A stretch of DNA of 64,000 nt from Botryococcus braunii (lineage: Eukaryota > Chlorophyta > Trebouxiophyceae), in contig KV908492.1 of assembly GCA_002005505.1 (NCBI GenBank), forward strand, positions 222,414 to 286,413, written 5' to 3'. Of the stretch, positions 1-64,000 are shown one piece after another; positions within the stretch are counted from its first letter, which is position 1, and each line of letters opens with the position of its first letter. Both the position numbers and the translations under genes were made by a program. A model generated the notes under the pieces. It saw only the letters and a program-made list of their open reading frames with translations. It did no database searches and was not told the origin of the DNA.

Positions 1-24
1 AGGGGGGGGAAAGGATGCCACATA

Positions 25-2075
25 TGTCGTGTACTGGAGTGTGACCGTGTACATTGGTGGCCATCCAATTGATTTAACTGACAATGTGTCTATTTGGCGT
101 AGCCACAAAAGTGATTGGTATACGACCCTCAATCGGACTTGTACAGCTTTTATTATGGCTCTTATTTGACATTTCATAAATCGTGGAAAAATGGCGCTTG
201 TCTTTACCCTTTTGTACCTGGACTGGGGTATTTGTCCCTGATTTAGGTCCTAAGGGCAAAATTGTGTATTCCGGTGATTTCATTCGAAGCAACGGTTGGA
301 ATTGAATGTTCGCGGAGACTTTGGTACTCGGCAGGTGCCATGCAGTTCGGAACGAGGAACTTTGACTTTTAGCCGTCCGCTGATCGATGCGTTGGCAGCG
401 TTTTAGCCTCCCTTGATCATGTGAAGAGCATGTGTTAATACGGCTTGGGAAGCTGTACGTATTACTAGAGGGGAGAGTATATTAGGGGCACAGCCTCCTG
501 CCCACAAGTAACAGTATAATTCGGAAAGTTGCGTGTAAAGCATAGCGCCCCAACTTCCGTGTCTGTCCGCGGCCCCCGGCGAAACAGGGATGTTGACTGT
601 TTGACCTGTTATCTGAACTGTATTTGAGACACTTTACTTGGAGTGTTATTGTGTTTTGTGACACTACTAACTTGCCGGGTTAGGCCGGACGATCGTACGA
701 GTATCAGTACTTGATTTGCATGGTAACACGTGAATTTGTATTAATTGTGAAAGGATATTGATATAAATGACCTGTCATAGTGATAGACCTGCGTGAACAA
801 TAAAATAGCAAAGTAGTTTAGGCCGAGAAACTACCCTGTCCGTAAAACTTCTTCATAACACTTCGGAAACAACCTGCGCACCACTTGAAATTAACCAAGA
901 ACTTTAAGCAACTCATATTCTTGGCACCCGTACGAAGTGAGCAATATCTGAAAAGTAAGTGAGGAGCCAGAACGACGCCGCCCGACTACCGATCCCACAC
1001 CCACGTGACACTAAAGGAAATATGTTGAGTTGTGAACATACATTATAGAATGCCTTGTGCTTTAGGTGATCTTCAAATGTACATTATTAGGATACGGGTC
1101 CACTATCCACATAAGGTACCTCAAGACACGTTCGGATGAGGTCTGTTTCGAACATAAGGTACAATCTGATCTAGATTACGCGTTAGTGTGAAAGGACTAT
1201 TAAAGCTGCGATCACCGCATAGTCGAGCATCTGGTTTGGAAAGATACTGGGCACATAAGGATGCCAGTCTTGTTCATGCAGTTGCATGTGTCTAAAGAGC
1301 AGACAGTCGTCAAGGACTGTAGCTGGAGAGGCACGAACTTACGACCTGTCTGCTTGCTTACAGGTGCGGTGACGCAGGGTGTGTATTGGTAATGTGTTCA
1401 TGTTTGATTGCTTGTTTGTAAGTGAACCATCTTAGTGTACAATCAAGTCTCCCAAACAGCTAAGGGACGGAGTCTTGATTGAGTATAGGAAGGTACTTGC
1501 TTTCAGCCGTCAGGAGCTTATCCGTGTGTAGATGCTCATTGACAGATCAACATGTAACGGAACTGGTTTGGAAAGATACTGGGCACATAAGGATGCCAGT
1601 TTTGTTCATGCAGTTGCATGTGTCTAAAGAGCAGACAGTCGTCAAGGACTGTAGCTGGAGAGGCACGAACTAACGACCTGTCTGCTTGCTTACAGGAGAC
1701 GCCACTGCCCATAACCTTTTACAAAATACAACAGGAAGAAAATCCACACCCCAGAGATCGAAACACCTTTAAGAATACTTATACTACAAAGAAAACCTCA
1801 CGATTACTAGGCACCGAATGAGTCCAGCCCCACCAGTCAGAGCCGTGCTAGCCTAACCGTGATCGAAGCCAACCTCCGGTTATCGTCCGAAAGACCGGTC
1901 GCAAGACCGTGAGTAGTCCGGTAAGTCCTTCCAAAGTGCTAGGTCCCGGGGCCTCACAAACCCGGGTGGCGATCCGACCAATCGATTCGAACCTACATTT
2001 ATAACACCGCAGCCCGTGTAATTCTCGCTAACCGAAAAAATTTTGTAGGGGTACCGTTGGGCACGGAACCCTGTA
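25..2075 (+). repeat. LTR-X, left long terminal repeat (interrupted)
   Basis: This block matches 2470-3818 along its length and is interrupted by a 701-bp solo LTR plus its TSD at 1023-1728; without that it is 1345 bp. It begins TGTCGTG and ends ACCCTGTA. It is followed at 2076 by a TGG-starting putative primer-binding site. Bases 1-24 (a G run, then AAAGGATGCCACATA) repeat the end of the internal region seen just before the right LTR. So the left LTR is itself preceded by internal sequence, and the window probably starts inside a tandem LTR-internal-LTR array. No coding frame is recognisable in it. The strand is inferred from the PBS and polypurine tract. Confidence 0.7.
1023..1723 (+). repeat. 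Solo LTR of the Copia-1 family
   Basis: This is a 701-bp LTR (TGTTGAG...TTTTACA) with a perfect 5-bp TSD, AAATA, at 1018-1022 and 1724-1728. It is the same family as the LTRs at 10930-11630 and 28189-28889 (reverse orientation), also 701 bp each. It contains two 133-bp direct repeats, 1231-1363 and 1563-1695. The first is followed by GTGCGG and both end CTTACAG (see findings). A solo LTR with intact TSD is the usual product of LTR-LTR recombination deleting a full element. Confidence 0.93.
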
Positions 2076-2469
2076 TGGCGATCCGTCCAGGGAAACTTGC
2101 TTTTATCAGACATGTACACCTTCAAGGTGGAAGCAATCTGATGCATTCGAACTCTGGTGGTGTAAAATGGGCATCCCTTGATGACCATAGGCAGTACACT
2201 TGATGCAGTACATGTTGTACCTTATTCAGTAAATTATTTTAAGTTCAATACATTATGATATCACGAAGATATTAGTAAGACCAACCCTTAGAGGAGGAAA
2301 GAATTCCTACCTGTGTGAGTACAAGACAGAAGTGACTACCCGCACTATTTGTACCTTATGTCATAGGCATTGTACTTTATGCTCTGAAGTCCTCTCGACA
2401 AACACTCTCGAAAGTCGCGTTCCAGACTTTCTCTCCTTTTAGGGGGGGGGGGGGAAAGGATGCCACATA
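2076..2469 (+). mobile_element. LTR-X internal region (non-autonomous)
   Basis: Only 394 bp lie between the two LTR-X repeats. It begins TGGCGATCCGTCCAGGGA, a plausible tRNA primer-binding site. It ends with CCTTTTA, a run of 13 G, AAA and GGATGCCACATA, a polypurine tract. The Gypsy-C element has a similar PBS (TGGCTGCACCGTCCAGGG) and PPT (CCTTTTA, G run, AAGGGACGTGACATA), and both LTR types end GGAACCC-N-TA-like. I see no protein-coding frame. LTR-X is therefore best read as a non-autonomous relative that could use Gypsy-C-type machinery; that link is inference. Confidence 0.65.
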
Positions 2470-3818
2470 TAACGTGTACTGGAGTGTGAGCGTGTACATT
2501 GGTGGCCATCCGATTGATTTAACTGATAATGTGTGTATTTGGCGTAGCCACAAAAGTGATTGGTATACGACCCTCAATCGGGCTTGTACAGCTTTTATTA
2601 TGGCTCTTATTTGACATTTCATAAAGTCGTGGAAAAATGGCGCTTGTCTTTACCCTTTTGTACCTGGGTTGGTGTATTTATCCCTGATTTAGGTCCTAAG
2701 GGCAAAATTGTGTATTCCGGTGATTTCATTCGAAGCAACGGTTGGAATTGAATGTTCGCGGAGACTTTGGTACTCGGTAGGTGCCATGCAGTTCGGCACG
2801 AGGAACTTTGAATTTTAGCCGTCCGCTGATCGATGTGTTGGCAGTGTTTTAGCCGCCCTTGATCATGTGAGGGCATGTGTTAATACGGCTTGGGAAGCTG
2901 TACGTATTACTGGAGGGGAGTGTATATTAGGGGCTCAGCCTCCGGCCCACAAGTAACAGTATAATTCGGAATGTTGGGTGTAAAGCATAGCGCCCCAACT
3001 CCGTGTCTGTCCGCGGCCCCCGGCGATATAGGGATGTTGATTGTTTGACCTGTTATTTGGATTGTTTCTGAAACACATCACTTGCAGTAATACAGTGCTT
3101 TTTGTGACACCACTGACTTGCCGAGTTAGGCCATTGATCGTCCCGGTGATAACCGTTAATTTGTTTGGTAACACCCAAATTCCTACTGAATGTGAAATAA
3201 TATTGTCATAATTAACTTGTCAAAGTGAAAGGAAAACGTGAGAAGAACAATACCCACGTTAGTAAGACGTTAAACACACCCCCTCCGCGGAAATACCATC
3301 CTTACCCCGAAAACAAACAGCCACCACCATAACAACCTCACCGAAGTTTCAAAACACCCATGAGCTAGGTGACCACAAAGATTCCAGGAAGATGTGAACC
3401 ACAATTTAGGAGCCAGCACCAGCCGCCCGACCACCGATCCCACACCCACGAAGAACTCCAGGAAAACACGTTGGGAAGAAAACACACAACCTCGAAAACA
3501 AAAGCCTTTTAAGAAAACCGTTCGTAAACTAATAACACTTAAACCACCAGACCCAGCACGAGTCCAGCCCCGCAGCTCGGAGCCGAACGAGCCTGAAAGC
3601 AATCGGAGCCAGCCTCCGGTTATCGTCCGAAAGACCGGTCGCAAGACCGGGAGCAGTCCAGTAAGTCCCTCCCAAGTGCTAGGTCCCGGGGCCTCACAAA
3701 CCCGGGTGGCGATCCGACCAATCGATTCAAACCTACATTTATAACCCCGCAGCCCGACTGAATCTCGCTAACTAACCGAAAAATTTTGTGGGGGTACCCT
3801 TGGGCACGGAACCCTGTA
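2470..3818 (+). repeat. LTR-X, right long terminal repeat
   Basis: This is 1349 bp, homologous to 25-2075 minus the solo LTR. The expected first bases TG read TA here. It ends CCCTGTA at 3818. About 12 bp later (from 3831) the sequence is a Gypsy-F coding frame, so LTR-X was inserted in that element. The left flank is outside the window, so the TSD cannot be tested. Divergence from the left copy is visible throughout, pointing to an older insertion. Confidence 0.7.
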
Positions 3819-3830
3819 TAGGATGCCACA

Positions 3831-5528
3831 ATACTCTGGGTTTGGGAGCCAGGCAAGACTAACGTCGCGGATGCCTTGTCCAGGGTCCCAATCCTCACGG
3901 CCAGGCAGCTCCGACGCAACGTCGAGCCAGCGGAGCCCGAGCTCAGGAGTGTCAAGCCCGGGGTCACAAAGGACTCCGGCGGGAGGGCCCGCCCGAGCGG
4001 AGTCACCCAGCAGCTTGACACGTGTGAACCCTTCCTGGAGTTAGTAAAGAGGGCTTACATGGATGATGAGTGGTTGGGAAAGAGGTCGAACACAAGGAAG
4101 GTGCATTTCAGGAATGGGATATGGGAATATGGGAAGGAGGGACGAAAGTATGTCCTAGGGCATTATGAGGTGAAGGATGGGGAAGGAGTCGTGGGGAGAA
4201 ACCTAAGACAAGATATACTCAAGGCATTGCATGAACCTTTGTACGTGGGACACCCTGGTTTTGCCAAGATGTATGAACTGGTGAAACGGGAATGGTGGTG
4301 GCCGGGAATGACAGAGGACGTGCGGGAATATGTTGCCTACTGTGATTCTTGTCAAAGGGTCAAAGCTTCAAACAAGTTGCCCGCAGGCCTCCTTCACCCC
4401 TTGCAAATCCCGACTAGGAAATGGCAAAGCATTTCCATGGATTTCATAACGGGGTTGCCACGGAGTGCAAACGGGAATGATGCCATATGGATTGTGGTGG
4501 ACCAATTAAGTAAGTGTGCTCACTTTGTGCCCACCACCACAAAAGCTGACTCATATGATGTAGCAGTTTTGCTAAGGGATAAAGTCTGGAGATACCACGG
4601 ATTTCCAGAGGAACTTGTGTCGGATAGGGATCCTAAGTTTGTGAGTAAATTTATGGATATACTCCTAAATTTAACAGGCTGCAAACCTGCACGGGGTACA
4701 GCCTATCACCCACAATCTGATGGACAAACGGAACGGGTTAACAGGATTCTTGAGGACTGCCTCAAACATTATGTTTGGGATAAGCCTAAAGAATGGGAAA
4801 ACCATCTGGCTGTTGCAGAGTTTGCCTATAACAATACATGGCAAGCCTCGATCAACACCACACCGTTCCGCTTGACATATGGACAGGACCCAAACATTCC
4901 ATTTGCTATGGGACACATGGAGGGGGGTAAAGCAGATCGGGCAGATCTTTTCCTCCGGAAGATGCAAGACTCCCTTACTCTTGCACGGAAGTTTTTGGCT
5001 GCAGCTCAGGAGCGGCAGGCGGCCCAGGCGAACCGCCACCGCTGGGCTGTGATCTATAAGGAGGGGGACCTTGTTCTCCTTCGGACGAAGTTCCCAGCCG
5101 CCCCGACGTCGCAAAAGTACATAAAGCTTGTAAGGCGCCGGATTGGACCCTTCCGGGTCACTGCCGTCCATCCCAACTCTGTTGAGCTGGACGTCCCCGC
5201 CGCCCTGAAGTTTCACCCACGCATAAACGTGGAATATGTGGACCTCTACAAGGGGCCACGTAACCCAGACCGCCTCAGCATGTACAAATACCAGCCGGGA
5301 CCACGCATGGTCAAGGGCGATGACGGCACGGAGCATGCCGAGTACGTCGTGGACGGCATCCTCGGTCACCGTCCCTTGATGAAGGGGAACCGGGCCCTCC
5401 ACTTCCCGGACGGTACCCCAGCCTACCAGTACTGGGTACTGTGGTCAGGTTATGACGTCGGAGACGACTGGGAGCCCCTGTGTAACGGTCTCCTTCCAGG
5501 TACTACTAAGCCAGCATTACCTAAGTAA
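3831..5528 (+). pseudogene. pol: Gypsy-F pol 3' part: integrase and chromodomain
   Basis: An open frame runs from 3831, in the last residues of RNase H (LWVWEPGKTN...ADALS), to a stop at 5526-5528. Counting from the TTG at 3876, the zinc-binding HHCC is H119/H126 and C156/C159. The DDE triad is D189, D250, E286 (D-x60-D-x35-E). It is followed by the GPFRV-type C-terminal domain and a chromodomain-like segment at about 489-535 (YWVLWSGYD...DDWEP). Integrase joins cDNA to chromosomal DNA, and chromodomains of this class bind modified histone tails. The 5' part (gag to RNase H) is cut off by LTR-X. It is closest to Gypsy-E in this window. The frame is intact but the element is not. Confidence 0.9.
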
Positions 5529-5677
5529 GTCCCCCGTCACATGTGATGTCGTGACCTTACCCATCTGGCGTACCGTACAGTCCCCGAGGTCTTGTACCTC
5601 CATGTAAGGCATGGGAACCAGGGCCAAGGCTAGAGAGGGAATAGATATACATATACAGATGGATATCAATCATCTAT
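5529..5677 (+). other. Gypsy-F 3' noncoding tail
   Basis: This is AT-rich sequence after the Gypsy-F stop codon. I see no LTR start or polypurine tract that I can defend before the putative Copia-5 LTR begins at about 5678. Confidence 0.35.
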
Positions 5678-6634
5678 TGTTGGCATAGCCAACTGATGTA
5701 AATGGCATCTGTGTAGATAAAACAACATGAAATAAGCAATTACTTCAACAATTACTTCAAACCTTGCTGACGGAACACGATCGTCAGTAAGGATAATGCC
5801 TGCATGCGCACCGACACCAGGACTTCAAACAAGCCTTATTGAAGGCACATAACAACAAGACGTGAGCCGTGGTCATATAGAAAGCCAACGAACTTTGACT
5901 TCAAGAGACTGGCCCTCTTAAATACCATGACAAGCTACGTAGCCGTACCCGAGTCAGCCCAAGTACGTCTACCTTGTACATGGTGTACAATACACCGGAC
6001 TTCGTGTTCGAATTTGTAAGTCCGAAAATCCGGGTCCTGATTCGGACCAGAACACTCATGTTTCTAGTCACGATCGTCGGTGCTGGCTACTAAATGGCTA
6101 ATCAAGGGGAAAGGACCGTGAATGCATACGGTCAACCTTTCGGTTACCCCTTGGGTTTGCCCACTCATATTTCTATCTCCTGGAGGTGCTAGTTGACTTC
6201 CAGAAGTGGCACAACACATTGAGGCTTATGAATTGCCAAGATCTAAGTGCTTAGTCAATTCCAGGCCTCAGCATTTCATCATAAGACTAGACAAATGATA
6301 AGGTCATACTGGAGTTCATGAGAGAACACCAAGATCAGCGTCCAAACAGCTTCTATACAAGTATTCACGCATGGAATGCCTTAGAAACTATCTGAGCACC
6401 CGCAGACACTCTTAAAGAGTACATAGACACTCTTAAAGAGTACATAGACACTCTTGAAGATTACAAATAAACAGCAGATACGTATCTCGCATTGCTCAGT
6501 AAGGACAAACCACGTGGCAGATGAGGTCGGCATGGCCTAGATACTTTGTTCAATGTTCCTTGTCCCCAAAGTCACATGACAATTTATTGGATAATGACAA
6601 TTAGGGTCTCATCTGCAATTAGATTATCACAACA
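5678..6634 (-). repeat. Putative Copia-5 3' LTR
   Basis: On the minus strand a purine tract (TCATGGGGGAG) at 6635-6645 is followed by TGTTGTGATAATC, a typical copia PPT-LTR junction, so the LTR ends at 6634 in plus coordinates. The other end is placed at TGTTGGCATAGCC (5678), whose complement ends CCAACA. That edge is a guess because no second copy lies in the window. It contains three 21-bp tandem units (GACACTCTTAAAGAGTACATA) at 6405-6467. No coding frame was recognised. Confidence 0.5.
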
Positions 6635-7052
6635 CTCCCCCATGACTGAAGGGGACAATATTCATGTAGACTTGTGTCAAGGAGCTACACGGTGGCACGG
6701 TCTTCTACGCCGTGTCGTTCCACCACCCTGCTATCCAGCCACCAGAGACTTCCCCCTTTGGGTGCGAAGCCACTCCCACCCTGTGGGTTTATGGTGGAGA
6801 AGCTCTATGATACGCAAGGCAATCAAGTAGCAACTTGACATGCATGCATTATGTCATCGGACAATGTTTCAGTACGTCTGTCAGGGAGCTACACGGTGGC
6901 ACGGTCTTCTACGCCGTGTCGTTCCACCACCCTGCTATCCAGCCACCAGAGACTTCCCCCTTTGGGTGCGAAGCCACTCCTACCCTGTGGGTTTATGGTG
7001 GAGAAGCTCTATGATACGCAAGGCAATCAAGTAGCAGCCTGACATCCATGAA
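6635..7052 (-). repeat. Copia-5 3' UTR with 172-bp direct duplication
   Basis: This lies between the Copia-5 RNase H stop and its 3' LTR. It holds two near-identical 172-bp copies, 6675-6846 and 6879-7050 (offset 204 bp), containing GGAGCTACACGGTGGCACGG and ending GACAT(G/C)CATG. There is no convincing ORF. The duplication could be a feature of the 3' UTR or a replication slip. Confidence 0.75.
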
Positions 7053-7376
7053 TTACTCCATCCCAATCCCAGCCCTCAATTTCTGGAATTGCACTTTAGG
7101 CAACGCTTTGGTGAACATGTCCGCCAGATTTGATGCAGAATCCACATAGAAGGGGCTGATTGATCCTTGCTCCACTTCCTGCCTGACTCTGTGGTATCTG
7201 ACCCCGATGTGCTTCGTGCGCGGCGAGATCGGAATGCCCTTGATGTTGGCCAGCGCTCCCGTATTGTCGGTGTAGATCCTGATTGGCGCTGGAACTCCCC
7301 CAAAATCTGACACGAGCTTGGAGATCCACAGGGCTTCATGTACTCCGCTGCACATGGAGACAAACTCTGCCAGTTG
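7053..7376 (-). pseudogene. pol: Copia-5 RNase H, C-terminal fragment
   Basis: Minus-strand frame with the typical end of a Ty1/copia polyprotein: AEFVSMCSGVHEALWI, then YTDNTGALANI, then TKHIGVRYHRVRQEV, then NLADMFTKALP. RNase H degrades the RNA of the RNA:DNA hybrid during reverse transcription. Upstream of the AEFV motif homology stops abruptly at about 7376, where plus-strand gag sequence of Copia-4 begins. Only about 105 residues of pol survive. Its sequence class (SRTKHIGVRYH) differs from the other copia elements here, so it is a separate family. Confidence 0.85.
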
Positions 7377-8131
7377 GAGCACCTGCTGATGGTCAGGCCC
7401 CCTATGGCCCTTCTGCTCACAACGCTGGAGGCAGGGGGCGAGGGTCTGGACGTGGCAGGAGGCCAAAGGAGGAACTGGCGTGTCGCTTCTGCAACAGGAC
7501 GGGACATTTCTGGAGGGAGTGCCTGGATCTGAAGAGGCTGCAAGCTCTACATGGCACAATGCAAGCTGCAAGTGCGGGCCCAACTGCGTGGTGGGGCACT
7601 GGAGCTCCTCAGCAACAAGCCAGCTGGTGGGATGCTGGCCAATCCAGAGGAGGCCCTCCCGTGTCCACCTCACATGCTCCTGGATCTGTGTCCATTGTCT
7701 TCCCCTTCTTCCCAGGCTGGCATCTCCCACCACCACCTCCTCCAGGTGCTGGTGAGCCTATGTTCGTTTCGTTGAATGTGCTTACCCCTACGTCTCATGG
7801 GGCTTGCAGTACCTCGTGGCTGATAGATAGTGGTGCATCGGTGCACCTTGCAAATGATCTGTCGGTTCTACACAACCCAGTCATGCATGCCCAACCCCTC
7901 CCTCTTCATTTGGCCACTTCTGACGCCAAAGGAGGGATAGTTGCAACTGGGTCTGTGTGTTTGGTCAATGCCAGACAAGAGGTGTTTTGGCTGCATAATG
8001 TGCAGTGTGTGCCCAATCTGATTTCTGTCACAGGAGCCATTCAGGATGGAGCATCAGTCCTCACTGACAGTGCAGGTGGGTACACGACCATGAAAGGCCC
8101 AGCAGGCTGGTCGGGTCAGATAGCCAGAGAG
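7377..8131 (+). pseudogene. gag: Copia-4 gag C-terminus and protease fragment
   Basis: The plus-strand frame (open 7283-8353) shows a Gly/Pro-rich gag tail, a zinc knuckle CRFCNRTGHFWREC (C-x2-C-x4-H-x4-C) and a copia aspartic protease motif LIDSGASVHL. It is the same family as Copia-1 (compare 15243-16168, minus strand). It is truncated on the left at the junction with Copia-5 and on the right by the Copia-2 LTR, just after GQIARE. The rest of Copia-4 resumes only at the end of RT (33276), so about 3 kb corresponding to integrase and most of RT is missing. Confidence 0.88.
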
Positions 8132-9278
8132 TTTGATCTGCAAAGATCCAAAGGTGTTGTATTAATCATGAATGATGACTATACTCACAAGTATATCATC
8201 CATGTACTTAATCACTTTGACCAAGACATACATAGTCGACAGCGTCAAACTGATGAACAATTCACGTACAGCAATTGCTTCCACAGAAGTTACTCACAAC
8301 AAGTGAGAGAGAAAGAAAGCAATTCACATGAGTCCATTCAGGAGTCGGCTTAACAAGCCAAAGAGATCGAATGACTTACAAACTACTGTCGGACGAACAC
8401 ACACACTAACTAGTCTTACCTGCAAAGATCCAAAGGTGTTATATTAATCATAAATGATGACTATACTCACAAGTATATCATCCTGTGAACACACTAACAC
8501 CTTTATAATGAACTAATTAGTTCATTGCATATGATGAACCTTATCTATAAGCACCCCTCAGCAGTCACATAGCTGACTTACCATGTACTCAATCAGTTTG
8601 ACCAAGACATACATAGTCGACAGCGTCAAACTGATGAACAATTCTGCACATACCCATATTAGTCTCTGATCATCAAAACGGCACTTATGGCCGTGATCAA
8701 AAACATGACCGGCAGAGCCCCGACTTACCACGTATAGCAATTGCTTCCACAGAAGTTACTCACAACAAGTGAGAGAGGAAGAAAGCAATTCACATGAGTC
8801 CATTCAGGAGTCGGCTTAACAAGCCAAAGAGTTCGAATGACTGCCTGGTGGTCCGGGTTCTCTGGCTATCTGTACTCAGATCAGCGCGTGGGAAACGCGC
8901 TGTCCAGCACTGCTACTGGCCTTTTTCACGAACATTAGGACATGCTCAGGGTTCCTATCCACAGAATTTGGACCCTTATCCTACAGTAACACATTTATTA
9001 CCTCTAGATGCATGTCTTCCAGCCACTAAAGGCTGGAAGGTATTTACAGCCATAGAATAAATATCTCTCAATGCATTAATACTCATAGATTGATCGTTCA
9101 TAGCCATTGTCAAGATGTCTTTACCTTGAGTTAACTGCTTGGTTAACTTACAGCTAATTATTACATGTGATTGTACCTTCACACACGCACGCACGCACAC
9201 ACGTGCGCACGCACGCACGCACGTGCACGCACGCACGCACGTTAATTAACATGACATAATGAAGTACAAAACCCAACA
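8132..9278 (-). repeat. Copia-2 3' LTR
   Basis: This matches 32154-33275 and ends ...AACCCAACA at 9278, with the minus-strand PPT GCAAGGGGAAGAT beside it. The first base pair is mutated (TTTGATC for TGTGATC). It contains a spliced-form leader block (8138-8376) and an intron-containing copy (8420-8842). It also has a CACG-type microsatellite at about 9178-9243. Compared with the other LTR, the net length differences lie almost entirely in the two introns. Confidence 0.92.
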
Positions 9279-9303
9279 ATCTTCCCCTTGCTTCACATGT
9301 CAG

Positions 9304-10929
9304 TTAATTAAAAGCAGGTCCTGACACACCCAATTTAGCCCTATGCTTCTCTAATGCAGCAGATGCCAGTGGTTTGGTAAACATATCTGCTACATTTTCA
9401 GATGTAGCAACATAGACAGGGTCAATCTGCCCCCAAGCCACTTTCTCACGTGCATAATGATAGCTGATGCTGATATGCTTAGTGAACTTTGACACTATGT
9501 GATTTTTCAAGTGCTGTATAGCCCCTTGATTGTCACAGAATAGCTTGACAGTCTTCACTGTGACTCCAAGCTCTTCCAGCATACCACCCATCCACATTAC
9601 CTCCTTTACTGCCGCAGCAGTCGCAACAAATTCAGCTTCCACAGTAGTTGTAGACACTGAAGATTGCTTCTTGCTGCACCAAGACACTGCTGACTCGTTT
9701 AGAAGAAAAACAAACCCTGTGGTTGATTTTCTTCCATCCAAGTCACCAGCAAAATCTGCATCCACGTATCCCACCAACTCATTGTCACCAGAGTTAGTGT
9801 ACGTTATGCCCATTTCCTTAGTGCAATTTTAAGTACCTCAGTACTCTTATAGCACCATTCCAATGCGCTGTCGTAGGTTGCCCCCTGAACCGACTCATAA
9901 CCCCCACAGCCTGAGCTATGTCAGGCCTAGTTGTGGTAGCTAGGTATTGTAGTGATCCCACGAGCTCCAGATACCTGTGACCCTCTGGCGATGGTGTACC
10001 TGCTCCTACTTGCTCACCACCAGCCCCCAAGGGTGGCTCTGGATTTTGTGAAGTGACAAATTTGTGAAGTGACAAATTTGTTTAAACCCATGCGCCATTG
10101 GAGTATCAACATCCCTGCCTTGTGCAGGAAGTCCATACTCCTCCACCAGCCTCTCAATTTTTAATACGTTAGTCATCTTGAGGCTCCCAGTGGTCTCATC
10201 TTTGGTGATTTCACATCCCAGAAATGATTTAATCTCACCAAGATCATGAATAGAGAAACTACAAGTGAGCTTAGATTTGACTTGCTCAATGGTTTCCCCT
10301 TCCTTGCATACAATCAATAAGTCATCAACATAAGTCAGCAAGTAAACATGTGACTCATGGGATTCCTTGTTGACAAACAGTGATGAATCGCTTTTGCAGG
10401 CAGTAAAGCCAAACTTGCTAAGCTCTTCAACAAGGCGCTTATGCCACGCGCGTGGGGCCTGCTTCAGGCCATACAATGATTTCAGAAGCTTACATACTCT
10501 ACTCGAATCACCATTAGAGAAACAGGGGGGTTGAGTTACATAAACTTCCTCCTCTAAGGACCCATTAAGGAAGGCAGTTTTAATGTCTACCTGATGTACC
10601 TTCCATCCCTTAGCATTTGCCAGATTCAGAAGCACACGCCTGGATGAGTGTGTACTGACAGGAGCAAAAGTCTCAAAATAATCCACCCCTGGTCTTTGTT
10701 TGCATCCTTGTGCCACAAGCCTCGCCTTGAACCTGATTACATCCCCAAAACCATCAGTTTTAATTGCATAAACCCACTTCAGTGGGATCACCTTGGCATG
10801 GGAAGGCTTGTGACAGTATTCAAATGTCTCGTGAGACTCAATTGAGTCCATTTCCTCATTCATAGCCTCCTTCCAGTATACCCATTGAGGTGAATTCCTC
10901 GCCTCAAACCAATCGTTAGGGATTTTTAC
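9304..10929 (-). pseudogene. pol: Copia-2 RT and RNase H (3' half of pol)
   Basis: Continues the Copia-2 polyprotein after the Copia-1 insertion: VKIPNDWFEARNSPQW, then KWVYAIKTDG, the RT catalytic YVDDLLIV, and RNase H with YVDADFAGD and FCDNQGAIQH, ending NVADMFTKPL. The family product is reverse transcriptase/RNase H, which converts element RNA to cDNA. A 16-bp tandem duplication at about 10054-10085 (TGTGAAGTGACAAATT twice) shifts the frame, and a 1-nt insertion near 9830 shifts it again. Copia-3 is the close intact homologue used for comparison. Confidence 0.9.
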
Positions 10930-11630
10930 TGTAAAAGGTTATGGGCAATGGCGTATCCTGTAAGCAAGCAGACAGGTCGTAAGTTCGTGCCTCTTCAGCT
11001 ACAGTCCTTGACGACTGTCTGCTCTTTAGACACATGCAACTGCATGAACAAGACTGGCATCCTTATGTGCCCAGTATCTTTCCAAACCAGTTCCGTTACA
11101 TGTTGATCTGTCAATGAGCATCTACACACGGATAAGCTCCTGACGGCTGAAAGCAAGTACCTTCCTATACTCAATCAAGACTCCGTCCCTTAGCTGTTTG
11201 GGAGACTTGATTGTCCACTAAGATGGTTCACTTACAAACAAGCAATCAAACATGAACACATTACCAATACACACCCTGCGTCACCGCACCTGTAAGCAAG
11301 CAGACAGGTCGTAAGTTCGTGCCTCTTCAGCTACAGTCCTTGACGACTGTCTGCTCTTTAGACACATGCAACTGCATGAACAAGACTGGCATCCTTATGT
11401 GCCCAGTATCTTTCCAAACCAGTTGCTCGACTATGCGGTGATCGCAGCTTTAATAGTCCTTTCACACTAACGCGTAATCTAAATCAGATTGTACCTTATG
11501 TTCGAAATAGACCTCATCCGAACGTGTCTTGAGGTACCTTATGTGGATAGTGGACCCGTATCCTAATAATGTACATTTGAAGATCACCTAAAGCACAAGG
11601 CATTCTATAATGTATGTTCACAACTCAACA
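10930..11630 (-). repeat. Copia-1 3' LTR
   Basis: 701 bp, TGTAAAAGG...ACTCAACA on the plus strand. It is followed at 11631 by CTTCCCCTTGCCTGCATGC, the complement of the polypurine tract. It contains the two 133-bp leader repeats typical of this family. Three or so differences from 28189-28889 were seen by eye. Confidence 0.95.
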
Positions 11631-11650
11631 CTTCCCCTTGCCTGCATGCT

Positions 11651-13471
11651 TTATGTGTATGTTCTCAAACCTAGTGAATCACGATGACCAACAAACACGG
11701 GCTTAGCAAGTGGCTTGGTCATAATGTCAGCCACATTTCGAGCAGATTCTAGATAGAGGATATCTACCTGCCCAAGTGCCATAGCTTCCCTAGCATAGTG
11801 GAAGCTTACTGCAACATGCTTTGTGAATTTGGAATAAAGGGGGTTCCGTAAATTGGAAATGCATCCTTGGTTGTCACAGAAAATTTTGACCCTCCAAGGT
11901 GCAGCTCCAATCTCTTCCAAGAAGCCCCTAAGCCAGTTGGCTTCCTTCACAATATGGCCGGCTGCCATAAACTCGGCTTGCACAGTTGAGGTAGCAACTG
12001 AGCTCTGCTTCTTGCTTCCCCAAACCACGGCACTACCATAGACTGATAGAACATAGCCAGTGGTGGAATACCTGTGGTCCAGGTCCCCAGCATAGTCGGC
12101 ATCAACATAGCCTTCTAGCTCAGGCCCCTTTCCACCCAGAGTAAGAGCTAATTCTCTCGTATCTCTCAAGTACTTCAGCACTCGAATGGCCTCATTCCAG
12201 TGTGAGGTAGTGGGTGTCATTCTATACCTTGACAACACTCCAACAGCCTGAGAAATGTCAGGCCGGGTCGTATTGGCAATATATAGCAACGATCCAATCA
12301 ACTCACAGTACCGATGACCAGGTGGCAGTGGGGTACCTGCCCCATGTGACAAACCATCCGAGGACTCGGGTCTGCTGCTAGCCACGAAGTCCTTGGACAT
12401 GGGGGTATCAACCACACGCCCATCATCAGCAACACCAAACTTTTCCACAAGAGCATCAATCTTGGGAGTGCAACTCATGGAAATAGTGCTCTGAACTCTA
12501 TTGCGTAGGACCTGACACCCCAGGAAATCATTCACCTCTCCCAAATCATGGATGGTGAAGTCCTTCTTCAACAACTCTTTCCCCCACTCAATCTCTGCAA
12601 CCAATCTGGCAACTATGAGAAGATCATCAACATAAACAAGAATAAAGGACAGGTTGCCATCAGGGGCCCTCCTGATGTATACACCCGCATCACTCTTGCA
12701 CACACTATACCCCATCACGCTCAACTTGTCGGTCAAGGTCTTGTGCCAAGCCCGTGGGGCTTGTTTTAGACCGTATAGTGCCTTCCTGAGCTTGCACACA
12801 ACCCTCGTGTTGCCATTCTCAAATCCTGGTGGTTGGGTCACATAGACCTCTTCCTCCAACTCTCCATTGAGAAAAGCCGTCTTGATATCCACTTGGTGGA
12901 TCTCAAGATTCTGTGTGGCAGCCACTGCCAGCACAGCCCTCCTTGCCCCATAGCTGCTGGTGGGTGCAAATACCTCCCCAACATCTATCCCAGGGATCTG
13001 TCTACACCCTTGGGCAACTAACCTCGCTTTAAAGCGAGTAACATTCCCATGTGCATCAATTTTAGCGGAGAATATCCAATGGACAGGAATAACTTTTTGT
13101 CCATGTGGTCTGTCCACATACTCTAGAACCTCATGGGTACCAAGGGAATCCATCTCTTCCCTCATTGCTTGTTGCCAAAAATCCCACTGAGGGGAGCATT
13201 GGGCTTCCCTCAGGTTAGATGGCACGTGAACCTTTCCCAGCTTGACATAAGGTACATTTTGTACCTTATGCTGAGACTCTGCAGTACTGTCAGCACTCCT
13301 GGGACTGTTGTCTTTTATATCCCTCTGATCCTGGTTCCCAGAATAAGGTACATTTTGTACCTTATGTTGAGATCCTGCAGTACAGCCAGAACTGCCAGAG
13401 CCCTCCCCAACTCTCTCTCTTGAACTGCCAGACTCATGCGCTCCACCATAACAATCTCTCACCTGTCTCAA
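11651..13471 (-). CDS. pol: Copia-1 reverse transcriptase-RNase H
   Basis: 606-codon minus-strand frame. RT: REEMDSLGTHE about 104, FKARLVAQGC, VDIKTAFLNG about 195-203, catalytic YVDD 280-283. RNase H: YVDAD (D457), TVQAEF (E500), CDNQG (D533), ending NVADIMTKPL. It copies element RNA into cDNA. The N-terminal 75 residues are low-complexity and contain a duplicated TAxSQHKVQNVPY unit. Normally this is fused to integrase in one polyprotein. Here the junction at about 13485-13505 lies on a GA dinucleotide run, and the two frames overlap at 13468-13471, so slippage of the run is the likely cause of the break. Confidence 0.9.
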   Translation of the reverse strand: MRQVRDCYGGAHESGSSRERVGEGSGSSGCTAGSQHKVQNVPYSGNQDQRDIKDNSPRSADSTAESQHKVQNVPYVKLGKVHVPSNLREAQCSPQWDFWQQAMREEMDSLGTHEVLEYVDRPHGQKVIPVHWIFSAKIDAHGNVTRFKARLVAQGCRQIPGIDVGEVFAPTSSYGARRAVLAVAATQNLEIHQVDIKTAFLNGELEEEVYVTQPPGFENGNTRVVCKLRKALYGLKQAPRAWHKTLTDKLSVMGYSVCKSDAGVYIRRAPDGNLSFILVYVDDLLIVARLVAEIEWGKELLKKDFTIHDLGEVNDFLGCQVLRNRVQSTISMSCTPKIDALVEKFGVADDGRVVDTPMSKDFVASSRPESSDGLSHGAGTPLPPGHRYCELIGSLLYIANTTRPDISQAVGVLSRYRMTPTTSHWNEAIRVLKYLRDTRELALTLGGKGPELEGYVDADYAGDLDHRYSTTGYVLSVYGSAVVWGSKKQSSVATSTVQAEFMAAGHIVKEANWLRGFLEEIGAAPWRVKIFCDNQGCISNLRNPLYSKFTKHVAVSFHYAREAMALGQVDILYLESARNVADIMTKPLAKPVFVGHRDSLGLRTYT

Positions 13472-15237
13472 TGCAGGTGGAAGCAGCAGCTCTCTCTCTC
13501 TCTCCTGGACTCACACCTAGGTACACTACTCTGACTTTCCTGAGCTGCGCCTACTGTGTTTGGCTGCACCCCATAAGCGTGACTGGTTCCCAGCTCAACT
13601 TGGCTACGTGCTTCCCCTGCTGCTGGCACTTCTAGCCCACTACTCTTCTCGCTAACATCTTCTCCAAGCATAGCTTCCCCTGTCTCAACCTGCCTCTGCA
13701 AATCAGGGAGACCTACCAAGGGTGGCTCACTCACAAGTACCTGGCCTGAGCCAGGGTCATGCATGGGGACCCCTACTGAGTCCCTCCTAGCCTGGCGCTG
13801 TTCATAACGCTGATCCCTTGTGAGGGTGGTTCCTAGGGGAAGTCTATGTTGAGACTTCCTCTGGAACCTGACCCCCTCCTGCATCTTCTGCAGTTTGTCC
13901 AGCTGCGAGTGCGCTTCAGCACCCCCCCCCCCCCGAGCTAAATTTTGAAGATGGCCCAGCACTGACCATGACTGCTGTGAGGTCTCTGAAGTGGCAGGGG
14001 AACCATCCTGGCTGCTGGGGGCTCCAGCCACAGGTCCGACTGAGCTCCTCAGCCTTCTGTGATCCTCTGGAGAGCTGGCAGTGGTAGCAGGAGATCCAGT
14101 GGGCTTGCACTCCACCACTGGGTCATCCTGTGCTTCCCAAAAATTCACGGGAATGGCTGTTGGTGAGCTGGGGACATTGGAATTGCCTCCCCTGCCCTGC
14201 GAGGACGCTCCTGAGAGCCATTGAGAGGATCCAGGTTGCACCTTAGACATACCCACTCTCTCCCCTCCTCTCAAATGCTCAAGGAATGTAACATCCCTGC
14301 TCTCTTTCCATACACCATTGCCTACGTACACTCTATAGGCCTTGGACTGTGGGCAATACCCAGTGAACATGCCTGGAATGGTCTTTGGTCCAAATACAGA
14401 CCGCTGACCTGGGGGAATGTGAACATGTGCCACACAGCCCCATGTGCGCAAGGAAGCAACATCAGGCTTTACCCCATAGAACATCTCAGTAGGGGTTAGA
14501 GGCCTGCCTGTGGTGAGGCCCACGTTGTAAAGCAGGGTGGCAGACTCCAGTGCCTCCTTCCACAAGGAAGGGTCTGCTGCAGCGTGCACCAATAGGGTCC
14601 TTGTGCGCTCCTTCAGAGTCCGATTCATGCGCTCAGCAAGTCCATTTTGCTGAGGCGTGGATGGAGCTGATGTCTCCATTTTAGTGCCCTGTTGAGCACA
14701 AAATTCTTTGAACTGCTGATTCAGAAATTCTGTCCCTCTATAAGATCTCACACACTTCACCACTTTCTCATGAAATGTCTGCCAGTACTTCAAGAGCTCA
14801 ATGAGGGCCTTGGGAATGGCTTCTTTCGACTTCACTGCCAATGAGGCTATCAGATGGGATTTTACATCAACCACAGTAACCCAAAAACGCTCTCCCGTGA
14901 TTGCAGCTGGTGATATGGGACCCACAGTGTCCACATGCACTCTATCTAACACACTCTCTGCAGGCCTAGAGGAAGCTGGAAAGGGGGGGCGAGAATGTTT
15001 CCCTTGTATACATGACTCACACTGGGGAGAGCACTCTGAGCATGGAGCAAGGGACACATTGATCCCAGTGACCAGGTCTACGTTGTCCAACCTTGTCATA
15101 CTCTTAACCCCAGGATGCCCCAACCTTGCATGCCACAGTAGTCGATCTGTACACACGTGCCCTTTCCTGGCATGATACGAGGCAACATGAGGGCTGGACT
15201 GTGGCTGCGCATCATGCTGGCTCTTGACGGGACACAC
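13468..15237 (-). pseudogene. pol: Copia-1 integrase (catalytic Asp replaced by Tyr)
   Basis: 589-codon frame. GAG-pre-integrase zinc site H36/H41, C73/C76 (LLWHARLGH ... CESC). First catalytic D103 (VHVDTVGP). The second should be the Asp of SDRG but reads Y166 in VRSYRGTEF (codon at 14740-14742). Glutamate E202 (NGLAER) is kept. Integrase inserts cDNA; loss of the second Asp should abolish catalysis. After the core comes a long, Ser/Gln-rich linker. The frame is offset by one base from the upstream protease frame across a T9 run near 15245-15253, so expression needs slippage or the element is dead. Confidence 0.88.
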
Positions 15238-15242
15238 CCATT

Positions 15243-16168
15243 CTAAAAAAAAAGCCCTCGCTCTCTGGCTATCTTACCAGACCAGCCTGCTGGGCCTTTC
15301 ATGGTAGTGTTCCCACCTGCACTGTCAGTGAGGAATGATGCTCCATCCTGAATGGCTCCTGTGACAGAAATCAGATTAGTGTGTGCAGTGGGCACACACT
15401 GCACATTATGCAGCCAAAACACCTCTTGTCTGGCATTGACCAGACACACAGACCCAGTTGCAACTATCCCTCCTTTGGCGTCAGAAGTGGCCAAATGAAG
15501 AGGGAGGGGTTGGGCATGCATGACTGGGTTGTGTAGTAAAGACAGATCATTTACAAGGTGCACCGATGCACCACTATCTATCAGCCACGAGGTACTGCAA
15601 GCCCCATGAGACGTAGGGGTAAGCACATTCAACGAAACGAACATAGGCTCACCAGCACCTGGAGGAGGTGGTGGTGGGAGATGCCAGCCTGGGAAGAAGG
15701 GGAAGAATAGTGGACACAGATCCAGGAGCATGTGAGGTTGACACGGGAGGGCCTCCTCTGGACTGGCCAGCATCCCACCAGCTGGCTTGTTGCTGAGGAG
15801 CTCCAGTGCCCCACCACGCAGCTGGGCCCGCACTTGCAGCTTGCATTGTGCCACGTAGAGCTTGCAGCCTCTTCAGTTCCAGGCACTCCCTCCAGAAATG
15901 TCCCGTCCCGTTGCAGAAGCGACACGCCAGTTCCTCCTTTGGCCTCCTGCCACGTCCAGAACCCTCGCCCCCTGCCTCCAGCGTTGTGAGCAGAAGGGCC
16001 ATAGGGGGCCTGACCATCAGCAGGTGCTCCAGCTCCCACTCCTGGTGCTGCTCCAGCGCCCGGTGCAGCTCCAGCGCCTTGGGGAGGCCCAGGGATTCCA
16101 CCCTGAGCTGGCACGGCTGCTGCAGCTGCTGCCATAACCGCTGCAGCTGATGCTGTGACTTGCACTGA
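15243..16168 (-). pseudogene. gag: Copia-1 gag C-terminus and protease
   Basis: Minus-strand homologue of 7377-8131: Ala/Gly-rich segment, zinc knuckle CRFCNGTGHFWREC, Gly/Pro tail, protease LIDSGASVHLVND and CVPTAHTNLISV. At least two 1-nt shifts break it, near 15965 (GRGRG region) and near 15705 (an extra base relative to Copia-4). The frame stops at ERGLFF just before integrase. Gag forms the particle; the protease matures the polyprotein. It is interrupted upstream by Gypsy-A at 16174. Confidence 0.88.
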
Positions 16169-16173
16169 CTCTG

Positions 16174-16622
16174 TTTAACGAAGTGAGACGTGAACTAAGA
16201 TTTATAACAAGCTAAGCAAGGGTATCAGGCAAGGGTGACACCGAAGGTAGAAATCGAAGTTCCAATCCGTTACAAGTTCGCAGCCCTCCTCACGCAGGTC
16301 GTCCGAGTCTCCAAAGAACAATATATTATGACCAATAAAGATATTTCTAGATGCCTCCCTTGTAACAGAAAACCCAAAGACAATGATAACCACCCGAGTT
16401 CCTAGTCCACCTATGCGCGGATCCGGCTACGTCGTCCCTCTACGAGATGCTCTCGCGAGCATAACGATATGGATGACGAGAGGAGACCCACTAGGATATT
16501 ACAGTCATTTTCCTACACACAAGGACAACGAGATCTACTCGTATCCCAAAGGGCACGAAGAAACATGAACTACGCGCACATCCTACGTGAGACGCGTCGC
16601 GCTGACGCGGCATCTCACTACA
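16174..16622 (-). repeat. Gypsy-A 3' LTR
   Basis: 449 bp. In element sense it starts TGTAGTGAGATGCC and ends CACTTCGTTAAA; the 3' end is non-canonical (AAA rather than CA). The end is fixed by comparing 5' and 3' copies and the TSD. The PPT complement TACTCCCCCCCC lies at 16623-16634. Confidence 0.95.
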
Positions 16623-17301
16623 TACTCCCCCCCTTATTCCTGTGCGTCCCCGCGCAGAAGGCAGAGCGCAACAACAAACAGACAAGACAAACAAAGGAAC
16701 AAGACCTTCCAACATGCGGAGACTCAGACTTAGACCTACGGGCAACCCGCCTCCCGTGTTGCCAGACCCCAGCCGAATGCTGCGTATCGGGGTCCCCACC
16801 ATAATGCAATAAGAACAAGGATCAGGCATGACTAACAGAACAAAAGACAAAACACTGAGAGAAAAACGAAAGTCCACATGATGAACAGCCAAAATGAGAC
16901 ACAAGGGCAGAGCTAAAAGTCCAGATGTCCAAAAGTCCAGAGTCCAAGGGGAGTCCAATTTCCACATATAGTCCAGTATTACGCCAGTATTGCACCATAT
17001 TGATCAGGTGTGGTAGTGAAGTGAAAAGGCCATACACCTAATGTGCACAAAAATCTATCCAGGTAAGGGACCCATGGTCAACCCTACCGGGTAAGGCAGC
17101 CTTACCCTAGCCTATCCAAAGTCCATATGGCCATACAGAGAGACCCCTCCAAGGAGGGCCAACCGGTCGACGGGACCCTAAGGGTGGACCCTAGGAGTCG
17201 TGCCCTTGGGAGGCAATGGCGGGAGCCCGTGACTCTCTCTGTACTCTTCCACTTTCTTGTGGCAACAACGCGTGACCTGTGCAAGTTATTTCCAGCTATC
17301 C
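16623..17301 (-). other. Gypsy-A 3' noncoding region with chromodomain remnant
   Basis: This lies between the integrase fragment and the 3' LTR. At its upstream end, one frame just after the integrase break (about 17290-17400) reads GGIVDHKPLTGERG, like the start of the chromodomain in Gypsy-E (ALVDHRLLHDKDG). The remainder has no supported coding frame. The same sequence is in Gypsy-B. Confidence 0.6.
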
Positions 17302-17850
17302 TCATTTGGCTCGTTCGGATCGTCCAGAGTGCGGCCGCGTTCGCCAGTGAGTGGCTTGTGATCCACAATGCCACCACACCCGGGATCCACGATACATCCA
17401 CACCCATGTCCTTAACAATTGTGCTAGAGTATAAGCATCAGCATTCATGGTTGTAGCAGCAAAATGAGCACACTTGCTAAGCCTATCCACAACAACCCAA
17501 ATCGCATCATGTCCACTTGGGGTCTTTGGGAGGTTAGTAATAAAGTCCATAGACACACTTTGCCACTTCCTTGCTGGTATTTGTAAGGGGTGAAGAAGAC
17601 CAGCAGGCAAAGTATTCCGAGCCTTGACTCGTTGACAAGAGTCACAATGAGCAACATAGGCTTTGACATCCTCATACATTCCCGGCCAATACCATTCCCT
17701 TGTTACAAGCTCGTACATGCGAGTTACTCCAGGGTGACCAACATGAGGTGGATCATGTAAAGCTTCCAAAATTCCACGTCGTAGGTTCTCCACGACAAGT
17801 TCCCCATCTTTCCTTTTCCTCAAACAATGCAGGAACATATTTCCGTCCAT
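17302..17850 (-). pseudogene. pol: Gypsy-A integrase, truncated after first catalytic Asp
   Basis: Zinc-binding part (ALHDPPHVGHPG ... YVAHCDSCQRVKARN) and first catalytic Asp (SMDFITNLP) are intact. The segment with the second Asp (SDRDP) and the Glu (GQTERVNR) is missing: homology runs to TLAQLLR and then jumps to chromodomain-proximal sequence. It is also out of frame with the upstream RNase H (overlap 17753-17850, break near the GAGGAAAAGGAAAG run). Gypsy-B carries the same deletion and the same frameshift, so both are inherited from a common source. The protein cannot be a functional integrase. Confidence 0.9.
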
Positions 17851-19361
17851 TCCTCTCCCAAAAGCCTCCCTTTAGACTAACCTTCCTTCTATTCGCACGC
17901 GCTGCCAACCACGGATCGTATGTGTAAGCCTTCTCAAGTTTGCCAAGTAGGGATTCGTACCCATCGGTCTCGCGGGTAAGCTCACTCGGGCTGGCCAACC
18001 CGATTTGCTCCATCGTGCCGAGGGAGCTTGGGGTCTCGTGAGCGGGCCCCGGGAGCGTGACCTTGGGGACCTTGCGGACCCGAGCTGTGAGGGTACCCTC
18101 GACATCCCGGCTGGAGGGGGTGAGGGAGTCCGGACTGGTGCGCCGACGCTTGCGCCGGAGGGCAGCCCCGGCCACAGCAGCCCCATTGTCCCTCCCCCCA
18201 GGTCCAGGGTGTTGAGTGAAGTGACACCTGGAGAGCGGATCCGCAATGTTGGTCTTGCCCGGTTCCCATACCCATTCAATCTCAAACTCCTGCAGGCGCT
18301 CGGCCCACCGAGCCCTCCGAGGACTAAGCCCCACCTGTTGACCCAAGAAGGTGTTGCACTTGTGATCCGTCACCACCGTTACTGGCTTACCTAACAAATA
18401 ACATCTCCATTCCGTGAGAGCATACACTACAGCCAATAACTCCCGTTCCGTGGCACTGTAGTTCCTCTCGCTTGCTCCCAACTTTTTACTGAAATACGCA
18501 CAAACCTTCCCATCTTGAAATAGCACAGCTCCCACGCCGTAATCGCATGCATCGCACACTACCTTAAATGGCCGACGTACGTCCGGGAGTGTTAAGATAG
18601 GGGCACTTACCAAAGCTTCCTTTATGTTGTCAAATGCTTCCTGTTGTTCCTGTCCCCACTTCCAAGGTGCTTTTGCCCTAGAGAGAGCTGTCAATGGGGT
18701 TGCCAGGATACTGTAGTTCTGAATAAACTTTCGAAAGTAATTAGACAACCCAAGAAACCTCCTAACTTCCGTTACGTTTGTGGGCGTAGGCCACTCCTGC
18801 ACCACCTTGACTTTATCCATATCCACTTCCAACCCATTTTCCCCAATGATGTGTCCCAAGTATTTCAATTGTTTCTCAAAGAAAGAGCATTTGACAAGTT
18901 TTGCCAGGAGTTGGTGTTCGCGTAGACGGGTGAAAACTCTGTCCAACTGCAGAAGGTGCTCCTCTTCCGTTTTGCTATAAATGAGCACATCATCCAAGTA
19001 TACAACCACAAAGCCTTCCCTTAATAAGTCGTGAAAAACCTCATTCATAAGCCGTTGAAATGTCGCGGGCGCGTTGGTCAAACCAAAGGGAAGTACAAGA
19101 AATTCGTACAAGCCAAAAGGGGTCCTGAAGGCAGTTTTAGGCACGTCCTCCTTGCGAAGTCGCACTTGATGGTACCCAGACAACAAGTCCAAGCTCGAAA
19201 ACACCTTGGCTCCCTTAAGCCTATCCAACAGATCGTCAATTCTGGGGAGAGGGTACCTATCCGAGATGGTAATTTTATTCAGGGGACGGTAGTCTATTAC
19301 CATACGCAAACTTCCATCCTTCTTTCTAACAAACAAAACAGGTGATGCAAATGGTGAGCAA
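17753..19361 (-). pseudogene. pol: Gypsy-A reverse transcriptase and RNase H
   Basis: FASPVLFVRKKDG, FSSLDLLSGYHQ, FGLTNAPATFQRLM, catalytic YLDDVLIYS, then RNase H with VVCDACDYGVG, TERELLAVVYALTEWR and TDHKCNTFL, and WVWEPGKTN at the end. It continues through a long linker to the integrase frameshift. The open frame extends to 19444, but the first ~27 residues come from the inserted solo LTR, not the element. The insertion severs RT from the protease/RT N-terminus at 19842-21088. Confidence 0.92.
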
Positions 19362-19366
19362 CTTGG

Positions 19367-19841
19367 TGTGATGGAATGTAGGGATTTCCCGGCATTTCTG
19401 GACATTTCCCTTACCCCTAGCCTAGGCGCACATGTGGCGCACATGTCGTACGAGCAACGCGAGTACGCACGTGCCTAGCGTCTAGCCTTGGCTTCCTAGC
19501 CGTCGAATTCCATTGGATAGTTATGGACGTTACTCTCATAGTAGGATTCTAGGATATTTTCTAGATACTATTGTAGAGGTTTGGTGGACTAGTGCGCTAC
19601 CATTGGAGGAACGTGAACACACGATCACGAACCACGGGAAGGAACGGATAGAGACGTAAGCCACGGGAAGACACGCACTCAGGTAATTTGGAAGCTTAGT
19701 AGACCACAAGTAGGGAGTGGAAGCTCCGTGAGGTGGGGGTTACTTGTAATTGGAAAGAGCGTCCAACTTGTCGGCCATCCGGCCTTGTCTCTCTCTCTCT
19801 CACAACTTGGAAATTCTCCCTAACTTGTGCATTCTACGACA
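19367..19841 (+). repeat. Solo LTR of the Gypsy-E family, inside Gypsy-A RT
   Basis: 475 bp, TGTGATGGAATG...CTACGACA, flanked by a perfect TSD CTTGG (19362-19366, 19842-19846). It matches the 476-bp Gypsy-E LTRs at 55667-56142 and 62589-63064 in the opposite orientation. It interrupts the RT frame between LIRPS and SPFASPVLF. Gypsy-B lacks this segment because the whole region is deleted there, so the solo LTR may be a later hit specific to Gypsy-A. Confidence 0.95.
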
Positions 19842-21088
19842 CTTGGCCTGATCAATCCCAATTTTAACAACTCATCAACCGTTTTTTCGCATTCCGCAAG
19901 CTCACTTGGAGCAAGACGGTACGCGGGCCTATTGGTGGGCCGATGTCCTTGTTCCAAATTTATTGTGTGAAACACTTCCCGCTCCGGGGGTAACCCCGGG
20001 AGTTGTTTTGCAAACAAGTCCTCATTTGCAAGTAACAAGTCTTTCAGGGCCTGTGGCTTGCCTTCCAACATGTCATTTATTTGATGAGTGAAAGTCATAC
20101 CGGTACTACTGGGGGGTTTTGTGACGACGGGGGTGTCGTCCATAGGTTTGTCGGTGTCCGCCAGGTCGGCCTCACTTGAGGCTTCCTCCCCGGTGATGTC
20201 CACCAGTTCAGCCTGCTCATTCACAAGCACAGTATACAAACAAACCTTCCAAACATCTTGACCCTTCCATCCTTTTCCATTCCTATCCTTCCTTCCTTCC
20301 TTCCTCTCTTGTGCTTGTAAACCCCAAACAAGTTTTGGCCCCACTGGTAACGATGAATTTGCGTGTTTTAGGGTGACCCACTTCCCATTATGTCTAAATT
20401 GAGCAGCCTTCACACAAAAATCAATTGAGACTCCTCTTTCTTCCATCCAGTCCTGCCCCAAAATCATGTCTACCCCATCAATCATAGCAGGGCTTACAAT
20501 GAAGTTGTGACGGGAAGTTATACCAGGCTTGAGTGTAAACGACACATCTATCGTTCCTTTCGTATCGGACACACTTCCATCAGCAAGAGTCACGGATATG
20601 CATGCGGGTTTGTATCGCACCCCTAGCCCTTGCAAAGTATCACTTTTAATAAACGAATGAGATGCCCCACTATCAAACAACACTGAAAGGATTTTCCCCT
20701 TAACATTCGCCGGAAAGGTCATAGCTAGCGGAGAGTCAGTAGTAACACTTCCCACGGTGAGTGTGGGTCTTGGGGGAACCACACAACATACAAAAGAGAA
20801 TGGGTATACACTAGTTTGACCATTCATGTCCACCGCCTGTCCCTTCCTTCCTGAACACACTTCCACAATCCTTCCTTGCATACGGTGAGCATAGAGACTC
20901 TTACTTTTCCAAGTTTTCCTTCCCACAATGAAACAACAAGTGAGGGACGGGTTGCACCTTTGTTCCCATAAAAACTTGGAAATCTCAGATTCAGCCTTCC
21001 TAACATTTGGCACCACAAGGTTCACCCCTTCCTTTCCCAAATTGGAGGCCACAAGAGAGTGCAAAACATGCAAGCAAGTGGCATCCAT
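19842..21088 (-). pseudogene. pol: Gypsy-A protease and start of RT
   Basis: Frame starting at ATG 21088, 10 bp past the gag stop and in the -1 frame relative to gag. Aspartic protease LFDSGASHSF (active Asp about residue 139) and ILGQDWM. Then an acidic linker, PEREVFHTINL, and the RT N-terminus ELLKLGLIRPS, where the solo LTR cuts it. Same architecture as the start of Gypsy-E pol. Confidence 0.9.
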
Positions 21089-21099
21089 GGCTTCAGAAT

Positions 21100-22245
21100 T
21101 TACTTTTGAGGATTATGCCCCGGCCCTTTTCCCTTCCAATGTGCTCCCCGGCCACCACGGCCCTTCCACTGCCCACCTCGAGCTTGATTAGAGGGGAAAG
21201 GAGGAGGTGGGGGCAATTGACTGTCGCGCCTGCTCTTCCTTTGCAAGTAGTCCCGCTTGCCCTGACATTGCCATTGCTCGTGACCAAAGTTTTTGCAGAA
21301 ATAACACTGGCGCTCGGAGGGGACGCTTGTCCGAGAATCTAACTTCCCACCAACGTTGTGTCCGACGGCTCCAAGCACAGGCACCTGGGTGAATCCCGGA
21401 AAGTATGCCGGCGTGCTTGTTGGAGTCCTCTTCACAACGTTGAGAACCTTCCTTCCTTCCTGTCCCCTCAGCATCCCCCCTGATTTTAAGTTGCTTTCAT
21501 ATTGCACCACATAAGTGCACAATGAGTCGAGGCTTGTGAACCTGACACCAGTTTGAGGGTTAACTGTGCAAGCAACTCTAATAGGAGCATTCAGGCCTTT
21601 GAGGAACATATATATTTTATCATTTTCGCAGATGTCATGTTCGGTTTCTACATCACTCAACAAGGAAATAAACCTTTCTATGTATCTTTCAACGCTTTCT
21701 TGCCCTTGATAAACATGGTCTAATTTCTGCCGGGCAGCCATAACCAAATCTGTAGAGTCGTATCGATTTCCCATAAAATTTTTAAAGTCTTCCCATGTTG
21801 GCTCTGTTTGACCTCCTTCCCTTTCCTTCCTTTTGAGGTATGTCCCCCACACCTTTGTAGGTCGCTCCTCCATACATTGCAGCGCGACTGCCACCCACTT
21901 GTCCCTTGACACATTTGAAATGTTCACATATGATTCCACCTTACTAGCAAAGAATTGGAAGCTTCCTCTTTTTCCTGTAAACATGGCTGGTGTAGGCACA
22001 CGCACGACGTTAGTGGTGGATGACGTCCGCTTGGATGCTCGTTCTCCCTCCAAGGCCTCAATCCGCTTCAATAACCGTAGAATTAGGGATTTAGTCTTAT
22101 TTTTCTTCAAGGGTGTCTTCAAAGGAGTGGGTTTGGGTTTCGTTTTGGGTGTGGTCGGTTTGGGCGATGGGGCCAGATGCAATTCCGTTTCGGACTCTTC
22201 CAAAAGATCATCGACTTCAATACCTTCCTTTTCCAAACCTTCCAA
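21100..22245 (-). CDS. gag: Gypsy-A gag
   Basis: 381 residues from the first open position. Retrotransposon gag fold (MEERPTKVWGTYL, RYIERFISLLSDVE, FLKGLNAPIRVACTVNP), then a zinc knuckle CYFCKNFGHEQWQC, and a basic/Gly tail ending KGPGHNPQK. Gag assembles the particle and binds RNA. No ATG opens this frame. The nearest plausible start (ATGGCGGTTAAACGG, about 22310) is one base out of frame across an A8 run (22280-22287 complement). The same run is in Gypsy-B. Confidence 0.88.
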   Translation of the reverse strand: MEGLEKEGIEVDDLLEESETELHLAPSPKPTTPKTKPKPTPLKTPLKKNKTKSLILRLLKRIEALEGERASKRTSSTTNVVRVPTPAMFTGKRGSFQFFASKVESYVNISNVSRDKWVAVALQCMEERPTKVWGTYLKRKEREGGQTEPTWEDFKNFMGNRYDSTDLVMAARQKLDHVYQGQESVERYIERFISLLSDVETEHDICENDKIYMFLKGLNAPIRVACTVNPQTGVRFTSLDSLCTYVVQYESNLKSGGMLRGQEGRKVLNVVKRTPTSTPAYFPGFTQVPVLGAVGHNVGGKLDSRTSVPSERQCYFCKNFGHEQWQCQGKRDYLQRKSRRDSQLPPPPPFPSNQARGGQWKGRGGRGAHWKGKGPGHNPQK

Positions 22246-22387
22246 AATTTCTTTCTCTTTAAGGGGGAGACCGGAGTACTTTTTTTTCCTTTCCGTTTAA
22301 CCGCCATCATATCAATGGAACAATGCAATTACAACCTTCCCTACGTCTCCCTTCGGTTCGAGGCTCTAACCGCCTCGCCGATACCAA

Positions 22388-22836
22388 TTTAACGAAGTGA
22401 GACGTGAACTAAGATTTATAACAAGCTAAGCAAGGGTATCAGGCAAGGGTGACACCGAAGGTAGAAATCGAAGTTCCAATCCGTTACAAGTTCGCAGCCC
22501 TCCTCACGCAGGTCGTCCGAGTCTCCAAAGAACAATATATTATGACCAATAAAGATATTTCTAGATGCCTCCCTTGTAACAGAAAACCCAAAGACAATGA
22601 TAACCACCCGAGTTCCTAGTCCACCTATGCGCGGATCCGGCTACGTCGTCCCTCTACGAGATGCTCTCGCGAGCATAACGATATGGATGACGAGAGGAGA
22701 CCCACTAGGATATTACAGTCATTTTCCTACACACAAGGACAACGAGATCTACTCGTATCCCAAAGGGCACGAAGAAACATGAACTACGCGCACATCCTAC
22801 GTGAGACGCGTCGCGCTGACGCGGCATCTCACTACA
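22388..22836 (-). repeat. Gypsy-A 5' LTR
   Basis: 449 bp, no difference from 16174-16622 seen by eye. One base inside it lies the primer-binding site TGGTATCGGCGAGG (complement of 22373-22386). The conceptual 63- and 61-residue frames inside all four Gypsy-A/B LTRs are identical, showing sequence identity, not real genes. Confidence 0.95.
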
Positions 22837-22841
22837 CTCTG

Positions 22842-23216
22842 CCAGCGGGATATCCTGGTACTCCAAGTTCTCAATGGCAGTGAGGATCGTCTCCAGCATG
22901 TTGTAGGGGTCTGACTTGGCGGAGGTAATTGCCCAAGCGTCGTTCTGCAAGACTGCAGGTAGCCCCTTATACATATACCTGCAGATCTGGCGGTCGCTCA
23001 GCTGATGGTTATTGGCCTCCAGGGAGGCGGCAATACTGATGACTCGGTGGCATCATTCTTGCACTGTCTCTCCCTTTACCATGCCTTGTTTGAGCCCCTT
23101 GATCCACTTCTCGTTGATTTCCCTGTCCTTCCCTCCAGTGCAGCGGTCTGCCATCCACTGAATGAAGTCAAAAGCGCTCCCCCGCTGTTTGACTTCGTCG
23201 TGCCACATGGACGGGA
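22842..23216 (-). pseudogene. gag: Copia-1 gag, middle fragment
   Basis: This is the 375-bp piece of Copia-1 gag left between Gypsy-A and Gypsy-B. It reads WHDEVKQRGSAFDFIQWM, KDREINEKWIKGLKQG and, further on, YKGLPAVLQNDAWAIT, matching a retrotransposon gag of the copia type. An in-frame TGA lies at 23053-23055 (after VQE), with homology continuing in the same frame. It joins to 27442-27785 on one side and 16168 on the other through the two TSDs. Confidence 0.82.
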
Positions 23217-23221
23217 CAGAC

Positions 23222-23670
23222 TGTAGTGAGATGCCGCGTCAGCGCGACGCGTCTCACGTAGGATGTGCGCGTAGTTCATGTTTCTTCGTGCCCTTTGGGA
23301 TACGAGTAGATCTCGTTGTCCTTGTGTGTAGGAAAATGACTGTAATATCCTAGTGGGTCTCCTCTCGTCATCCATATCGTTATGCTCGCGAGAGCATCTC
23401 GTAGAGGGACGACGTAGCCGGATCCGCGCATAGGTGGACTAGGAACTCGGGTGGTTATCATTGTCTTTGGGTTTTCTGTTACAAGGGAGGCATCTAGAAA
23501 TATCTTTATTGGTCATAATATATTGTTCTTTGGAGACTCGGACGACCTGCGTGAGGAGGGCTGCGAACTTGTAACGGATTGGAACTTCGATTTCTACCTT
23601 CGGTGTCACCCTTGCCTGATACCCTTGCTTAGCTTGTTATAAATCTTAGTTCACGTCTCACTTCGTTAAA
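23222..23670 (+). repeat. Gypsy-B 5' LTR
   Basis: 449 bp, TGTAGTGAG...TTCGTTAAA, followed by one T and the primer-binding site TGGTATCGGCGAGG at 23672-23685. Identical by eye to the other three Gypsy-A/B LTRs. Confidence 0.95.
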
Positions 23671-23812
23671 TTGGTATCGGCGAGGCGGTTAGAGCCTCGA
23701 ACCGAAGGGAGACGTAGGGAAGGTTGTAATTGCATTGTTCCATTGATATGATGGCGGTTAAACGGAAAGGAAAAAAAAGTACTCCGGTCTCCCCCTTAAA
23801 GAGAAAGAAATT

Positions 23813-24832
23813 TTGGAAGGTTTGGAAAAGGAAGGTATTGAAGTCGATGATCTTTTGGAAGAGTCCGAAACGGAATTGCATCTGGCCCCATCGCCCAAAC
23901 CGACCACACCCAAAACGAAACCCAAACCCACTCCTTTGAAGACACCCTTGAAGAAAAATAAGACTAAATCCCTAATTCTACGGTTATTGAAGCGGATTGA
24001 GGCCTTGGAGGGAGAACGAGCATCCAAGCGGACGTCATCCACCACTAACGTCGTGCGTGTGCCTACACCAGCCATGTTTACAGGAAAAAGAGGAAGCTTC
24101 CAATTCTTTGCTAGTAAGGTGGAATCATATGTGAACATTTCAAATGTGTCAAGGGACAAGTGGGTGGCAGTCGCGCTGCAATGTATGGAGGAGCGACCTA
24201 CAAAGGTGTGGGGGACATACCTCAAAAGGAAGGAAAGGGAAGGAGGTCAAACAGAGCCAACATGGGAAGACTTTAAAAATTTTATGGGAAATCGATACGA
24301 CTCTACAGATTTGGTTATGGCTGCCCGGCAGAAATTAGACCATGTTTATCAAGGGCAAGAAAGCGTTGAAAGATACATAGAAAGGTTTATTTCCTTGTTG
24401 AGTGATGTAGAAACCGAACATGACATCTGCGAAAATGATAAAATATATATGTTCCTCAAAGGCCTGAATGCTCCTATTAGAGTTGCTTGCACAGTTAACC
24501 CTCAAACTGGTGTCAGGTTCACAAGCCTCGACTCATTGTGCACTTATGTGGTGCAATATGAAAGCAACTTAAAATCAGGGGGGATGCTGAGGGGACAGGA
24601 AGGAAGGAAGGTTCTCAACGTTGTGAAGAGGACTCCAACAAGCACGCCGGCATACTTTCCGGGATTCACCCAGGTGCCTGTGCTTGGAGCCGTCGGACAC
24701 AACGTTGGTGGGAAGTTAGATTCTCGGACAAGCGTCCCCTCCGAGCGCCAGTGTTATTTCTGCAAAAACTTTGGTCACGAGCAATGGCAATGTCAGGGCA
24801 AGCGGGACTACTTGCAAAGGAAGAGCAGGCTG
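23813..24832 (+). CDS. gag: Gypsy-B gag
   Basis: Same gag as Gypsy-A up to the zinc knuckle CYFCKNFGHEQWQC and CQGKRDYLQRKSR. The first deletion then fuses it out of frame to the protease-RT linker, so the frame runs on to 24988 through unrelated residues. A full-length capsid/zinc-knuckle part is retained. The upstream ATG at 23750 is offset by the A8 run at 23771-23778. Confidence 0.85.
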
Positions 24833-26308
24833 AACTGGTGGACATCACCGGGGAGGAAGCCTCAAGTGAGGCCGACCTGGCGGACACCGACAAACCTATG
24901 GACGACACCCCCGTCGTCACAAAACCCCCCAGTAGTACCGCACCTTGGAAGTGGGGACAGGAACAACAGGAAGCATTTGACAACATAAAGGAAGCTTTGG
25001 TAAGTGCCCCTATCTTAACACTCCCGGACGTACGTCGGCCATTTAAGGTAGTGTGCGATGCATGCGATTACGGCGTGGGAGCTGTGCTATTTCAAGATGG
25101 AAAGGTTTGTGCGTATTTCAGTAAAAAGTTGGGAGCAAGCGAGAGGAACTACAGTGCCACGGAACGGGAGTTATTGGCTGTAGTGTATGCTCTCACGGAA
25201 TGGAGATGTTATTTGTTAGGTAAGCCAGTAACGGTGGTGACGGATCACAAGTGCAACACCTTCTTGGGTCAACAGGTGGGGCTTAGTCCTCGGAGGGCTC
25301 GGTGGGCCGAGCGCCTGCAGGAGTTTGAGATTGAATGGGTATGGGAACCGGGCAAGACCAACATTGCGGATCCGCTCTCCAGGTGTCACTTCACTCAACA
25401 CCCTGGACCTGGGGGGAGGGACAATGGGGCTGCTGTGGCCGGGGCTGCCCTCCGGCGCAAGCGTCGGCGCACCAGTCCGGACTCCCTCACCCCCTCCAGC
25501 CGGGATGTCGAGGGTACCCTCACAGCTCGGGTCCGCAAGGTCCCCAAGGTCACGCTCCCGGGGCCCGCTCACGAGACCCCAAGCTCCCTCGGCACGATGG
25601 AGCAAATCGGGTTGGCCAGCCCGAGTGAGCTTACCCGCGAGACCGATGGGTACGAATCCCTACTTGGCAAACTTGAGAAGGCTTACACATACGATCCGTG
25701 GTTGGCAGCGCGTGCGAATAGAAGGAAGGTTAGTCTAAAGGGAGGCTTTTGGGAGAGGAATGGACGGAAATATGTTCCTGCATTGTTTGAGGAAAAGGAA
25801 AGATGGGGAACTTGTCGTGGAGAACCTACGACGTGGAATTTTGGAAGCTTTACATGATCCACCTCATGTTGGTCACCCTGGAGTAACTCGCATGTACGAG
25901 CTTGTAACAAGGGAATGGTATTGGCCGGGAATGTATGAGGATGTCAAAGCCTATGTTGCTCATTGTGACTCTTGTCAACGAGTCAAGGCTCGGAATACTT
26001 TGCCTGCTGGTCTTCTTCACCCCTTACAAATACCAGCAAGGAAGTGGCAAAGTGTGTCTATGGACTTTATTACTAACCTCCCAAAGACCCCAAGTGGACA
26101 TGATGCGATTTGGGTTGTTGTGGATAGGCTTAGCAAGTGTGCTCATTTTGCTGCTACAACCATGAATGCTGATGCTTATACTCTAGCACAATTGTTAAGG
26201 ACATGGGTGTGGATGTATCGTGGATCCCGGGTGTGGTGGCATTGTGGATCACAAGCCACTCACTGGCGAACGCGGCCGCACTCTGGACGATCCGAACGAG
26301 CCAAATGA
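24833..26308 (+). pseudogene. pol: Gypsy-B RNase H, linker and truncated integrase
   Basis: After the second deletion the frame enters at APWKWGQEQQEAF and reads RNase H (VCDACDYGVG, TERELLAV, TDHKCNTF), then the linker to 25857. Integrase HHCC and first Asp follow in a shifted frame (25760-26308). Second Asp and Glu are absent, as in Gypsy-A. RT motifs are absent altogether. No product beyond gag is likely functional. Confidence 0.88.
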
Positions 26309-26987
26309 GGATAGCTGGAAATAACTTGCACAGGTCACGCGTTGTTGCCACAAGAAAGTGGAAGAGTACAGAGAGAGTCACGGGCTCCCGCCATTGCCTC
26401 CCAAGGGCACGACTCCTAGGGTCCACCCTTAGGGTCCCGTCGACCGGTTGGCCCTCCTTGGAGGGGTCTCTCTGTATGGCCATATGGACTTTGGATAGGC
26501 TAGGGTAAGGCTGCCTTACCCGGTAGGGTTGACCATGGGTCCCTTACCTGGATAGATTTTTGTGCACATTAGGTGTATGGCCTTTTCACTTCACTACCAC
26601 ACCTGATCAATATGGTGCAATACTGGCGTAATACTGGACTATATGTGGAAATTGGACTCCCCTTGGACTCTGGACTTTTGGACATCTGGACTTTTAGCTC
26701 TGCCCTTGTGTCTCATTTTGGCTGTTCATCATGTGGACTTTCGTTTTTCTCTCAGTGTTTTGTCTTTTGTTCTGTTAGTCATGCCTGATCCTTGTTCTTA
26801 TTGCATTATGGTGGGGACCCCGATACGCAGCATTCGGCTGGGGTCTGGCAACACGGGAGGCGGGTTGCCCGTAGGTCTAAGTCTGAGTCTCCGCATGTTG
26901 GAAGGTCTTGTTCCTTTGTTTGTCTTGTCTGTTTGTTGTTGCGCTCTGCCTTCTGCGCGGGGACGCACAGGAATAAGGGGGGGAGTA
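26309..26987 (+). other. Gypsy-B 3' noncoding region and PPT
   Basis: Same as Gypsy-A 16623-17301 in reverse. Ends with the polypurine tract AATAAGGGGGGGAGTA at 26972-26987 directly before the 3' LTR. No coding frame supported. Confidence 0.8.
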
Positions 26988-27436
26988 TGTAGTGAGATGC
27001 CGCGTCAGCGCGACGCGTCTCACGTAGGATGTGCGCGTAGTTCATGTTTCTTCGTGCCCTTTGGGATACGAGTAGATCTCGTTGTCCTTGTGTGTAGGAA
27101 AATGACTGTAATATCCTAGTGGGTCTCCTCTCGTCATCCATATCGTTATGCTCGCGAGAGCATCTCGTAGAGGGACGACGTAGCCGGATCCGCGCATAGG
27201 TGGACTAGGAACTCGGGTGGTTATCATTGTCTTTGGGTTTTCTGTTACAAGGGAGGCATCTAGAAATATCTTTATTGGTCATAATATATTGTTCTTTGGA
27301 GACTCGGACGACCTGCGTGAGGAGGGCTGCGAACTTGTAACGGATTGGAACTTCGATTTCTACCTTCGGTGTCACCCTTGCCTGATACCCTTGCTTAGCT
27401 TGTTATAAATCTTAGTTCACGTCTCACTTCGTTAAA
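26988..27436 (+). repeat. Gypsy-B 3' LTR
   Basis: 449 bp, ends TTCGTTAAA, then the TSD CAGAC. Comparison with the 5' LTR (followed by TTGGTATCGG) fixes the end at AAA, not CA. Confidence 0.95.
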
Positions 27437-27441
27437 CAGAC

Positions 27442-27785
27442 TGCAAAATGAAATGTTTTACTGCTGCGTTCTCTGCGGTCTTAGGCATAGCTGTCTCCAA
27501 CGCTCCCATTGCTCCTTTTTGCATTGCGCAGGACTCCAGCTCTTCACGCCAGGCCCTGAAATTAGTGCGATCAGCCTTCAGCTGCGTAGACATCTTGGGA
27601 TTGGAGGAGTTCATCGTGTATGCATACGAGCTGGCTGCAGTGCCTCCAGTGGTCTGTCCTGACTGTCCAGCTCCTGAGGAGGCCGTGCTGCCTCCTGCTG
27701 GTGTTGCCATAGTCTCTGTACTGCTGGGATTACTTTCAGAAACCTTGCTTTGGGAACGAGTTTGAGGTCTGGTCATACACTTCAC
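27442..27785 (-). pseudogene. gag: Copia-1 gag, N-terminal fragment
   Basis: ATG at 27785; reads MTRPQTRSQSKVSES, a Ser/Thr/Gly-rich stretch, then LKADRTNFRAWREELESCAMQKGAMGALE, a typical copia gag start. It is cut at 27442 by Gypsy-B and continues at 23216. Start choice: first Met of the frame, about 400 bp after the 5' LTR, with no better upstream Met. Confidence 0.82.
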
Positions 27786-28188
27786 TTGCTCTCACAGCGT
27801 TCAGCCTGACACAGCTGGTTTAAGTATACCCTTCAAGCGTACACCACAGCACTTTCAAGTATTCCACCCTTTCGAGGTCTAGCATGTACCCTTAATATGC
27901 AAGATATGCAAAATATTCTTCAGCAATTCAATTGCCTGACCACCCGGACCTACTGACGGTCTCACGACAACGATGACGGGTGATAATCTCAGGTCACTTC
28001 ACGGAAAAAAACTTCCCAAGATATTGAAGACTCTGTCGGTAGGCCTTCTGAGTGAATATCCAGTTGTTCTTTTTTTACTTCTTCTTGCCGTCAGGCGAGT
28101 CCGTGGAAAACCCAGTACAGATGCATCCGATGATGCCATGCACTCCTGTCTGCCCTTGGCTCAGCTGGAAGGGCGTGGGCCCATAACC
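27786..28188 (-). promoter_or_regulatory. Copia-1 leader and half-tRNA primer-binding site
   Basis: The 17 bases abutting the 5' LTR (28172-28188; GGTTATGGGCCCACGCC in element sense) match the complement of the initiator tRNA-Met anticodon arm (GGGCCCAUAACC) rather than a 3' CCA end. This is the priming mode known for Drosophila copia. The remaining leader to the gag ATG contains short U-rich runs but no supported ORF, unlike Copia-2 and Copia-3. Confidence 0.75.
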
Positions 28189-28889
28189 TGTAAAAGGTTA
28201 TGGGCAATGGCGTATCCTGTAAGCAAGCAGACAGGTCGTAAGTTCGTGCCTCTTCAGCTACAGTCCTTGACGACTGTCTGCTCTTTAGACACATGCAACT
28301 GCATGAACAAGACTGGCATCCTTATGTGCCCAGTATCTTTCCAAACCAGTTCCGTTACATGTTGATCTGTCAATGAGCATCTACACACGGATAAGCTCCT
28401 GACGGCTGAAAGCAAGTACCTTCCTATACTCAATCAAGACTCCGTCCCTTAGCTGTTTGGGAGATTTGATTGTCCACTAAGATGGTTCACTTACAAACAA
28501 GCAATCAAACATGAACACATTACCAATACACACCCTGCGTCACCGCACCTGTAAGCAAGCAGACAGGTCGTAAGTTCGTGCCTCTTCAGCTACAGTCCTT
28601 GACGACTGTCTGCTCTTTAGACACATGCAACTGCATGAACAAGACTGGCATCCTTATGTGCCCAGTATCTTTCCAAACCAGTTGCTCGACTGTGCGGTGA
28701 TCGCAGCTTTAATAGTCCTTTCACACTAACGCGTAATCTAAATCAGATTGTACCTTATGTTCGAAATAGACCTCATCCGAACGTGTCTTGAGGTACCTTA
28801 TGTGGATAGTGGACCCGTATCCTAATAATGTACATTTGAAGATCACCTAAAGCACAAGGCATTCTAGAATGTATGTTCACAACTCAACA
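28189..28889 (-). repeat. Copia-1 5' LTR
   Basis: 701 bp partner of 10930-11630, followed by TSD TTTAC at 28890-28894. It contains the two 133-bp leader repeats. Identity with the other LTR is about 99.5% by eye. Confidence 0.95.
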
Positions 28890-28894
28890 TTTAC

Positions 28895-30632
28895 ATTCCT
28901 AGAGGACAGGACCTCCTTCTCCTTTGCACCATTTTGGTTAGGTGATCTGACCCTTGTTGCTCCTGCTATCGCATCGTCTTTGGCAAAGTAAGATCCAGGT
29001 ATATACTTATCAGGTTGAGCAAGTGTCTCTCTAAGATCATACCTCCTCATCCCACCTCTTACCCTGTCCTGCGCCTCATCCCCACTGTCAGACTCCTGTG
29101 ATGAGCGGTCCTGATCCGAGTCACTACCGGGATCATTTTCACCATCTCCTGGCTGCTCCTGCTCATCCCCTGGGCCCATTGACTCTTCCCCTAAGACGCC
29201 TGGACCATGTGTATCCCTGTTACCACTCTCTTCCGCCTGAGCTTGTTGCCTTAGTACTTCATTGAGTCTCTGCAACACTTCTAGGTTAGCTGGTAGGATT
29301 TGGTCTTTTTCCCCTTCCAGCTTCCCTGTTCATGTCCACTGCCTCAGCAATGTCAACTGGGACAAAATCCCAGTTCTCTTCGTCTGCAGAGCTTGGCACC
29401 TGATCACAGTTTACATCACGTGGGAAATCAGGGGGCAGTTGGGTATCAGTAGAGAGAGTGTGGATACCCAATTTGTCTTCACATTTTTTGACACCTTGAT
29501 CTTATCCCCAACCAGCACTCTATATGCCTTAGATGCTGGTTCGTACCCGACAAACATTCCTGCCTCTGATCTAGGAGAAAAGGCAGACAGATCCTTGTCA
29601 GGCGTTTTGATGTATGCCAGACAGCCAAATACCCTCAAGTAATGAACAGCAGGCTTCCTGCCAAATAATAGCTCATAAGGGGTAGCGGTCTTCCCCTTAA
29701 TTGCCCTGAGGTTTAGTAACCTAACAGCAGTAGGCAGCGCTTCGGTCCACAAGCTTTGTGGAGCCTTAGCCTGTAGCAGCAACATTCTAACCTTCTCTTT
29801 CAAGGAGCGGTTAAAGCGTTCCGCCCGGCCATTTTGTTGCGGGGTATAAGGGGCAGACGTCTCGTGTCTTATCCCCTTCGAGTGAAAGAACTCACGCAAA
29901 TCTGAGTTTACAAACTCAGTCCTTCTATCAGTCCTGACAACTTTTACAGTATGGCCCGTCTGATTTTCTAAGTACAGGAGAATTGCTCTAACAGCATCAC
30001 CCACCTGAGACTTCAGGACCAATGGCCCTTGCAACACCCGCCTTTGAGAAATCATCCAGCATGGTGAGCATGTATCTCTCTCCTTCAGCACCCGGTACAG
30101 GCAGTTCACCCACAATATCCATGTGGACAATCTCTAATCGCTCTGTAGCCGTTGCCGGAGAGCGTGGGTAGCTCTCTCTAGTCTGCTTCCCCAGAACACA
30201 AACCTCACAATGTGAGTGACCATGATTGCAAGGTGATAATGACGTCTCAATGCCTTTCACCATATCTTCGGTTTGCAAGCGTTCCATGTTTTTACTGCTA
30301 GGGTGTCCTAGTCTTGCATGCCATAAGTCGTACTCTGAACACTTGTGTGCAATGCCAGCAACATGGGGCAACTTTACTGACTGACATATCACTGAGCAGA
30401 AGTATAGTCCTCTTTCTTTTGTCACTTCTACTTGAAACGATGACTTCTGACAGCAAACATGTGTGACTTCTCGTAGTGGATTTGTTGAAAAATTTAAACC
30501 ATCAACAACTCCAGCAGACACTGACATTAAATTTTCCAATGCAGTTGGAACAAATTCAACATCTCTCAATATGCATGTATTTCCCTGCTGATCCACCAAG
30601 CACACGGTCCCACATGCCTTACGCTGCGCCAC
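28895..30632 (-). pseudogene. pol: Copia-2 protease end, integrase and linker
   Basis: Homologous to the middle of Copia-3 gag-pol but broken. 30632 to about 29997 holds the pre-integrase zinc site (LWHARLGHPSS ... HCEVCVLGKQ) and first Asp (VHMDIVGELP). 30130-29411 holds VVRTDRRTEF (Gly of the usual DRG is Arg) and QQNGRAERFNRSLKEK. 29278-28895 is the acidic linker RYDLRETLAQPDKYIPGSY. Frames change near 30050 and 29450. It is cut at 28895 by Copia-1 and continues at 10929. Confidence 0.9.
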
Positions 30633-30652
30633 GTGTTCGCCAGTGGCTAGAT

Positions 30653-31672
30653 TTAAACCCTTTGGAATTGGATGTTATGCATCAGACGTACATCATTACA
30701 CACATGTGTGGAGGCCACAGAATCTATCACCCACTGTGAGGACAATTCACCTGAGTCAGAGGAGTATGTAGTTGCCATTCCTCCTACAATATTTTGAGGT
30801 CGCCCTCTGCCAGCCAGGATTGCAGCCCTTCTGGCGCAATCATCTTTGTACTTCTGACAATTCAGCCTGATGTGACCCTCCTCTAAGCAGAACCAGCACC
30901 CATGAAAGTTGGTAGGCACGTCATGGGGCATGCCCCTGGGTCTATTGCCATCAAACCCAGGTGCATTCTTTGGTCTAGGGGGACCAGAGGGAACAAGATT
31001 TGCAGAAGCAGAGGGAGCTTTCTCCTGATCAATGCCCAGAAACTTGGCACATGCACTGATACGAGATACAACCTCATCCTCCTCTTTCCCCACACAGGAA
31101 TCATACAAATGGGACTGACTGTGGGTAAAGGCCTTGGGAAGACAGCTAACTATACCCATGGCAAGGCGCTCCTCATCAACAGGGTGTTTGTTAGCCCTCA
31201 AACCTCTAGCCAGCTTGTACTTCATGGCCACAAATGCCATGGAAGTCTGGGCATCCTCAGTTTTACCTGAGTCAAGCAAAAAGGCCCATTTTGACATGAG
31301 CTTCTGGTTCTTTCCGCCAGTGAACTTGCCTTTCAGCCAGTCATACGCCTCCTTGGCTGAAGGCTTGTCGAGAGCTGCATCAACCCACTCATCTGGAGTT
31401 TTTTCAGTAACTAGGCTCTTAGCCAAAGCATCACCTGGTGTGTCAGGATGTTCCTCGTCCAAACACACCTTGATTTTCTTGCTACTAGCAACATTCTCTA
31501 CATCCTTCATCCATCTGAAACCATTTATGCATAACACATCAAGTGATTGGGCCAACTTCTGTGTGTTATAGACTGGGTTTAGTGGGTCTCCTGTGCTGCC
31601 TGATACAACAGCTGCAGTAACACCTGTACCAGTTGCTCCACCCGGAGCAGATGCACCAGCTGACCCACTCAT
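30653..31672 (-). pseudogene. gag: Copia-2 gag and protease start
   Basis: 339-codon frame from ATG 31672. Gag core (NGFRWMKDVENVASSKK, AYDWLKGKFTGGKNQKLMSKW, KLARGLRANKHP), zinc knuckle CWFCLEEGHIRLNC, then the protease motif, which reads VIDSVAST instead of DSGAST (Gly to Val next to the catalytic Asp). The frame ends soon after, at MHNIQFQRV. Copia-3 residues 40-340 are the intact homologue. Particle formation may have been possible; protease activity is doubtful. Confidence 0.9.
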
Positions 31673-31857
31673 GAAGGCAATCTGTGATCAAATTCAGCAG
31701 CTAATGACTTAAGGATCTCAATTACAATTAACAAGCGATACAGCGATGTATTCAAGGGACATTCAATGCCAGAGTTTGACAGCTCTTCAACTTCTTTATG
31801 CAGTGAACCAACCCAATACCTGTGCTGTACAAAATTCAATTCCCAGAACTTTCAAGC
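31673..31857 (-). other. Copia-2 spacer between leader ORF and gag
   Basis: 185 bp, AT-rich, stops in all minus-strand frames, no motif recognised. Confidence 0.6.
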
Positions 31858-32133
31858 TTAGTCAACCAACGGCTCCCTAAACGGTCGATAGGGATGCTTT
31901 ACTTCACTTCCAATGCGTACGTTTCTTTGTGTTTCTTTCCAGGCAAGTCCAATGTCACAATATCGTTCAAATAGATAACAGGCACGATCGATGGCCGATG
32001 CAACTTGCACTAACGGGACTTTCCCAACGAAATACTTTTCGCACGCGTCACAGCAGAAGCATCTTCTGCGGAGATGTTCAACGTCAAAGAGGGTGGCGTT
32101 CGCTCGCTGCGCCTCTAAGCGTCGAGACCCCAT
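31858..32133 (-). CDS. Copia-2 leader ORF (Cys-containing, unknown function)
   Basis: 91-codon frame whose ATG lies two bases after the PBS. It contains C28-x2-C31-x27-C59 and the block CEKYFVGKVP ... AIDRACYLFERYC. The same spacing and block (CNKWVSGKVP ... AIERGTVVFEDFC) occurs in the leader ORF of Copia-3 at 51425-51939, in the same position. Conservation between two diverged families, with many differing residues, supports a real protein. No known family is recognised; a small zinc-binding fold is possible. The shorter length here may reflect decay. Confidence 0.6.
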   Translation of the reverse strand: MGSRRLEAQRANATLFDVEHLRRRCFCCDACEKYFVGKVPLVQVASAIDRACYLFERYCDIGLAWKETQRNVRIGSEVKHPYRPFREPLVD

Positions 32134-32153
32134 GGATGTGGGCCCAGAACCAT

Positions 32154-33275
32154 TGTGATCTGCAAAGATCCAAAGGTGTTATATTAATCATAAATGGTGA
32201 CTATACTCACAAGTATATCATCCATGTACTATCAGTTTGACCAAGACATACATAGTCCACAGCGTCAAACTGATGAACAATTCACGTACAGCAATTGCTT
32301 CCACAGAAGTTACTCACAACAAGTGAGAGAGAAAGAAAGCAATTCGCATGAGTCCATTCAGGAGTCGGCTTAACAAGCCAAAGAGATCGAATGACTTACA
32401 AACTACTGTCGGACGAACACACACACTAACTAGTCTTACCTGCAAAGATCCAAAGGTGTTATATTAATCATAAATGATGACTATACTCACAAGTATATCA
32501 TCCTGTGAACACACTAACACCTTTAGTTCATTGCATATGATGAACCTTATCTATAAGCACCCCTCAGCCGTCACATAGCTGACTTACCATGTACTTAATC
32601 AGTTTGACCAAGACATACATAGTCGACAGCGTCAAACTGATGAACAATTCTGCAACATTCACATACCCATATTAGTCTCTGATCATCAAAACGGCACTTA
32701 TGGCCGTGATCAAAAACATGACCGGCAGAGCCCCGACTTACCACGTATAGCAATTGCTTCCACAGAAGTTACTCACAACAAGTGAGAGAGAAAGAAAGCA
32801 ATTCACATGAGTCCATTCAGGAGTCGGCTTAACAAGCCAAAGAGATCGAATGACTGCCTGGTGGTCCGGGTTCTCTGGCTATCTGTACTCAGATCAGCGC
32901 GTGGGAAACGCGCTGTCCAGCACTGCTACTGGCCTTTTTCACGAACATTAGGACATGCTCAAGGTTCCTATCCACAGAATTTGGACCCTTATCCTACAGT
33001 AACACATTTATTAACTCTAGATGCATGTCTTCCAGCCACTAAAGGCTGGAAGGTATTTACAGCCATAGAATAAATATCTTTCAATGCATTAATACTCATA
33101 GATTGATCGTTCATAGCCATTGTCAAGATGTCTTTACCTTGAGTTAACTGCTTGGTTAACTTACAGCTAATGATTACATGTGATTGTACCTTCACGCATG
33201 CACGCACGCACGCACGTGCACGCACGCACGCACGCACGTTAATTAACATGACATAATGAAGTACAAAACCCAACA
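32154..33275 (-). repeat. Copia-2 5' LTR with intron-bearing and spliced leader copies
   Basis: 1122 bp. In element sense it ends CTTTGCAGATCACA, followed by the PBS TGGTTCTGGGCCCACATCC (complement of 32134-32152). Block A (32440-32855) carries two introns, 32650-32741 (GTAAGTCGG...GTTGCAG) and 32503-32587 (GTAAGTCAG...TTCACAG). Block A' (32160-32396) is the same sequence without them. Block A ends CTTTGCAG|GTAAGA, a further donor; A' ends CTTTGCAG|ATCA, an acceptor. A CACG microsatellite sits at 33190-33239. Confidence 0.9.
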
Positions 33276-33847
33276 GAATGACACCCACTACCTCACACTG
33301 GAATGAGGCCATTCGAGTGCTGAAGTACTTGAGAGATACGAGAGAATTAGCTCTTACTCTGGGTGGAAAGGGGCCTGAGCTAGAAGGCTGTGTTGATGCC
33401 GACTATGCTGGGGACCTGGACCACAGGTATTCCACCACTGGCTATGTTCTATCAGTCTATGGTAGTGCCGTGGTTTGGGGAAGCAAGAAGCAGAGCTCAG
33501 TTGCTACCTCAACTGTGCAAGCCGAGTTTATGGCAGCCGGCCATATTGTGAAGGAAGCCAACTGGCTTAGGGGCTTCTTGGAAGAGATCGGGGCTGCACC
33601 TTGGAGGGTCAAAATTTTCTGTGACAACCAAGGATGCATTTCCAATTTACGGAACCCCCTTTATTCCAAATTCACAAAGCATGTTGCAGTAAGCTTCCAC
33701 TATGCTAGCGAAGCTATGGCACTTGGGCAGGTAGATATCCTCTATGTAGAATCTGCTCGAAATGTGGCTGACATTATGACCAAGCCACTTGCTAAGCCCG
33801 TGTTTGTTGGTCATCGTGATTCACTAGGTTTGAGAAGATACACATAA
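33276..33847 (+). pseudogene. pol: Copia-4 RT end and RNase H
   Basis: Begins abruptly at MTPTTSHWNEAIRVLKYL, right after the Copia-2 LTR, and reads RNase H (CVDADYAGDLDHR, STVQAEFMAAG, FCDNQGCISN, NVADIMTKPL) to a stop before the PPT GCAAGGGGAAG. It is nearly identical to Copia-1 11651-12222, in plus orientation. It is the 3' remnant of the element whose gag is at 7377-8131. Confidence 0.92.
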
Positions 33848-33867
33848 AGCATGCAGGCAAGGGGAAG

Positions 33868-34565
33868 TGTTGAGTTCTGAACATTATTATTGAATGCCTT
33901 GTGCTTTAAGTGATCTTCAGGTGTGCACTATTAGGATATGGGTCCATTAAGAACATAAGGTACCTTAAGACACGTTAGGTTGTGGACGGTTTCGAACATA
34001 AGGTACAATCTGATCTAGATTACGCGTTAGTGTGAAAGGACTCTTAAAGCTGCAATCACCGCATAGTCGAGCAACTGGTTTGGAAAGATACTTGGCACAT
34101 AAGGATGCCAGTCTTGTTCATGCAGTTGCATGTGTCTAAAGAGCAAACAGCCGTCGAAGACTGTAGCTGGAGAGGCACGAACTTACGACCTGTCTGCTTG
34201 CTTACAGGTGCGGTGACGCAGGGTGTGTATTGGTAATGTGTTCATGTTTGATTGCTTGTTTGTAAGTGAACCATCTTTGTGTACAATCAAGTCTCCCAAA
34301 CAGCTAAGGGACGGAGTCTTGATTGAGTATAGGAAGGTACTTGCTTTCAGCCGTCAGGAGCTTACCCGTGTGTAGATGCTCATTGATAGATCAACGTGTA
34401 ACGGAACTGGTTTGGAAAGATACTGGGCACATAAGGATGCCAGTCTTGTTCATGCAGTTGCATGTGTCTAAAGAGCAGACAGCCGTCGAGGACTGTAGCT
34501 GGAGAGGCACGAACTTACGATCTGTCTGCTTGCTTACAGGTGCGGTGACGATGGGTGTGTATTGG
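33868..34565 (+). repeat. Copia-4 3' LTR, first part (interrupted by Copia-3)
   Basis: Starts TGTTGAG after the PPT. Copia-1 family, but contains three 133-bp leader repeats instead of two: 34075-34207, 34407-34539 and 53239-53371. The first two are followed by GTGCGG. Copia-3 interrupts it at ATTGG (34561-34565, repeated at 53061-53065). Total LTR is about 1030 bp against 701 bp in Copia-1. Confidence 0.9.
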
Positions 34566-35666
34566 TGTGGATCCTGCAAGATCCAGTTTAGATTTACTAT
34601 GATAAATCACAGATAAAAAGACACACACATGTGTCATCCAGATATGTGAATACTGTCAACATCAACACCATCACAAGGTGGAAGCAGTTTAACAAGTCAG
34701 GCTGATCTTCTCTTGATCTGAAACATGCATACACGATGCTAAAACACAGACAAGAGTGAATGTAGATCAGACTGTGAGTCAGGGTTTTTGACAACAAGAC
34801 GTTTCAAAAACACTACGGAATGACTTACAACGGGTAGTATGCGACACTGGTCTATCTAACGATTACCTGCAAGATCCAGTTTAGATTTACTATGATAAAT
34901 CACAGATAAAAAGACACACACATGTGTCATCCTGTGCATATTAAATCCATTAGTGTCTTGCTGGTAACCATCACACGATAACTTACTTGCATGCGAACGT
35001 GCAGCATAAACTGCTTACCAGATATGTGAATACTGTCAACATCAACACCATCACAAGGTGGAAGCAGTTTAACAAGTCTGCACATTAGCCATAACATTAT
35101 TAGTATTAAGATAAATAAACAACACTTACAGCTGTTCAACTAACGTCAGCGACGAACATAAGCCTCACCAGGCTGATCTTCTCTTGATCTGAAACATGCA
35201 TACACGATGCTAAAACACAGACAAGAGTGAATGTAGATCAGACTGTGAGTCAGGGTTTTTGACAACAAGACGTTTCAAAAACACTACGGAATGACTGCTT
35301 GAGACTTCGTTCAGTCGCTCCTAGTATTATCAGATCAGCGCATTGAATTGCGCTGTTCTGCCCCTTTTTTACGAGTTCGTAACAAAGTTGAGATTCAGAG
35401 CCTTGGAAACTGGCCCTTATCTCAATTGAGTTTATCACGTTATTACCAATTAGGATAAACTCAATTTTAATAGCCACAAACAGCAGGAAAGACTTTCTCC
35501 ACCATGTTCTTATATGCTTTATACGTTACTACTTGTGGCCATAAAGACCACTGGCTGTTCATCAAGGATTTTCCCTTGAGTTGAGTACGTGGTCAACTAT
35601 ACAGCTAATTTATTCAGGTTAGAATTGTTATCTTTGGATTGTCCTGACAGTACACAAATTCCAACA
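34566..35666 (-). repeat. Copia-3 3' LTR with intron-bearing and spliced leader copies
   Basis: 1101 bp. Block A' (34574-34825, 252 bp) equals block A (34867-35296, 430 bp) minus two segments: 35078-35168 (GTGAGGC...GTGCAG, 91 bp) and 34932-35018 (GTAAGCAG...GCACAG, 87 bp). 430-252 = 178 = 91+87. Both segments are GT-AG with CTAAT-like branch sites. Block A ends CTTGCAG|GTAATC and A' ends CTTGCAG|GATCCACA. The PPT complement is at 35667-35680. Confidence 0.95.
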
Positions 35667-35704
35667 ATCTTCCCATTGTACTTTCAGGACATCCCAACAT
35701 TCAG

Positions 35705-38700
35705 TTACTGCATTCCCAACATGTTACGATGCCTTTCAAACACAGCAGATGCTAGTGGTTTTGTGAACATGTCAGCTACATTTTCAGTAGTTGGCACATA
35801 TGTAGGATCAATCTGACCCCAAACCACCTTCTCTCGTGCATGATGGTAACTCACACTGATGTGTTTAGTGTGTTTAGAGACCATGTGATTTCTCAGGTTT
35901 GACACACACCCCTGATTATCACAATACATGGTTATACATGTGATCTCTTCTCCCAACTCACAGAGCATACTTCCCACCCACATGGCTTCTTTCACTGCTG
36001 CACTCACAGCAATGTATTCAGACTCCACAGTGGATGTTGCTATGGAAGTTTGCCTCTTACTTGACCAGGATACAGCAGATCCGTTCAATAGAAACACAAA
36101 CCCAGTTGTGGATTTTCTACTGTCCAGATCACCTGCAAAATCTGCATCCACAAAGCATACCAGTTCATTTTTATTTGATCCAGTATACTTAATTCCCATG
36201 TATTTGGTGCAGTTGAGGTACCTCAGTACTCTAATTGCTCCATTCCAATGGGATGTTGTTGGTTGTCCTCTAAATCTGCTCAACATCCCCACAGCTTGAG
36301 AAATATCAGGCCTTGTAGTTGTTGACAAATACTGTAGTGAACCAATTAATTCTAAATACCTGTGACCTTCTGGTAAGGGAATTCCTGATCCAATCTGCTC
36401 ACCAGTCATCCCTTTGGGAGGTTCAGGCATTTGGGTAGGCAAGAAGGAACCTGACATGGGTGTATCAACCTCCTTCCCCTGATCAGGCAGCCCATATTCT
36501 TCCACCAATTTCTCAATTTTTAGGACATTGGTCATTTTCAGAGTATGTGAGGATTCATTTATCTTGATTTCACAACCCAAAAATGACTTTATCTCACCAA
36601 GATCGTGAATTGAGAATATACTAGTCAGCTGTTGCTTAACACACTGAATGCATTCCTCATCCTCACTCACAATCAGCAAATCATCAACATATACCAACAA
36701 GTATACGTATGACTTGAATGACTCCTTGTTAATGAAGAGCGCTGGATCACTTTGACAGGCTATAAACCCAAATTTTCCAAGCTCTTCAACCAGATACTTG
36801 TGCCATGCACGTGGTGCTTGCTTCAGACCATACAAAGATCTTAGTAGCTTGCACACAACATTAGAATCGCCATTAAAGAAACAGGGAGGTTGGGCTACAT
36901 ACACTTCCTCATCCAGTGTTCCATTTAGGAATGCTGTTTTCACATCAACTTGGTGAACTTTCCACCCATTTGACGTAGCCAAATTTAACAGCACCCTCCT
37001 AGATGTGTGTGTACTTACTGGAGCGAAGGTCTCAAAGTAGTCAACACCTGGCCTTTGCTTGCAACCTTGTGCCACCAGTCTCGCCTTAAATCTGACAATA
37101 TCACCAAAACTGTCAGTCTTTAGAGCATAGACCCATTTTAAAGGAATAATTTTGGCATCAGAGGGTCTCTCACAATATTCAAACGTTTCATGAGAATCTA
37201 TAGAATCCATCTCTTCATTCATGGCTTCTAACCAATATGGCCACTGTGGGGATTTTTTTGCCTCCCACCAGTCCTCTGGAACCTTGATATTCTTGGATGA
37301 TAATTTCACTTGCTCTTGTGCACCATTTTGATTTGGGGAAATTATTTCTGATGCATATGTGACTGGCGCTTCCCCAATGTGGTATGTACCCGGAACATAC
37401 CTGTCTGGTTCTGCCAACGTTTGCCTCAGTTCGTATCTACCCCCACCATTCCTGGCACCACCTTGCATTTCCTCAAGTGAGTCACTGGTTACAGCAGGAG
37501 GTTGATTATCTGATTCTTCACCTGAACTGTCTGATCCATGTGACACTTGATTTTGCATGTTCCCAGTCCCCACTACTCCTTCCCCTGGAGCTCCTGGACC
37601 AGATAACCCACTCGGACCACTCTCTTCCGCTGTTCCCAAGCCTCTCAGGATATCATTCATCCTGTGCATGACTTCCAAGTTAGCTGGGAGAGTTGGGGCA
37701 ACACCCCTTCCAGCTTCCCTGTTTAATTCCAGTGCACCAGTGAGGTCTACCGGTACAAAATCCCAATCATCCCCATCATCAGTGCATGGAACTTGATCAA
37801 AATTTATCTCCTGGGAGACTTCAGCAGTGAGAGAATTACTGGGAGTGAGAGCATGAATTCCTAATTTGTCTTCAAAGAATTTGACGTTCTTTGACACCTT
37901 TACCTTGTTCCCCACCTTAACTCTGTAGGCCTTTGATGCTGGCTCATATCCCACAAACATCCCAGGCTCAGATCTGGCTGAAAAGGCTGACTGATCCTTG
38001 TCTGGTATTTTGATAAACGCCAAACATCCCCACACTCTCAAGTAGTGTACTGATGGTTTCCTCCCAAACAGCAGTTCATAGGGAGTGGCTGTCTTCCCTT
38101 TTACTGCTCTGAGATTTAACAACCTAACAGCTGTTGGAAGTGCATCTGCCCACATGCTCTGTGGAGCTTTTGCCTGCAAAAGAAGCATTCTAACTTTCTC
38201 CTTCAAGGATCTGTTAAAACGTTCTGCTCTTCCATTTTGTTGAGGGGTATAAGGAGCAGACGTTTCATGTCTGATCCCTTTAGACTGAAAAAAGTCAAGC
38301 AAGTCAGCATTTACAAACTCACTTCCCCTATCAGACCTAACCACCTTTACATTGTGATTAGTCTGATTTTCCAAGTACAGGATGATTGTTTTAACAGCAC
38401 CACCCACCTGGGACTTGGAAGTCAATGCTACGGATTCACCAGCTCTAGAGTAATCATCTAGTACTGTGAGCATGTAGCGTTCACCCTCAGCTCCTGGGAT
38501 TGGTAGCTCACCAATCACATCCAAGTGCAACAGCTGAAGACGTTCAGTTGCTGATACTGGGGATCTTTGGTAGCTCTCTTTAGTCTGCTTGCCCATCACA
38601 CACACATCACACAGCGAATGACCATGTAAGCAAGGAGACAGAGATGTAGCTATTCCCTTCACCATATCTTCAGTTTGCAGTCGTTCCAGGTTTTTACTTC

Positions 38701-40105
38701 CTGGATGTCCTAAGCGTTGATGCCACAAATCATATTCAGAGCATTTGTGAGCATATCCAACACTATGTGAGAGCTGGATTTTGCAGCACAAGCAGTAAAC
38801 GAAATACAGTCCTCTTTCTTTTCTGACTTCAGAGATGAATTGTGAGGCATTACTGTACATACTGATAATCTCTCCATGTGAATTGTTTGTAAACTGAATC
38901 CCATCTGTTACTGCACTTGAGACCGACAACAAATTTTCAATTGCAGTAGGTACATATTCAACATTTTTAAGTTTACACATGTTCCCCATTTCATCTACTA
39001 AGCACACAGAACCACATGCCTTGCGTTGTGCAACATGTTCACCAGTTGCCAAATTTAGACCCTTTGGCTGTGTATACCAGTGAATGTTTTGCATTAGTCT
39101 AACATCATTGCATATGTGTGTTGAGGCTCCTGAGTCTACCACCCATCTAGAGAATGGATTACCTGAGTCAGAAGAGTCCCCCAATGCAATACCTCCAACT
39201 GGATTGGCTTGATTCTTGCGTGCTGAAATGAGGGCAGCCCTTTTTTCTTTCTCAGCTATAAGTTTTGGACACACGTTTCTGGTATGTCCATCTTCCAAGC
39301 AGTGCCAGCAGCCCCTGAAGTTGTCAGGCAGATCTTCTGGCATCCCTGGTGGCCTGGATCCTGGAGCGTTCCTGGGGCGAGGGGGACCTCTGACTGGATT
39401 GATAAGATTGACTGATGGTGAGGGGGCCTTAAATTCATCAATTCCAAGCAACCTTGAACATGCCTGAATATTGAGTGTGACCTTGTCCTCATCCTCACCA
39501 AGACAGGAAGTGTAGAGATTTGATTTGGCATGGTCAAAATGCTTGGGCAAACCCTCTACAATCCCCATTTTTAGCCTACCATCAGAGCATGGGTGATTAT
39601 TGGCTTGTAGACCTCTTGCAATCCTGAACTTCCTGGCAACATATGAATGGTACTCCTGACCCTCATCGATACGCCCATAGTCCAAGACCTTGGACCATTT
39701 CCTCATTAACTCCTCATTGTGGCCACCAGTGAACTTGCGCAGCAGCCAGTCATAGGCCTGCTTTGCGTTTGGCATGTCCAATGCCCTGTCCACCCAAACG
39801 TCAGGAATTTTCTCAGTTAGAAGACTCATAGCAAGAGAGTCTCCTGCTGTATTAGGATGCTCTTCGTCTAGACACATCTTAATACGTTTGCTATTAGCAA
39901 CATTCAGAACATCCTTTTGCCATCTAAAACCGTTTTCACAATCCAGGTCTAACGCCTGAACCAGTTTTAGATTGGTATAAACAGGGTTTGTCTGATCTAT
40001 GCTATTACCTGACTGGGCAGACTGACTAGTATTGCCAGCTGAGGGTTGATTTACTTGTGGATCAGATGGATTACCTGGGGTAGGGTTCGTAGCCAATGTT
40101 GCCAT
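35705..40105 (-). CDS. gag-pol: Copia-3 gag-pol polyprotein (complete)
   Basis: One 1466-residue frame, the normal length for Ty1/copia. Gag 40-230; zinc knuckle C266-x2-C-x4-H274-x4-C279; aspartic protease D324 in VVDSGAST. Pre-integrase zinc site H462/H467 and C499/C502. Integrase triad D529, D592, E628 (D-x62-D-x35-E). Acidic Ser-rich linker 780-940; RT with YVDD 1139-1142; RNase H D1320, SEY about 1362, D1396; C-terminus ADMFTKPLA. All catalytic residues present. It makes particle, protease, integrase and RT/RNase H; acts in cytoplasmic particles, integrates in the nucleus. Start: ATG 40105, first Met before the gag core. Confidence 0.97.
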   Translation of the reverse strand: MATLATNPTPGNPSDPQVNQPSAGNTSQSAQSGNSIDQTNPVYTNLKLVQALDLDCENGFRWQKDVLNVANSKRIKMCLDEEHPNTAGDSLAMSLLTEKIPDVWVDRALDMPNAKQAYDWLLRKFTGGHNEELMRKWSKVLDYGRIDEGQEYHSYVARKFRIARGLQANNHPCSDGRLKMGIVEGLPKHFDHAKSNLYTSCLGEDEDKVTLNIQACSRLLGIDEFKAPSPSVNLINPVRGPPRPRNAPGSRPPGMPEDLPDNFRGCWHCLEDGHTRNVCPKLIAEKEKRAALISARKNQANPVGGIALGDSSDSGNPFSRWVVDSGASTHICNDVRLMQNIHWYTQPKGLNLATGEHVAQRKACGSVCLVDEMGNMCKLKNVEYVPTAIENLLSVSSAVTDGIQFTNNSHGEIISMYSNASQFISEVRKERGLYFVYCLCCKIQLSHSVGYAHKCSEYDLWHQRLGHPGSKNLERLQTEDMVKGIATSLSPCLHGHSLCDVCVMGKQTKESYQRSPVSATERLQLLHLDVIGELPIPGAEGERYMLTVLDDYSRAGESVALTSKSQVGGAVKTIILYLENQTNHNVKVVRSDRGSEFVNADLLDFFQSKGIRHETSAPYTPQQNGRAERFNRSLKEKVRMLLLQAKAPQSMWADALPTAVRLLNLRAVKGKTATPYELLFGRKPSVHYLRVWGCLAFIKIPDKDQSAFSARSEPGMFVGYEPASKAYRVKVGNKVKVSKNVKFFEDKLGIHALTPSNSLTAEVSQEINFDQVPCTDDGDDWDFVPVDLTGALELNREAGRGVAPTLPANLEVMHRMNDILRGLGTAEESGPSGLSGPGAPGEGVVGTGNMQNQVSHGSDSSGEESDNQPPAVTSDSLEEMQGGARNGGGRYELRQTLAEPDRYVPGTYHIGEAPVTYASEIISPNQNGAQEQVKLSSKNIKVPEDWWEAKKSPQWPYWLEAMNEEMDSIDSHETFEYCERPSDAKIIPLKWVYALKTDSFGDIVRFKARLVAQGCKQRPGVDYFETFAPVSTHTSRRVLLNLATSNGWKVHQVDVKTAFLNGTLDEEVYVAQPPCFFNGDSNVVCKLLRSLYGLKQAPRAWHKYLVEELGKFGFIACQSDPALFINKESFKSYVYLLVYVDDLLIVSEDEECIQCVKQQLTSIFSIHDLGEIKSFLGCEIKINESSHTLKMTNVLKIEKLVEEYGLPDQGKEVDTPMSGSFLPTQMPEPPKGMTGEQIGSGIPLPEGHRYLELIGSLQYLSTTTRPDISQAVGMLSRFRGQPTTSHWNGAIRVLRYLNCTKYMGIKYTGSNKNELVCFVDADFAGDLDSRKSTTGFVFLLNGSAVSWSSKRQTSIATSTVESEYIAVSAAVKEAMWVGSMLCELGEEITCITMYCDNQGCVSNLRNHMVSKHTKHISVSYHHAREKVVWGQIDPTYVPTTENVADMFTKPLASAVFERHRNMLGMQ

Positions 40106-40194
40106 GCCTGGGAATGTAACACCTGCACCTTTGCTCTGTACCGTCTTCTAAATCATTCACAATTGAGGCGTTCGTCTCAGTGTCACGTCCCTTT
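40106..40194 (-). other. Copia-3 leader between Gypsy-C and gag
   Basis: 89 bp of Copia-3 leader left downstream of Gypsy-C. It includes TGTCACGTCCCTT at 40181-40193, a 13-bp match to the Gypsy-C PPT-side sequence at 41707-41719. No ORF supported. Confidence 0.6.
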
Positions 40195-41704
40195 TATCGG
40201 GTTCCCGTTACCCAAGGTAGACAAATTTTTTTCCTGATTGAAAATTAGAGATTTTGCACTACGAATAGTAATAGCTGGGCTGCGGCTTCTGTATCAAGGT
40301 AAATTATGCGGATCGCCACTCAAGGATCCGGCCTTGAGACCTGGGTTACCGGATTACTGGATTACTGGTTCTTACGATTGTGCGATTCGAAGGCTGGAGG
40401 TTACAATCGGAGACTGCTGCGGTTCAAGTCTCGGATGTTATAGTCGGGGATCCGTAGTCGGGGTCACCGGCTTACGGCCTATCGCAGGCCGGGCTATCGG
40501 ACTTTGGGGGTTGACGGCTGGAGTATGATCTTAACTGGAGTTATAAATCAGATATTTCACTTTCAAAGGTGTTAATCTATTTTATTCTAATCCTACTGTT
40601 AGGGTTTGATGCTCCTTTTCAGGATCCGGGTTGGTACTACTGTGCGTGATGTTACGACTTAGGTGTGGCGGCTTCGTACCAAATTACTTGCGGCGCTTGT
40701 TAAATGAAATTTATGAACGACTATATGTTAAACTATGAATTACTATAGGTACTGGAACAGGTAAATTGATTGTTACGGCACGAAGGTGGGACGGCTAGAT
40801 CTTGGTATTGATCTTCGGTTCTTGCTAAAAGGGTGGAATGCTCACTGATACTATTAAGATTTGATTGAAGATATCCAAATCAATACTGGCACTGAGTTTC
40901 AGAGGTGTTGCTTCACAATTGCGACGAGTTACGACAGACAAGTGGGGTAGATCAAGTTACGACTAGGACATTCAAGGACAAACGGTCTGGCACATTAACG
41001 CAGGCGAGACGGACGTGGCTGGTAGGAATCTTGGGGTTCAACTTGTGCTTACAAAGAGACTTGCGACAGAGGTTTCCCTCTCCTAACACCTAGCACAGCG
41101 TGGTTTAGAGGACGGCTGGACGCCCTTATATAGTCGTCCCCGAACTTACGCGGAGATTCTGGAAGATTCTGGACCCTTCTAACCGAAAGGTCCAGAAGAA
41201 CTTAGAACCTTCTGGAGGAATCCAGAGAAGCTCTTACAATCAGCCACGCACTTCAATTGCATGACAAACTGACACGTATAAGAAATCTAGAGAGTTCTAG
41301 ACTGATGGAGAAAGTTCTAGACACGAAGTTCACAATGAAGAGACGCTAAACATTACACGTCACCACTGTTCTAGAAAGTACGAGCTGATTCCTGAAACAT
41401 CAAGGAACTGTTTAGCAGCTGCTTATGAACTGCACATTAAAACTGGCCTTCAACGTGCGGGCCAACAACGTGTCAAACAACAAATTTCCCTCTAAGACCC
41501 ACTCCAGACCAACACGTGCGGGGCTGGGACTTAAAAGGGCACAAGATTGAGGGTTTTATCAAGCAGTACAAAATCCTCTCGAGCCGCGCAAGTCCCAACT
41601 CGAGGGCGCAGTCTTCCTGGTCTCCAGGGCACCCGGAAAGGACATATTCTGTTCGAAATCCATAATGGCTACTTAGTATAACAGGCACTTGCTATATCGT
41701 CACA
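40195..41704 (-). repeat. Gypsy-C 3' LTR
   Basis: 1510 bp. In element sense starts TGTGACGATATAGC and ends GGGAACCCGATA. It includes short purine-rich near-repeats such as CCAGAAGGTTCTAAG at 41155-41225. Two differences from the 5' copy were seen (GAATAGTA/GATTAGTA and GTTATAGT/GTTTTAGT). Confidence 0.95.
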
Positions 41705-41916
41705 TATGTCACGTCCCTTCCCCCCCCTAAAAGGAAGGAAAAGACTGGGGACGTCTTTGGAACAATTGTCTTGCAAGTAACACATCTTGGCATCTAGCAC
41801 GATCCTTAAAGTCACCCATTGCTTAATGATCATTAATGCAGCTAGGGTACGGCGAAGGATAAAATCCCTTCTTAATAGTCATTTAAAACAAATCGCAGTG
41901 TGCTCTCACAATAGTT
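41705..41916 (-). other. Gypsy-C polypurine tract and 3' spacer
   Basis: Minus strand: CCTTTTA, eight G, AAGGGACGTGACATA directly before the 3' LTR; this is the plus-strand primer. The rest is AT-rich with no frame. Confidence 0.85.
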
Positions 41917-42321
41917 TCACTCTTCTTCCTTGATTGGATAAGCATGGTCCCCAATGCTAACCTCCCCTTCCTCAATTTCTGAATCGCCATGCGCACTTTC
42001 TGACGAGGAATAGGGCACCAGACGAACAGGAGTGCTGCAAGGACCTAACAGGCGAGGGTCACGAGGGGCTGGACCCCTAGGGGCAAGGATCACGGACGTT
42101 GGTGAGGGCACGGACCAAAATCGATGTGATAGTGGTGACTGCGGATTTTGGAAGACACTTTGGTCCATTGCCGTTGCGAAATCTGTTATATTGCGCTGTA
42201 TAGCTTCGCGGTTTCTCGCGGCCATGGTCTGGCTGTAGGCGTGATGGACCGTCATCACGCCTTTGCAGAACTCCAGCTCGTTGCGCAGTCGACCGTGGAC
42301 AGCGTCTGCATTATGGCTCAT
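41917..42321 (-). CDS. Gypsy-C accessory ORF 3 (unknown)
   Basis: 134-codon frame downstream of integrase and upstream of the PPT. N-terminal half polar and helical (NELEFCKGVMTVHHAYSQTMAARNREAIQRN), middle Pro-rich, C-terminus acidic (SSSESAHGDSEIEEGE, ending PIKEEE). No signal peptide or membrane helix, so it is not an envelope. No family recognised. Position and strand fit a subgenomic or spliced product. It could also be a degraded continuation of the coiled-coil ORF just upstream. Confidence 0.55.
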   Translation of the reverse strand: MSHNADAVHGRLRNELEFCKGVMTVHHAYSQTMAARNREAIQRNITDFATAMDQSVFQNPQSPLSHRFWSVPSPTSVILAPRGPAPRDPRLLGPCSTPVRLVPYSSSESAHGDSEIEEGEVSIGDHAYPIKEEE

Positions 42322-42364
42322 GTGTTTAGTTCCTAATAGCTTATTCTTTTCTTATTTCGTCTGG

Positions 42365-42748
42365 TTACGTGGCTACCGAACCTTCCACTACACAATGTCG
42401 CGCATCCTGCTTACCGGCATCTTTGCGATATTGTTCATGAGTCTTGTCATTTTCCTTAATATTTTCCTTAAGCTGATCAATCTCCTCCACCAGCTGCACA
42501 TTGCGCTGGTAAACAGTCCGGCGGAGCTCCGAAGTGCGGCGCTCTCTAGCTAGATCGCATTGGGAATCATAAACACTATCAAGCAACACACTATTCTCAC
42601 ACTGTAAATTGTGGTTCTCATCCAAAAGACTAATTATTTTGTCCTCCTTCTTCTTTAAATCTGCAATTAGTTTAACGCGGTCCCTGCGGAGCCAATTCAT
42701 GTGGCGAGGGGAGGTAGCCTTTGATTTCACAATAGTAATGGCCGGCAT
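42365..42748 (-). CDS. Gypsy-C accessory ORF 2 (coiled-coil protein)
   Basis: 127-codon frame about 250 bp after the gag-pol stop. Basic N-terminus (RHMNWLRRDRVKLIADLKKKEDK), then heptad-like helix about residues 30-110 (ISLLDENHNLQCENSVLLDS, VYQRNVQLVEEIDQLKENIKEND). Predicted soluble coiled coil. No membrane segment. Function unknown; some Ty3/gypsy lineages carry extra ORFs at this position. Confidence 0.6.
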   Translation of the reverse strand: MPAITIVKSKATSPRHMNWLRRDRVKLIADLKKKEDKIISLLDENHNLQCENSVLLDSVYDSQCDLARERRTSELRRTVYQRNVQLVEEIDQLKENIKENDKTHEQYRKDAGKQDARHCVVEGSVAT

Positions 42749-42997
42749 TGTTTTTACGTTTAACTTTAAAAGTTATGAAGGAAGTAGACAAGGTAAGACT
42801 ATTGGCAATCTGCTTCGAGTTATGGGGAATCCGCTCATGCAAGCGGTATTCCCATGCGTGAGGTTAGTAAGGACATTCCTAGCTGCTCACTTGCAGTACA
42901 GATCCAGCTCCGTAGTCCAGGTTATCGCTTCCTCGTCATGTGCCTCCAGGACCTTCCCCTTCTCCTCGGGGTTAGCAACTACTCCTTCCAGCTGTGT

Positions 42998-45900
42998 CTA
43001 GCAAAGTTCAGGCCGGTACTTTCCAATACAAAATATAGTCTCTTTCCATTTGACTCCTAATGAATTTTCGATAATTACGTGGTTATCATCTTGATACTTG
43101 ACGAAAGTGAAGGGCCCAAAGAACGGTGGGGCCAGCTTTTGCTTCTTTCTTGCCTTAATAGCCACAAGATCTCCTGGCTGTAGATTTCGGAGCTCGTCGT
43201 CGATGTCTTGCTCCTTCTTAGTGGGCTGCATACGCCTCTTATAAGCACGCTTCTGGCGTTCTTGGGCCTTGTTTATGTTTGCTGTAGCTTCTTCATGACG
43301 CCATTGTCGCGGTGGCAAGTGGGCCTGCCCAATTTCTATTTCAACTTCTTGGGGCTCTCTGACGTGGGTGCGGTTCTCAATTGGAAGCACAGCCGCTCTT
43401 CCATACAACATCTGGAAGGGGCTGAACTTAGTAGATTGTTGGGGGGTGTTACGATACCCCAGAAGGATCTCAGGAAGCTTCTGTTCCCATGTGGTAGGGC
43501 TGGCTAAAGCGGCTTGCCCTAATTTCTCCTTCAAGGTCCCATGAAACCTCTCTACCAAGCCATTGGCTTGCGGGTGGTAGGGGCTTGTCTTGCGGACCTC
43601 AATACAACATTTCTCCATTAGTGCTTGGAATGGCCCTTGCCACTCCTGTCCATTATCTGTTACTACGATCTGCGGGCACCCGTGACGGGCAATGATTTCC
43701 TCCATGAAGAATGCGGCTGTGGTGGAAGCTTCCTTGTTAGGGATCACTTTTGCCTCCACCCATTTGGTTAAGTAGTCGATTGCGGTGGCGATGTACAACT
43801 TCCTTGTGTCTCCAGGCGGGCTAAATGGACCAGTGAGGTCTAAGCCGATCATATGAAAAACTCCTTGTACTGCAATAGGGCTCAATTCTACGGGTTTGGT
43901 GAGTTGAATATTACGAAGCTGGCATCCGGGGCAGTGCTGCACGTACAGTCGAATATCGTTGGACATACCAGCCCAAAAGAAACGCTCCTTTACCAAGTGC
44001 TGGGTCCGTACAACTCCATAGTGTCCTGTTTCGTCGTGTAGTTCCTTGATTATCTCCAGGCGGTCTTCATACCATGGTACAACTCTGGGTGGAAATGCTT
44101 TAGTGGCCTTTCGCATAAGCTGGCAAGTGCGGGTCCTCCAATCGAAGGGGAATTCCTCCGTTGCAAAATAGTAATTGTGAGACCGGCGGGCAATTCTTTT
44201 GTTTTCTTTGCGGCTACGCCCCGGCTGATGTCGTCGTCCCGCAGCAAGATAATCCAAAACGTCTTCATCATCCACTATGTCTCTGGTAGGGATGGCATCC
44301 TCGAATACGTCGCAATAAGGGCAGAGCCAGGGGCCACGGGGCACTTTTAAAAATGCCGGGTCCAAGCAATCCATGTGGTAACCAGCATCACACCGGTCAC
44401 ACAACAACATGGTTTCTTCATCATCTCTGCCCATGCACACTTGACAGGGCACATCCTGTAGTGGGGCTGGTTGGCGGTAGCGTTCTATGACGGACAATCC
44501 TTGAACTTCTGGACTAGCAAAAGGGCTAGGAAGAGGCTCGCGAGGTCGCGGCAAGGTACTGAGTGATAGTGTCAGTGGGCTGTCATGTGCATTTTCTCTC
44601 CGGGAGTCGGCGGCGAAGTCCCGAAAGGCAACTTGGTGCATGTCTCTTAAGTCAACACGATTCTCCTCTTGTGTAGCAATATTGTTAGCCTCCCCATCTA
44701 AGGAGGGAGCGGTTATGCAAGGTGGCTGCTCCTCATCTTCATTCGGCGGCGGTACGTTTTCTTTGCCCATTAGCAAAGTGAAACAGCAGTGAGCTGGCAC
44801 TTCTTCAATCTCCATTTCCATCTGTGGGGTCTGTCGTAAGCGCGAGAGGGAGTCTACGTTCCCGTGTAACGATCCGGAGCGGTGTACAATGGTAAAGTCA
44901 TATTCTTGCAGCTCGATAGCGTAACGGGCTAATTTCCCTGAAAGGTTGCGCGTGGTGAGTAACCACTTCAAGGCTTTGTGGTCGGTGACGATTGTGAAAT
45001 GAACTCCATAGAGATAAGGACGAAATAGCTTCACAGCCCACACTATGGCGAGGAGCTCTCCATCTGTGGGGGCGTAGTTAAGTTCAGCCCCTTGTAGGGT
45101 TTTGCTGGCGTAGGCGATCACATGGTCCCCGTCTTCATGCTCTTGTCCCAGTATGGCAGCGGCGGCTCCAGGCTGCCAATCTGTGTAGAGGGTAAACTCC
45201 TTACTGAAATTCGGATAGCGTAGAAGCGGCGCGTCGGTCAACATTTGCTTGATGGCTTGGAAGGCAGCCTGGCACTCCGGGGTCCAATTAAAGGCCACCC
45301 CCTTCTTGGTCAGTTTGGTTAACGGACATGATACTGCAGCCATGTTTGGCAAGAACCTCCTGTAGTAATTGGCGAGGCCCAAGAAGGATCTGACCTCTGT
45401 CACTGTTATCGGCGGTGCGGCATTTAAAACGGCTTCAACTTTTGAGGGGTTAGGTCTTACTCCTTGCTGCGTTATGATATATCCAAGATACAGTACTTCG
45501 TCGGCGAAGAGCTCACATTTCTGAGGGTTAGCCTTGAAGCCAACCGATCGGAAGCGGTCCAGTACTATCTTCAGGTGGGCGATGTGTTCTTCAAATGTAG
45601 AGCTGTAAATGAGGCAATCATCTAAGTAGATGACACAACATTTTCCAATTAAGTCGGCGAGCAGAGTATTAACAAATCTTTGTAAGGTTGCGGGCGCGTT
45701 ACGTAATCCAAAGGGCATGGAAACAAATTCATATAATCCTTGCTTGGTGATGAAAGCAGTCTTGTGGCGGTCTTCGGGGGCAACTGGAATCAACCAAAAT
45801 GCTGATTTGCAGTCTATCTTGCTCATGTAGGCCACTCCTTGGCCAAGGGAGTCCAAAGTGTCGTCGATGCGTGGCATCGGATAGTTGTCTCTTGTTGTGA

Positions 45901-48900
45901 TTGCATTCAGCGGTCTGTAGTCAATACAAAAGCGGACTGATCCATCAGGCTTCGGTACTAAAACGGGTGAGCTGGACCATGGGGAACTTGAAGGGGTGAT
46001 AACACCTGCCTTCAGCATCTTCCCCACTTCCTCCTCTATTATATGGTCTTCTGATCTTGATAGGCGGTAAGGTCGGGTCTTGATAGCGGCGGCGTCTCCA
46101 GTGTCTATCCTATGGTGCATTAGAGTGGTACGTTGCTGCGTAATGCCGGGGGAAAACACATCCCTGTACTCCATAACAAGTCCAAGGGCGCGCTTGCGCT
46201 CTTCGGGTAAAATTGCGGTCCCCAGGGGAACCTCTTCCGGCTCAAGGTGGTATGTCTCTTCTTCAATTATTTGGATGTCTGGCAATTTCTGTAGGCCAGG
46301 GTCTTCAGTCAAGTTGGGTGCAGGTGTCTTCACAATCATTACCGGCCAACGAGTAGGCCCCACACGCATGCGAGAAAAGCTGGGGGATCGTCCCGGGGCT
46401 GTGAACAGCTGCACTCCTGGAGGATATTGTCGAACGATTTGGAATTTCTCCATCACTATCGGAAACCATGTGGCTTCAGGCCACCAGGGTAAAACAAGGA
46501 CGGCTGACGTCGTGGTTGGGCTGCTGTCATAACATGTGAGGCAGTGCTGCACAATCTCCATTGCTTTTGAAAAAGGTGGGTTGCAGTAAATGTTCTTGTG
46601 GGTCCAATCTTGCTTCAAACAGTCTTGCTGGGGTGTCCAAAAGTAAGGCAATTGAGAGTTGCGGCCTTCCTGATCGCAGCAAGCGTCAAGGTCAAATGGG
46701 CCGAATTGCTCCTCAATGTCTTTGAATATATTCTTTTCTAGCATCCAATCTTCGGTGTTACTCGTTGAAGGCGGCGAGAGAGATGGTCCCTCTGCAAGGG
46801 TGAGGTCGGCGGTGGTGGAATTTAAAAAGCCTACTTGCATTGCTTGTGGCTCCTCAATAAGGTCAGGGTATTCTTCCACAGATGATGAACTGGCAGTCTC
46901 TCCACTACTGACTTCTTCTTCGCTTGAATCCTCGGGCGCAGAGGTGTCAGAGGCGCTCTCGTCGAAATAAATTACTTCTGGCAGTGCTGGTACCTCTGGT
47001 CCCTCCGGGTCTCCCAGGTTCTCAACGGGAGCCCGCATAACACAATAACGATTAAAAGTCTTATCAGAGGGCAGTACTGTTATAGGGACTTTCCCAATGA
47101 GGTTAGGGTCTATTTTGTATGACATTTCTGACTTGGCAAAGCTGATTTCTGCGTGGGCTTGCGTAAGCCAATCGGTACCCAGGAGTACATCGTAGTTCGT
47201 CGCTCCACTTACAAAAACGTCAATTGGGAATATCAATCCATCAACACCTACTGGTAGCTTTCTAATTATGCCCCATGGGGCAGACATGTTGCCATCAGCA
47301 CATGAATACTTAAGTCTACAAGGCTCGATCTGGTTAAGCATGCCCAGTTGTCTAGCTGCAGATTGCGATATCATGGTATTGGTTGCTCCTGTGTCGATAA
47401 TTCCTTCCTCAAAGATAGTATTGTTAAGAATAATAGGGACTGTGGCTACAGTGGTGCTGATCGGGTTGCGTTGCAGATGCTGTTGGACTCGCGGCGCCTC
47501 GGGTGTATCGCTGGCTGAGGGGCTCTCGGAAGTGTCACTAGAGATTACTACAAGCTCTGCCTCCGCAGCTCTTGGCGGGGTTGAAGTGGTTTGCTTGCTT
47601 CGCTGGAACTGTTGGCGGGACGCATGTAGCTCTTGGATGGATCTTTGAAATTCCTCCTCACTAATATGATTCAAGTAGGATTGTACTGTCAGCTTCATAG
47701 GTAGCCCTTTAATTTGTTGGATTGGCTCGCTAGAAGGCGCTGGCACAACTGGGGGTCTTCGGTACGCCGGCCGGGGAGGATCTGGAAGTGGTGGCAGTCC
47801 CCCTAAGTCGACTTGCGGGCGCAGCGCAGGTGCCCTCCTAGGAAAAGCAGGTACTGGGGCTGGCGTAGGTGGTGCAGCAGCTGAAGGATTATTTACTGGT
47901 GCTGAAGGTTCATTAGGCCCTGGGGCAGCTGGCCTATTTGAAGATCTGGGGTCCACAGTGGTGTTTTGCACATTGTTAGGCCGGCGGCGTAGCAATGGCT
48001 GATCCAATTCAGGTGGATTTTCGGCTGGTCTTTTGGTGGCATAGACGGGGAATGGGTCAGTAAACCCATCATACATCATCCTTACTTGGGGCTGTTCCTC
48101 CTCGGCTGGGTCCTCATGAAACTGAGTAAAATTAGCGGCGGGCATGGGCCTCTGTAATTCTGCAATTTGAATTCTGAGTCTCTCCATTTCTCTGGTAAGC
48201 GTATCTATATCGGTTGCGGGTGGCGGAAGAGGTGCCTCCCTAGGTGGGTTAGCTGGTGCAATCTGTCTTGGCGGTGCGGCTGGTTGCGGCTGATTACGCC
48301 TCTCGGGGAAATCTCGCTGACGCGGCCAGTTTCTATTTTCTCTGTTATCTCTGTTGTTCTCCCTTTGATTTTGCTGCTGCGGCGCGCGTGGCGCTCGCTG
48401 ATCCACATTGTCAATCGGGCGGCGAGTCCAAGGCTCACTTCTCTCGCGTGCTGGTACTTCTGTGTTTTGATTAACGTACATACCTCCTAATGGTGCATGC
48501 CCAAATGTCTGTTCATAGTTTGCAGCCAAACGTATTATGTCGGCTAACGCTCCATTGCCGGGGTAGGTCATCTGTACTCGCTCCCTAAGATGGGGAACTA
48601 AGCCTTTCACAAATAACTGGGTCACCATCCTGGGTGGCAGAGAGTTCTGCAAGTAACCCACTAATTTCCTGTATCTGTCAGCGTAGCTGCGAACGGTCTC
48701 ATTTGACAATTGTGCACATGTGTCTAACTTTAACATAAGGGTGTCTTCATCAAGGCCAAATCGTTCAAGAAAGGCCTCTTTACAGTCATCCCAGTCATGT
48801 ATATCATCTTGATTTGCGCGGAACCATGTGTAAGCCTCCTCGCGCATGGCATGCTTAACAAAACGTAAAACCCGATCACCCACTACTTGGTTGATCTCAA

Positions 48901-48994
48901 TAAAAAGTTCGAAAGACTCTAACCACTGAAAAGGGTCCTCTGTAGGCTTTCCATAGAAAAATTCCAAACGTACTGGGGCTTGTATGTCTGCCAT
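42998..48994 (-). CDS. gag-pol: Gypsy-C gag-pol with Dam-like methyltransferase and PHD finger
   Basis: One 1998-residue frame. Gag 5-165 with an Arg/Asn-rich tail but no CCHC knuckle; short coiled coil 264-282; Pro-rich 320-430. Protease D534 (IIDTGAT), LLGTDWL 604-610. Residues 748-890 resemble phage-type N6-adenine methyltransferases: FDLDACCD 767-774, W797, catalytic NPPF 805-808, VLPWWPEATWF 834-844. RT 985-1190 with YLDD 1123-1126; RNase H D1271, E1313, D1338. PHD finger C1517, C1520, C1532, C1535, H1540, C1543, C1558, C1561. Integrase H1653/H1658, C1688/C1691, D1719, D1780, E1815. C-terminal GPFTFVKY domain, no chromodomain. All catalytic residues present. Confidence 0.95.
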   Translation of the reverse strand: MADIQAPVRLEFFYGKPTEDPFQWLESFELFIEINQVVGDRVLRFVKHAMREEAYTWFRANQDDIHDWDDCKEAFLERFGLDEDTLMLKLDTCAQLSNETVRSYADRYRKLVGYLQNSLPPRMVTQLFVKGLVPHLRERVQMTYPGNGALADIIRLAANYEQTFGHAPLGGMYVNQNTEVPARERSEPWTRRPIDNVDQRAPRAPQQQNQRENNRDNRENRNWPRQRDFPERRNQPQPAAPPRQIAPANPPREAPLPPPATDIDTLTREMERLRIQIAELQRPMPAANFTQFHEDPAEEEQPQVRMMYDGFTDPFPVYATKRPAENPPELDQPLLRRRPNNVQNTTVDPRSSNRPAAPGPNEPSAPVNNPSAAAPPTPAPVPAFPRRAPALRPQVDLGGLPPLPDPPRPAYRRPPVVPAPSSEPIQQIKGLPMKLTVQSYLNHISEEEFQRSIQELHASRQQFQRSKQTTSTPPRAAEAELVVISSDTSESPSASDTPEAPRVQQHLQRNPISTTVATVPIILNNTIFEEGIIDTGATNTMISQSAARQLGMLNQIEPCRLKYSCADGNMSAPWGIIRKLPVGVDGLIFPIDVFVSGATNYDVLLGTDWLTQAHAEISFAKSEMSYKIDPNLIGKVPITVLPSDKTFNRYCVMRAPVENLGDPEGPEVPALPEVIYFDESASDTSAPEDSSEEEVSSGETASSSSVEEYPDLIEEPQAMQVGFLNSTTADLTLAEGPSLSPPSTSNTEDWMLEKNIFKDIEEQFGPFDLDACCDQEGRNSQLPYFWTPQQDCLKQDWTHKNIYCNPPFSKAMEIVQHCLTCYDSSPTTTSAVLVLPWWPEATWFPIVMEKFQIVRQYPPGVQLFTAPGRSPSFSRMRVGPTRWPVMIVKTPAPNLTEDPGLQKLPDIQIIEEETYHLEPEEVPLGTAILPEERKRALGLVMEYRDVFSPGITQQRTTLMHHRIDTGDAAAIKTRPYRLSRSEDHIIEEEVGKMLKAGVITPSSSPWSSSPVLVPKPDGSVRFCIDYRPLNAITTRDNYPMPRIDDTLDSLGQGVAYMSKIDCKSAFWLIPVAPEDRHKTAFITKQGLYEFVSMPFGLRNAPATLQRFVNTLLADLIGKCCVIYLDDCLIYSSTFEEHIAHLKIVLDRFRSVGFKANPQKCELFADEVLYLGYIITQQGVRPNPSKVEAVLNAAPPITVTEVRSFLGLANYYRRFLPNMAAVSCPLTKLTKKGVAFNWTPECQAAFQAIKQMLTDAPLLRYPNFSKEFTLYTDWQPGAAAAILGQEHEDGDHVIAYASKTLQGAELNYAPTDGELLAIVWAVKLFRPYLYGVHFTIVTDHKALKWLLTTRNLSGKLARYAIELQEYDFTIVHRSGSLHGNVDSLSRLRQTPQMEMEIEEVPAHCCFTLLMGKENVPPPNEDEEQPPCITAPSLDGEANNIATQEENRVDLRDMHQVAFRDFAADSRRENAHDSPLTLSLSTLPRPREPLPSPFASPEVQGLSVIERYRQPAPLQDVPCQVCMGRDDEETMLLCDRCDAGYHMDCLDPAFLKVPRGPWLCPYCDVFEDAIPTRDIVDDEDVLDYLAAGRRHQPGRSRKENKRIARRSHNYYFATEEFPFDWRTRTCQLMRKATKAFPPRVVPWYEDRLEIIKELHDETGHYGVVRTQHLVKERFFWAGMSNDIRLYVQHCPGCQLRNIQLTKPVELSPIAVQGVFHMIGLDLTGPFSPPGDTRKLYIATAIDYLTKWVEAKVIPNKEASTTAAFFMEEIIARHGCPQIVVTDNGQEWQGPFQALMEKCCIEVRKTSPYHPQANGLVERFHGTLKEKLGQAALASPTTWEQKLPEILLGYRNTPQQSTKFSPFQMLYGRAAVLPIENRTHVREPQEVEIEIGQAHLPPRQWRHEEATANINKAQERQKRAYKRRMQPTKKEQDIDDELRNLQPGDLVAIKARKKQKLAPPFFGPFTFVKYQDDNHVIIENSLGVKWKETIFCIGKYRPELC

Positions 48995-49914
48995 GATAAT
49001 TGTTCAATCAAACAAGGTCTTGTGCTCTAGATTGCCTAACACACTATTAGAGATTACGCTCGAGTGTTCACAATACTAATTAATGTCAGATAATGTTGAT
49101 ACTGCTATATACTTAAATGCTGATTCTGCTATTATAGCTGGCTGTAGGGGTGCCTGTTCAACAAACGGAGTGTAATCAGACCCCTCCTAAAGAGGCATCT
49201 CACTAACTCTGATAATGGAGTTGCAGATAAGTCTTCCTTCAAATCAGGGTACTCTGAAGCTTCTTAAAAATTTTAATTCTCCAACAAACGATAAAACAAA
49301 CTATAAGTATTTCAGGATTTGCAGAAGCTCGAGTCTCAATTCAGCTAGTTACGCAAACCTCGGACCTTCAACTCATAAATGAAAACAGTGCAGATGAACT
49401 CTGGAAGTACTTTTAATGTGAAACCAGACCTTCCCTCTAAAGATGAGATCGAAATATTATGTATTTCCACAGGTGTGTATCACGAAACCGCGATCTTTGA
49501 TGTTGCTAAGATTTCGAAAAAGAAACAGATATGCAAACGCGATTCCAATAGTATAGTATTTACTATTTCTCAATTGTATTCAAACAGAAAACAAGTACTG
49601 AAAGCTATCAGATTGTCTCAACTAACTTCTGCAGTACAATGATGGGGTGTTTCAAACTGAACTTTCCTAATATATGGTTTCACTGCAAACGGTCGTTGCT
49701 GATGTCTTTGCTGTCGTTCCTGCGACACACGGAATGTAATCAAGCCCCTCCTAAAGGGGTATACCCAGTTCTATAAGCGGACAAAGCTCAACTGATTCCA
49801 AATACGGTACTCACGTGGTGCTATAAACACGGCAAATCTGCGCAGAAGGCCAGATTCGGAGAGCTCAGGCGCTGACTAGTTCAACGCGCTAAAACTCCCT
49901 GGACGGTGCAGCCA
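48995..49914 (-). promoter_or_regulatory. Gypsy-C leader and primer-binding site
   Basis: The PBS is TGGCTGCACCGTCCAGGG (complement of 49897-49914), directly next to the 5' LTR. The 920-bp leader holds a diverged repeat about 565 bp apart: (C/A)ACGGA(G/A)TGTAATCA followed by CCCCTCCTAAAG, near 49160 and 49727. A plus-strand 87-codon frame (49379-49642) has no recognised homology and is treated as chance. Confidence 0.75.
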
Positions 49915-51424
49915 TATCGGGTTCCCGTTACCCAAGGTAGACAAATTTTTTTCCTGATTGAAAATTAGAGATTTTGCACTACGATTAGTAATAGCTGGGC
50001 TGCGGCTTCTGTATCAAGGTAAATTATGCGGATCGCCACTCAAGGATCCGGCCTTGAGACCTGGGTTACCGGATTACTGGATTACTGGTTCTTACGATTG
50101 TGCGATTCGAAGGCTGGAGGTTACAATCGGAGACTGCTGCGGTTCAAGTCTCGGATGTTTTAGTCGGGGATCCGTAGTCGGGGTCACCGGCTTACGGCCT
50201 ATCGCAGGCCGGGCTATCGGACTTTGGGGGTTGACGGCTGGAGTATGATCTTAACTGGAGTTATAAATCAGATATTTCACTTTCAAAGGTGTTAATCTAT
50301 TTTATTCTAATCCTACTGTTAGGGTTTGATGCTCCTTTTCAGGATCCGGGTTGGTACTACTGTGCGTGATGTTACGACTTAGGTGTGGCGGCTTCGTACC
50401 AAATTACTTGCGGCGCTTGTTAAATGAAATTTATGAACGACTATATGTTAAACTATGAATTACTATAGGTACTGGAACAGGTAAATTGATTGTTACGGCA
50501 CGAAGGTGGGACGGCTAGATCTTGGTATTGATCTTCGGTTCTTGCTAAAAGGGTGGAATGCTCACTGATACTATTAAGATTTGATTGAAGATATCCAAAT
50601 CAATACTGGCACTGAGTTTCAGAGGTGTTGCTTCACAATTGCGACGAGTTACGACAGACAAGTGGGGTAGATCAAGTTACGACTAGGACATTCAAGGACA
50701 AACGGTCTGGCACATTAACGCAGGCGAGACGGACGTGGCTGGTAGGAATCTTGGGGTTCAACTTGTGCTTACAAAGAGACTTGCGACAGAGGTTTCCCTC
50801 TCCTAACACCTAGCACAGCGTGGTTTAGAGGACGGCTGGACGCCCTTATATAGTCGTCCCCGAACTTACGCGGAGATTCTGGAAGATTCTGGACCCTTCT
50901 AACCGAAAGGTCCAGAAGAACTTAGAACCTTCTGGAGGAATCCAGAGAAGCTCTTACAATCAGCCACGCACTTCAATTGCATGACAAACTGACACGTATA
51001 AGAAATCTAGAGAGTTCTAGACTGATGGAGAAAGTTCTAGACACGAAGTTCACAATGAAGAGACGCTAAACATTACACGTCACCACTGTTCTAGAAAGTA
51101 CGAGCTGATTCCTGAAACATCAAGGAACTGTTTAGCAGCTGCTTATGAACTGCACATTAAAACTGGCCTTCAACGTGCGGGCCAACAACGTGTCAAACAA
51201 CAAATTTCCCTCTAAGACCCACTCCAGACCAACACGTGCGGGGCTGGGACTTAAAAGGGCACAAGATTGAGGGTTTTATCAAGCAGTACAAAATCCTCTC
51301 GAGCCGCGCAAGTCCCAACTCGAGGGCGCAGTCTTCCTGGTCTCCAGGGCACCCGGAAAGGACATATTCTGTTCGAAATCCATAATGGCTACTTAGTATA
51401 ACAGGCACTTGCTATATCGTCACA
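49915..51424 (-). repeat. Gypsy-C 5' LTR
   Basis: 1510-bp partner of 40195-41704. It ends at 51424 within the Copia-3 leader ORF, which reads a few residues into it before a stop. Confidence 0.95.
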
Positions 51425-51939
51425 TCAGCAAGCTTGTCTTTCAGAGTTTCGTAGGGTGATTCGTCTCGTGCAAGCCAAGGACTCAACGATACACCAGCTC
51501 CTTTACTCAATGCAAGGAGGGTAGCATACTCGATCAATAAACAGTGATGTGAGAAGTCCAACGGAATCTCGTATCTAGCTAATGTGGTATATTGTTCTTG
51601 AAGTCTTTGAGAGTAAATTTCTCTATCGATCAGTCTGGCTTCCCAAATGTCAAGAGAAAAGGTTCGACGCGAACCCTTAGGAAATGGATACTTCGAGTTT
51701 TCAAGTGATTGAACTAGCTTAATCTTGCTATGATTGAACTTTGCTTGATAGTGACGTTCTTGCTCAATACCTTCTCGGCAAAAGTCTTCGAATACAACAG
51801 TCCCACGTTCAATAGCACGATTCACGTTTTCAATGGGAACCTTTCCTGACACCCACTTATTGCATAGATCACAGTGGAAGTGCCCTTCGCGGAGCAGATT
51901 GAGTTCGTCGTCCGTCAACAGAGATGGTCGTCGCTCCAT
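51425..51939 (-). CDS. Copia-3 leader ORF, 5' part (truncated by Gypsy-C)
   Basis: ATG at 51939, one base past the PBS. About 171 native residues before Gypsy-C; three more are read from its LTR. C23-x2-C26-x27-C54 and the block GKVP...AIERG...FEDFC match the Copia-2 leader ORF at identical spacing. The rest is charged and helical (KYPFPKGSRRTFSLDIWEARLIDREIYSQRL). Not gag, and separate from the gag-pol ORF. No known family. The original end is lost, so full length is unknown. Possibly a regulator or nucleic-acid binder; that is a guess. Confidence 0.65.
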
Positions 51940-51940
51940 G

Positions 51941-51958
51941 GGCGTGGGCCCATAACCA
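51941..51958 (-). promoter_or_regulatory. Copia-3 half-tRNA primer-binding site
   Basis: Element sense TGGTTATGGGCCCACGCC, one base after the LTR end. It is complementary to an initiator tRNA-Met anticodon arm (GGGCCCAUAACC), not to a tRNA 3' end. Confidence 0.8.
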
Positions 51959-51959
51959 T

Positions 51960-53060
51960 TGTGGATCCTGCAAGATCCAGTTTAGATTTACTATGATAAA
52001 TCACAGATAAAAAGACACACACATGTGTCATCCAGATATGTGAATACTGTCAACATCAACACCATCACAAGGTGGAAGCAGTTTAACAAGTCAGGCTGAT
52101 CTTCTCTTGATCTGAAACATGCATACACGATGCTAAAACACAGACAAGAGTGAATGTAGATCAGACTGTGAGTCAGGGTTTTTGACAACAAGACGTTTCA
52201 AAAACACTACGGAATGACTTACAACGGGTAGTATGCGACACTGGTCTATCTAACGATTACCTGCAAGATCCAGTTTAGATTTACTATGATAAATCACAGA
52301 TAAAAAGACACACACATGTGTCATCCTGTGCATATTAAATCCATTAGTGTCTTGCTGGTAACCATCACACGATAACTTACTTGCATGCGAACGTGCAGCA
52401 TAAACTGCTTACCAGATATGTGAATACTGTCAACATCAACACCATCACAAGGTGGAAGCAGTTTAACAAGTCTGCACATTAGCCATAACATTATTAGTAT
52501 TAAGATAAATAAACAACACTTACAGCTGTTCAACTAACGTCAACGACGAACATAAGCCTCACCAGGCTGATCTTCTCTTGATCTGAAACATGCATACACG
52601 ATGCTAAAACACAGACAAGAGTGAATGTAGATCAGACTGTGAGTCAGGGTTTTTGACAACAAGACGTTTCAAAAACACTACGGAATGACTGCTTGAGACT
52701 TCGTTCAGTCGCTCCTAGTATTATCAGATCAGCGCGTTGAATTGCGCTGTTCTGCCCCTTTTTTACGAGTTCGTAACAAAGTTGAGATTCAGAGCCTTGG
52801 AAACTGGCCCTTATCTCAATTGAGTTTATCACGTTATTACCAATTAGGATAAACTCAATTTTAATAGCCACAAACAGCAGGAAAGACTTTCTCCACCATG
52901 TTCTTATATGCTTTATACGTTACTACTTGTGGCCATAAAGACCACTGGCTGTTCATCAAGGATTTTCCCTTGAGTTGAGTACGTGGTCAACTATACAGCT
53001 AATTTATTCAGGTTAGAATTGTTATCTTTGGATTGTCCTGACAGTACACAAATTCCAACA
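51960..53060 (-). repeat. Copia-3 5' LTR
   Basis: 1101 bp. Block A' 51968-52219 and block A 52261-52690 with introns 52472-52562 and 52326-52412, exactly as in the 3' LTR (offset 17,394). Two differences from the 3' copy were seen. TSD ATTGG follows at 53061-53065. Confidence 0.95.
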
Positions 53061-53065
53061 ATTGG

Positions 53066-53397
53066 TAATGTGTTCATGTTTAATAGCTTGTTTGTAAGTG
53101 AACCATCTTAGTGTACAATCAAGTCTCCCAAACAGCTAAGGGACGGAGTCTTGATTGAGTATAGGAAGGTACTTGCTTTCAGCCGTCAGGAGCTTATCCG
53201 TGTGTAGATGCTCATTGACAGATCAACGTGTAACGGAACTGGTTTGGAAAGATAGTGGGCACATAAGGATGCCAGTCTTGTTCATGCAGTTGCATGTGTC
53301 TAAAGAGCAGACAGCCTTCGAGGACTGTAGCTGGAGAGGCACGAACTTACGACCTGTCTACTTGCTTACAGGATACGCCACTGCCCATAACCTTTTA
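53066..53397 (+). repeat. Copia-4 3' LTR, second part
   Basis: Continues 33868-34565 after Copia-3, includes the third 133-bp leader repeat (53239-53371) ending CTTACAG|GATACGCC, and runs to CCCATAACCTTTTA. The family end is TTTTACA. The final CA is displaced by the next insertion (Gypsy-D), whose LTR starts TGTAGTATC at 53398. Confidence 0.85.
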
Positions 53398-53586
53398 TGT
53401 AGTATCTTGCTTATCTCAAGTTCGTGTGAGAATGACCTCACACAGGTGCGACCCGACTGATTGCACCCCGCCAGCCAAGCTGGCCAGATTACGTAATGAG
53501 GTCATCGTACCCCGCTCTCCGATCACGCGCTATCGGCTCGATGCCGATCGGCTCCCTAAGGGACCCCTTTCGCTCGGATCGTTACA
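53398..53586 (-). repeat. Gypsy-D 3' LTR (short, 189 bp)
   Basis: Plus strand TGTAGTATCTTGC...GATCGTTACA. In element sense TGTAACGATC...GATACTACA, preceded by the purine tract AGGTGGGGGAGGG (complement of 53587-53599). TG/CA ends, PPT and abutment to the Copia-4 LTR agree, but the second copy is outside the window. It is short for the group. Confidence 0.65.
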
Positions 53587-53599
53587 CCCTCCCCCACCT

Positions 53600-54198
53600 A
53601 GGCTCAAGCCGTCTCGGATTGAGGGGGATGCACTCCCACACAGGAAGCACTACAGTCAAGCGTGTAACACGGCCCGACCAGCCACCTTCGCAGGGAGCCC
53701 TACAGACAAGAGTCCCATACCTCTTGCCCAGCCCCTGCCCTAGTCTCATCAGACTAGCATCGACAATCCACACCCATGCTCATTTGGACTGCCCGCGGAG
53801 CACTCTCGGAAGTACAACCTCCGTCACCAGAAATCCATCTGGCTATTCAAGCTATTGGGGGCTTCACTGACCATCACCATAGCGCTTAGAGTACATGGTT
53901 ACTCTAGAGTCACAACCCACCATCAGCAGAGACTCTCAGACACCGAGTTCAGGACCCGGGGTGCACCATGCCCTTGAGACTATCTGAGGTGCTACTAAGT
54001 CCGCAGTGAACGGAATAAGCCCTTCCACATGGCATAGCCAGGGACAGGGAGGAGCTATTGAGTAGGACGACATGTTGAACAACGCAACCACTTCGCCGCT
54101 AACGAGGGATGTCCCGTCGACTGGACATGTGGATCGAATGCCATGACCCCCGAAGTGACAACAGCCCGACTCAAGGCCATTTGTGTGTCTCCTGGGTC
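53600..54198 (-). other. Gypsy-D 3' UTR
   Basis: About 600 bp between chromodomain stop and PPT. GC-rich, stops in all frames, nothing recognised. Confidence 0.6.
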
Positions 54199-54510
54199 CT
54201 AGCCCGTCTTGACCCGTGCCCAATACTCCTTCAACGCCCCAGGGGCATTCCGCAAGTTCGCCTCTGATTCCCACGTGTCATGTTCAGGGGAGTATCCCAC
54301 CCACCGAACCAGGAACTCATACGAGTGGCGAGCCTTCCGGTGGTGAAGAATTTTCTCCACCTCGTACTCGTCCTCCCCCTCCAGCACCTCAGCAGGTGGG
54401 GGTGGTTGGACACTGCCATCCCGGCGGTATCGTTCCAGCCGTGACACATGGAACACGTCATGTATCCTCCAGCGTGCCGGGAGGATCAACTCATAGGAGT
54501 TGCCGCAATT
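54199..54510 (-). pseudogene. pol: Gypsy-D chromodomain
   Basis: Reads ILPARWRIHDVFHVSRLERY, then a chromodomain EYEVEKILHHRKARHSYEFLVRW-type segment with VGYSPEHDTWE, and KEYWARV near the stop. Chromodomains of this class direct integration to heterochromatin marks. It is one frame off the integrase; the shift lies about 54490-54525, where GPFQI should continue. Confidence 0.9.
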
Positions 54511-55568
54511 TGGAACGGCCCGACCCACCGAGGCAACAGCTTCGGTGTGCCCTCTTTGAACCTTAGGTTCTTAGCCGACAACAGGACCCAATCTCCTGGA
54601 GCGAACGTGACATCCGTACGCTTCGTGTTAGCGTAACGTGCCTGGCGTTCCGTCGCAATGCGATGTGTGCGCCGAGCTTCTGCCACTAAACGCTGAATGC
54701 GTTGGACAAAGCTCGAGGCAGCCGGGACCCTGAACTCTGGCAACACCGATACTGGTAGGTACGGGTGATGACCATAGTTCAACATGAACGGCGTGAAGCC
54801 CGTGCTGGAGTGCTCTGCATTGTTGATAGCAAACTCAGCACACGATAGCTTCTCGTCCCAGTCAGTCTGCGATTTAGACACATACATGCGAAGCATGTCC
54901 TCAAGAACACGGTTCACACGTTCTGTCTGCCCATCCGTCTGCGGATGATACGCCGTTGACATGGCCTGCTTGGTCCCAAGCATTCGACACAAGGCTCGAG
55001 TGAAGTGGCTCGTGAACAGGGGATCCCTGTCAGACACCACTTTTCTAGGCACTCCGTGGAGCTTCCAAATGTGATCCACAAACAGCTTCGCTGTCTGCTC
55101 AGCAGTCGCCGTGGCCTGCGTAGCCACCAAGTGAACCATCTTCGACAGCTTGTCCACCACAACCAGTATGGCATCATGCCCATCCCTGGTGCGAGGCAAC
55201 TGGGTGATGAAGTCCATGGTCACCGTGTTCCACGGTTTATGCGGAAGCTCAAGGGGATGCAACAGCCCCGAAGGCTTTGCATGTCTTGCCTTGTTCTTCT
55301 GGCAGAGGTGACAGTGAGTCACATACTGCGTCACATCCTGTGTCATCGTCGCCCACCAATAATGGCGGGCAACCAACTTCAGGGTTTTGTTCACACCTTG
55401 GTGTCCAGCATACGGGCTATCATGCATTTCTTCCATAAGGTGGGATCTAAGCCCAAATGCATGCGGCACAACAATCTTTCCTTCGTGTAACAGGAAGCCG
55501 TCGTGTGCGACCAGAGGCGCCACATTGCTAGGTTCCTTGAACCAAAGGTCTTCCTGATAACCACGCAC
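54486..55568 (-). pseudogene. pol: Gypsy-D integrase
   Basis: 360-codon frame. H49/H56 and C86/C89; D119 (TMDFITQLP), D180 (SDRDPLF), E216 (GQTERVNR), spacing D-x60-D-x35-E. The catalytic core is complete. The frame breaks just before the chromodomain. Upstream, 55569-55666 is linker with stops, cut by Gypsy-E. Confidence 0.92.
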
Positions 55569-55666
55569 AAACTTGTCCTTCTACGTCATGCCCTCTCCCC
55601 CACCTGAAGGAGGCCTAGACACTTGTGTCCCATACCACGAGCCTCTGCAGCCAAGGGAGTACCCTG
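55569..55666 (-). other. Gypsy-D linker piece next to Gypsy-E
   Basis: 98 bp between the integrase frame and the Gypsy-E TSD. No intact frame; joins 63070 on the far side. Confidence 0.6.
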
Positions 55667-56142
55667 TGTCGTAGAATGCACAAGTTAGGGAGAATTTCCA
55701 AGTTGTGAGAGAGAGAGAGACAAGGCCGGATGGCCGACAAGTTGGACGCTCTTTCCAATTACAAGTAACCCCCACCTCACGGAGCTTCCACTCCCTACTT
55801 GTGGTCTACTAAGCTTCCAAATTACCTGAGTGCGTGTCTTCCCGTGGCTTACGTCTCTATCCGTTCCTTCCCGTGGTTCGTGATCGTGTGTTCACGTTCC
55901 TCCAATGGTAGCGCACTAGTCCACCAAACCTCTACAATAGTATCTAGAAAATATCCTAGAATCCTACTATGAGAGTAACGTCCATAACTATCCAATGGAA
56001 TTCGACGGCTAGGAAGCCAAGGCTAGACGCTAGGCACGTGCGTACTCGCGTTGCTCGTACGACATGTGCGCCACATGTGCGCCTAGGCTAGGGGGTAAGG
56101 GAAATGTCCAGAAATGCCGGGAAATCCCTACATTCCATCACA
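55667..56142 (-). repeat. Gypsy-E 3' LTR
   Basis: 476 bp, element sense TGTGATGGAATG...CTACGACA. The PPT complement TCATCCCCCCTTAATTCC lies at 56143-56160. Confidence 0.95.
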
Positions 56143-57069
56143 TCATCCCCCCTTAATTCCTGCATGTCCTCATGCAGCCACATCACACATACAGTAGACC
56201 ACAATTATAAGGGAATGGTCGTCACCGAACGGCCCATCCACCAGCGCCGTTAGACCCTTGCCGAATGGGTTACATTAGGGTCCCCGCCTCCAAGTTATTC
56301 ACCTATCATCCCAAGCAATTGACTAAAGCGTCCATTTTTTTTTTTTTAATTTAATTTATTTATTAGGTGTGCTTTATTCCAGTCCTAAGTACAATACTGT
56401 ACGATACGATACGACACGGTACGATAATTACGATAAATTACGGCGAGCTACGACGAACGTTCGCCTTATTCCTTTCGAACTATCCAAGTCCGCCTTTATT
56501 GACACATCCCTATTTATTATTTATTAAAACAATACAATGCTTGTGACACAACCGATAAACAATCCGAACAAGATAAATATGACACAGGTGTAGCTCAGTC
56601 CACAATGCTTTCCTAAAGTGGCTATCCTTACAACACAGTTTCTTTATGATACATTGTCAATACTGTACACATACTGTACACATAAGGTACACATATAGTA
56701 CATATAAAGAAATCCATCCCAAGATGCCAAGTAGTCCATATCCAAGGGTTCCAAGTAGCCCATAGCCTAAGGGCTCCCAAGTCACTTCTGTACTTCAAGC
56801 CCACGTCCCAAGTGCTAGTTAAGCAGACTGCGGTTGCGCGCCATGTATACTTCAATTCCCATCCCTGAATGCAGAACCCCGAGTTCAATGCATCGAAGCG
56901 GTATGAGGCCTCATGCCACACATACCGAGGTAGGCAACCTACCCCGTCCCTTATCCCAAAGTACACAAGATATACAGTCCCTACCATAGGTCCCGTCCCA
57001 TGTATTCCCAGACACCAGGTGGGAACTCCACAAGTGGAATGAGGGGGACAACCGTCCGGAGGGGCCCGT
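56143..57069 (-). other. Gypsy-E 3' UTR
   Basis: 927 bp between chromodomain stop and LTR. Contains a T/A-rich stretch (56334-56365) and a run of imperfect ACGATACG units (about 56400-56450). No frame supported. Confidence 0.75.
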
Positions 57070-57366
57070 TCAAGGGAAGGTGTCGCGCAGCGCCACCTGG
57101 TCCCAAATGGGCGAGGCGAGCCCCTGGAGTCTATGATAGGTATTAACCAGCCCGGGATGGGTCTCGAATGCCTCCTGAAATTCCCATGAGTCCTCTGTGG
57201 CCCCATGGCCTGCCCACTTTACAAGGTACTCGAGAAAGGGTGTGCCATCCTCAAAATGGTAGGAGAACCCATCCTTGTCGTGCAACAGCCGGTGATCGAC
57301 TAGTGCATCCACTACCCACTCCAGGTGAGTGGTGCCATCCGCTTTGGTGATGACTTTTGGGGGGCA
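57070..57366 (-). CDS. pol: Gypsy-E chromodomain (after in-frame stop)
   Basis: In the same frame as pol, separated only by TAA at 57367-57369: VITKADGTTHLEWVVDALVDHR, FEDGTPFLEYLVKWAGH and TEDSWEFQEAFE, ending at 57070. A chromodomain-like fold with LEYLVKW/DSWE. Either the stop is a recent mutation or readthrough adds the domain. Gypsy-F has the equivalent region uninterrupted. Confidence 0.8.
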   Translation of the reverse strand, partial: CPPKVITKADGTTHLEWVVDALVDHRLLHDKDGFSYHFEDGTPFLEYLVKWAGHGATEDSWEFQEAFETHPGLVNTYHRLQGLASPIWDQVALRDTFP

Positions 57367-60300
57367 TTATCCACGCGACTGCGCCTCCTCACGTGTCCAG
57401 TATGGCTTCAAATAGCAGACATTTATGCGGGGGTGGATGTCCAACCGGTCCGGAAGATCCAGTGTGACGAAGTTAACGTTGTCGGGCGTGACCGCCATGA
57501 CCCTGAAGGGTCCCACGTGCCTGGGCTGCAGCTTGCTGAATCTGTTTGAAGTTAGCGTGGGGGCCGCACGGGTTGAAAGGAGGACATAGTCCCCTTCCTG
57601 GTAGATGGCCTCCCTCCTATGCCGGTTGGCATAGGCCGTCTGACGGTCTTGAGCTGCACGCAAACACTTCCTTGCAAGGGTGATTTTGTCTTGCATTTTT
57701 CTCATGAAGAGATCAGCCCTATCCACCTTAGTGCCCTCCATATGTCCCACCGCAAACGGTATATTTGGATCTTGCCCATATGTTAACCTGAAGGGTGTGG
57801 AGTTTAGGGAAGTTTGCCAAGAGTTGTTGTAGGCAAATTCCGCCACTGAAAGGTAATCCTCCCACTCCTTTGGGTTATCCTTGACATAGTGTTTCAGAAA
57901 ATCTTCCAAGATCCTATTCACCCGTTCCGTTTGACCATCTGACTGAGGATGATATGCCGTAGTTCGAGCCGGCTTGCACCCCGTCAGACTTAGAAGTGTG
58001 TTCATGAAATTATTCACAAACCGAGGATCTCGGTCCGAAACAATTTCTTCAGGGAAACCGTGATACTTCCATACTTTATCCCTCATCAGAACAGCAACTT
58101 CATAAGCATCTGCATTGGTAGTGGTAGGGGCAAAGTGGGCACATTTGCTCAACCTGTCAACCACTACCCATATTGCGTTATGCCCGTGTTTGCTTTTAGG
58201 CAGTCCCGTGATGAAATCCATTGAGATGCTTTGCCATTTCCTTGTGGGGATTTGTAAAGGGTGTAAGAGTCCTGCGGGTAACTGGTTTGAGGCCTTCACC
58301 CGCTGGCATGAATCACAATACTTCACATACTCCCGCACATCCTCCGCCATTCCCGGCCACCACCAGTCCCGCTTCACTAGATCATACATCTTCGCAAAGC
58401 CTGGATGACCAACAGAAGGAGGTTCATGCAAAGCTTTCAATATGTCCTGCCGCAGATTCCTAGCAACTGGACCTTCCTTATCCCGGACTTCATAAAATGC
58501 AGGCACATATTTTCTTCCCTCCCTTCCAAATTCCCAAACCCCGTCCGTAAAGTGAACTTTTCTCCTATTTGCCCTTGTTCCCAACCACGAATCATGTGCG
58601 TAAGCACCCTTCAACAATTCCAAGAAGGTGTCACACCCGTCAGACCCGAGGGTGATGGAGCCCGAGCGGGCCCTCTCATCCCCATCCATCGAGGTTGCAT
58701 TGATCCCCTTCCCGGGGTTGGGCTCCGTGGAGACGTTGCGCTGCTGTTGTCCCTGGAGCTGTCCCTGGAGGACTGGGTTCCTGGACAACGCATCCGCAAC
58801 GTTAGTCTTTCCAGGCTCCCAAACCCAGAGAATGTTGAACTCCTGCAACTTCTCAGCCCACCGTGCCCTCCGAGGGCTTAAACCAACCTGTTGCTGAAGA
58901 AAAGTGTTACACTTATGGTCTGTGGTGACAGTGACTTGTTTCCCTAGGACATAACATCTCCATTCAGTCAAGGCATACACTACAGCAAGTAACTCCCTCT
59001 CAGTTGCAGAATAGTTCCTTTCTGCACTATTGAGCTTCTTACTGTAATAAGCAATGACTCGACCTTCCTGCAATAGTACAGCGCCAACCCCAAAATCACT
59101 CGCATCACAAATTACCTGGAAGGGTTTACGAAGGTCTGGCAGTGATAGTATGGGTGCCTGTATTAATGCATCCTTGAGAGCCGCAAGGGCCTCATCTTGC
59201 TCCTTTCCCCAAGTCCAAGAACTTTTGCTACTGGACAGTTTAGTCAAAGGTGCAGCAAGTGAGCTGAACCCCTGAATAAATTTTCGAAAATAATTTGCAA
59301 GCCCCAAAAATCTACGCACGTCGGTGACGTTTTGGGGTGTGGGCCAATCCTTGACTACCTCCACCTTTTGGGGGTCCACTTTCAGTCCATCCTTGCCAAT
59401 GATATGCCCGAGGTATTTGAGTTCTGAGCATAAGAATTCACATTTGGCAAGTTTTGCAAACAATTCCTTTTCCCGAAGGCGTTGGAACACCTTCCGAAGA
59501 TGAGCATAATGCTCCTCTTCATCCCGACTGAAAATTAGAACATCGTCAAGGTACACTACCACAAACCCTTCCCTTATGAAATCATGAAAGATTTCATTCA
59601 TTAGGCGTTGAAAGGTAGCGGGGGCGTTGGTGAGTCCAAAAGGAAGCACTAAGAACTCATACAGCCCAAAGGGTGTACGAAACGCTGTTTTAGGAATGTC
59701 TTCCTCCTTTAGCCTTACTTGATGATAACCACTGAGGAGGTCCAGACTTGAGAAAATCTTAGCACCTTTAAGTTTATCAAGCAAGTCGTCTATGCGAGGG
59801 AGAGGGTACCTATCATGAATGGTGATTTTATTTAATGCCCTGTAGTCTATAACCATTCGGTATGTGCCCTCCTTCTTCCTCACAAACAAGACCGGTGAAG
59901 CATATGGTGAACATGAGGGGCGTATGTGTCCCTTAGAAAGTAGTTCATCCACAGTTCGCTCACATTCCTCAGTTTCTTCCACGGACAAGCGGTAAGCAGG
60001 ACGGTTTGGAGGAGTTATTCCTTCCTGCACATTAATTGTGTGATAGACTTGTCGGTGTGGGGGTAGTCCTGGTAGCCCAGTTGGAAAAATGTCCTTGTAC
60101 TCCCGGAGCAAGTGTGCTAGCCGCTCAGGCTTTTTAGCACAAATTTCCTCTAGAGGGTCCGAAGGCTTACCCGTGGTGACCTCGGATTCTCCCTCTTCCT
60201 CTTCCTTTTCCTCTTCCCTTTCCTCTTCCTCTTCCACTTCCTTCTCCACTTCTAGGCAACTCTCCATATCCGGGGCCGTGCCCGAGGTGTCCCCCGGCGT

Positions 60301-61230
60301 AGAGTTGTGTAAGGAAGTCCCGGATGACTCCGTCGAGGGGTCGTCCATGTCCACCAAAGGTGGCATCTCTTCCTGTTCATCCCAACCAACATGTTCATCC
60401 TTGGCAATGACATTGAACAAGCAGGTTTTCCAATGATCCCGTTTCCCTTTCCTGGTGTTTCCTAATTTGATTCCCCATCCCAACTTCTTTCCCAAGCCTT
60501 TGCCATGTTTGTTTAACAAGACCCATTTGTTATTGTGTCTAATATGAGCCTTGCCAGCTCTCACATTAACATTGGCATGTCGTGGTGCTAGCCAATCCTG
60601 TCCCAAAATAATGTCAATTCCTTCCATTATTGAGTCACACACAAGAAAGGAGTGTCTCGTAATGATAGATGGAGCAAACCGGACACTCAAATCCACTTTC
60701 CCATTTGTGTGTGTTACTGTCCCATCAGCAAGTGTGACGGGTGAAGTCCTCTTGTTATACCTCAAACCTTGCAAAACTTTTTCCCGGACAAAAGAGTGTG
60801 TGGCCCCGGTGTCCATTAAAGCTTTACATTGTTGTCCCCTTGCCATGACGGGAAATGTGAGGTTAAGAGGTGCAGCACTTGACGTTGAACCCAACTGACA
60901 AGATGCTTTGGGTGCTGCATAAGCTAAAACAAAGGAAAAAGGAAATGTACATTGCTGCCCTTGAAAAGAAAAGCATTCCCCTTTTGCGCCCCCAGCAAGA
61001 ATTTTCAGGTTTGCGCGAGAGCGTAACCGCAAAAAGAAACTCCTACTTTTCCACACCTTCTGGCCTATCACAAAGCATGCACTGACTTGTGAATTTTCTT
61101 TTCGTTCAGCAAGAAAAGATTCAATACAAGTCTCAGCTTTGTGTTTGCCAGGAACAATCAGAGGTGTATTCCAACTTCCCAAGGACTTCTGAACAAGAAA
61201 AGTTAAATATGAAAAACAAATTTCATTCAT
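57367..61230 (-). CDS. pol: Gypsy-E pol
   Basis: 1287 residues from ATG 61230. The gag stop is at 61233-61235 and pol lies in the -1 frame. Protease D140 (LMDTGAT), ILGQDWL 208-214; acidic repeat linker about 330-350. RT 430-610 with YLDD 560-563; RNase H D709, TEREL about 743-747, D771. Integrase H935/H942, C972/C975, D1005, D1066, E1102 (D-x60-D-x35-E); GPFRV domain 1240. All catalytic residues present. It carries out reverse transcription and integration. Confidence 0.95.
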   Translation of the reverse strand: MNEICFSYLTFLVQKSLGSWNTPLIVPGKHKAETCIESFLAERKENSQVSACFVIGQKVWKSRSFFLRLRSRANLKILAGGAKGECFSFQGQQCTFPFSFVLAYAAPKASCQLGSTSSAAPLNLTFPVMARGQQCKALMDTGATHSFVREKVLQGLRYNKRTSPVTLADGTVTHTNGKVDLSVRFAPSIITRHSFLVCDSIMEGIDIILGQDWLAPRHANVNVRAGKAHIRHNNKWVLLNKHGKGLGKKLGWGIKLGNTRKGKRDHWKTCLFNVIAKDEHVGWDEQEEMPPLVDMDDPSTESSGTSLHNSTPGDTSGTAPDMESCLEVEKEVEEEEEREEEKEEEEGESEVTTGKPSDPLEEICAKKPERLAHLLREYKDIFPTGLPGLPPHRQVYHTINVQEGITPPNRPAYRLSVEETEECERTVDELLSKGHIRPSCSPYASPVLFVRKKEGTYRMVIDYRALNKITIHDRYPLPRIDDLLDKLKGAKIFSSLDLLSGYHQVRLKEEDIPKTAFRTPFGLYEFLVLPFGLTNAPATFQRLMNEIFHDFIREGFVVVYLDDVLIFSRDEEEHYAHLRKVFQRLREKELFAKLAKCEFLCSELKYLGHIIGKDGLKVDPQKVEVVKDWPTPQNVTDVRRFLGLANYFRKFIQGFSSLAAPLTKLSSSKSSWTWGKEQDEALAALKDALIQAPILSLPDLRKPFQVICDASDFGVGAVLLQEGRVIAYYSKKLNSAERNYSATERELLAVVYALTEWRCYVLGKQVTVTTDHKCNTFLQQQVGLSPRRARWAEKLQEFNILWVWEPGKTNVADALSRNPVLQGQLQGQQQRNVSTEPNPGKGINATSMDGDERARSGSITLGSDGCDTFLELLKGAYAHDSWLGTRANRRKVHFTDGVWEFGREGRKYVPAFYEVRDKEGPVARNLRQDILKALHEPPSVGHPGFAKMYDLVKRDWWWPGMAEDVREYVKYCDSCQRVKASNQLPAGLLHPLQIPTRKWQSISMDFITGLPKSKHGHNAIWVVVDRLSKCAHFAPTTTNADAYEVAVLMRDKVWKYHGFPEEIVSDRDPRFVNNFMNTLLSLTGCKPARTTAYHPQSDGQTERVNRILEDFLKHYVKDNPKEWEDYLSVAEFAYNNSWQTSLNSTPFRLTYGQDPNIPFAVGHMEGTKVDRADLFMRKMQDKITLARKCLRAAQDRQTAYANRHRREAIYQEGDYVLLSTRAAPTLTSNRFSKLQPRHVGPFRVMAVTPDNVNFVTLDLPDRLDIHPRINVCYLKPYWTREEAQSRG

Positions 61231-61232
61231 GA

Positions 61233-62470
61233 CTAATCTTGTTTAGGGCCCTTGCCCTTCCCTTTCCCTTTCCAATGTTTTCCCTTGTTAAATCCCTTAG
61301 GCCCAATGTGTGAGGGAGGTGAAACACCTTGCAGTGGTGCTGCCACTGGTTGATTGTTTCCTTGCCTCGGATAGAATCCAGGCTGAAAATTTGATGGGGT
61401 GTGCCCACTAGCTTGAGCTTTGGCAGCTAGATATTGCTTTTTAGCAACACACTGCCATGACTCGTGGCCTAGTTTATGACAAAAATAGCATTCCCTATCC
61501 TTTGGAATAGAGGTTCTAGAATCAATTTTTCTCCCGGACCCAAAAGGGGGTGCTCCCACCAAACCCAAGGAAGGTGGTGCAGGGGGCTGTTGTTCCACCA
61601 CTCCTGCTGCCACTTGAGGTGTCTGGGTGTAGACCCTCTTCCTCTTGGGTCCCTGTGCATCCACATATGTGCTTTTGAGACTTGCCTCATATTTAACAAC
61701 ATAAGTGCAAATGTCTTCCAGATCAGTGAAAGGACTGCCTGTTGCAGGGTTCACAGTGCATGCAAGTTTGAGAGGAGTATTAAGACCCTTGGTAAAAAGA
61801 TGTAACTGGTCTTGCATGGCTATTTGATAGTCAACCTCTACATCTGCTAAGAGAGACATAAATCTTTCAATATATCTCTCGACAGTCTCATTTCCTTGAA
61901 AGACTTTGTCTAATTTTGCCCTGGCAATGGCCACTGTGTCTGTGGAATCATATCTTTTAACCATAAAAGTTTTAAAATCCTTCCATTCCAATGTATGCTC
62001 ATGTATCCCTTCCTTTTCTAGTTTCCTTACATGTGTGTCCCAAACTTTTGTGGGTCTTTCTTCCATCAATTGCACTCCCAAGGCCACCCACTTTCCTGCA
62101 GGCACATTGGTTAGTTTTGCATAGCCTTCCAACTTCCTTGCAAAATAGCAAAAAGATCCCTCTTTCCCGAAAACAAAGAAGGAGGAGTTGCTCTTACTTG
62201 TCCACTAGGGCGAGGAGTCTCCTCCACCCCATCCCCTCCAACTTGCCTTTCGGCAAGAAGCTTTTCCTTAAATTCCAAAAATAACTGCTCCTTTATTTTA
62301 TTGGTCAACTTGATCTTCTTTGTCTTTGGTGTGGACGGAGCGGGCGACGGATCGCGAGATGCCCCCTCCATCAAGTCCTCTACCAGCTCCCCTGAGCTTT
62401 CCAACGCTTCCAAAAATTCTCTTTCTTCCGAAGAAAGGTTTTTAAACTTCCCAGAAGAGGGCGGTGACAT
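61233..62470 (-). pseudogene. gag: Gypsy-E gag (1-nt frameshift)
   Basis: Two overlapping frames: 62111-62470 (N-terminus, MSPPSSGKFKNLSSEEREFLEAL...) and 61233-62132 (capsid, MEERPTKVWDTHV, RYIERFMSLLADVE, zinc knuckle CYFCHKLGHESWQC, basic tail KGKGKGKGPKQD). By homology with Gypsy-A gag (FTGKRGSF) one base is missing near 62160-62168. Otherwise complete. Confidence 0.9.
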
Positions 62471-62570
62471 CTACGGCCCACATATGAGAGTTAGGACCTT
62501 CCATCGAACGATCTCCCTCCTACGACTTTCCTCCTTCCACCACGCGAAAGACTTGCAGAGAACAATTCGG

Positions 62571-62586
62571 CATCTCGCCGATACCA
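62571..62586 (-). promoter_or_regulatory. Gypsy-E primer-binding site
   Basis: Element sense TGGTATCGGCGAGATG, two bases after the 5' LTR. Shares TGGTATCGGCGAG with Gypsy-A/B, so both families use the same tRNA 3' end. TGGTATC also begins the initiator-Met PBS of plants, but the next bases differ, so the tRNA is unnamed. The leader 62471-62570 holds no ORF. Confidence 0.8.
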
Positions 62587-62588
62587 GA

Positions 62589-63064
62589 TGTCGTAGAATG
62601 CACAAGTTAGGGAGAATTTCCAAGTTGTGAGAGAGAGAGAGACAAGGCCGGATGGCCGACAAGTTGGACGCTCTTTCCAATTACAAGTAACCCCCACCTC
62701 ACGGAGCTTCCACTCCCTACTTGTGGTCTACTAAGCTTCCAAATTACCTGAGTGCGTGTCTTCCCGTGGCTTACGTCTCTATCCGTTCCTTCCCGTGGTT
62801 CGTGATCGTGTGTTCACGTTCCTCCAATGGTAGCGCACTAGTCCACCAAACCTCTACAATAGTATCTAGAAAATATCCTAGAATCCTACTATGAGAGTAA
62901 CGTCCATAACTATCCAATGGAATTCGACGGCTAGGAAGCCAAGGCTAGACGCTAGGCACGTGCGTACTCGCGTTGCTCGTACGACATGTGCGCCACATGT
63001 GCGCCTAGGCTAGGGGGTAAGGGAAATGTCCAGAAATGCCGGGAAATCCCTACATTCCATCACA
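62589..63064 (-). repeat. Gypsy-E 5' LTR
   Basis: 476 bp; no difference from 55667-56142 noticed. Followed by TSD CCCTG. Confidence 0.95.
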
Positions 63065-63267
63065 CCCTGTGTCACGGACCGATCGGCAAAGGTCCCAAAC
63101 CCCGACTGCCACGAACCTTACATAATGGGGCTCCACCTCTCGCCCAAGGTCTCTATAACTCTAAACCCAAGCCTTTAGGTGCCTAGACTATCCTAACACC
63201 TCTCTATCTTGTCCAATCTCTGCCCGCACAGCAGCACCACCGGTGCGCTACTGCACGTGTAACGCCG
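63065..63267 (-). other. Gypsy-D linker piece, right of Gypsy-E
   Basis: About 200 bp of RNase H-integrase linker with stop codons. No intact frame. Confidence 0.6.
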
Positions 63268-64000
63268 TTATGCGTCACGAGGTTCACCCGATCGTTGAAC
63301 CCCTGTTACATCCTGTGCCCGGGTAACGGCGCAAATGACTTCCCGAAGGGAGTGATTTGGAAGACAAGGGGGACCCTCCAAAACGTATGAACGAGTGGAA
63401 ACCACGACAGCGTTCACCAATGAGTTTGGAGGTGTATATCCCACCGGCGTGCGGCTCAGCGCATCGGCAACTACATTTGAGGCACCCGCCATATGTTCCC
63501 ATTTGAAATGGAACCGGGAGAGAAACTCTGCCCAACGTGTCTGGCGGCGGCTCAACTGTGCCACAGTGTCAAGGTAGGTAATAGCCTTGTGGTCAGTGAC
63601 CACGCGGAACTCCGGCCCACCTTCAAAATAACAGCGCCACACCGTTAAAGCGTGAACCACTGCTAACAGCTCTTGCTCCCTAGTAGGATAATTGATTTCT
63701 GCCGGTGTGAGGCGACGACTTTCAAAGGCAATGGGGCGGCCCTCTTGATATAAGACGGCCCCTAGACCTGCCAAGGAGGCATCCGTATGCACCTCAAACG
63801 GCTTAGTGGAATCCGGGAAAGCTAAGCACGGAGCTTGAGTCAAAGCCTGCTTAATAGCATCAAAGGCTTGCTGACACGAGCTCTTCCAGTCCCAAAGGAC
63901 ACCCTTGCGAGTCATGCCATGCAGGGGCATGGCCAGCCGTGCAAAGTCTTTAATGAACTTACGGAAGTATGTGGCCTATCCAAGAAAGGATCGCAACTCC
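63268..64000 (-). pseudogene. pol: Gypsy-D RT end and RNase H
   Basis: From the right edge: ELRSFLG, a TAG stop at 63976-63978 where Leu is usual, then ATYFRKFIKDFARLA (RT thumb/connection). RNase H follows with VHTDASLAGLGAVLYQ, TREQELLAVVHALTVWR and VVTDHKAITYL, and FKWEHMAGASNVVADALSR. The frame stops at 63268. RT catalytic motifs would lie outside the window. Confidence 0.9.

Follow-up and report, generated by a model that had tools for sequence, protein, structure and literature searches.

A leader with introns and its exactly spliced copy in the LTRs of Botryococcus braunii Copia elements

Introduction

Drosophila copia and Volvox Osser are Ty1/copia LTR retrotransposons (Pseudoviridae), a class in which the integrase precedes the reverse transcriptase domain RVT_2, the LTRs run from TG to CA and insertion is marked by 5-bp target site duplications (TSDs). 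Drosophila copia is primed by a half of the initiator methionine tRNA. To our knowledge each known LTR has one copy of the terminal redundancy R. The loss of introns through a spliced RNA is the textbook sign of retrotransposition. In HIV-1, U1 at the major splice donor masks the poly(A) signal of the 5′ LTR, and HTLV-1 and foamy viruses have splice donors in R. In LTR elements of the Ogre/EVADE type, splicing of the element body yields a subgenomic RNA, and it is the unspliced form that serves as template. RNA of Ogre/EVADE-type elements (PMC12786077) and of BARE (PMC3735527) is processed by the host spliceosome. Penelope-like elements keep introns and have partial tandem repeats (pLTRs) (PMC3846280, PMC11167929); this retention has been explained by antisense or unspliced templates, not by renewal of a spliced duplicate.

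Here we describe a Copia element on the minus strand of a 64,000-nucleotide stretch of the Botryococcus braunii genome (contig KV908492.1, positions 222,414 to 286,413), referred to below as the window. The element is like Ty1/copia elements in its order of domains, LTR ends and TSDs, and like Drosophila copia in a primer binding site (PBS) that matches a tRNA-Met, in this case its anticodon arm. It is unlike them in that R is duplicated, with an upstream copy that has introns and a downstream copy that is the spliced form of the upstream one. The host spliceosome would use its introns, as in Ogre, EVADE, BARE and Cer1, but these introns are found in the LTR leader, and in contrast to Ogre/EVADE the spliced RNA would have to be the template. 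Penelope-like elements are of another enzyme class, and a Penelope-like identity (Penelope-type reverse transcriptase and GIY-YIG, with neither integrase nor PBS) was ruled out by the integrase, RVT_2 and PBS found here. As in HIV-1, HTLV-1 and foamy viruses, the 5′ poly(A) signal could be suppressed by a nearby splice donor; the difference is that in the present element the putative signal is itself part of an intron, so that splicing would remove it. Among open-licence papers we found no LTR that combines an intron-bearing block with its spliced copy, so that while the class of the element is known, a description of its LTR organisation and replication step was not found in that literature.

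Results

Anatomy of the window element

The element, of the family we call F1, has two LTRs that are alike at 1098 of 1100 compared positions (offset 17394), the large gap between them being due to a Gypsy element nested inside. The borders of blocks and introns were set by hand on the sequence.

51960..53062, minus strand: 5′ LTR, with A and A′ blocks as in the 3′ LTR
51944..51957, minus strand: primer binding site GGTTATGGGCCCAC, 2 nt past the 5′ LTR
35705..40147, minus strand: Copia pol ORF, 1480 codons open, with gag-pre-integrase, rve, SH3 and RVT_2 domains
34566..35668, minus strand: 3′ LTR, TGTTGGAAT...GATCCACA, TG..CA, TSD CCAAT
35169..35296, minus strand: exon 1 of block A, 128 nt, transcription start predicted at or near 35296
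35078..35168, minus strand: intron 1, 91 nt, GTGAGG...GTGCAG
35019..35077, minus strand: exon 2 of block A, 59 nt
34932..35018, minus strand: intron 2, 87 nt, GTAAGC...GCACAG
34867..34931, minus strand: exon 3 of block A, 65 nt
34574..34866, minus strand: putative intron 3, 293 nt, GTAATC...TTGCAG, holding the spacer and A′
34826..34866, minus strand: spacer in the middle of the LTR, 41 nt, TGTA at its end
34825..34829, minus strand: TGTAA at the border of spacer and A′, putative chlorophyte poly(A) signal
34574..34825, minus strand: block A′, 252 nt, exactly spliced copy of A
34566..34573, minus strand: LTR end GATCCACA, 8 nt

Domains, LTR ends, TSD and PBS identify the element as Ty1/copia. 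In the 1480-residue ORF rve occupies residues 535–635 and RVT_2 residues 987–1231, CCAAT flanks the element at both ends, and the PBS is complementary to the anticodon arm of a tRNA-Met(CAT) gene in the same genome. The 5-bp flanks also match in 8 of 16 LTR pairs (C164, C193, C44, C610, C264, C428, C261 and C35), the remaining eight being truncated, ambiguous or not true pairs. Among the 120 matches listed of 6294, the nearest protein relatives of a piece of the reverse transcriptase (77%) are metagenomic, and the two best-scoring named pol relatives come from the green alga Micractinium. Searches of this piece against viral contigs and genome contigs, together with an alignment against viral contigs, gave no relatives outside this genome.

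Within each LTR of the window element, block A (35296–34867 in the 3′ LTR, 430 nt) becomes identical to block A′ (34825–34574, 252 nt) at 252 of 252 nt once two GT–AG introns are taken out, the exons adding up as 128 + 59 + 65. An earlier note had claimed that the blocks differ only by segments of 87 and 91 bp, and this holds, with segment sizes and junction positions correct on recomputation. It had given the LTR as 34566..35666; the start stands, whereas the other end, judged by TG..CA, reaches 35668. The donor of intron 3 (GTAATC) follows directly after A and its acceptor (TTGCAG) is the end of A′, just before GATCCACA. Splicing of intron 3 would thus place exon 3 directly before the LTR end, and the product would be A′ itself. 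Chance can be excluded as the source of this arrangement, since the two internal gaps sit exactly on GT–AG borders with CTAAT branch-like motifs, and since the same match of gaps and borders recurs in dozens of other LTRs.

By eye, the end of A′ and the LTR end may form a short hairpin around the acceptor (34566–34586). Possible hairpins of this kind are GGATC-TTGCAG-GATCC in F1, GGGTT-GCAG-AACCC in L111 and GATC-TTTGCA-GATC in F2, the stems differing between families.

Families that share the design

The 176-Mb genome searched has many copies of the design. Of 74 F1 stretches (L009–L082), 58 were complete in A, spacer and A′, and 16 were incomplete or otherwise structured; three of the 58 were set aside for an extra A block, leaving 55 LTRs for analysis. 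The first family search scored 40 of 163 candidates. Further families were represented in the window itself.

32160..32855, minus strand: blocks of an F2 LTR (WIN32), with A at 32855–32440 (three exons), intron 3 at 32439–32160 and A′ at 32396–32160
8126..8842, minus strand: second F2 LTR in the window (L083), same design
10957..11424, minus strand: F4 LTR, with A at 11424–11289, A′ at 11092–10957 and no internal intron
28216..28683, minus strand: partner F4 LTR, 691 of 694 positions identical across the LTR

F2 has the same three-intron design as F1 in a largely different sequence, and A and A′ differ at four positions in the first of its two window LTRs and at seven in the second. The design was present in all 28 LTRs of the F2 set, which comprises 27 F2 LTRs, both window copies included, and the F2-like L113. 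A search with the PBS pattern, allowing one mismatch, gave 145 matches in the genome (76 and 69 on the two strands). Eight further LTRs anchored on an exact PBS, picked by hand and not met before, all have A and A′; three of them (L111, L112 and L116) form family F3, with one internal intron of 86–87 nt and a terminal one. F4 has the terminal intron only, its A ending CTTACAG|GTGCGG and its A′ CTTACAG|GATACG, with the two blocks identical at 136 of 136 positions; it is very abundant, and 40 of 1274 first-look candidates were scored. The Gypsy LTRs at 40195 and 49915 had no A/A′-like internal repeat in a repeat scan.

Sequence comparison thus confirms the design in four LTR families, with three introns in F1, three in F2, two in F3 and one in F4. 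The intron-bearing leader with an exactly spliced copy, first noticed in the window element, is confirmed and is wider than had been stated.

A and A′ change together

The two blocks differ by a mean of 2.8 nt within a copy of F1, whereas the A′ blocks of different copies differ by 26.1 nt (n = 55), and 15 of the 55 LTRs have no A–A′ difference at all. The within-copy differences sum to 154, against at least 945 in 20,000 random pairings. With roughly one LTR per element (n = 44, 11 of the 55 having been dropped by hand) the sum is 146, against at least 726 in 100,000 random pairings, and the within-copy and between-copy differences for exons 1, 2 and 3 are 1.5 versus 9.3%, 1.1 versus 13.7% and 1.2 versus 9.5%. 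Across 57 informative columns, 932 of 956 minor-state cells hold the same base in A and A′. The pairing is not perfectly clean, however, since in 17 of the 55 copies the A′ of another copy is nearer to A than its own A′.

The other families behave similarly. L113 has no A–A′ mismatch, although A′ varies by up to 75 sites across the F2 set. In F3, A′ equals spliced A at 201 of 201 positions in both L111 and L116, two LTRs separated by 33 differing sites and 4 gap columns; in L112, which has a one-base length difference in exon 1, gapped comparison gives 99 and 100%. The two blocks thus share a long history of joint divergence. Had the duplication happened just once and recently, A and A′ would be identical through their young age, and the window element taken alone would fit this. 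Such a reading has next to no probability given that A′ has diverged at up to 51 sites in F1, up to 75 in the F2 set and 33 between two F3 copies, with A following. Chance or simple duplication was rejected on the exact borders and on the within-copy versus between-copy counts, and a reading with no renewal was rejected on the covariation of A and A′ in F1, F2 and F3.

The differences that do separate A from A′ have a distribution of their own. Of the states found in A′, 143 are restricted to one or two copies; 37 of these recur in the A of exactly those copies, the others being mostly one-sided, as expected from private decay. The 154 discordant F1 cells fall into 144 patterns, of which 10 are shared by two copies and 134 occur in a single one; as nearly all are unique, few if any A–A′ differences seem to be inherited. 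The F2 set has 49 discordant cells, gaps counted, in 42 patterns. One of the F2 patterns seen twice is common to L086 and L087. These LTRs are separated by 6 kb and may belong to a single element, in which case a few A–A′ differences would predate insertion.

In the 15 of 16 LTR pairs that have A–A′ counts, pooled A–A′ divergence is 0.81% and LTR–LTR divergence 0.93%, with a Spearman correlation of 0.79 (p 0.0005) that becomes 0.87 without C308 and C43, two pairs that are probably not genuine. Among six pairs scored as TSD-confirmed the correlation is 0.39 and not significant; a five-pair subset gives 0.89, but leaves out two confirmed pairs and is not relied on. Since A–A′ divergence tracks LTR–LTR divergence overall, correction seems to halt at integration, with old copies decaying privately.

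Ordinary gene conversion in chromosomal DNA could also keep the blocks alike if a spliced leader had given rise to A′ a single time. Repeats commonly undergo conversion, and the blocks are close direct repeats with exons of 59–128 nt. It would nevertheless have to act on three exons separately, never moving an intron into A′ or out of A, and to homogenise the 59-nt exon 2 as well as exon 1. Old copies, moreover, keep unrepaired private A–A′ differences in step with their LTR–LTR divergence, and we consider conversion an improbable account.

Lineage mutations in both blocks, private decay and the tracking of age instead point to a reset of A′ to spliced A at replication, and together they indicate that A′ is rewritten from spliced RNA whenever an element is copied. 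As A′ used as a template cannot yield an intron-bearing A, we infer that information flows from A to A′ through spliced RNA, and little else fits. The earlier proposal that A′ is rebuilt in each cycle from spliced A is supported in that the blocks co-vary by lineage while within-copy differences are nearly all private. A comparison of A and A′ exons across genomic copies, which the earlier note had suggested as a check, found concerted identity, and no random divergence of A′ from spliced A of a kind that would refute renewal.

Splice signals and a putative poly(A) signal

The three donors are intact in 55, 55 and 55 of the 55 F1 LTRs and the three acceptors in 55, 54 and 54. Intron 1 has the donor GTRAG and the acceptor CAG throughout (55/55 each), and introns 2 and 3 keep the acceptor AG in 54 of 55 each. 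Of the 28 LTRs in the F2 set, 28, 27 and 28 retain GT at the three donors, and 28 and 27 retain AG at acceptors 1 and 2.

TGTAA spans the border of spacer and A′ in 53 of 55 F1 LTRs and lies within 30 nt upstream of A in none of the 55. It is also found at the start of A′ in F2, L113 and L116 (F3), and in F4 it ends 3 nt before A′; L111 and L112 (F3) have TGTAG instead. Some LTRs have the motif elsewhere too: intron 1 of the window element contains it, as do U3 of F2 and the spacer of F4. In studied chlorophytes other than Pyramimonas, no pentamer is more frequent around the cleavage site than UGUAA, which is present in approximately 60% of sequences, and near-upstream elements generally lie 15–20 nt ahead of cleavage (PMC1868727). 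On this basis TGTAA at the start of A′ is a putative chlorophyte poly(A) signal, and such a signal would explain why strong-stop cDNA lands on A′. Two comparisons within this host gave negative results: the stretches downstream of two rbcS stop codons (466 and 507 nt) contained no TGTAA, and genomic A15 runs had no excess of TGTAA upstream (38 and 226 on the two strands, against 33 and 315 for the reversed pattern). The rbcS-like gene is in pieces, with four matches on one contig, and one of its exons is nearest, among PDB entries, to small subunits of plant and green-algal type; together with the Micractinium relatives of pol, this makes a chlorophyte host likely.

The order of the signals also bears on where the RNA starts. 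Unspliced genomic RNA might begin at A′, with A an upstream relic and template switching between co-packaged RNAs keeping the two alike. Such a transcript would have the same sequence as a spliced transcript from A, and template switching between repeats is a normal retroelement process. A start at A′ would, however, leave unexplained both how exons 2 and 3 of an intron-bearing A keep pace with A′ and why the splice sites of A are conserved (donors 55, 55 and 55, acceptors 55, 54 and 54 of 55), and TGTAA precedes A′, not A. We consider a start at A′ about as improbable as conversion.

Proposed replication cycle

We consider it highly probable that RNA is made from A, that its spliced leader renews A′ and that the 3′ LTR preserves the intron-bearing A. 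We infer the start site, the splicing and the poly(A) site. In this split-R cycle the terminal redundancy R of these Ty1/copia-type elements would be divided between two genomic copies. The genomic RNA would start in the 5′ LTR, with the first base of A or close to it, and splicing would remove introns 1 and 2 as well as intron 3, which includes TGTAA and all of A′. In the mature leader, exons 1, 2 and 3 would then be followed by the last 8 nt of the LTR and by the primer binding site. Directly seen behind the splicing step are the exact splice borders, their conservation and the intron-free A′.

At the 3′ LTR, the position of the motif suggests that the RNA is cleaved approximately 10–20 nt inside A′, downstream of TGTAA, so that its 3′ end would read U3, A with introns, spacer and the start of A′. 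The A block of the 3′ LTR has the same splice sites, and under the model introns 1 and 2 must escape splicing there. A tRNA-Met would prime strong-stop cDNA on the spliced leader, as the observed complementarity suggests; by analogy with Drosophila copia this may be the initiator tRNA, with its 5′ half as primer. The 3′ end of the strong-stop cDNA, which corresponds to the start of A, would pair with the start of A′ at the 3′ end of the RNA and be extended across the spacer, the intron-bearing A and U3. The daughter A′ would in this way come from the spliced A of the parental 5′ LTR, and the daughter A with its introns from the parental 3′ LTR. As an outcome, the introns would survive retrotransposition and the poly(A) signal of the 5′ LTR would be hidden within an intron.

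Aberrant LTR forms

Several F1 LTRs depart from the standard order. Collapsed LTRs of the form U3–A′–U5 are L056, L065, L075 and both LTRs of one element, L064/L073; L065 is flanked on both sides by CCGCA and the L064/L073 element by GCCAC. TGTAA is absent from four collapsed LTRs tested, the fifth, L075, having one approximately 650 nt before its end. Strong-stop cDNA landing on A rather than A′ would give U3–A′–U5. The solo LTR L054, with CTTCC on both sides, has the form U3–A–U5, keeping introns 1 and 2 and missing exactly intron 3. L033, L044 and L074 have two A blocks. The element C261 (L040/L044), flanked by the TSD AAAAG at both ends, combines a 5′ LTR that has a single A block with a 3′ LTR that has two; C228 (L024/L033), a pair without matching TSDs, may be a second element of this kind. 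Apart from the extra block the LTRs of C261 differ at 1 of 1094 positions and those of C228 at 26 of 1077. The combination of a two-A 3′ LTR with a one-A 5′ LTR in C261 is not an outcome of the plain cycle.

Collapsed, intron-3-less and double-A LTRs agree with predicted by-products of the proposed cycle. Recombination between A and A′ could make the same forms, so that they agree with the cycle without proving it, and collapsed and double-A LTRs, as expected products of recombining repeats, are a point in favour of gene conversion.

Other features of the window

The Gypsy element nested within the F1 element has a gag-pol ORF of 2001 residues (42998–49003, minus strand) that matches Dam adenine methyltransferase PF05869 (residues 750–854), a PHD finger (1520–1564), reverse transcriptase, RNase H and integrase. 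The F1 element is itself inserted in an F4-like stretch of about three 332-bp units, 34073–34565 joined to 53061–53398 on the plus strand; as GTGCGG follows the first two blocks, this may be a double-A F4 LTR. Between 16491 and 27119 Gypsy-like ORFs lie on both strands in mirrored order. They include gag ORFs at 21100–22296 (minus, 398 residues) and 23762–24988 (plus, 408 residues), ORFs of 189 residues each at 17302–17871 (minus) and 25739–26308 (plus), and ORFs of 170 residues each at 16491–17003 (minus) and 26607–27119 (plus). A tandem pair of 189-nt repeats, 94% alike with a spacing of 204, occupies 6670–7062.

Discussion

An algal Copia lineage has probably evolved a split redundancy, in which the copy on the promoter side keeps its spliceosomal introns, each cycle rewrites the copy on the poly(A) side from spliced RNA of the element itself, and splicing hides the upstream poly(A) signal. 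Introns would persist in a segment that is copied from spliced RNA because the landing copy is overwritten instead. If this is true, it would be a new solution to the two-LTR problem, in which the same sequence both starts and ends the RNA, and splicing would become part of the reverse transcription cycle. The paired blocks would allow the splice, start and poly(A) sites of silent elements to be read from genomic DNA, and next to every leader the genome would carry the spliced form as DNA, under continuous renewal.
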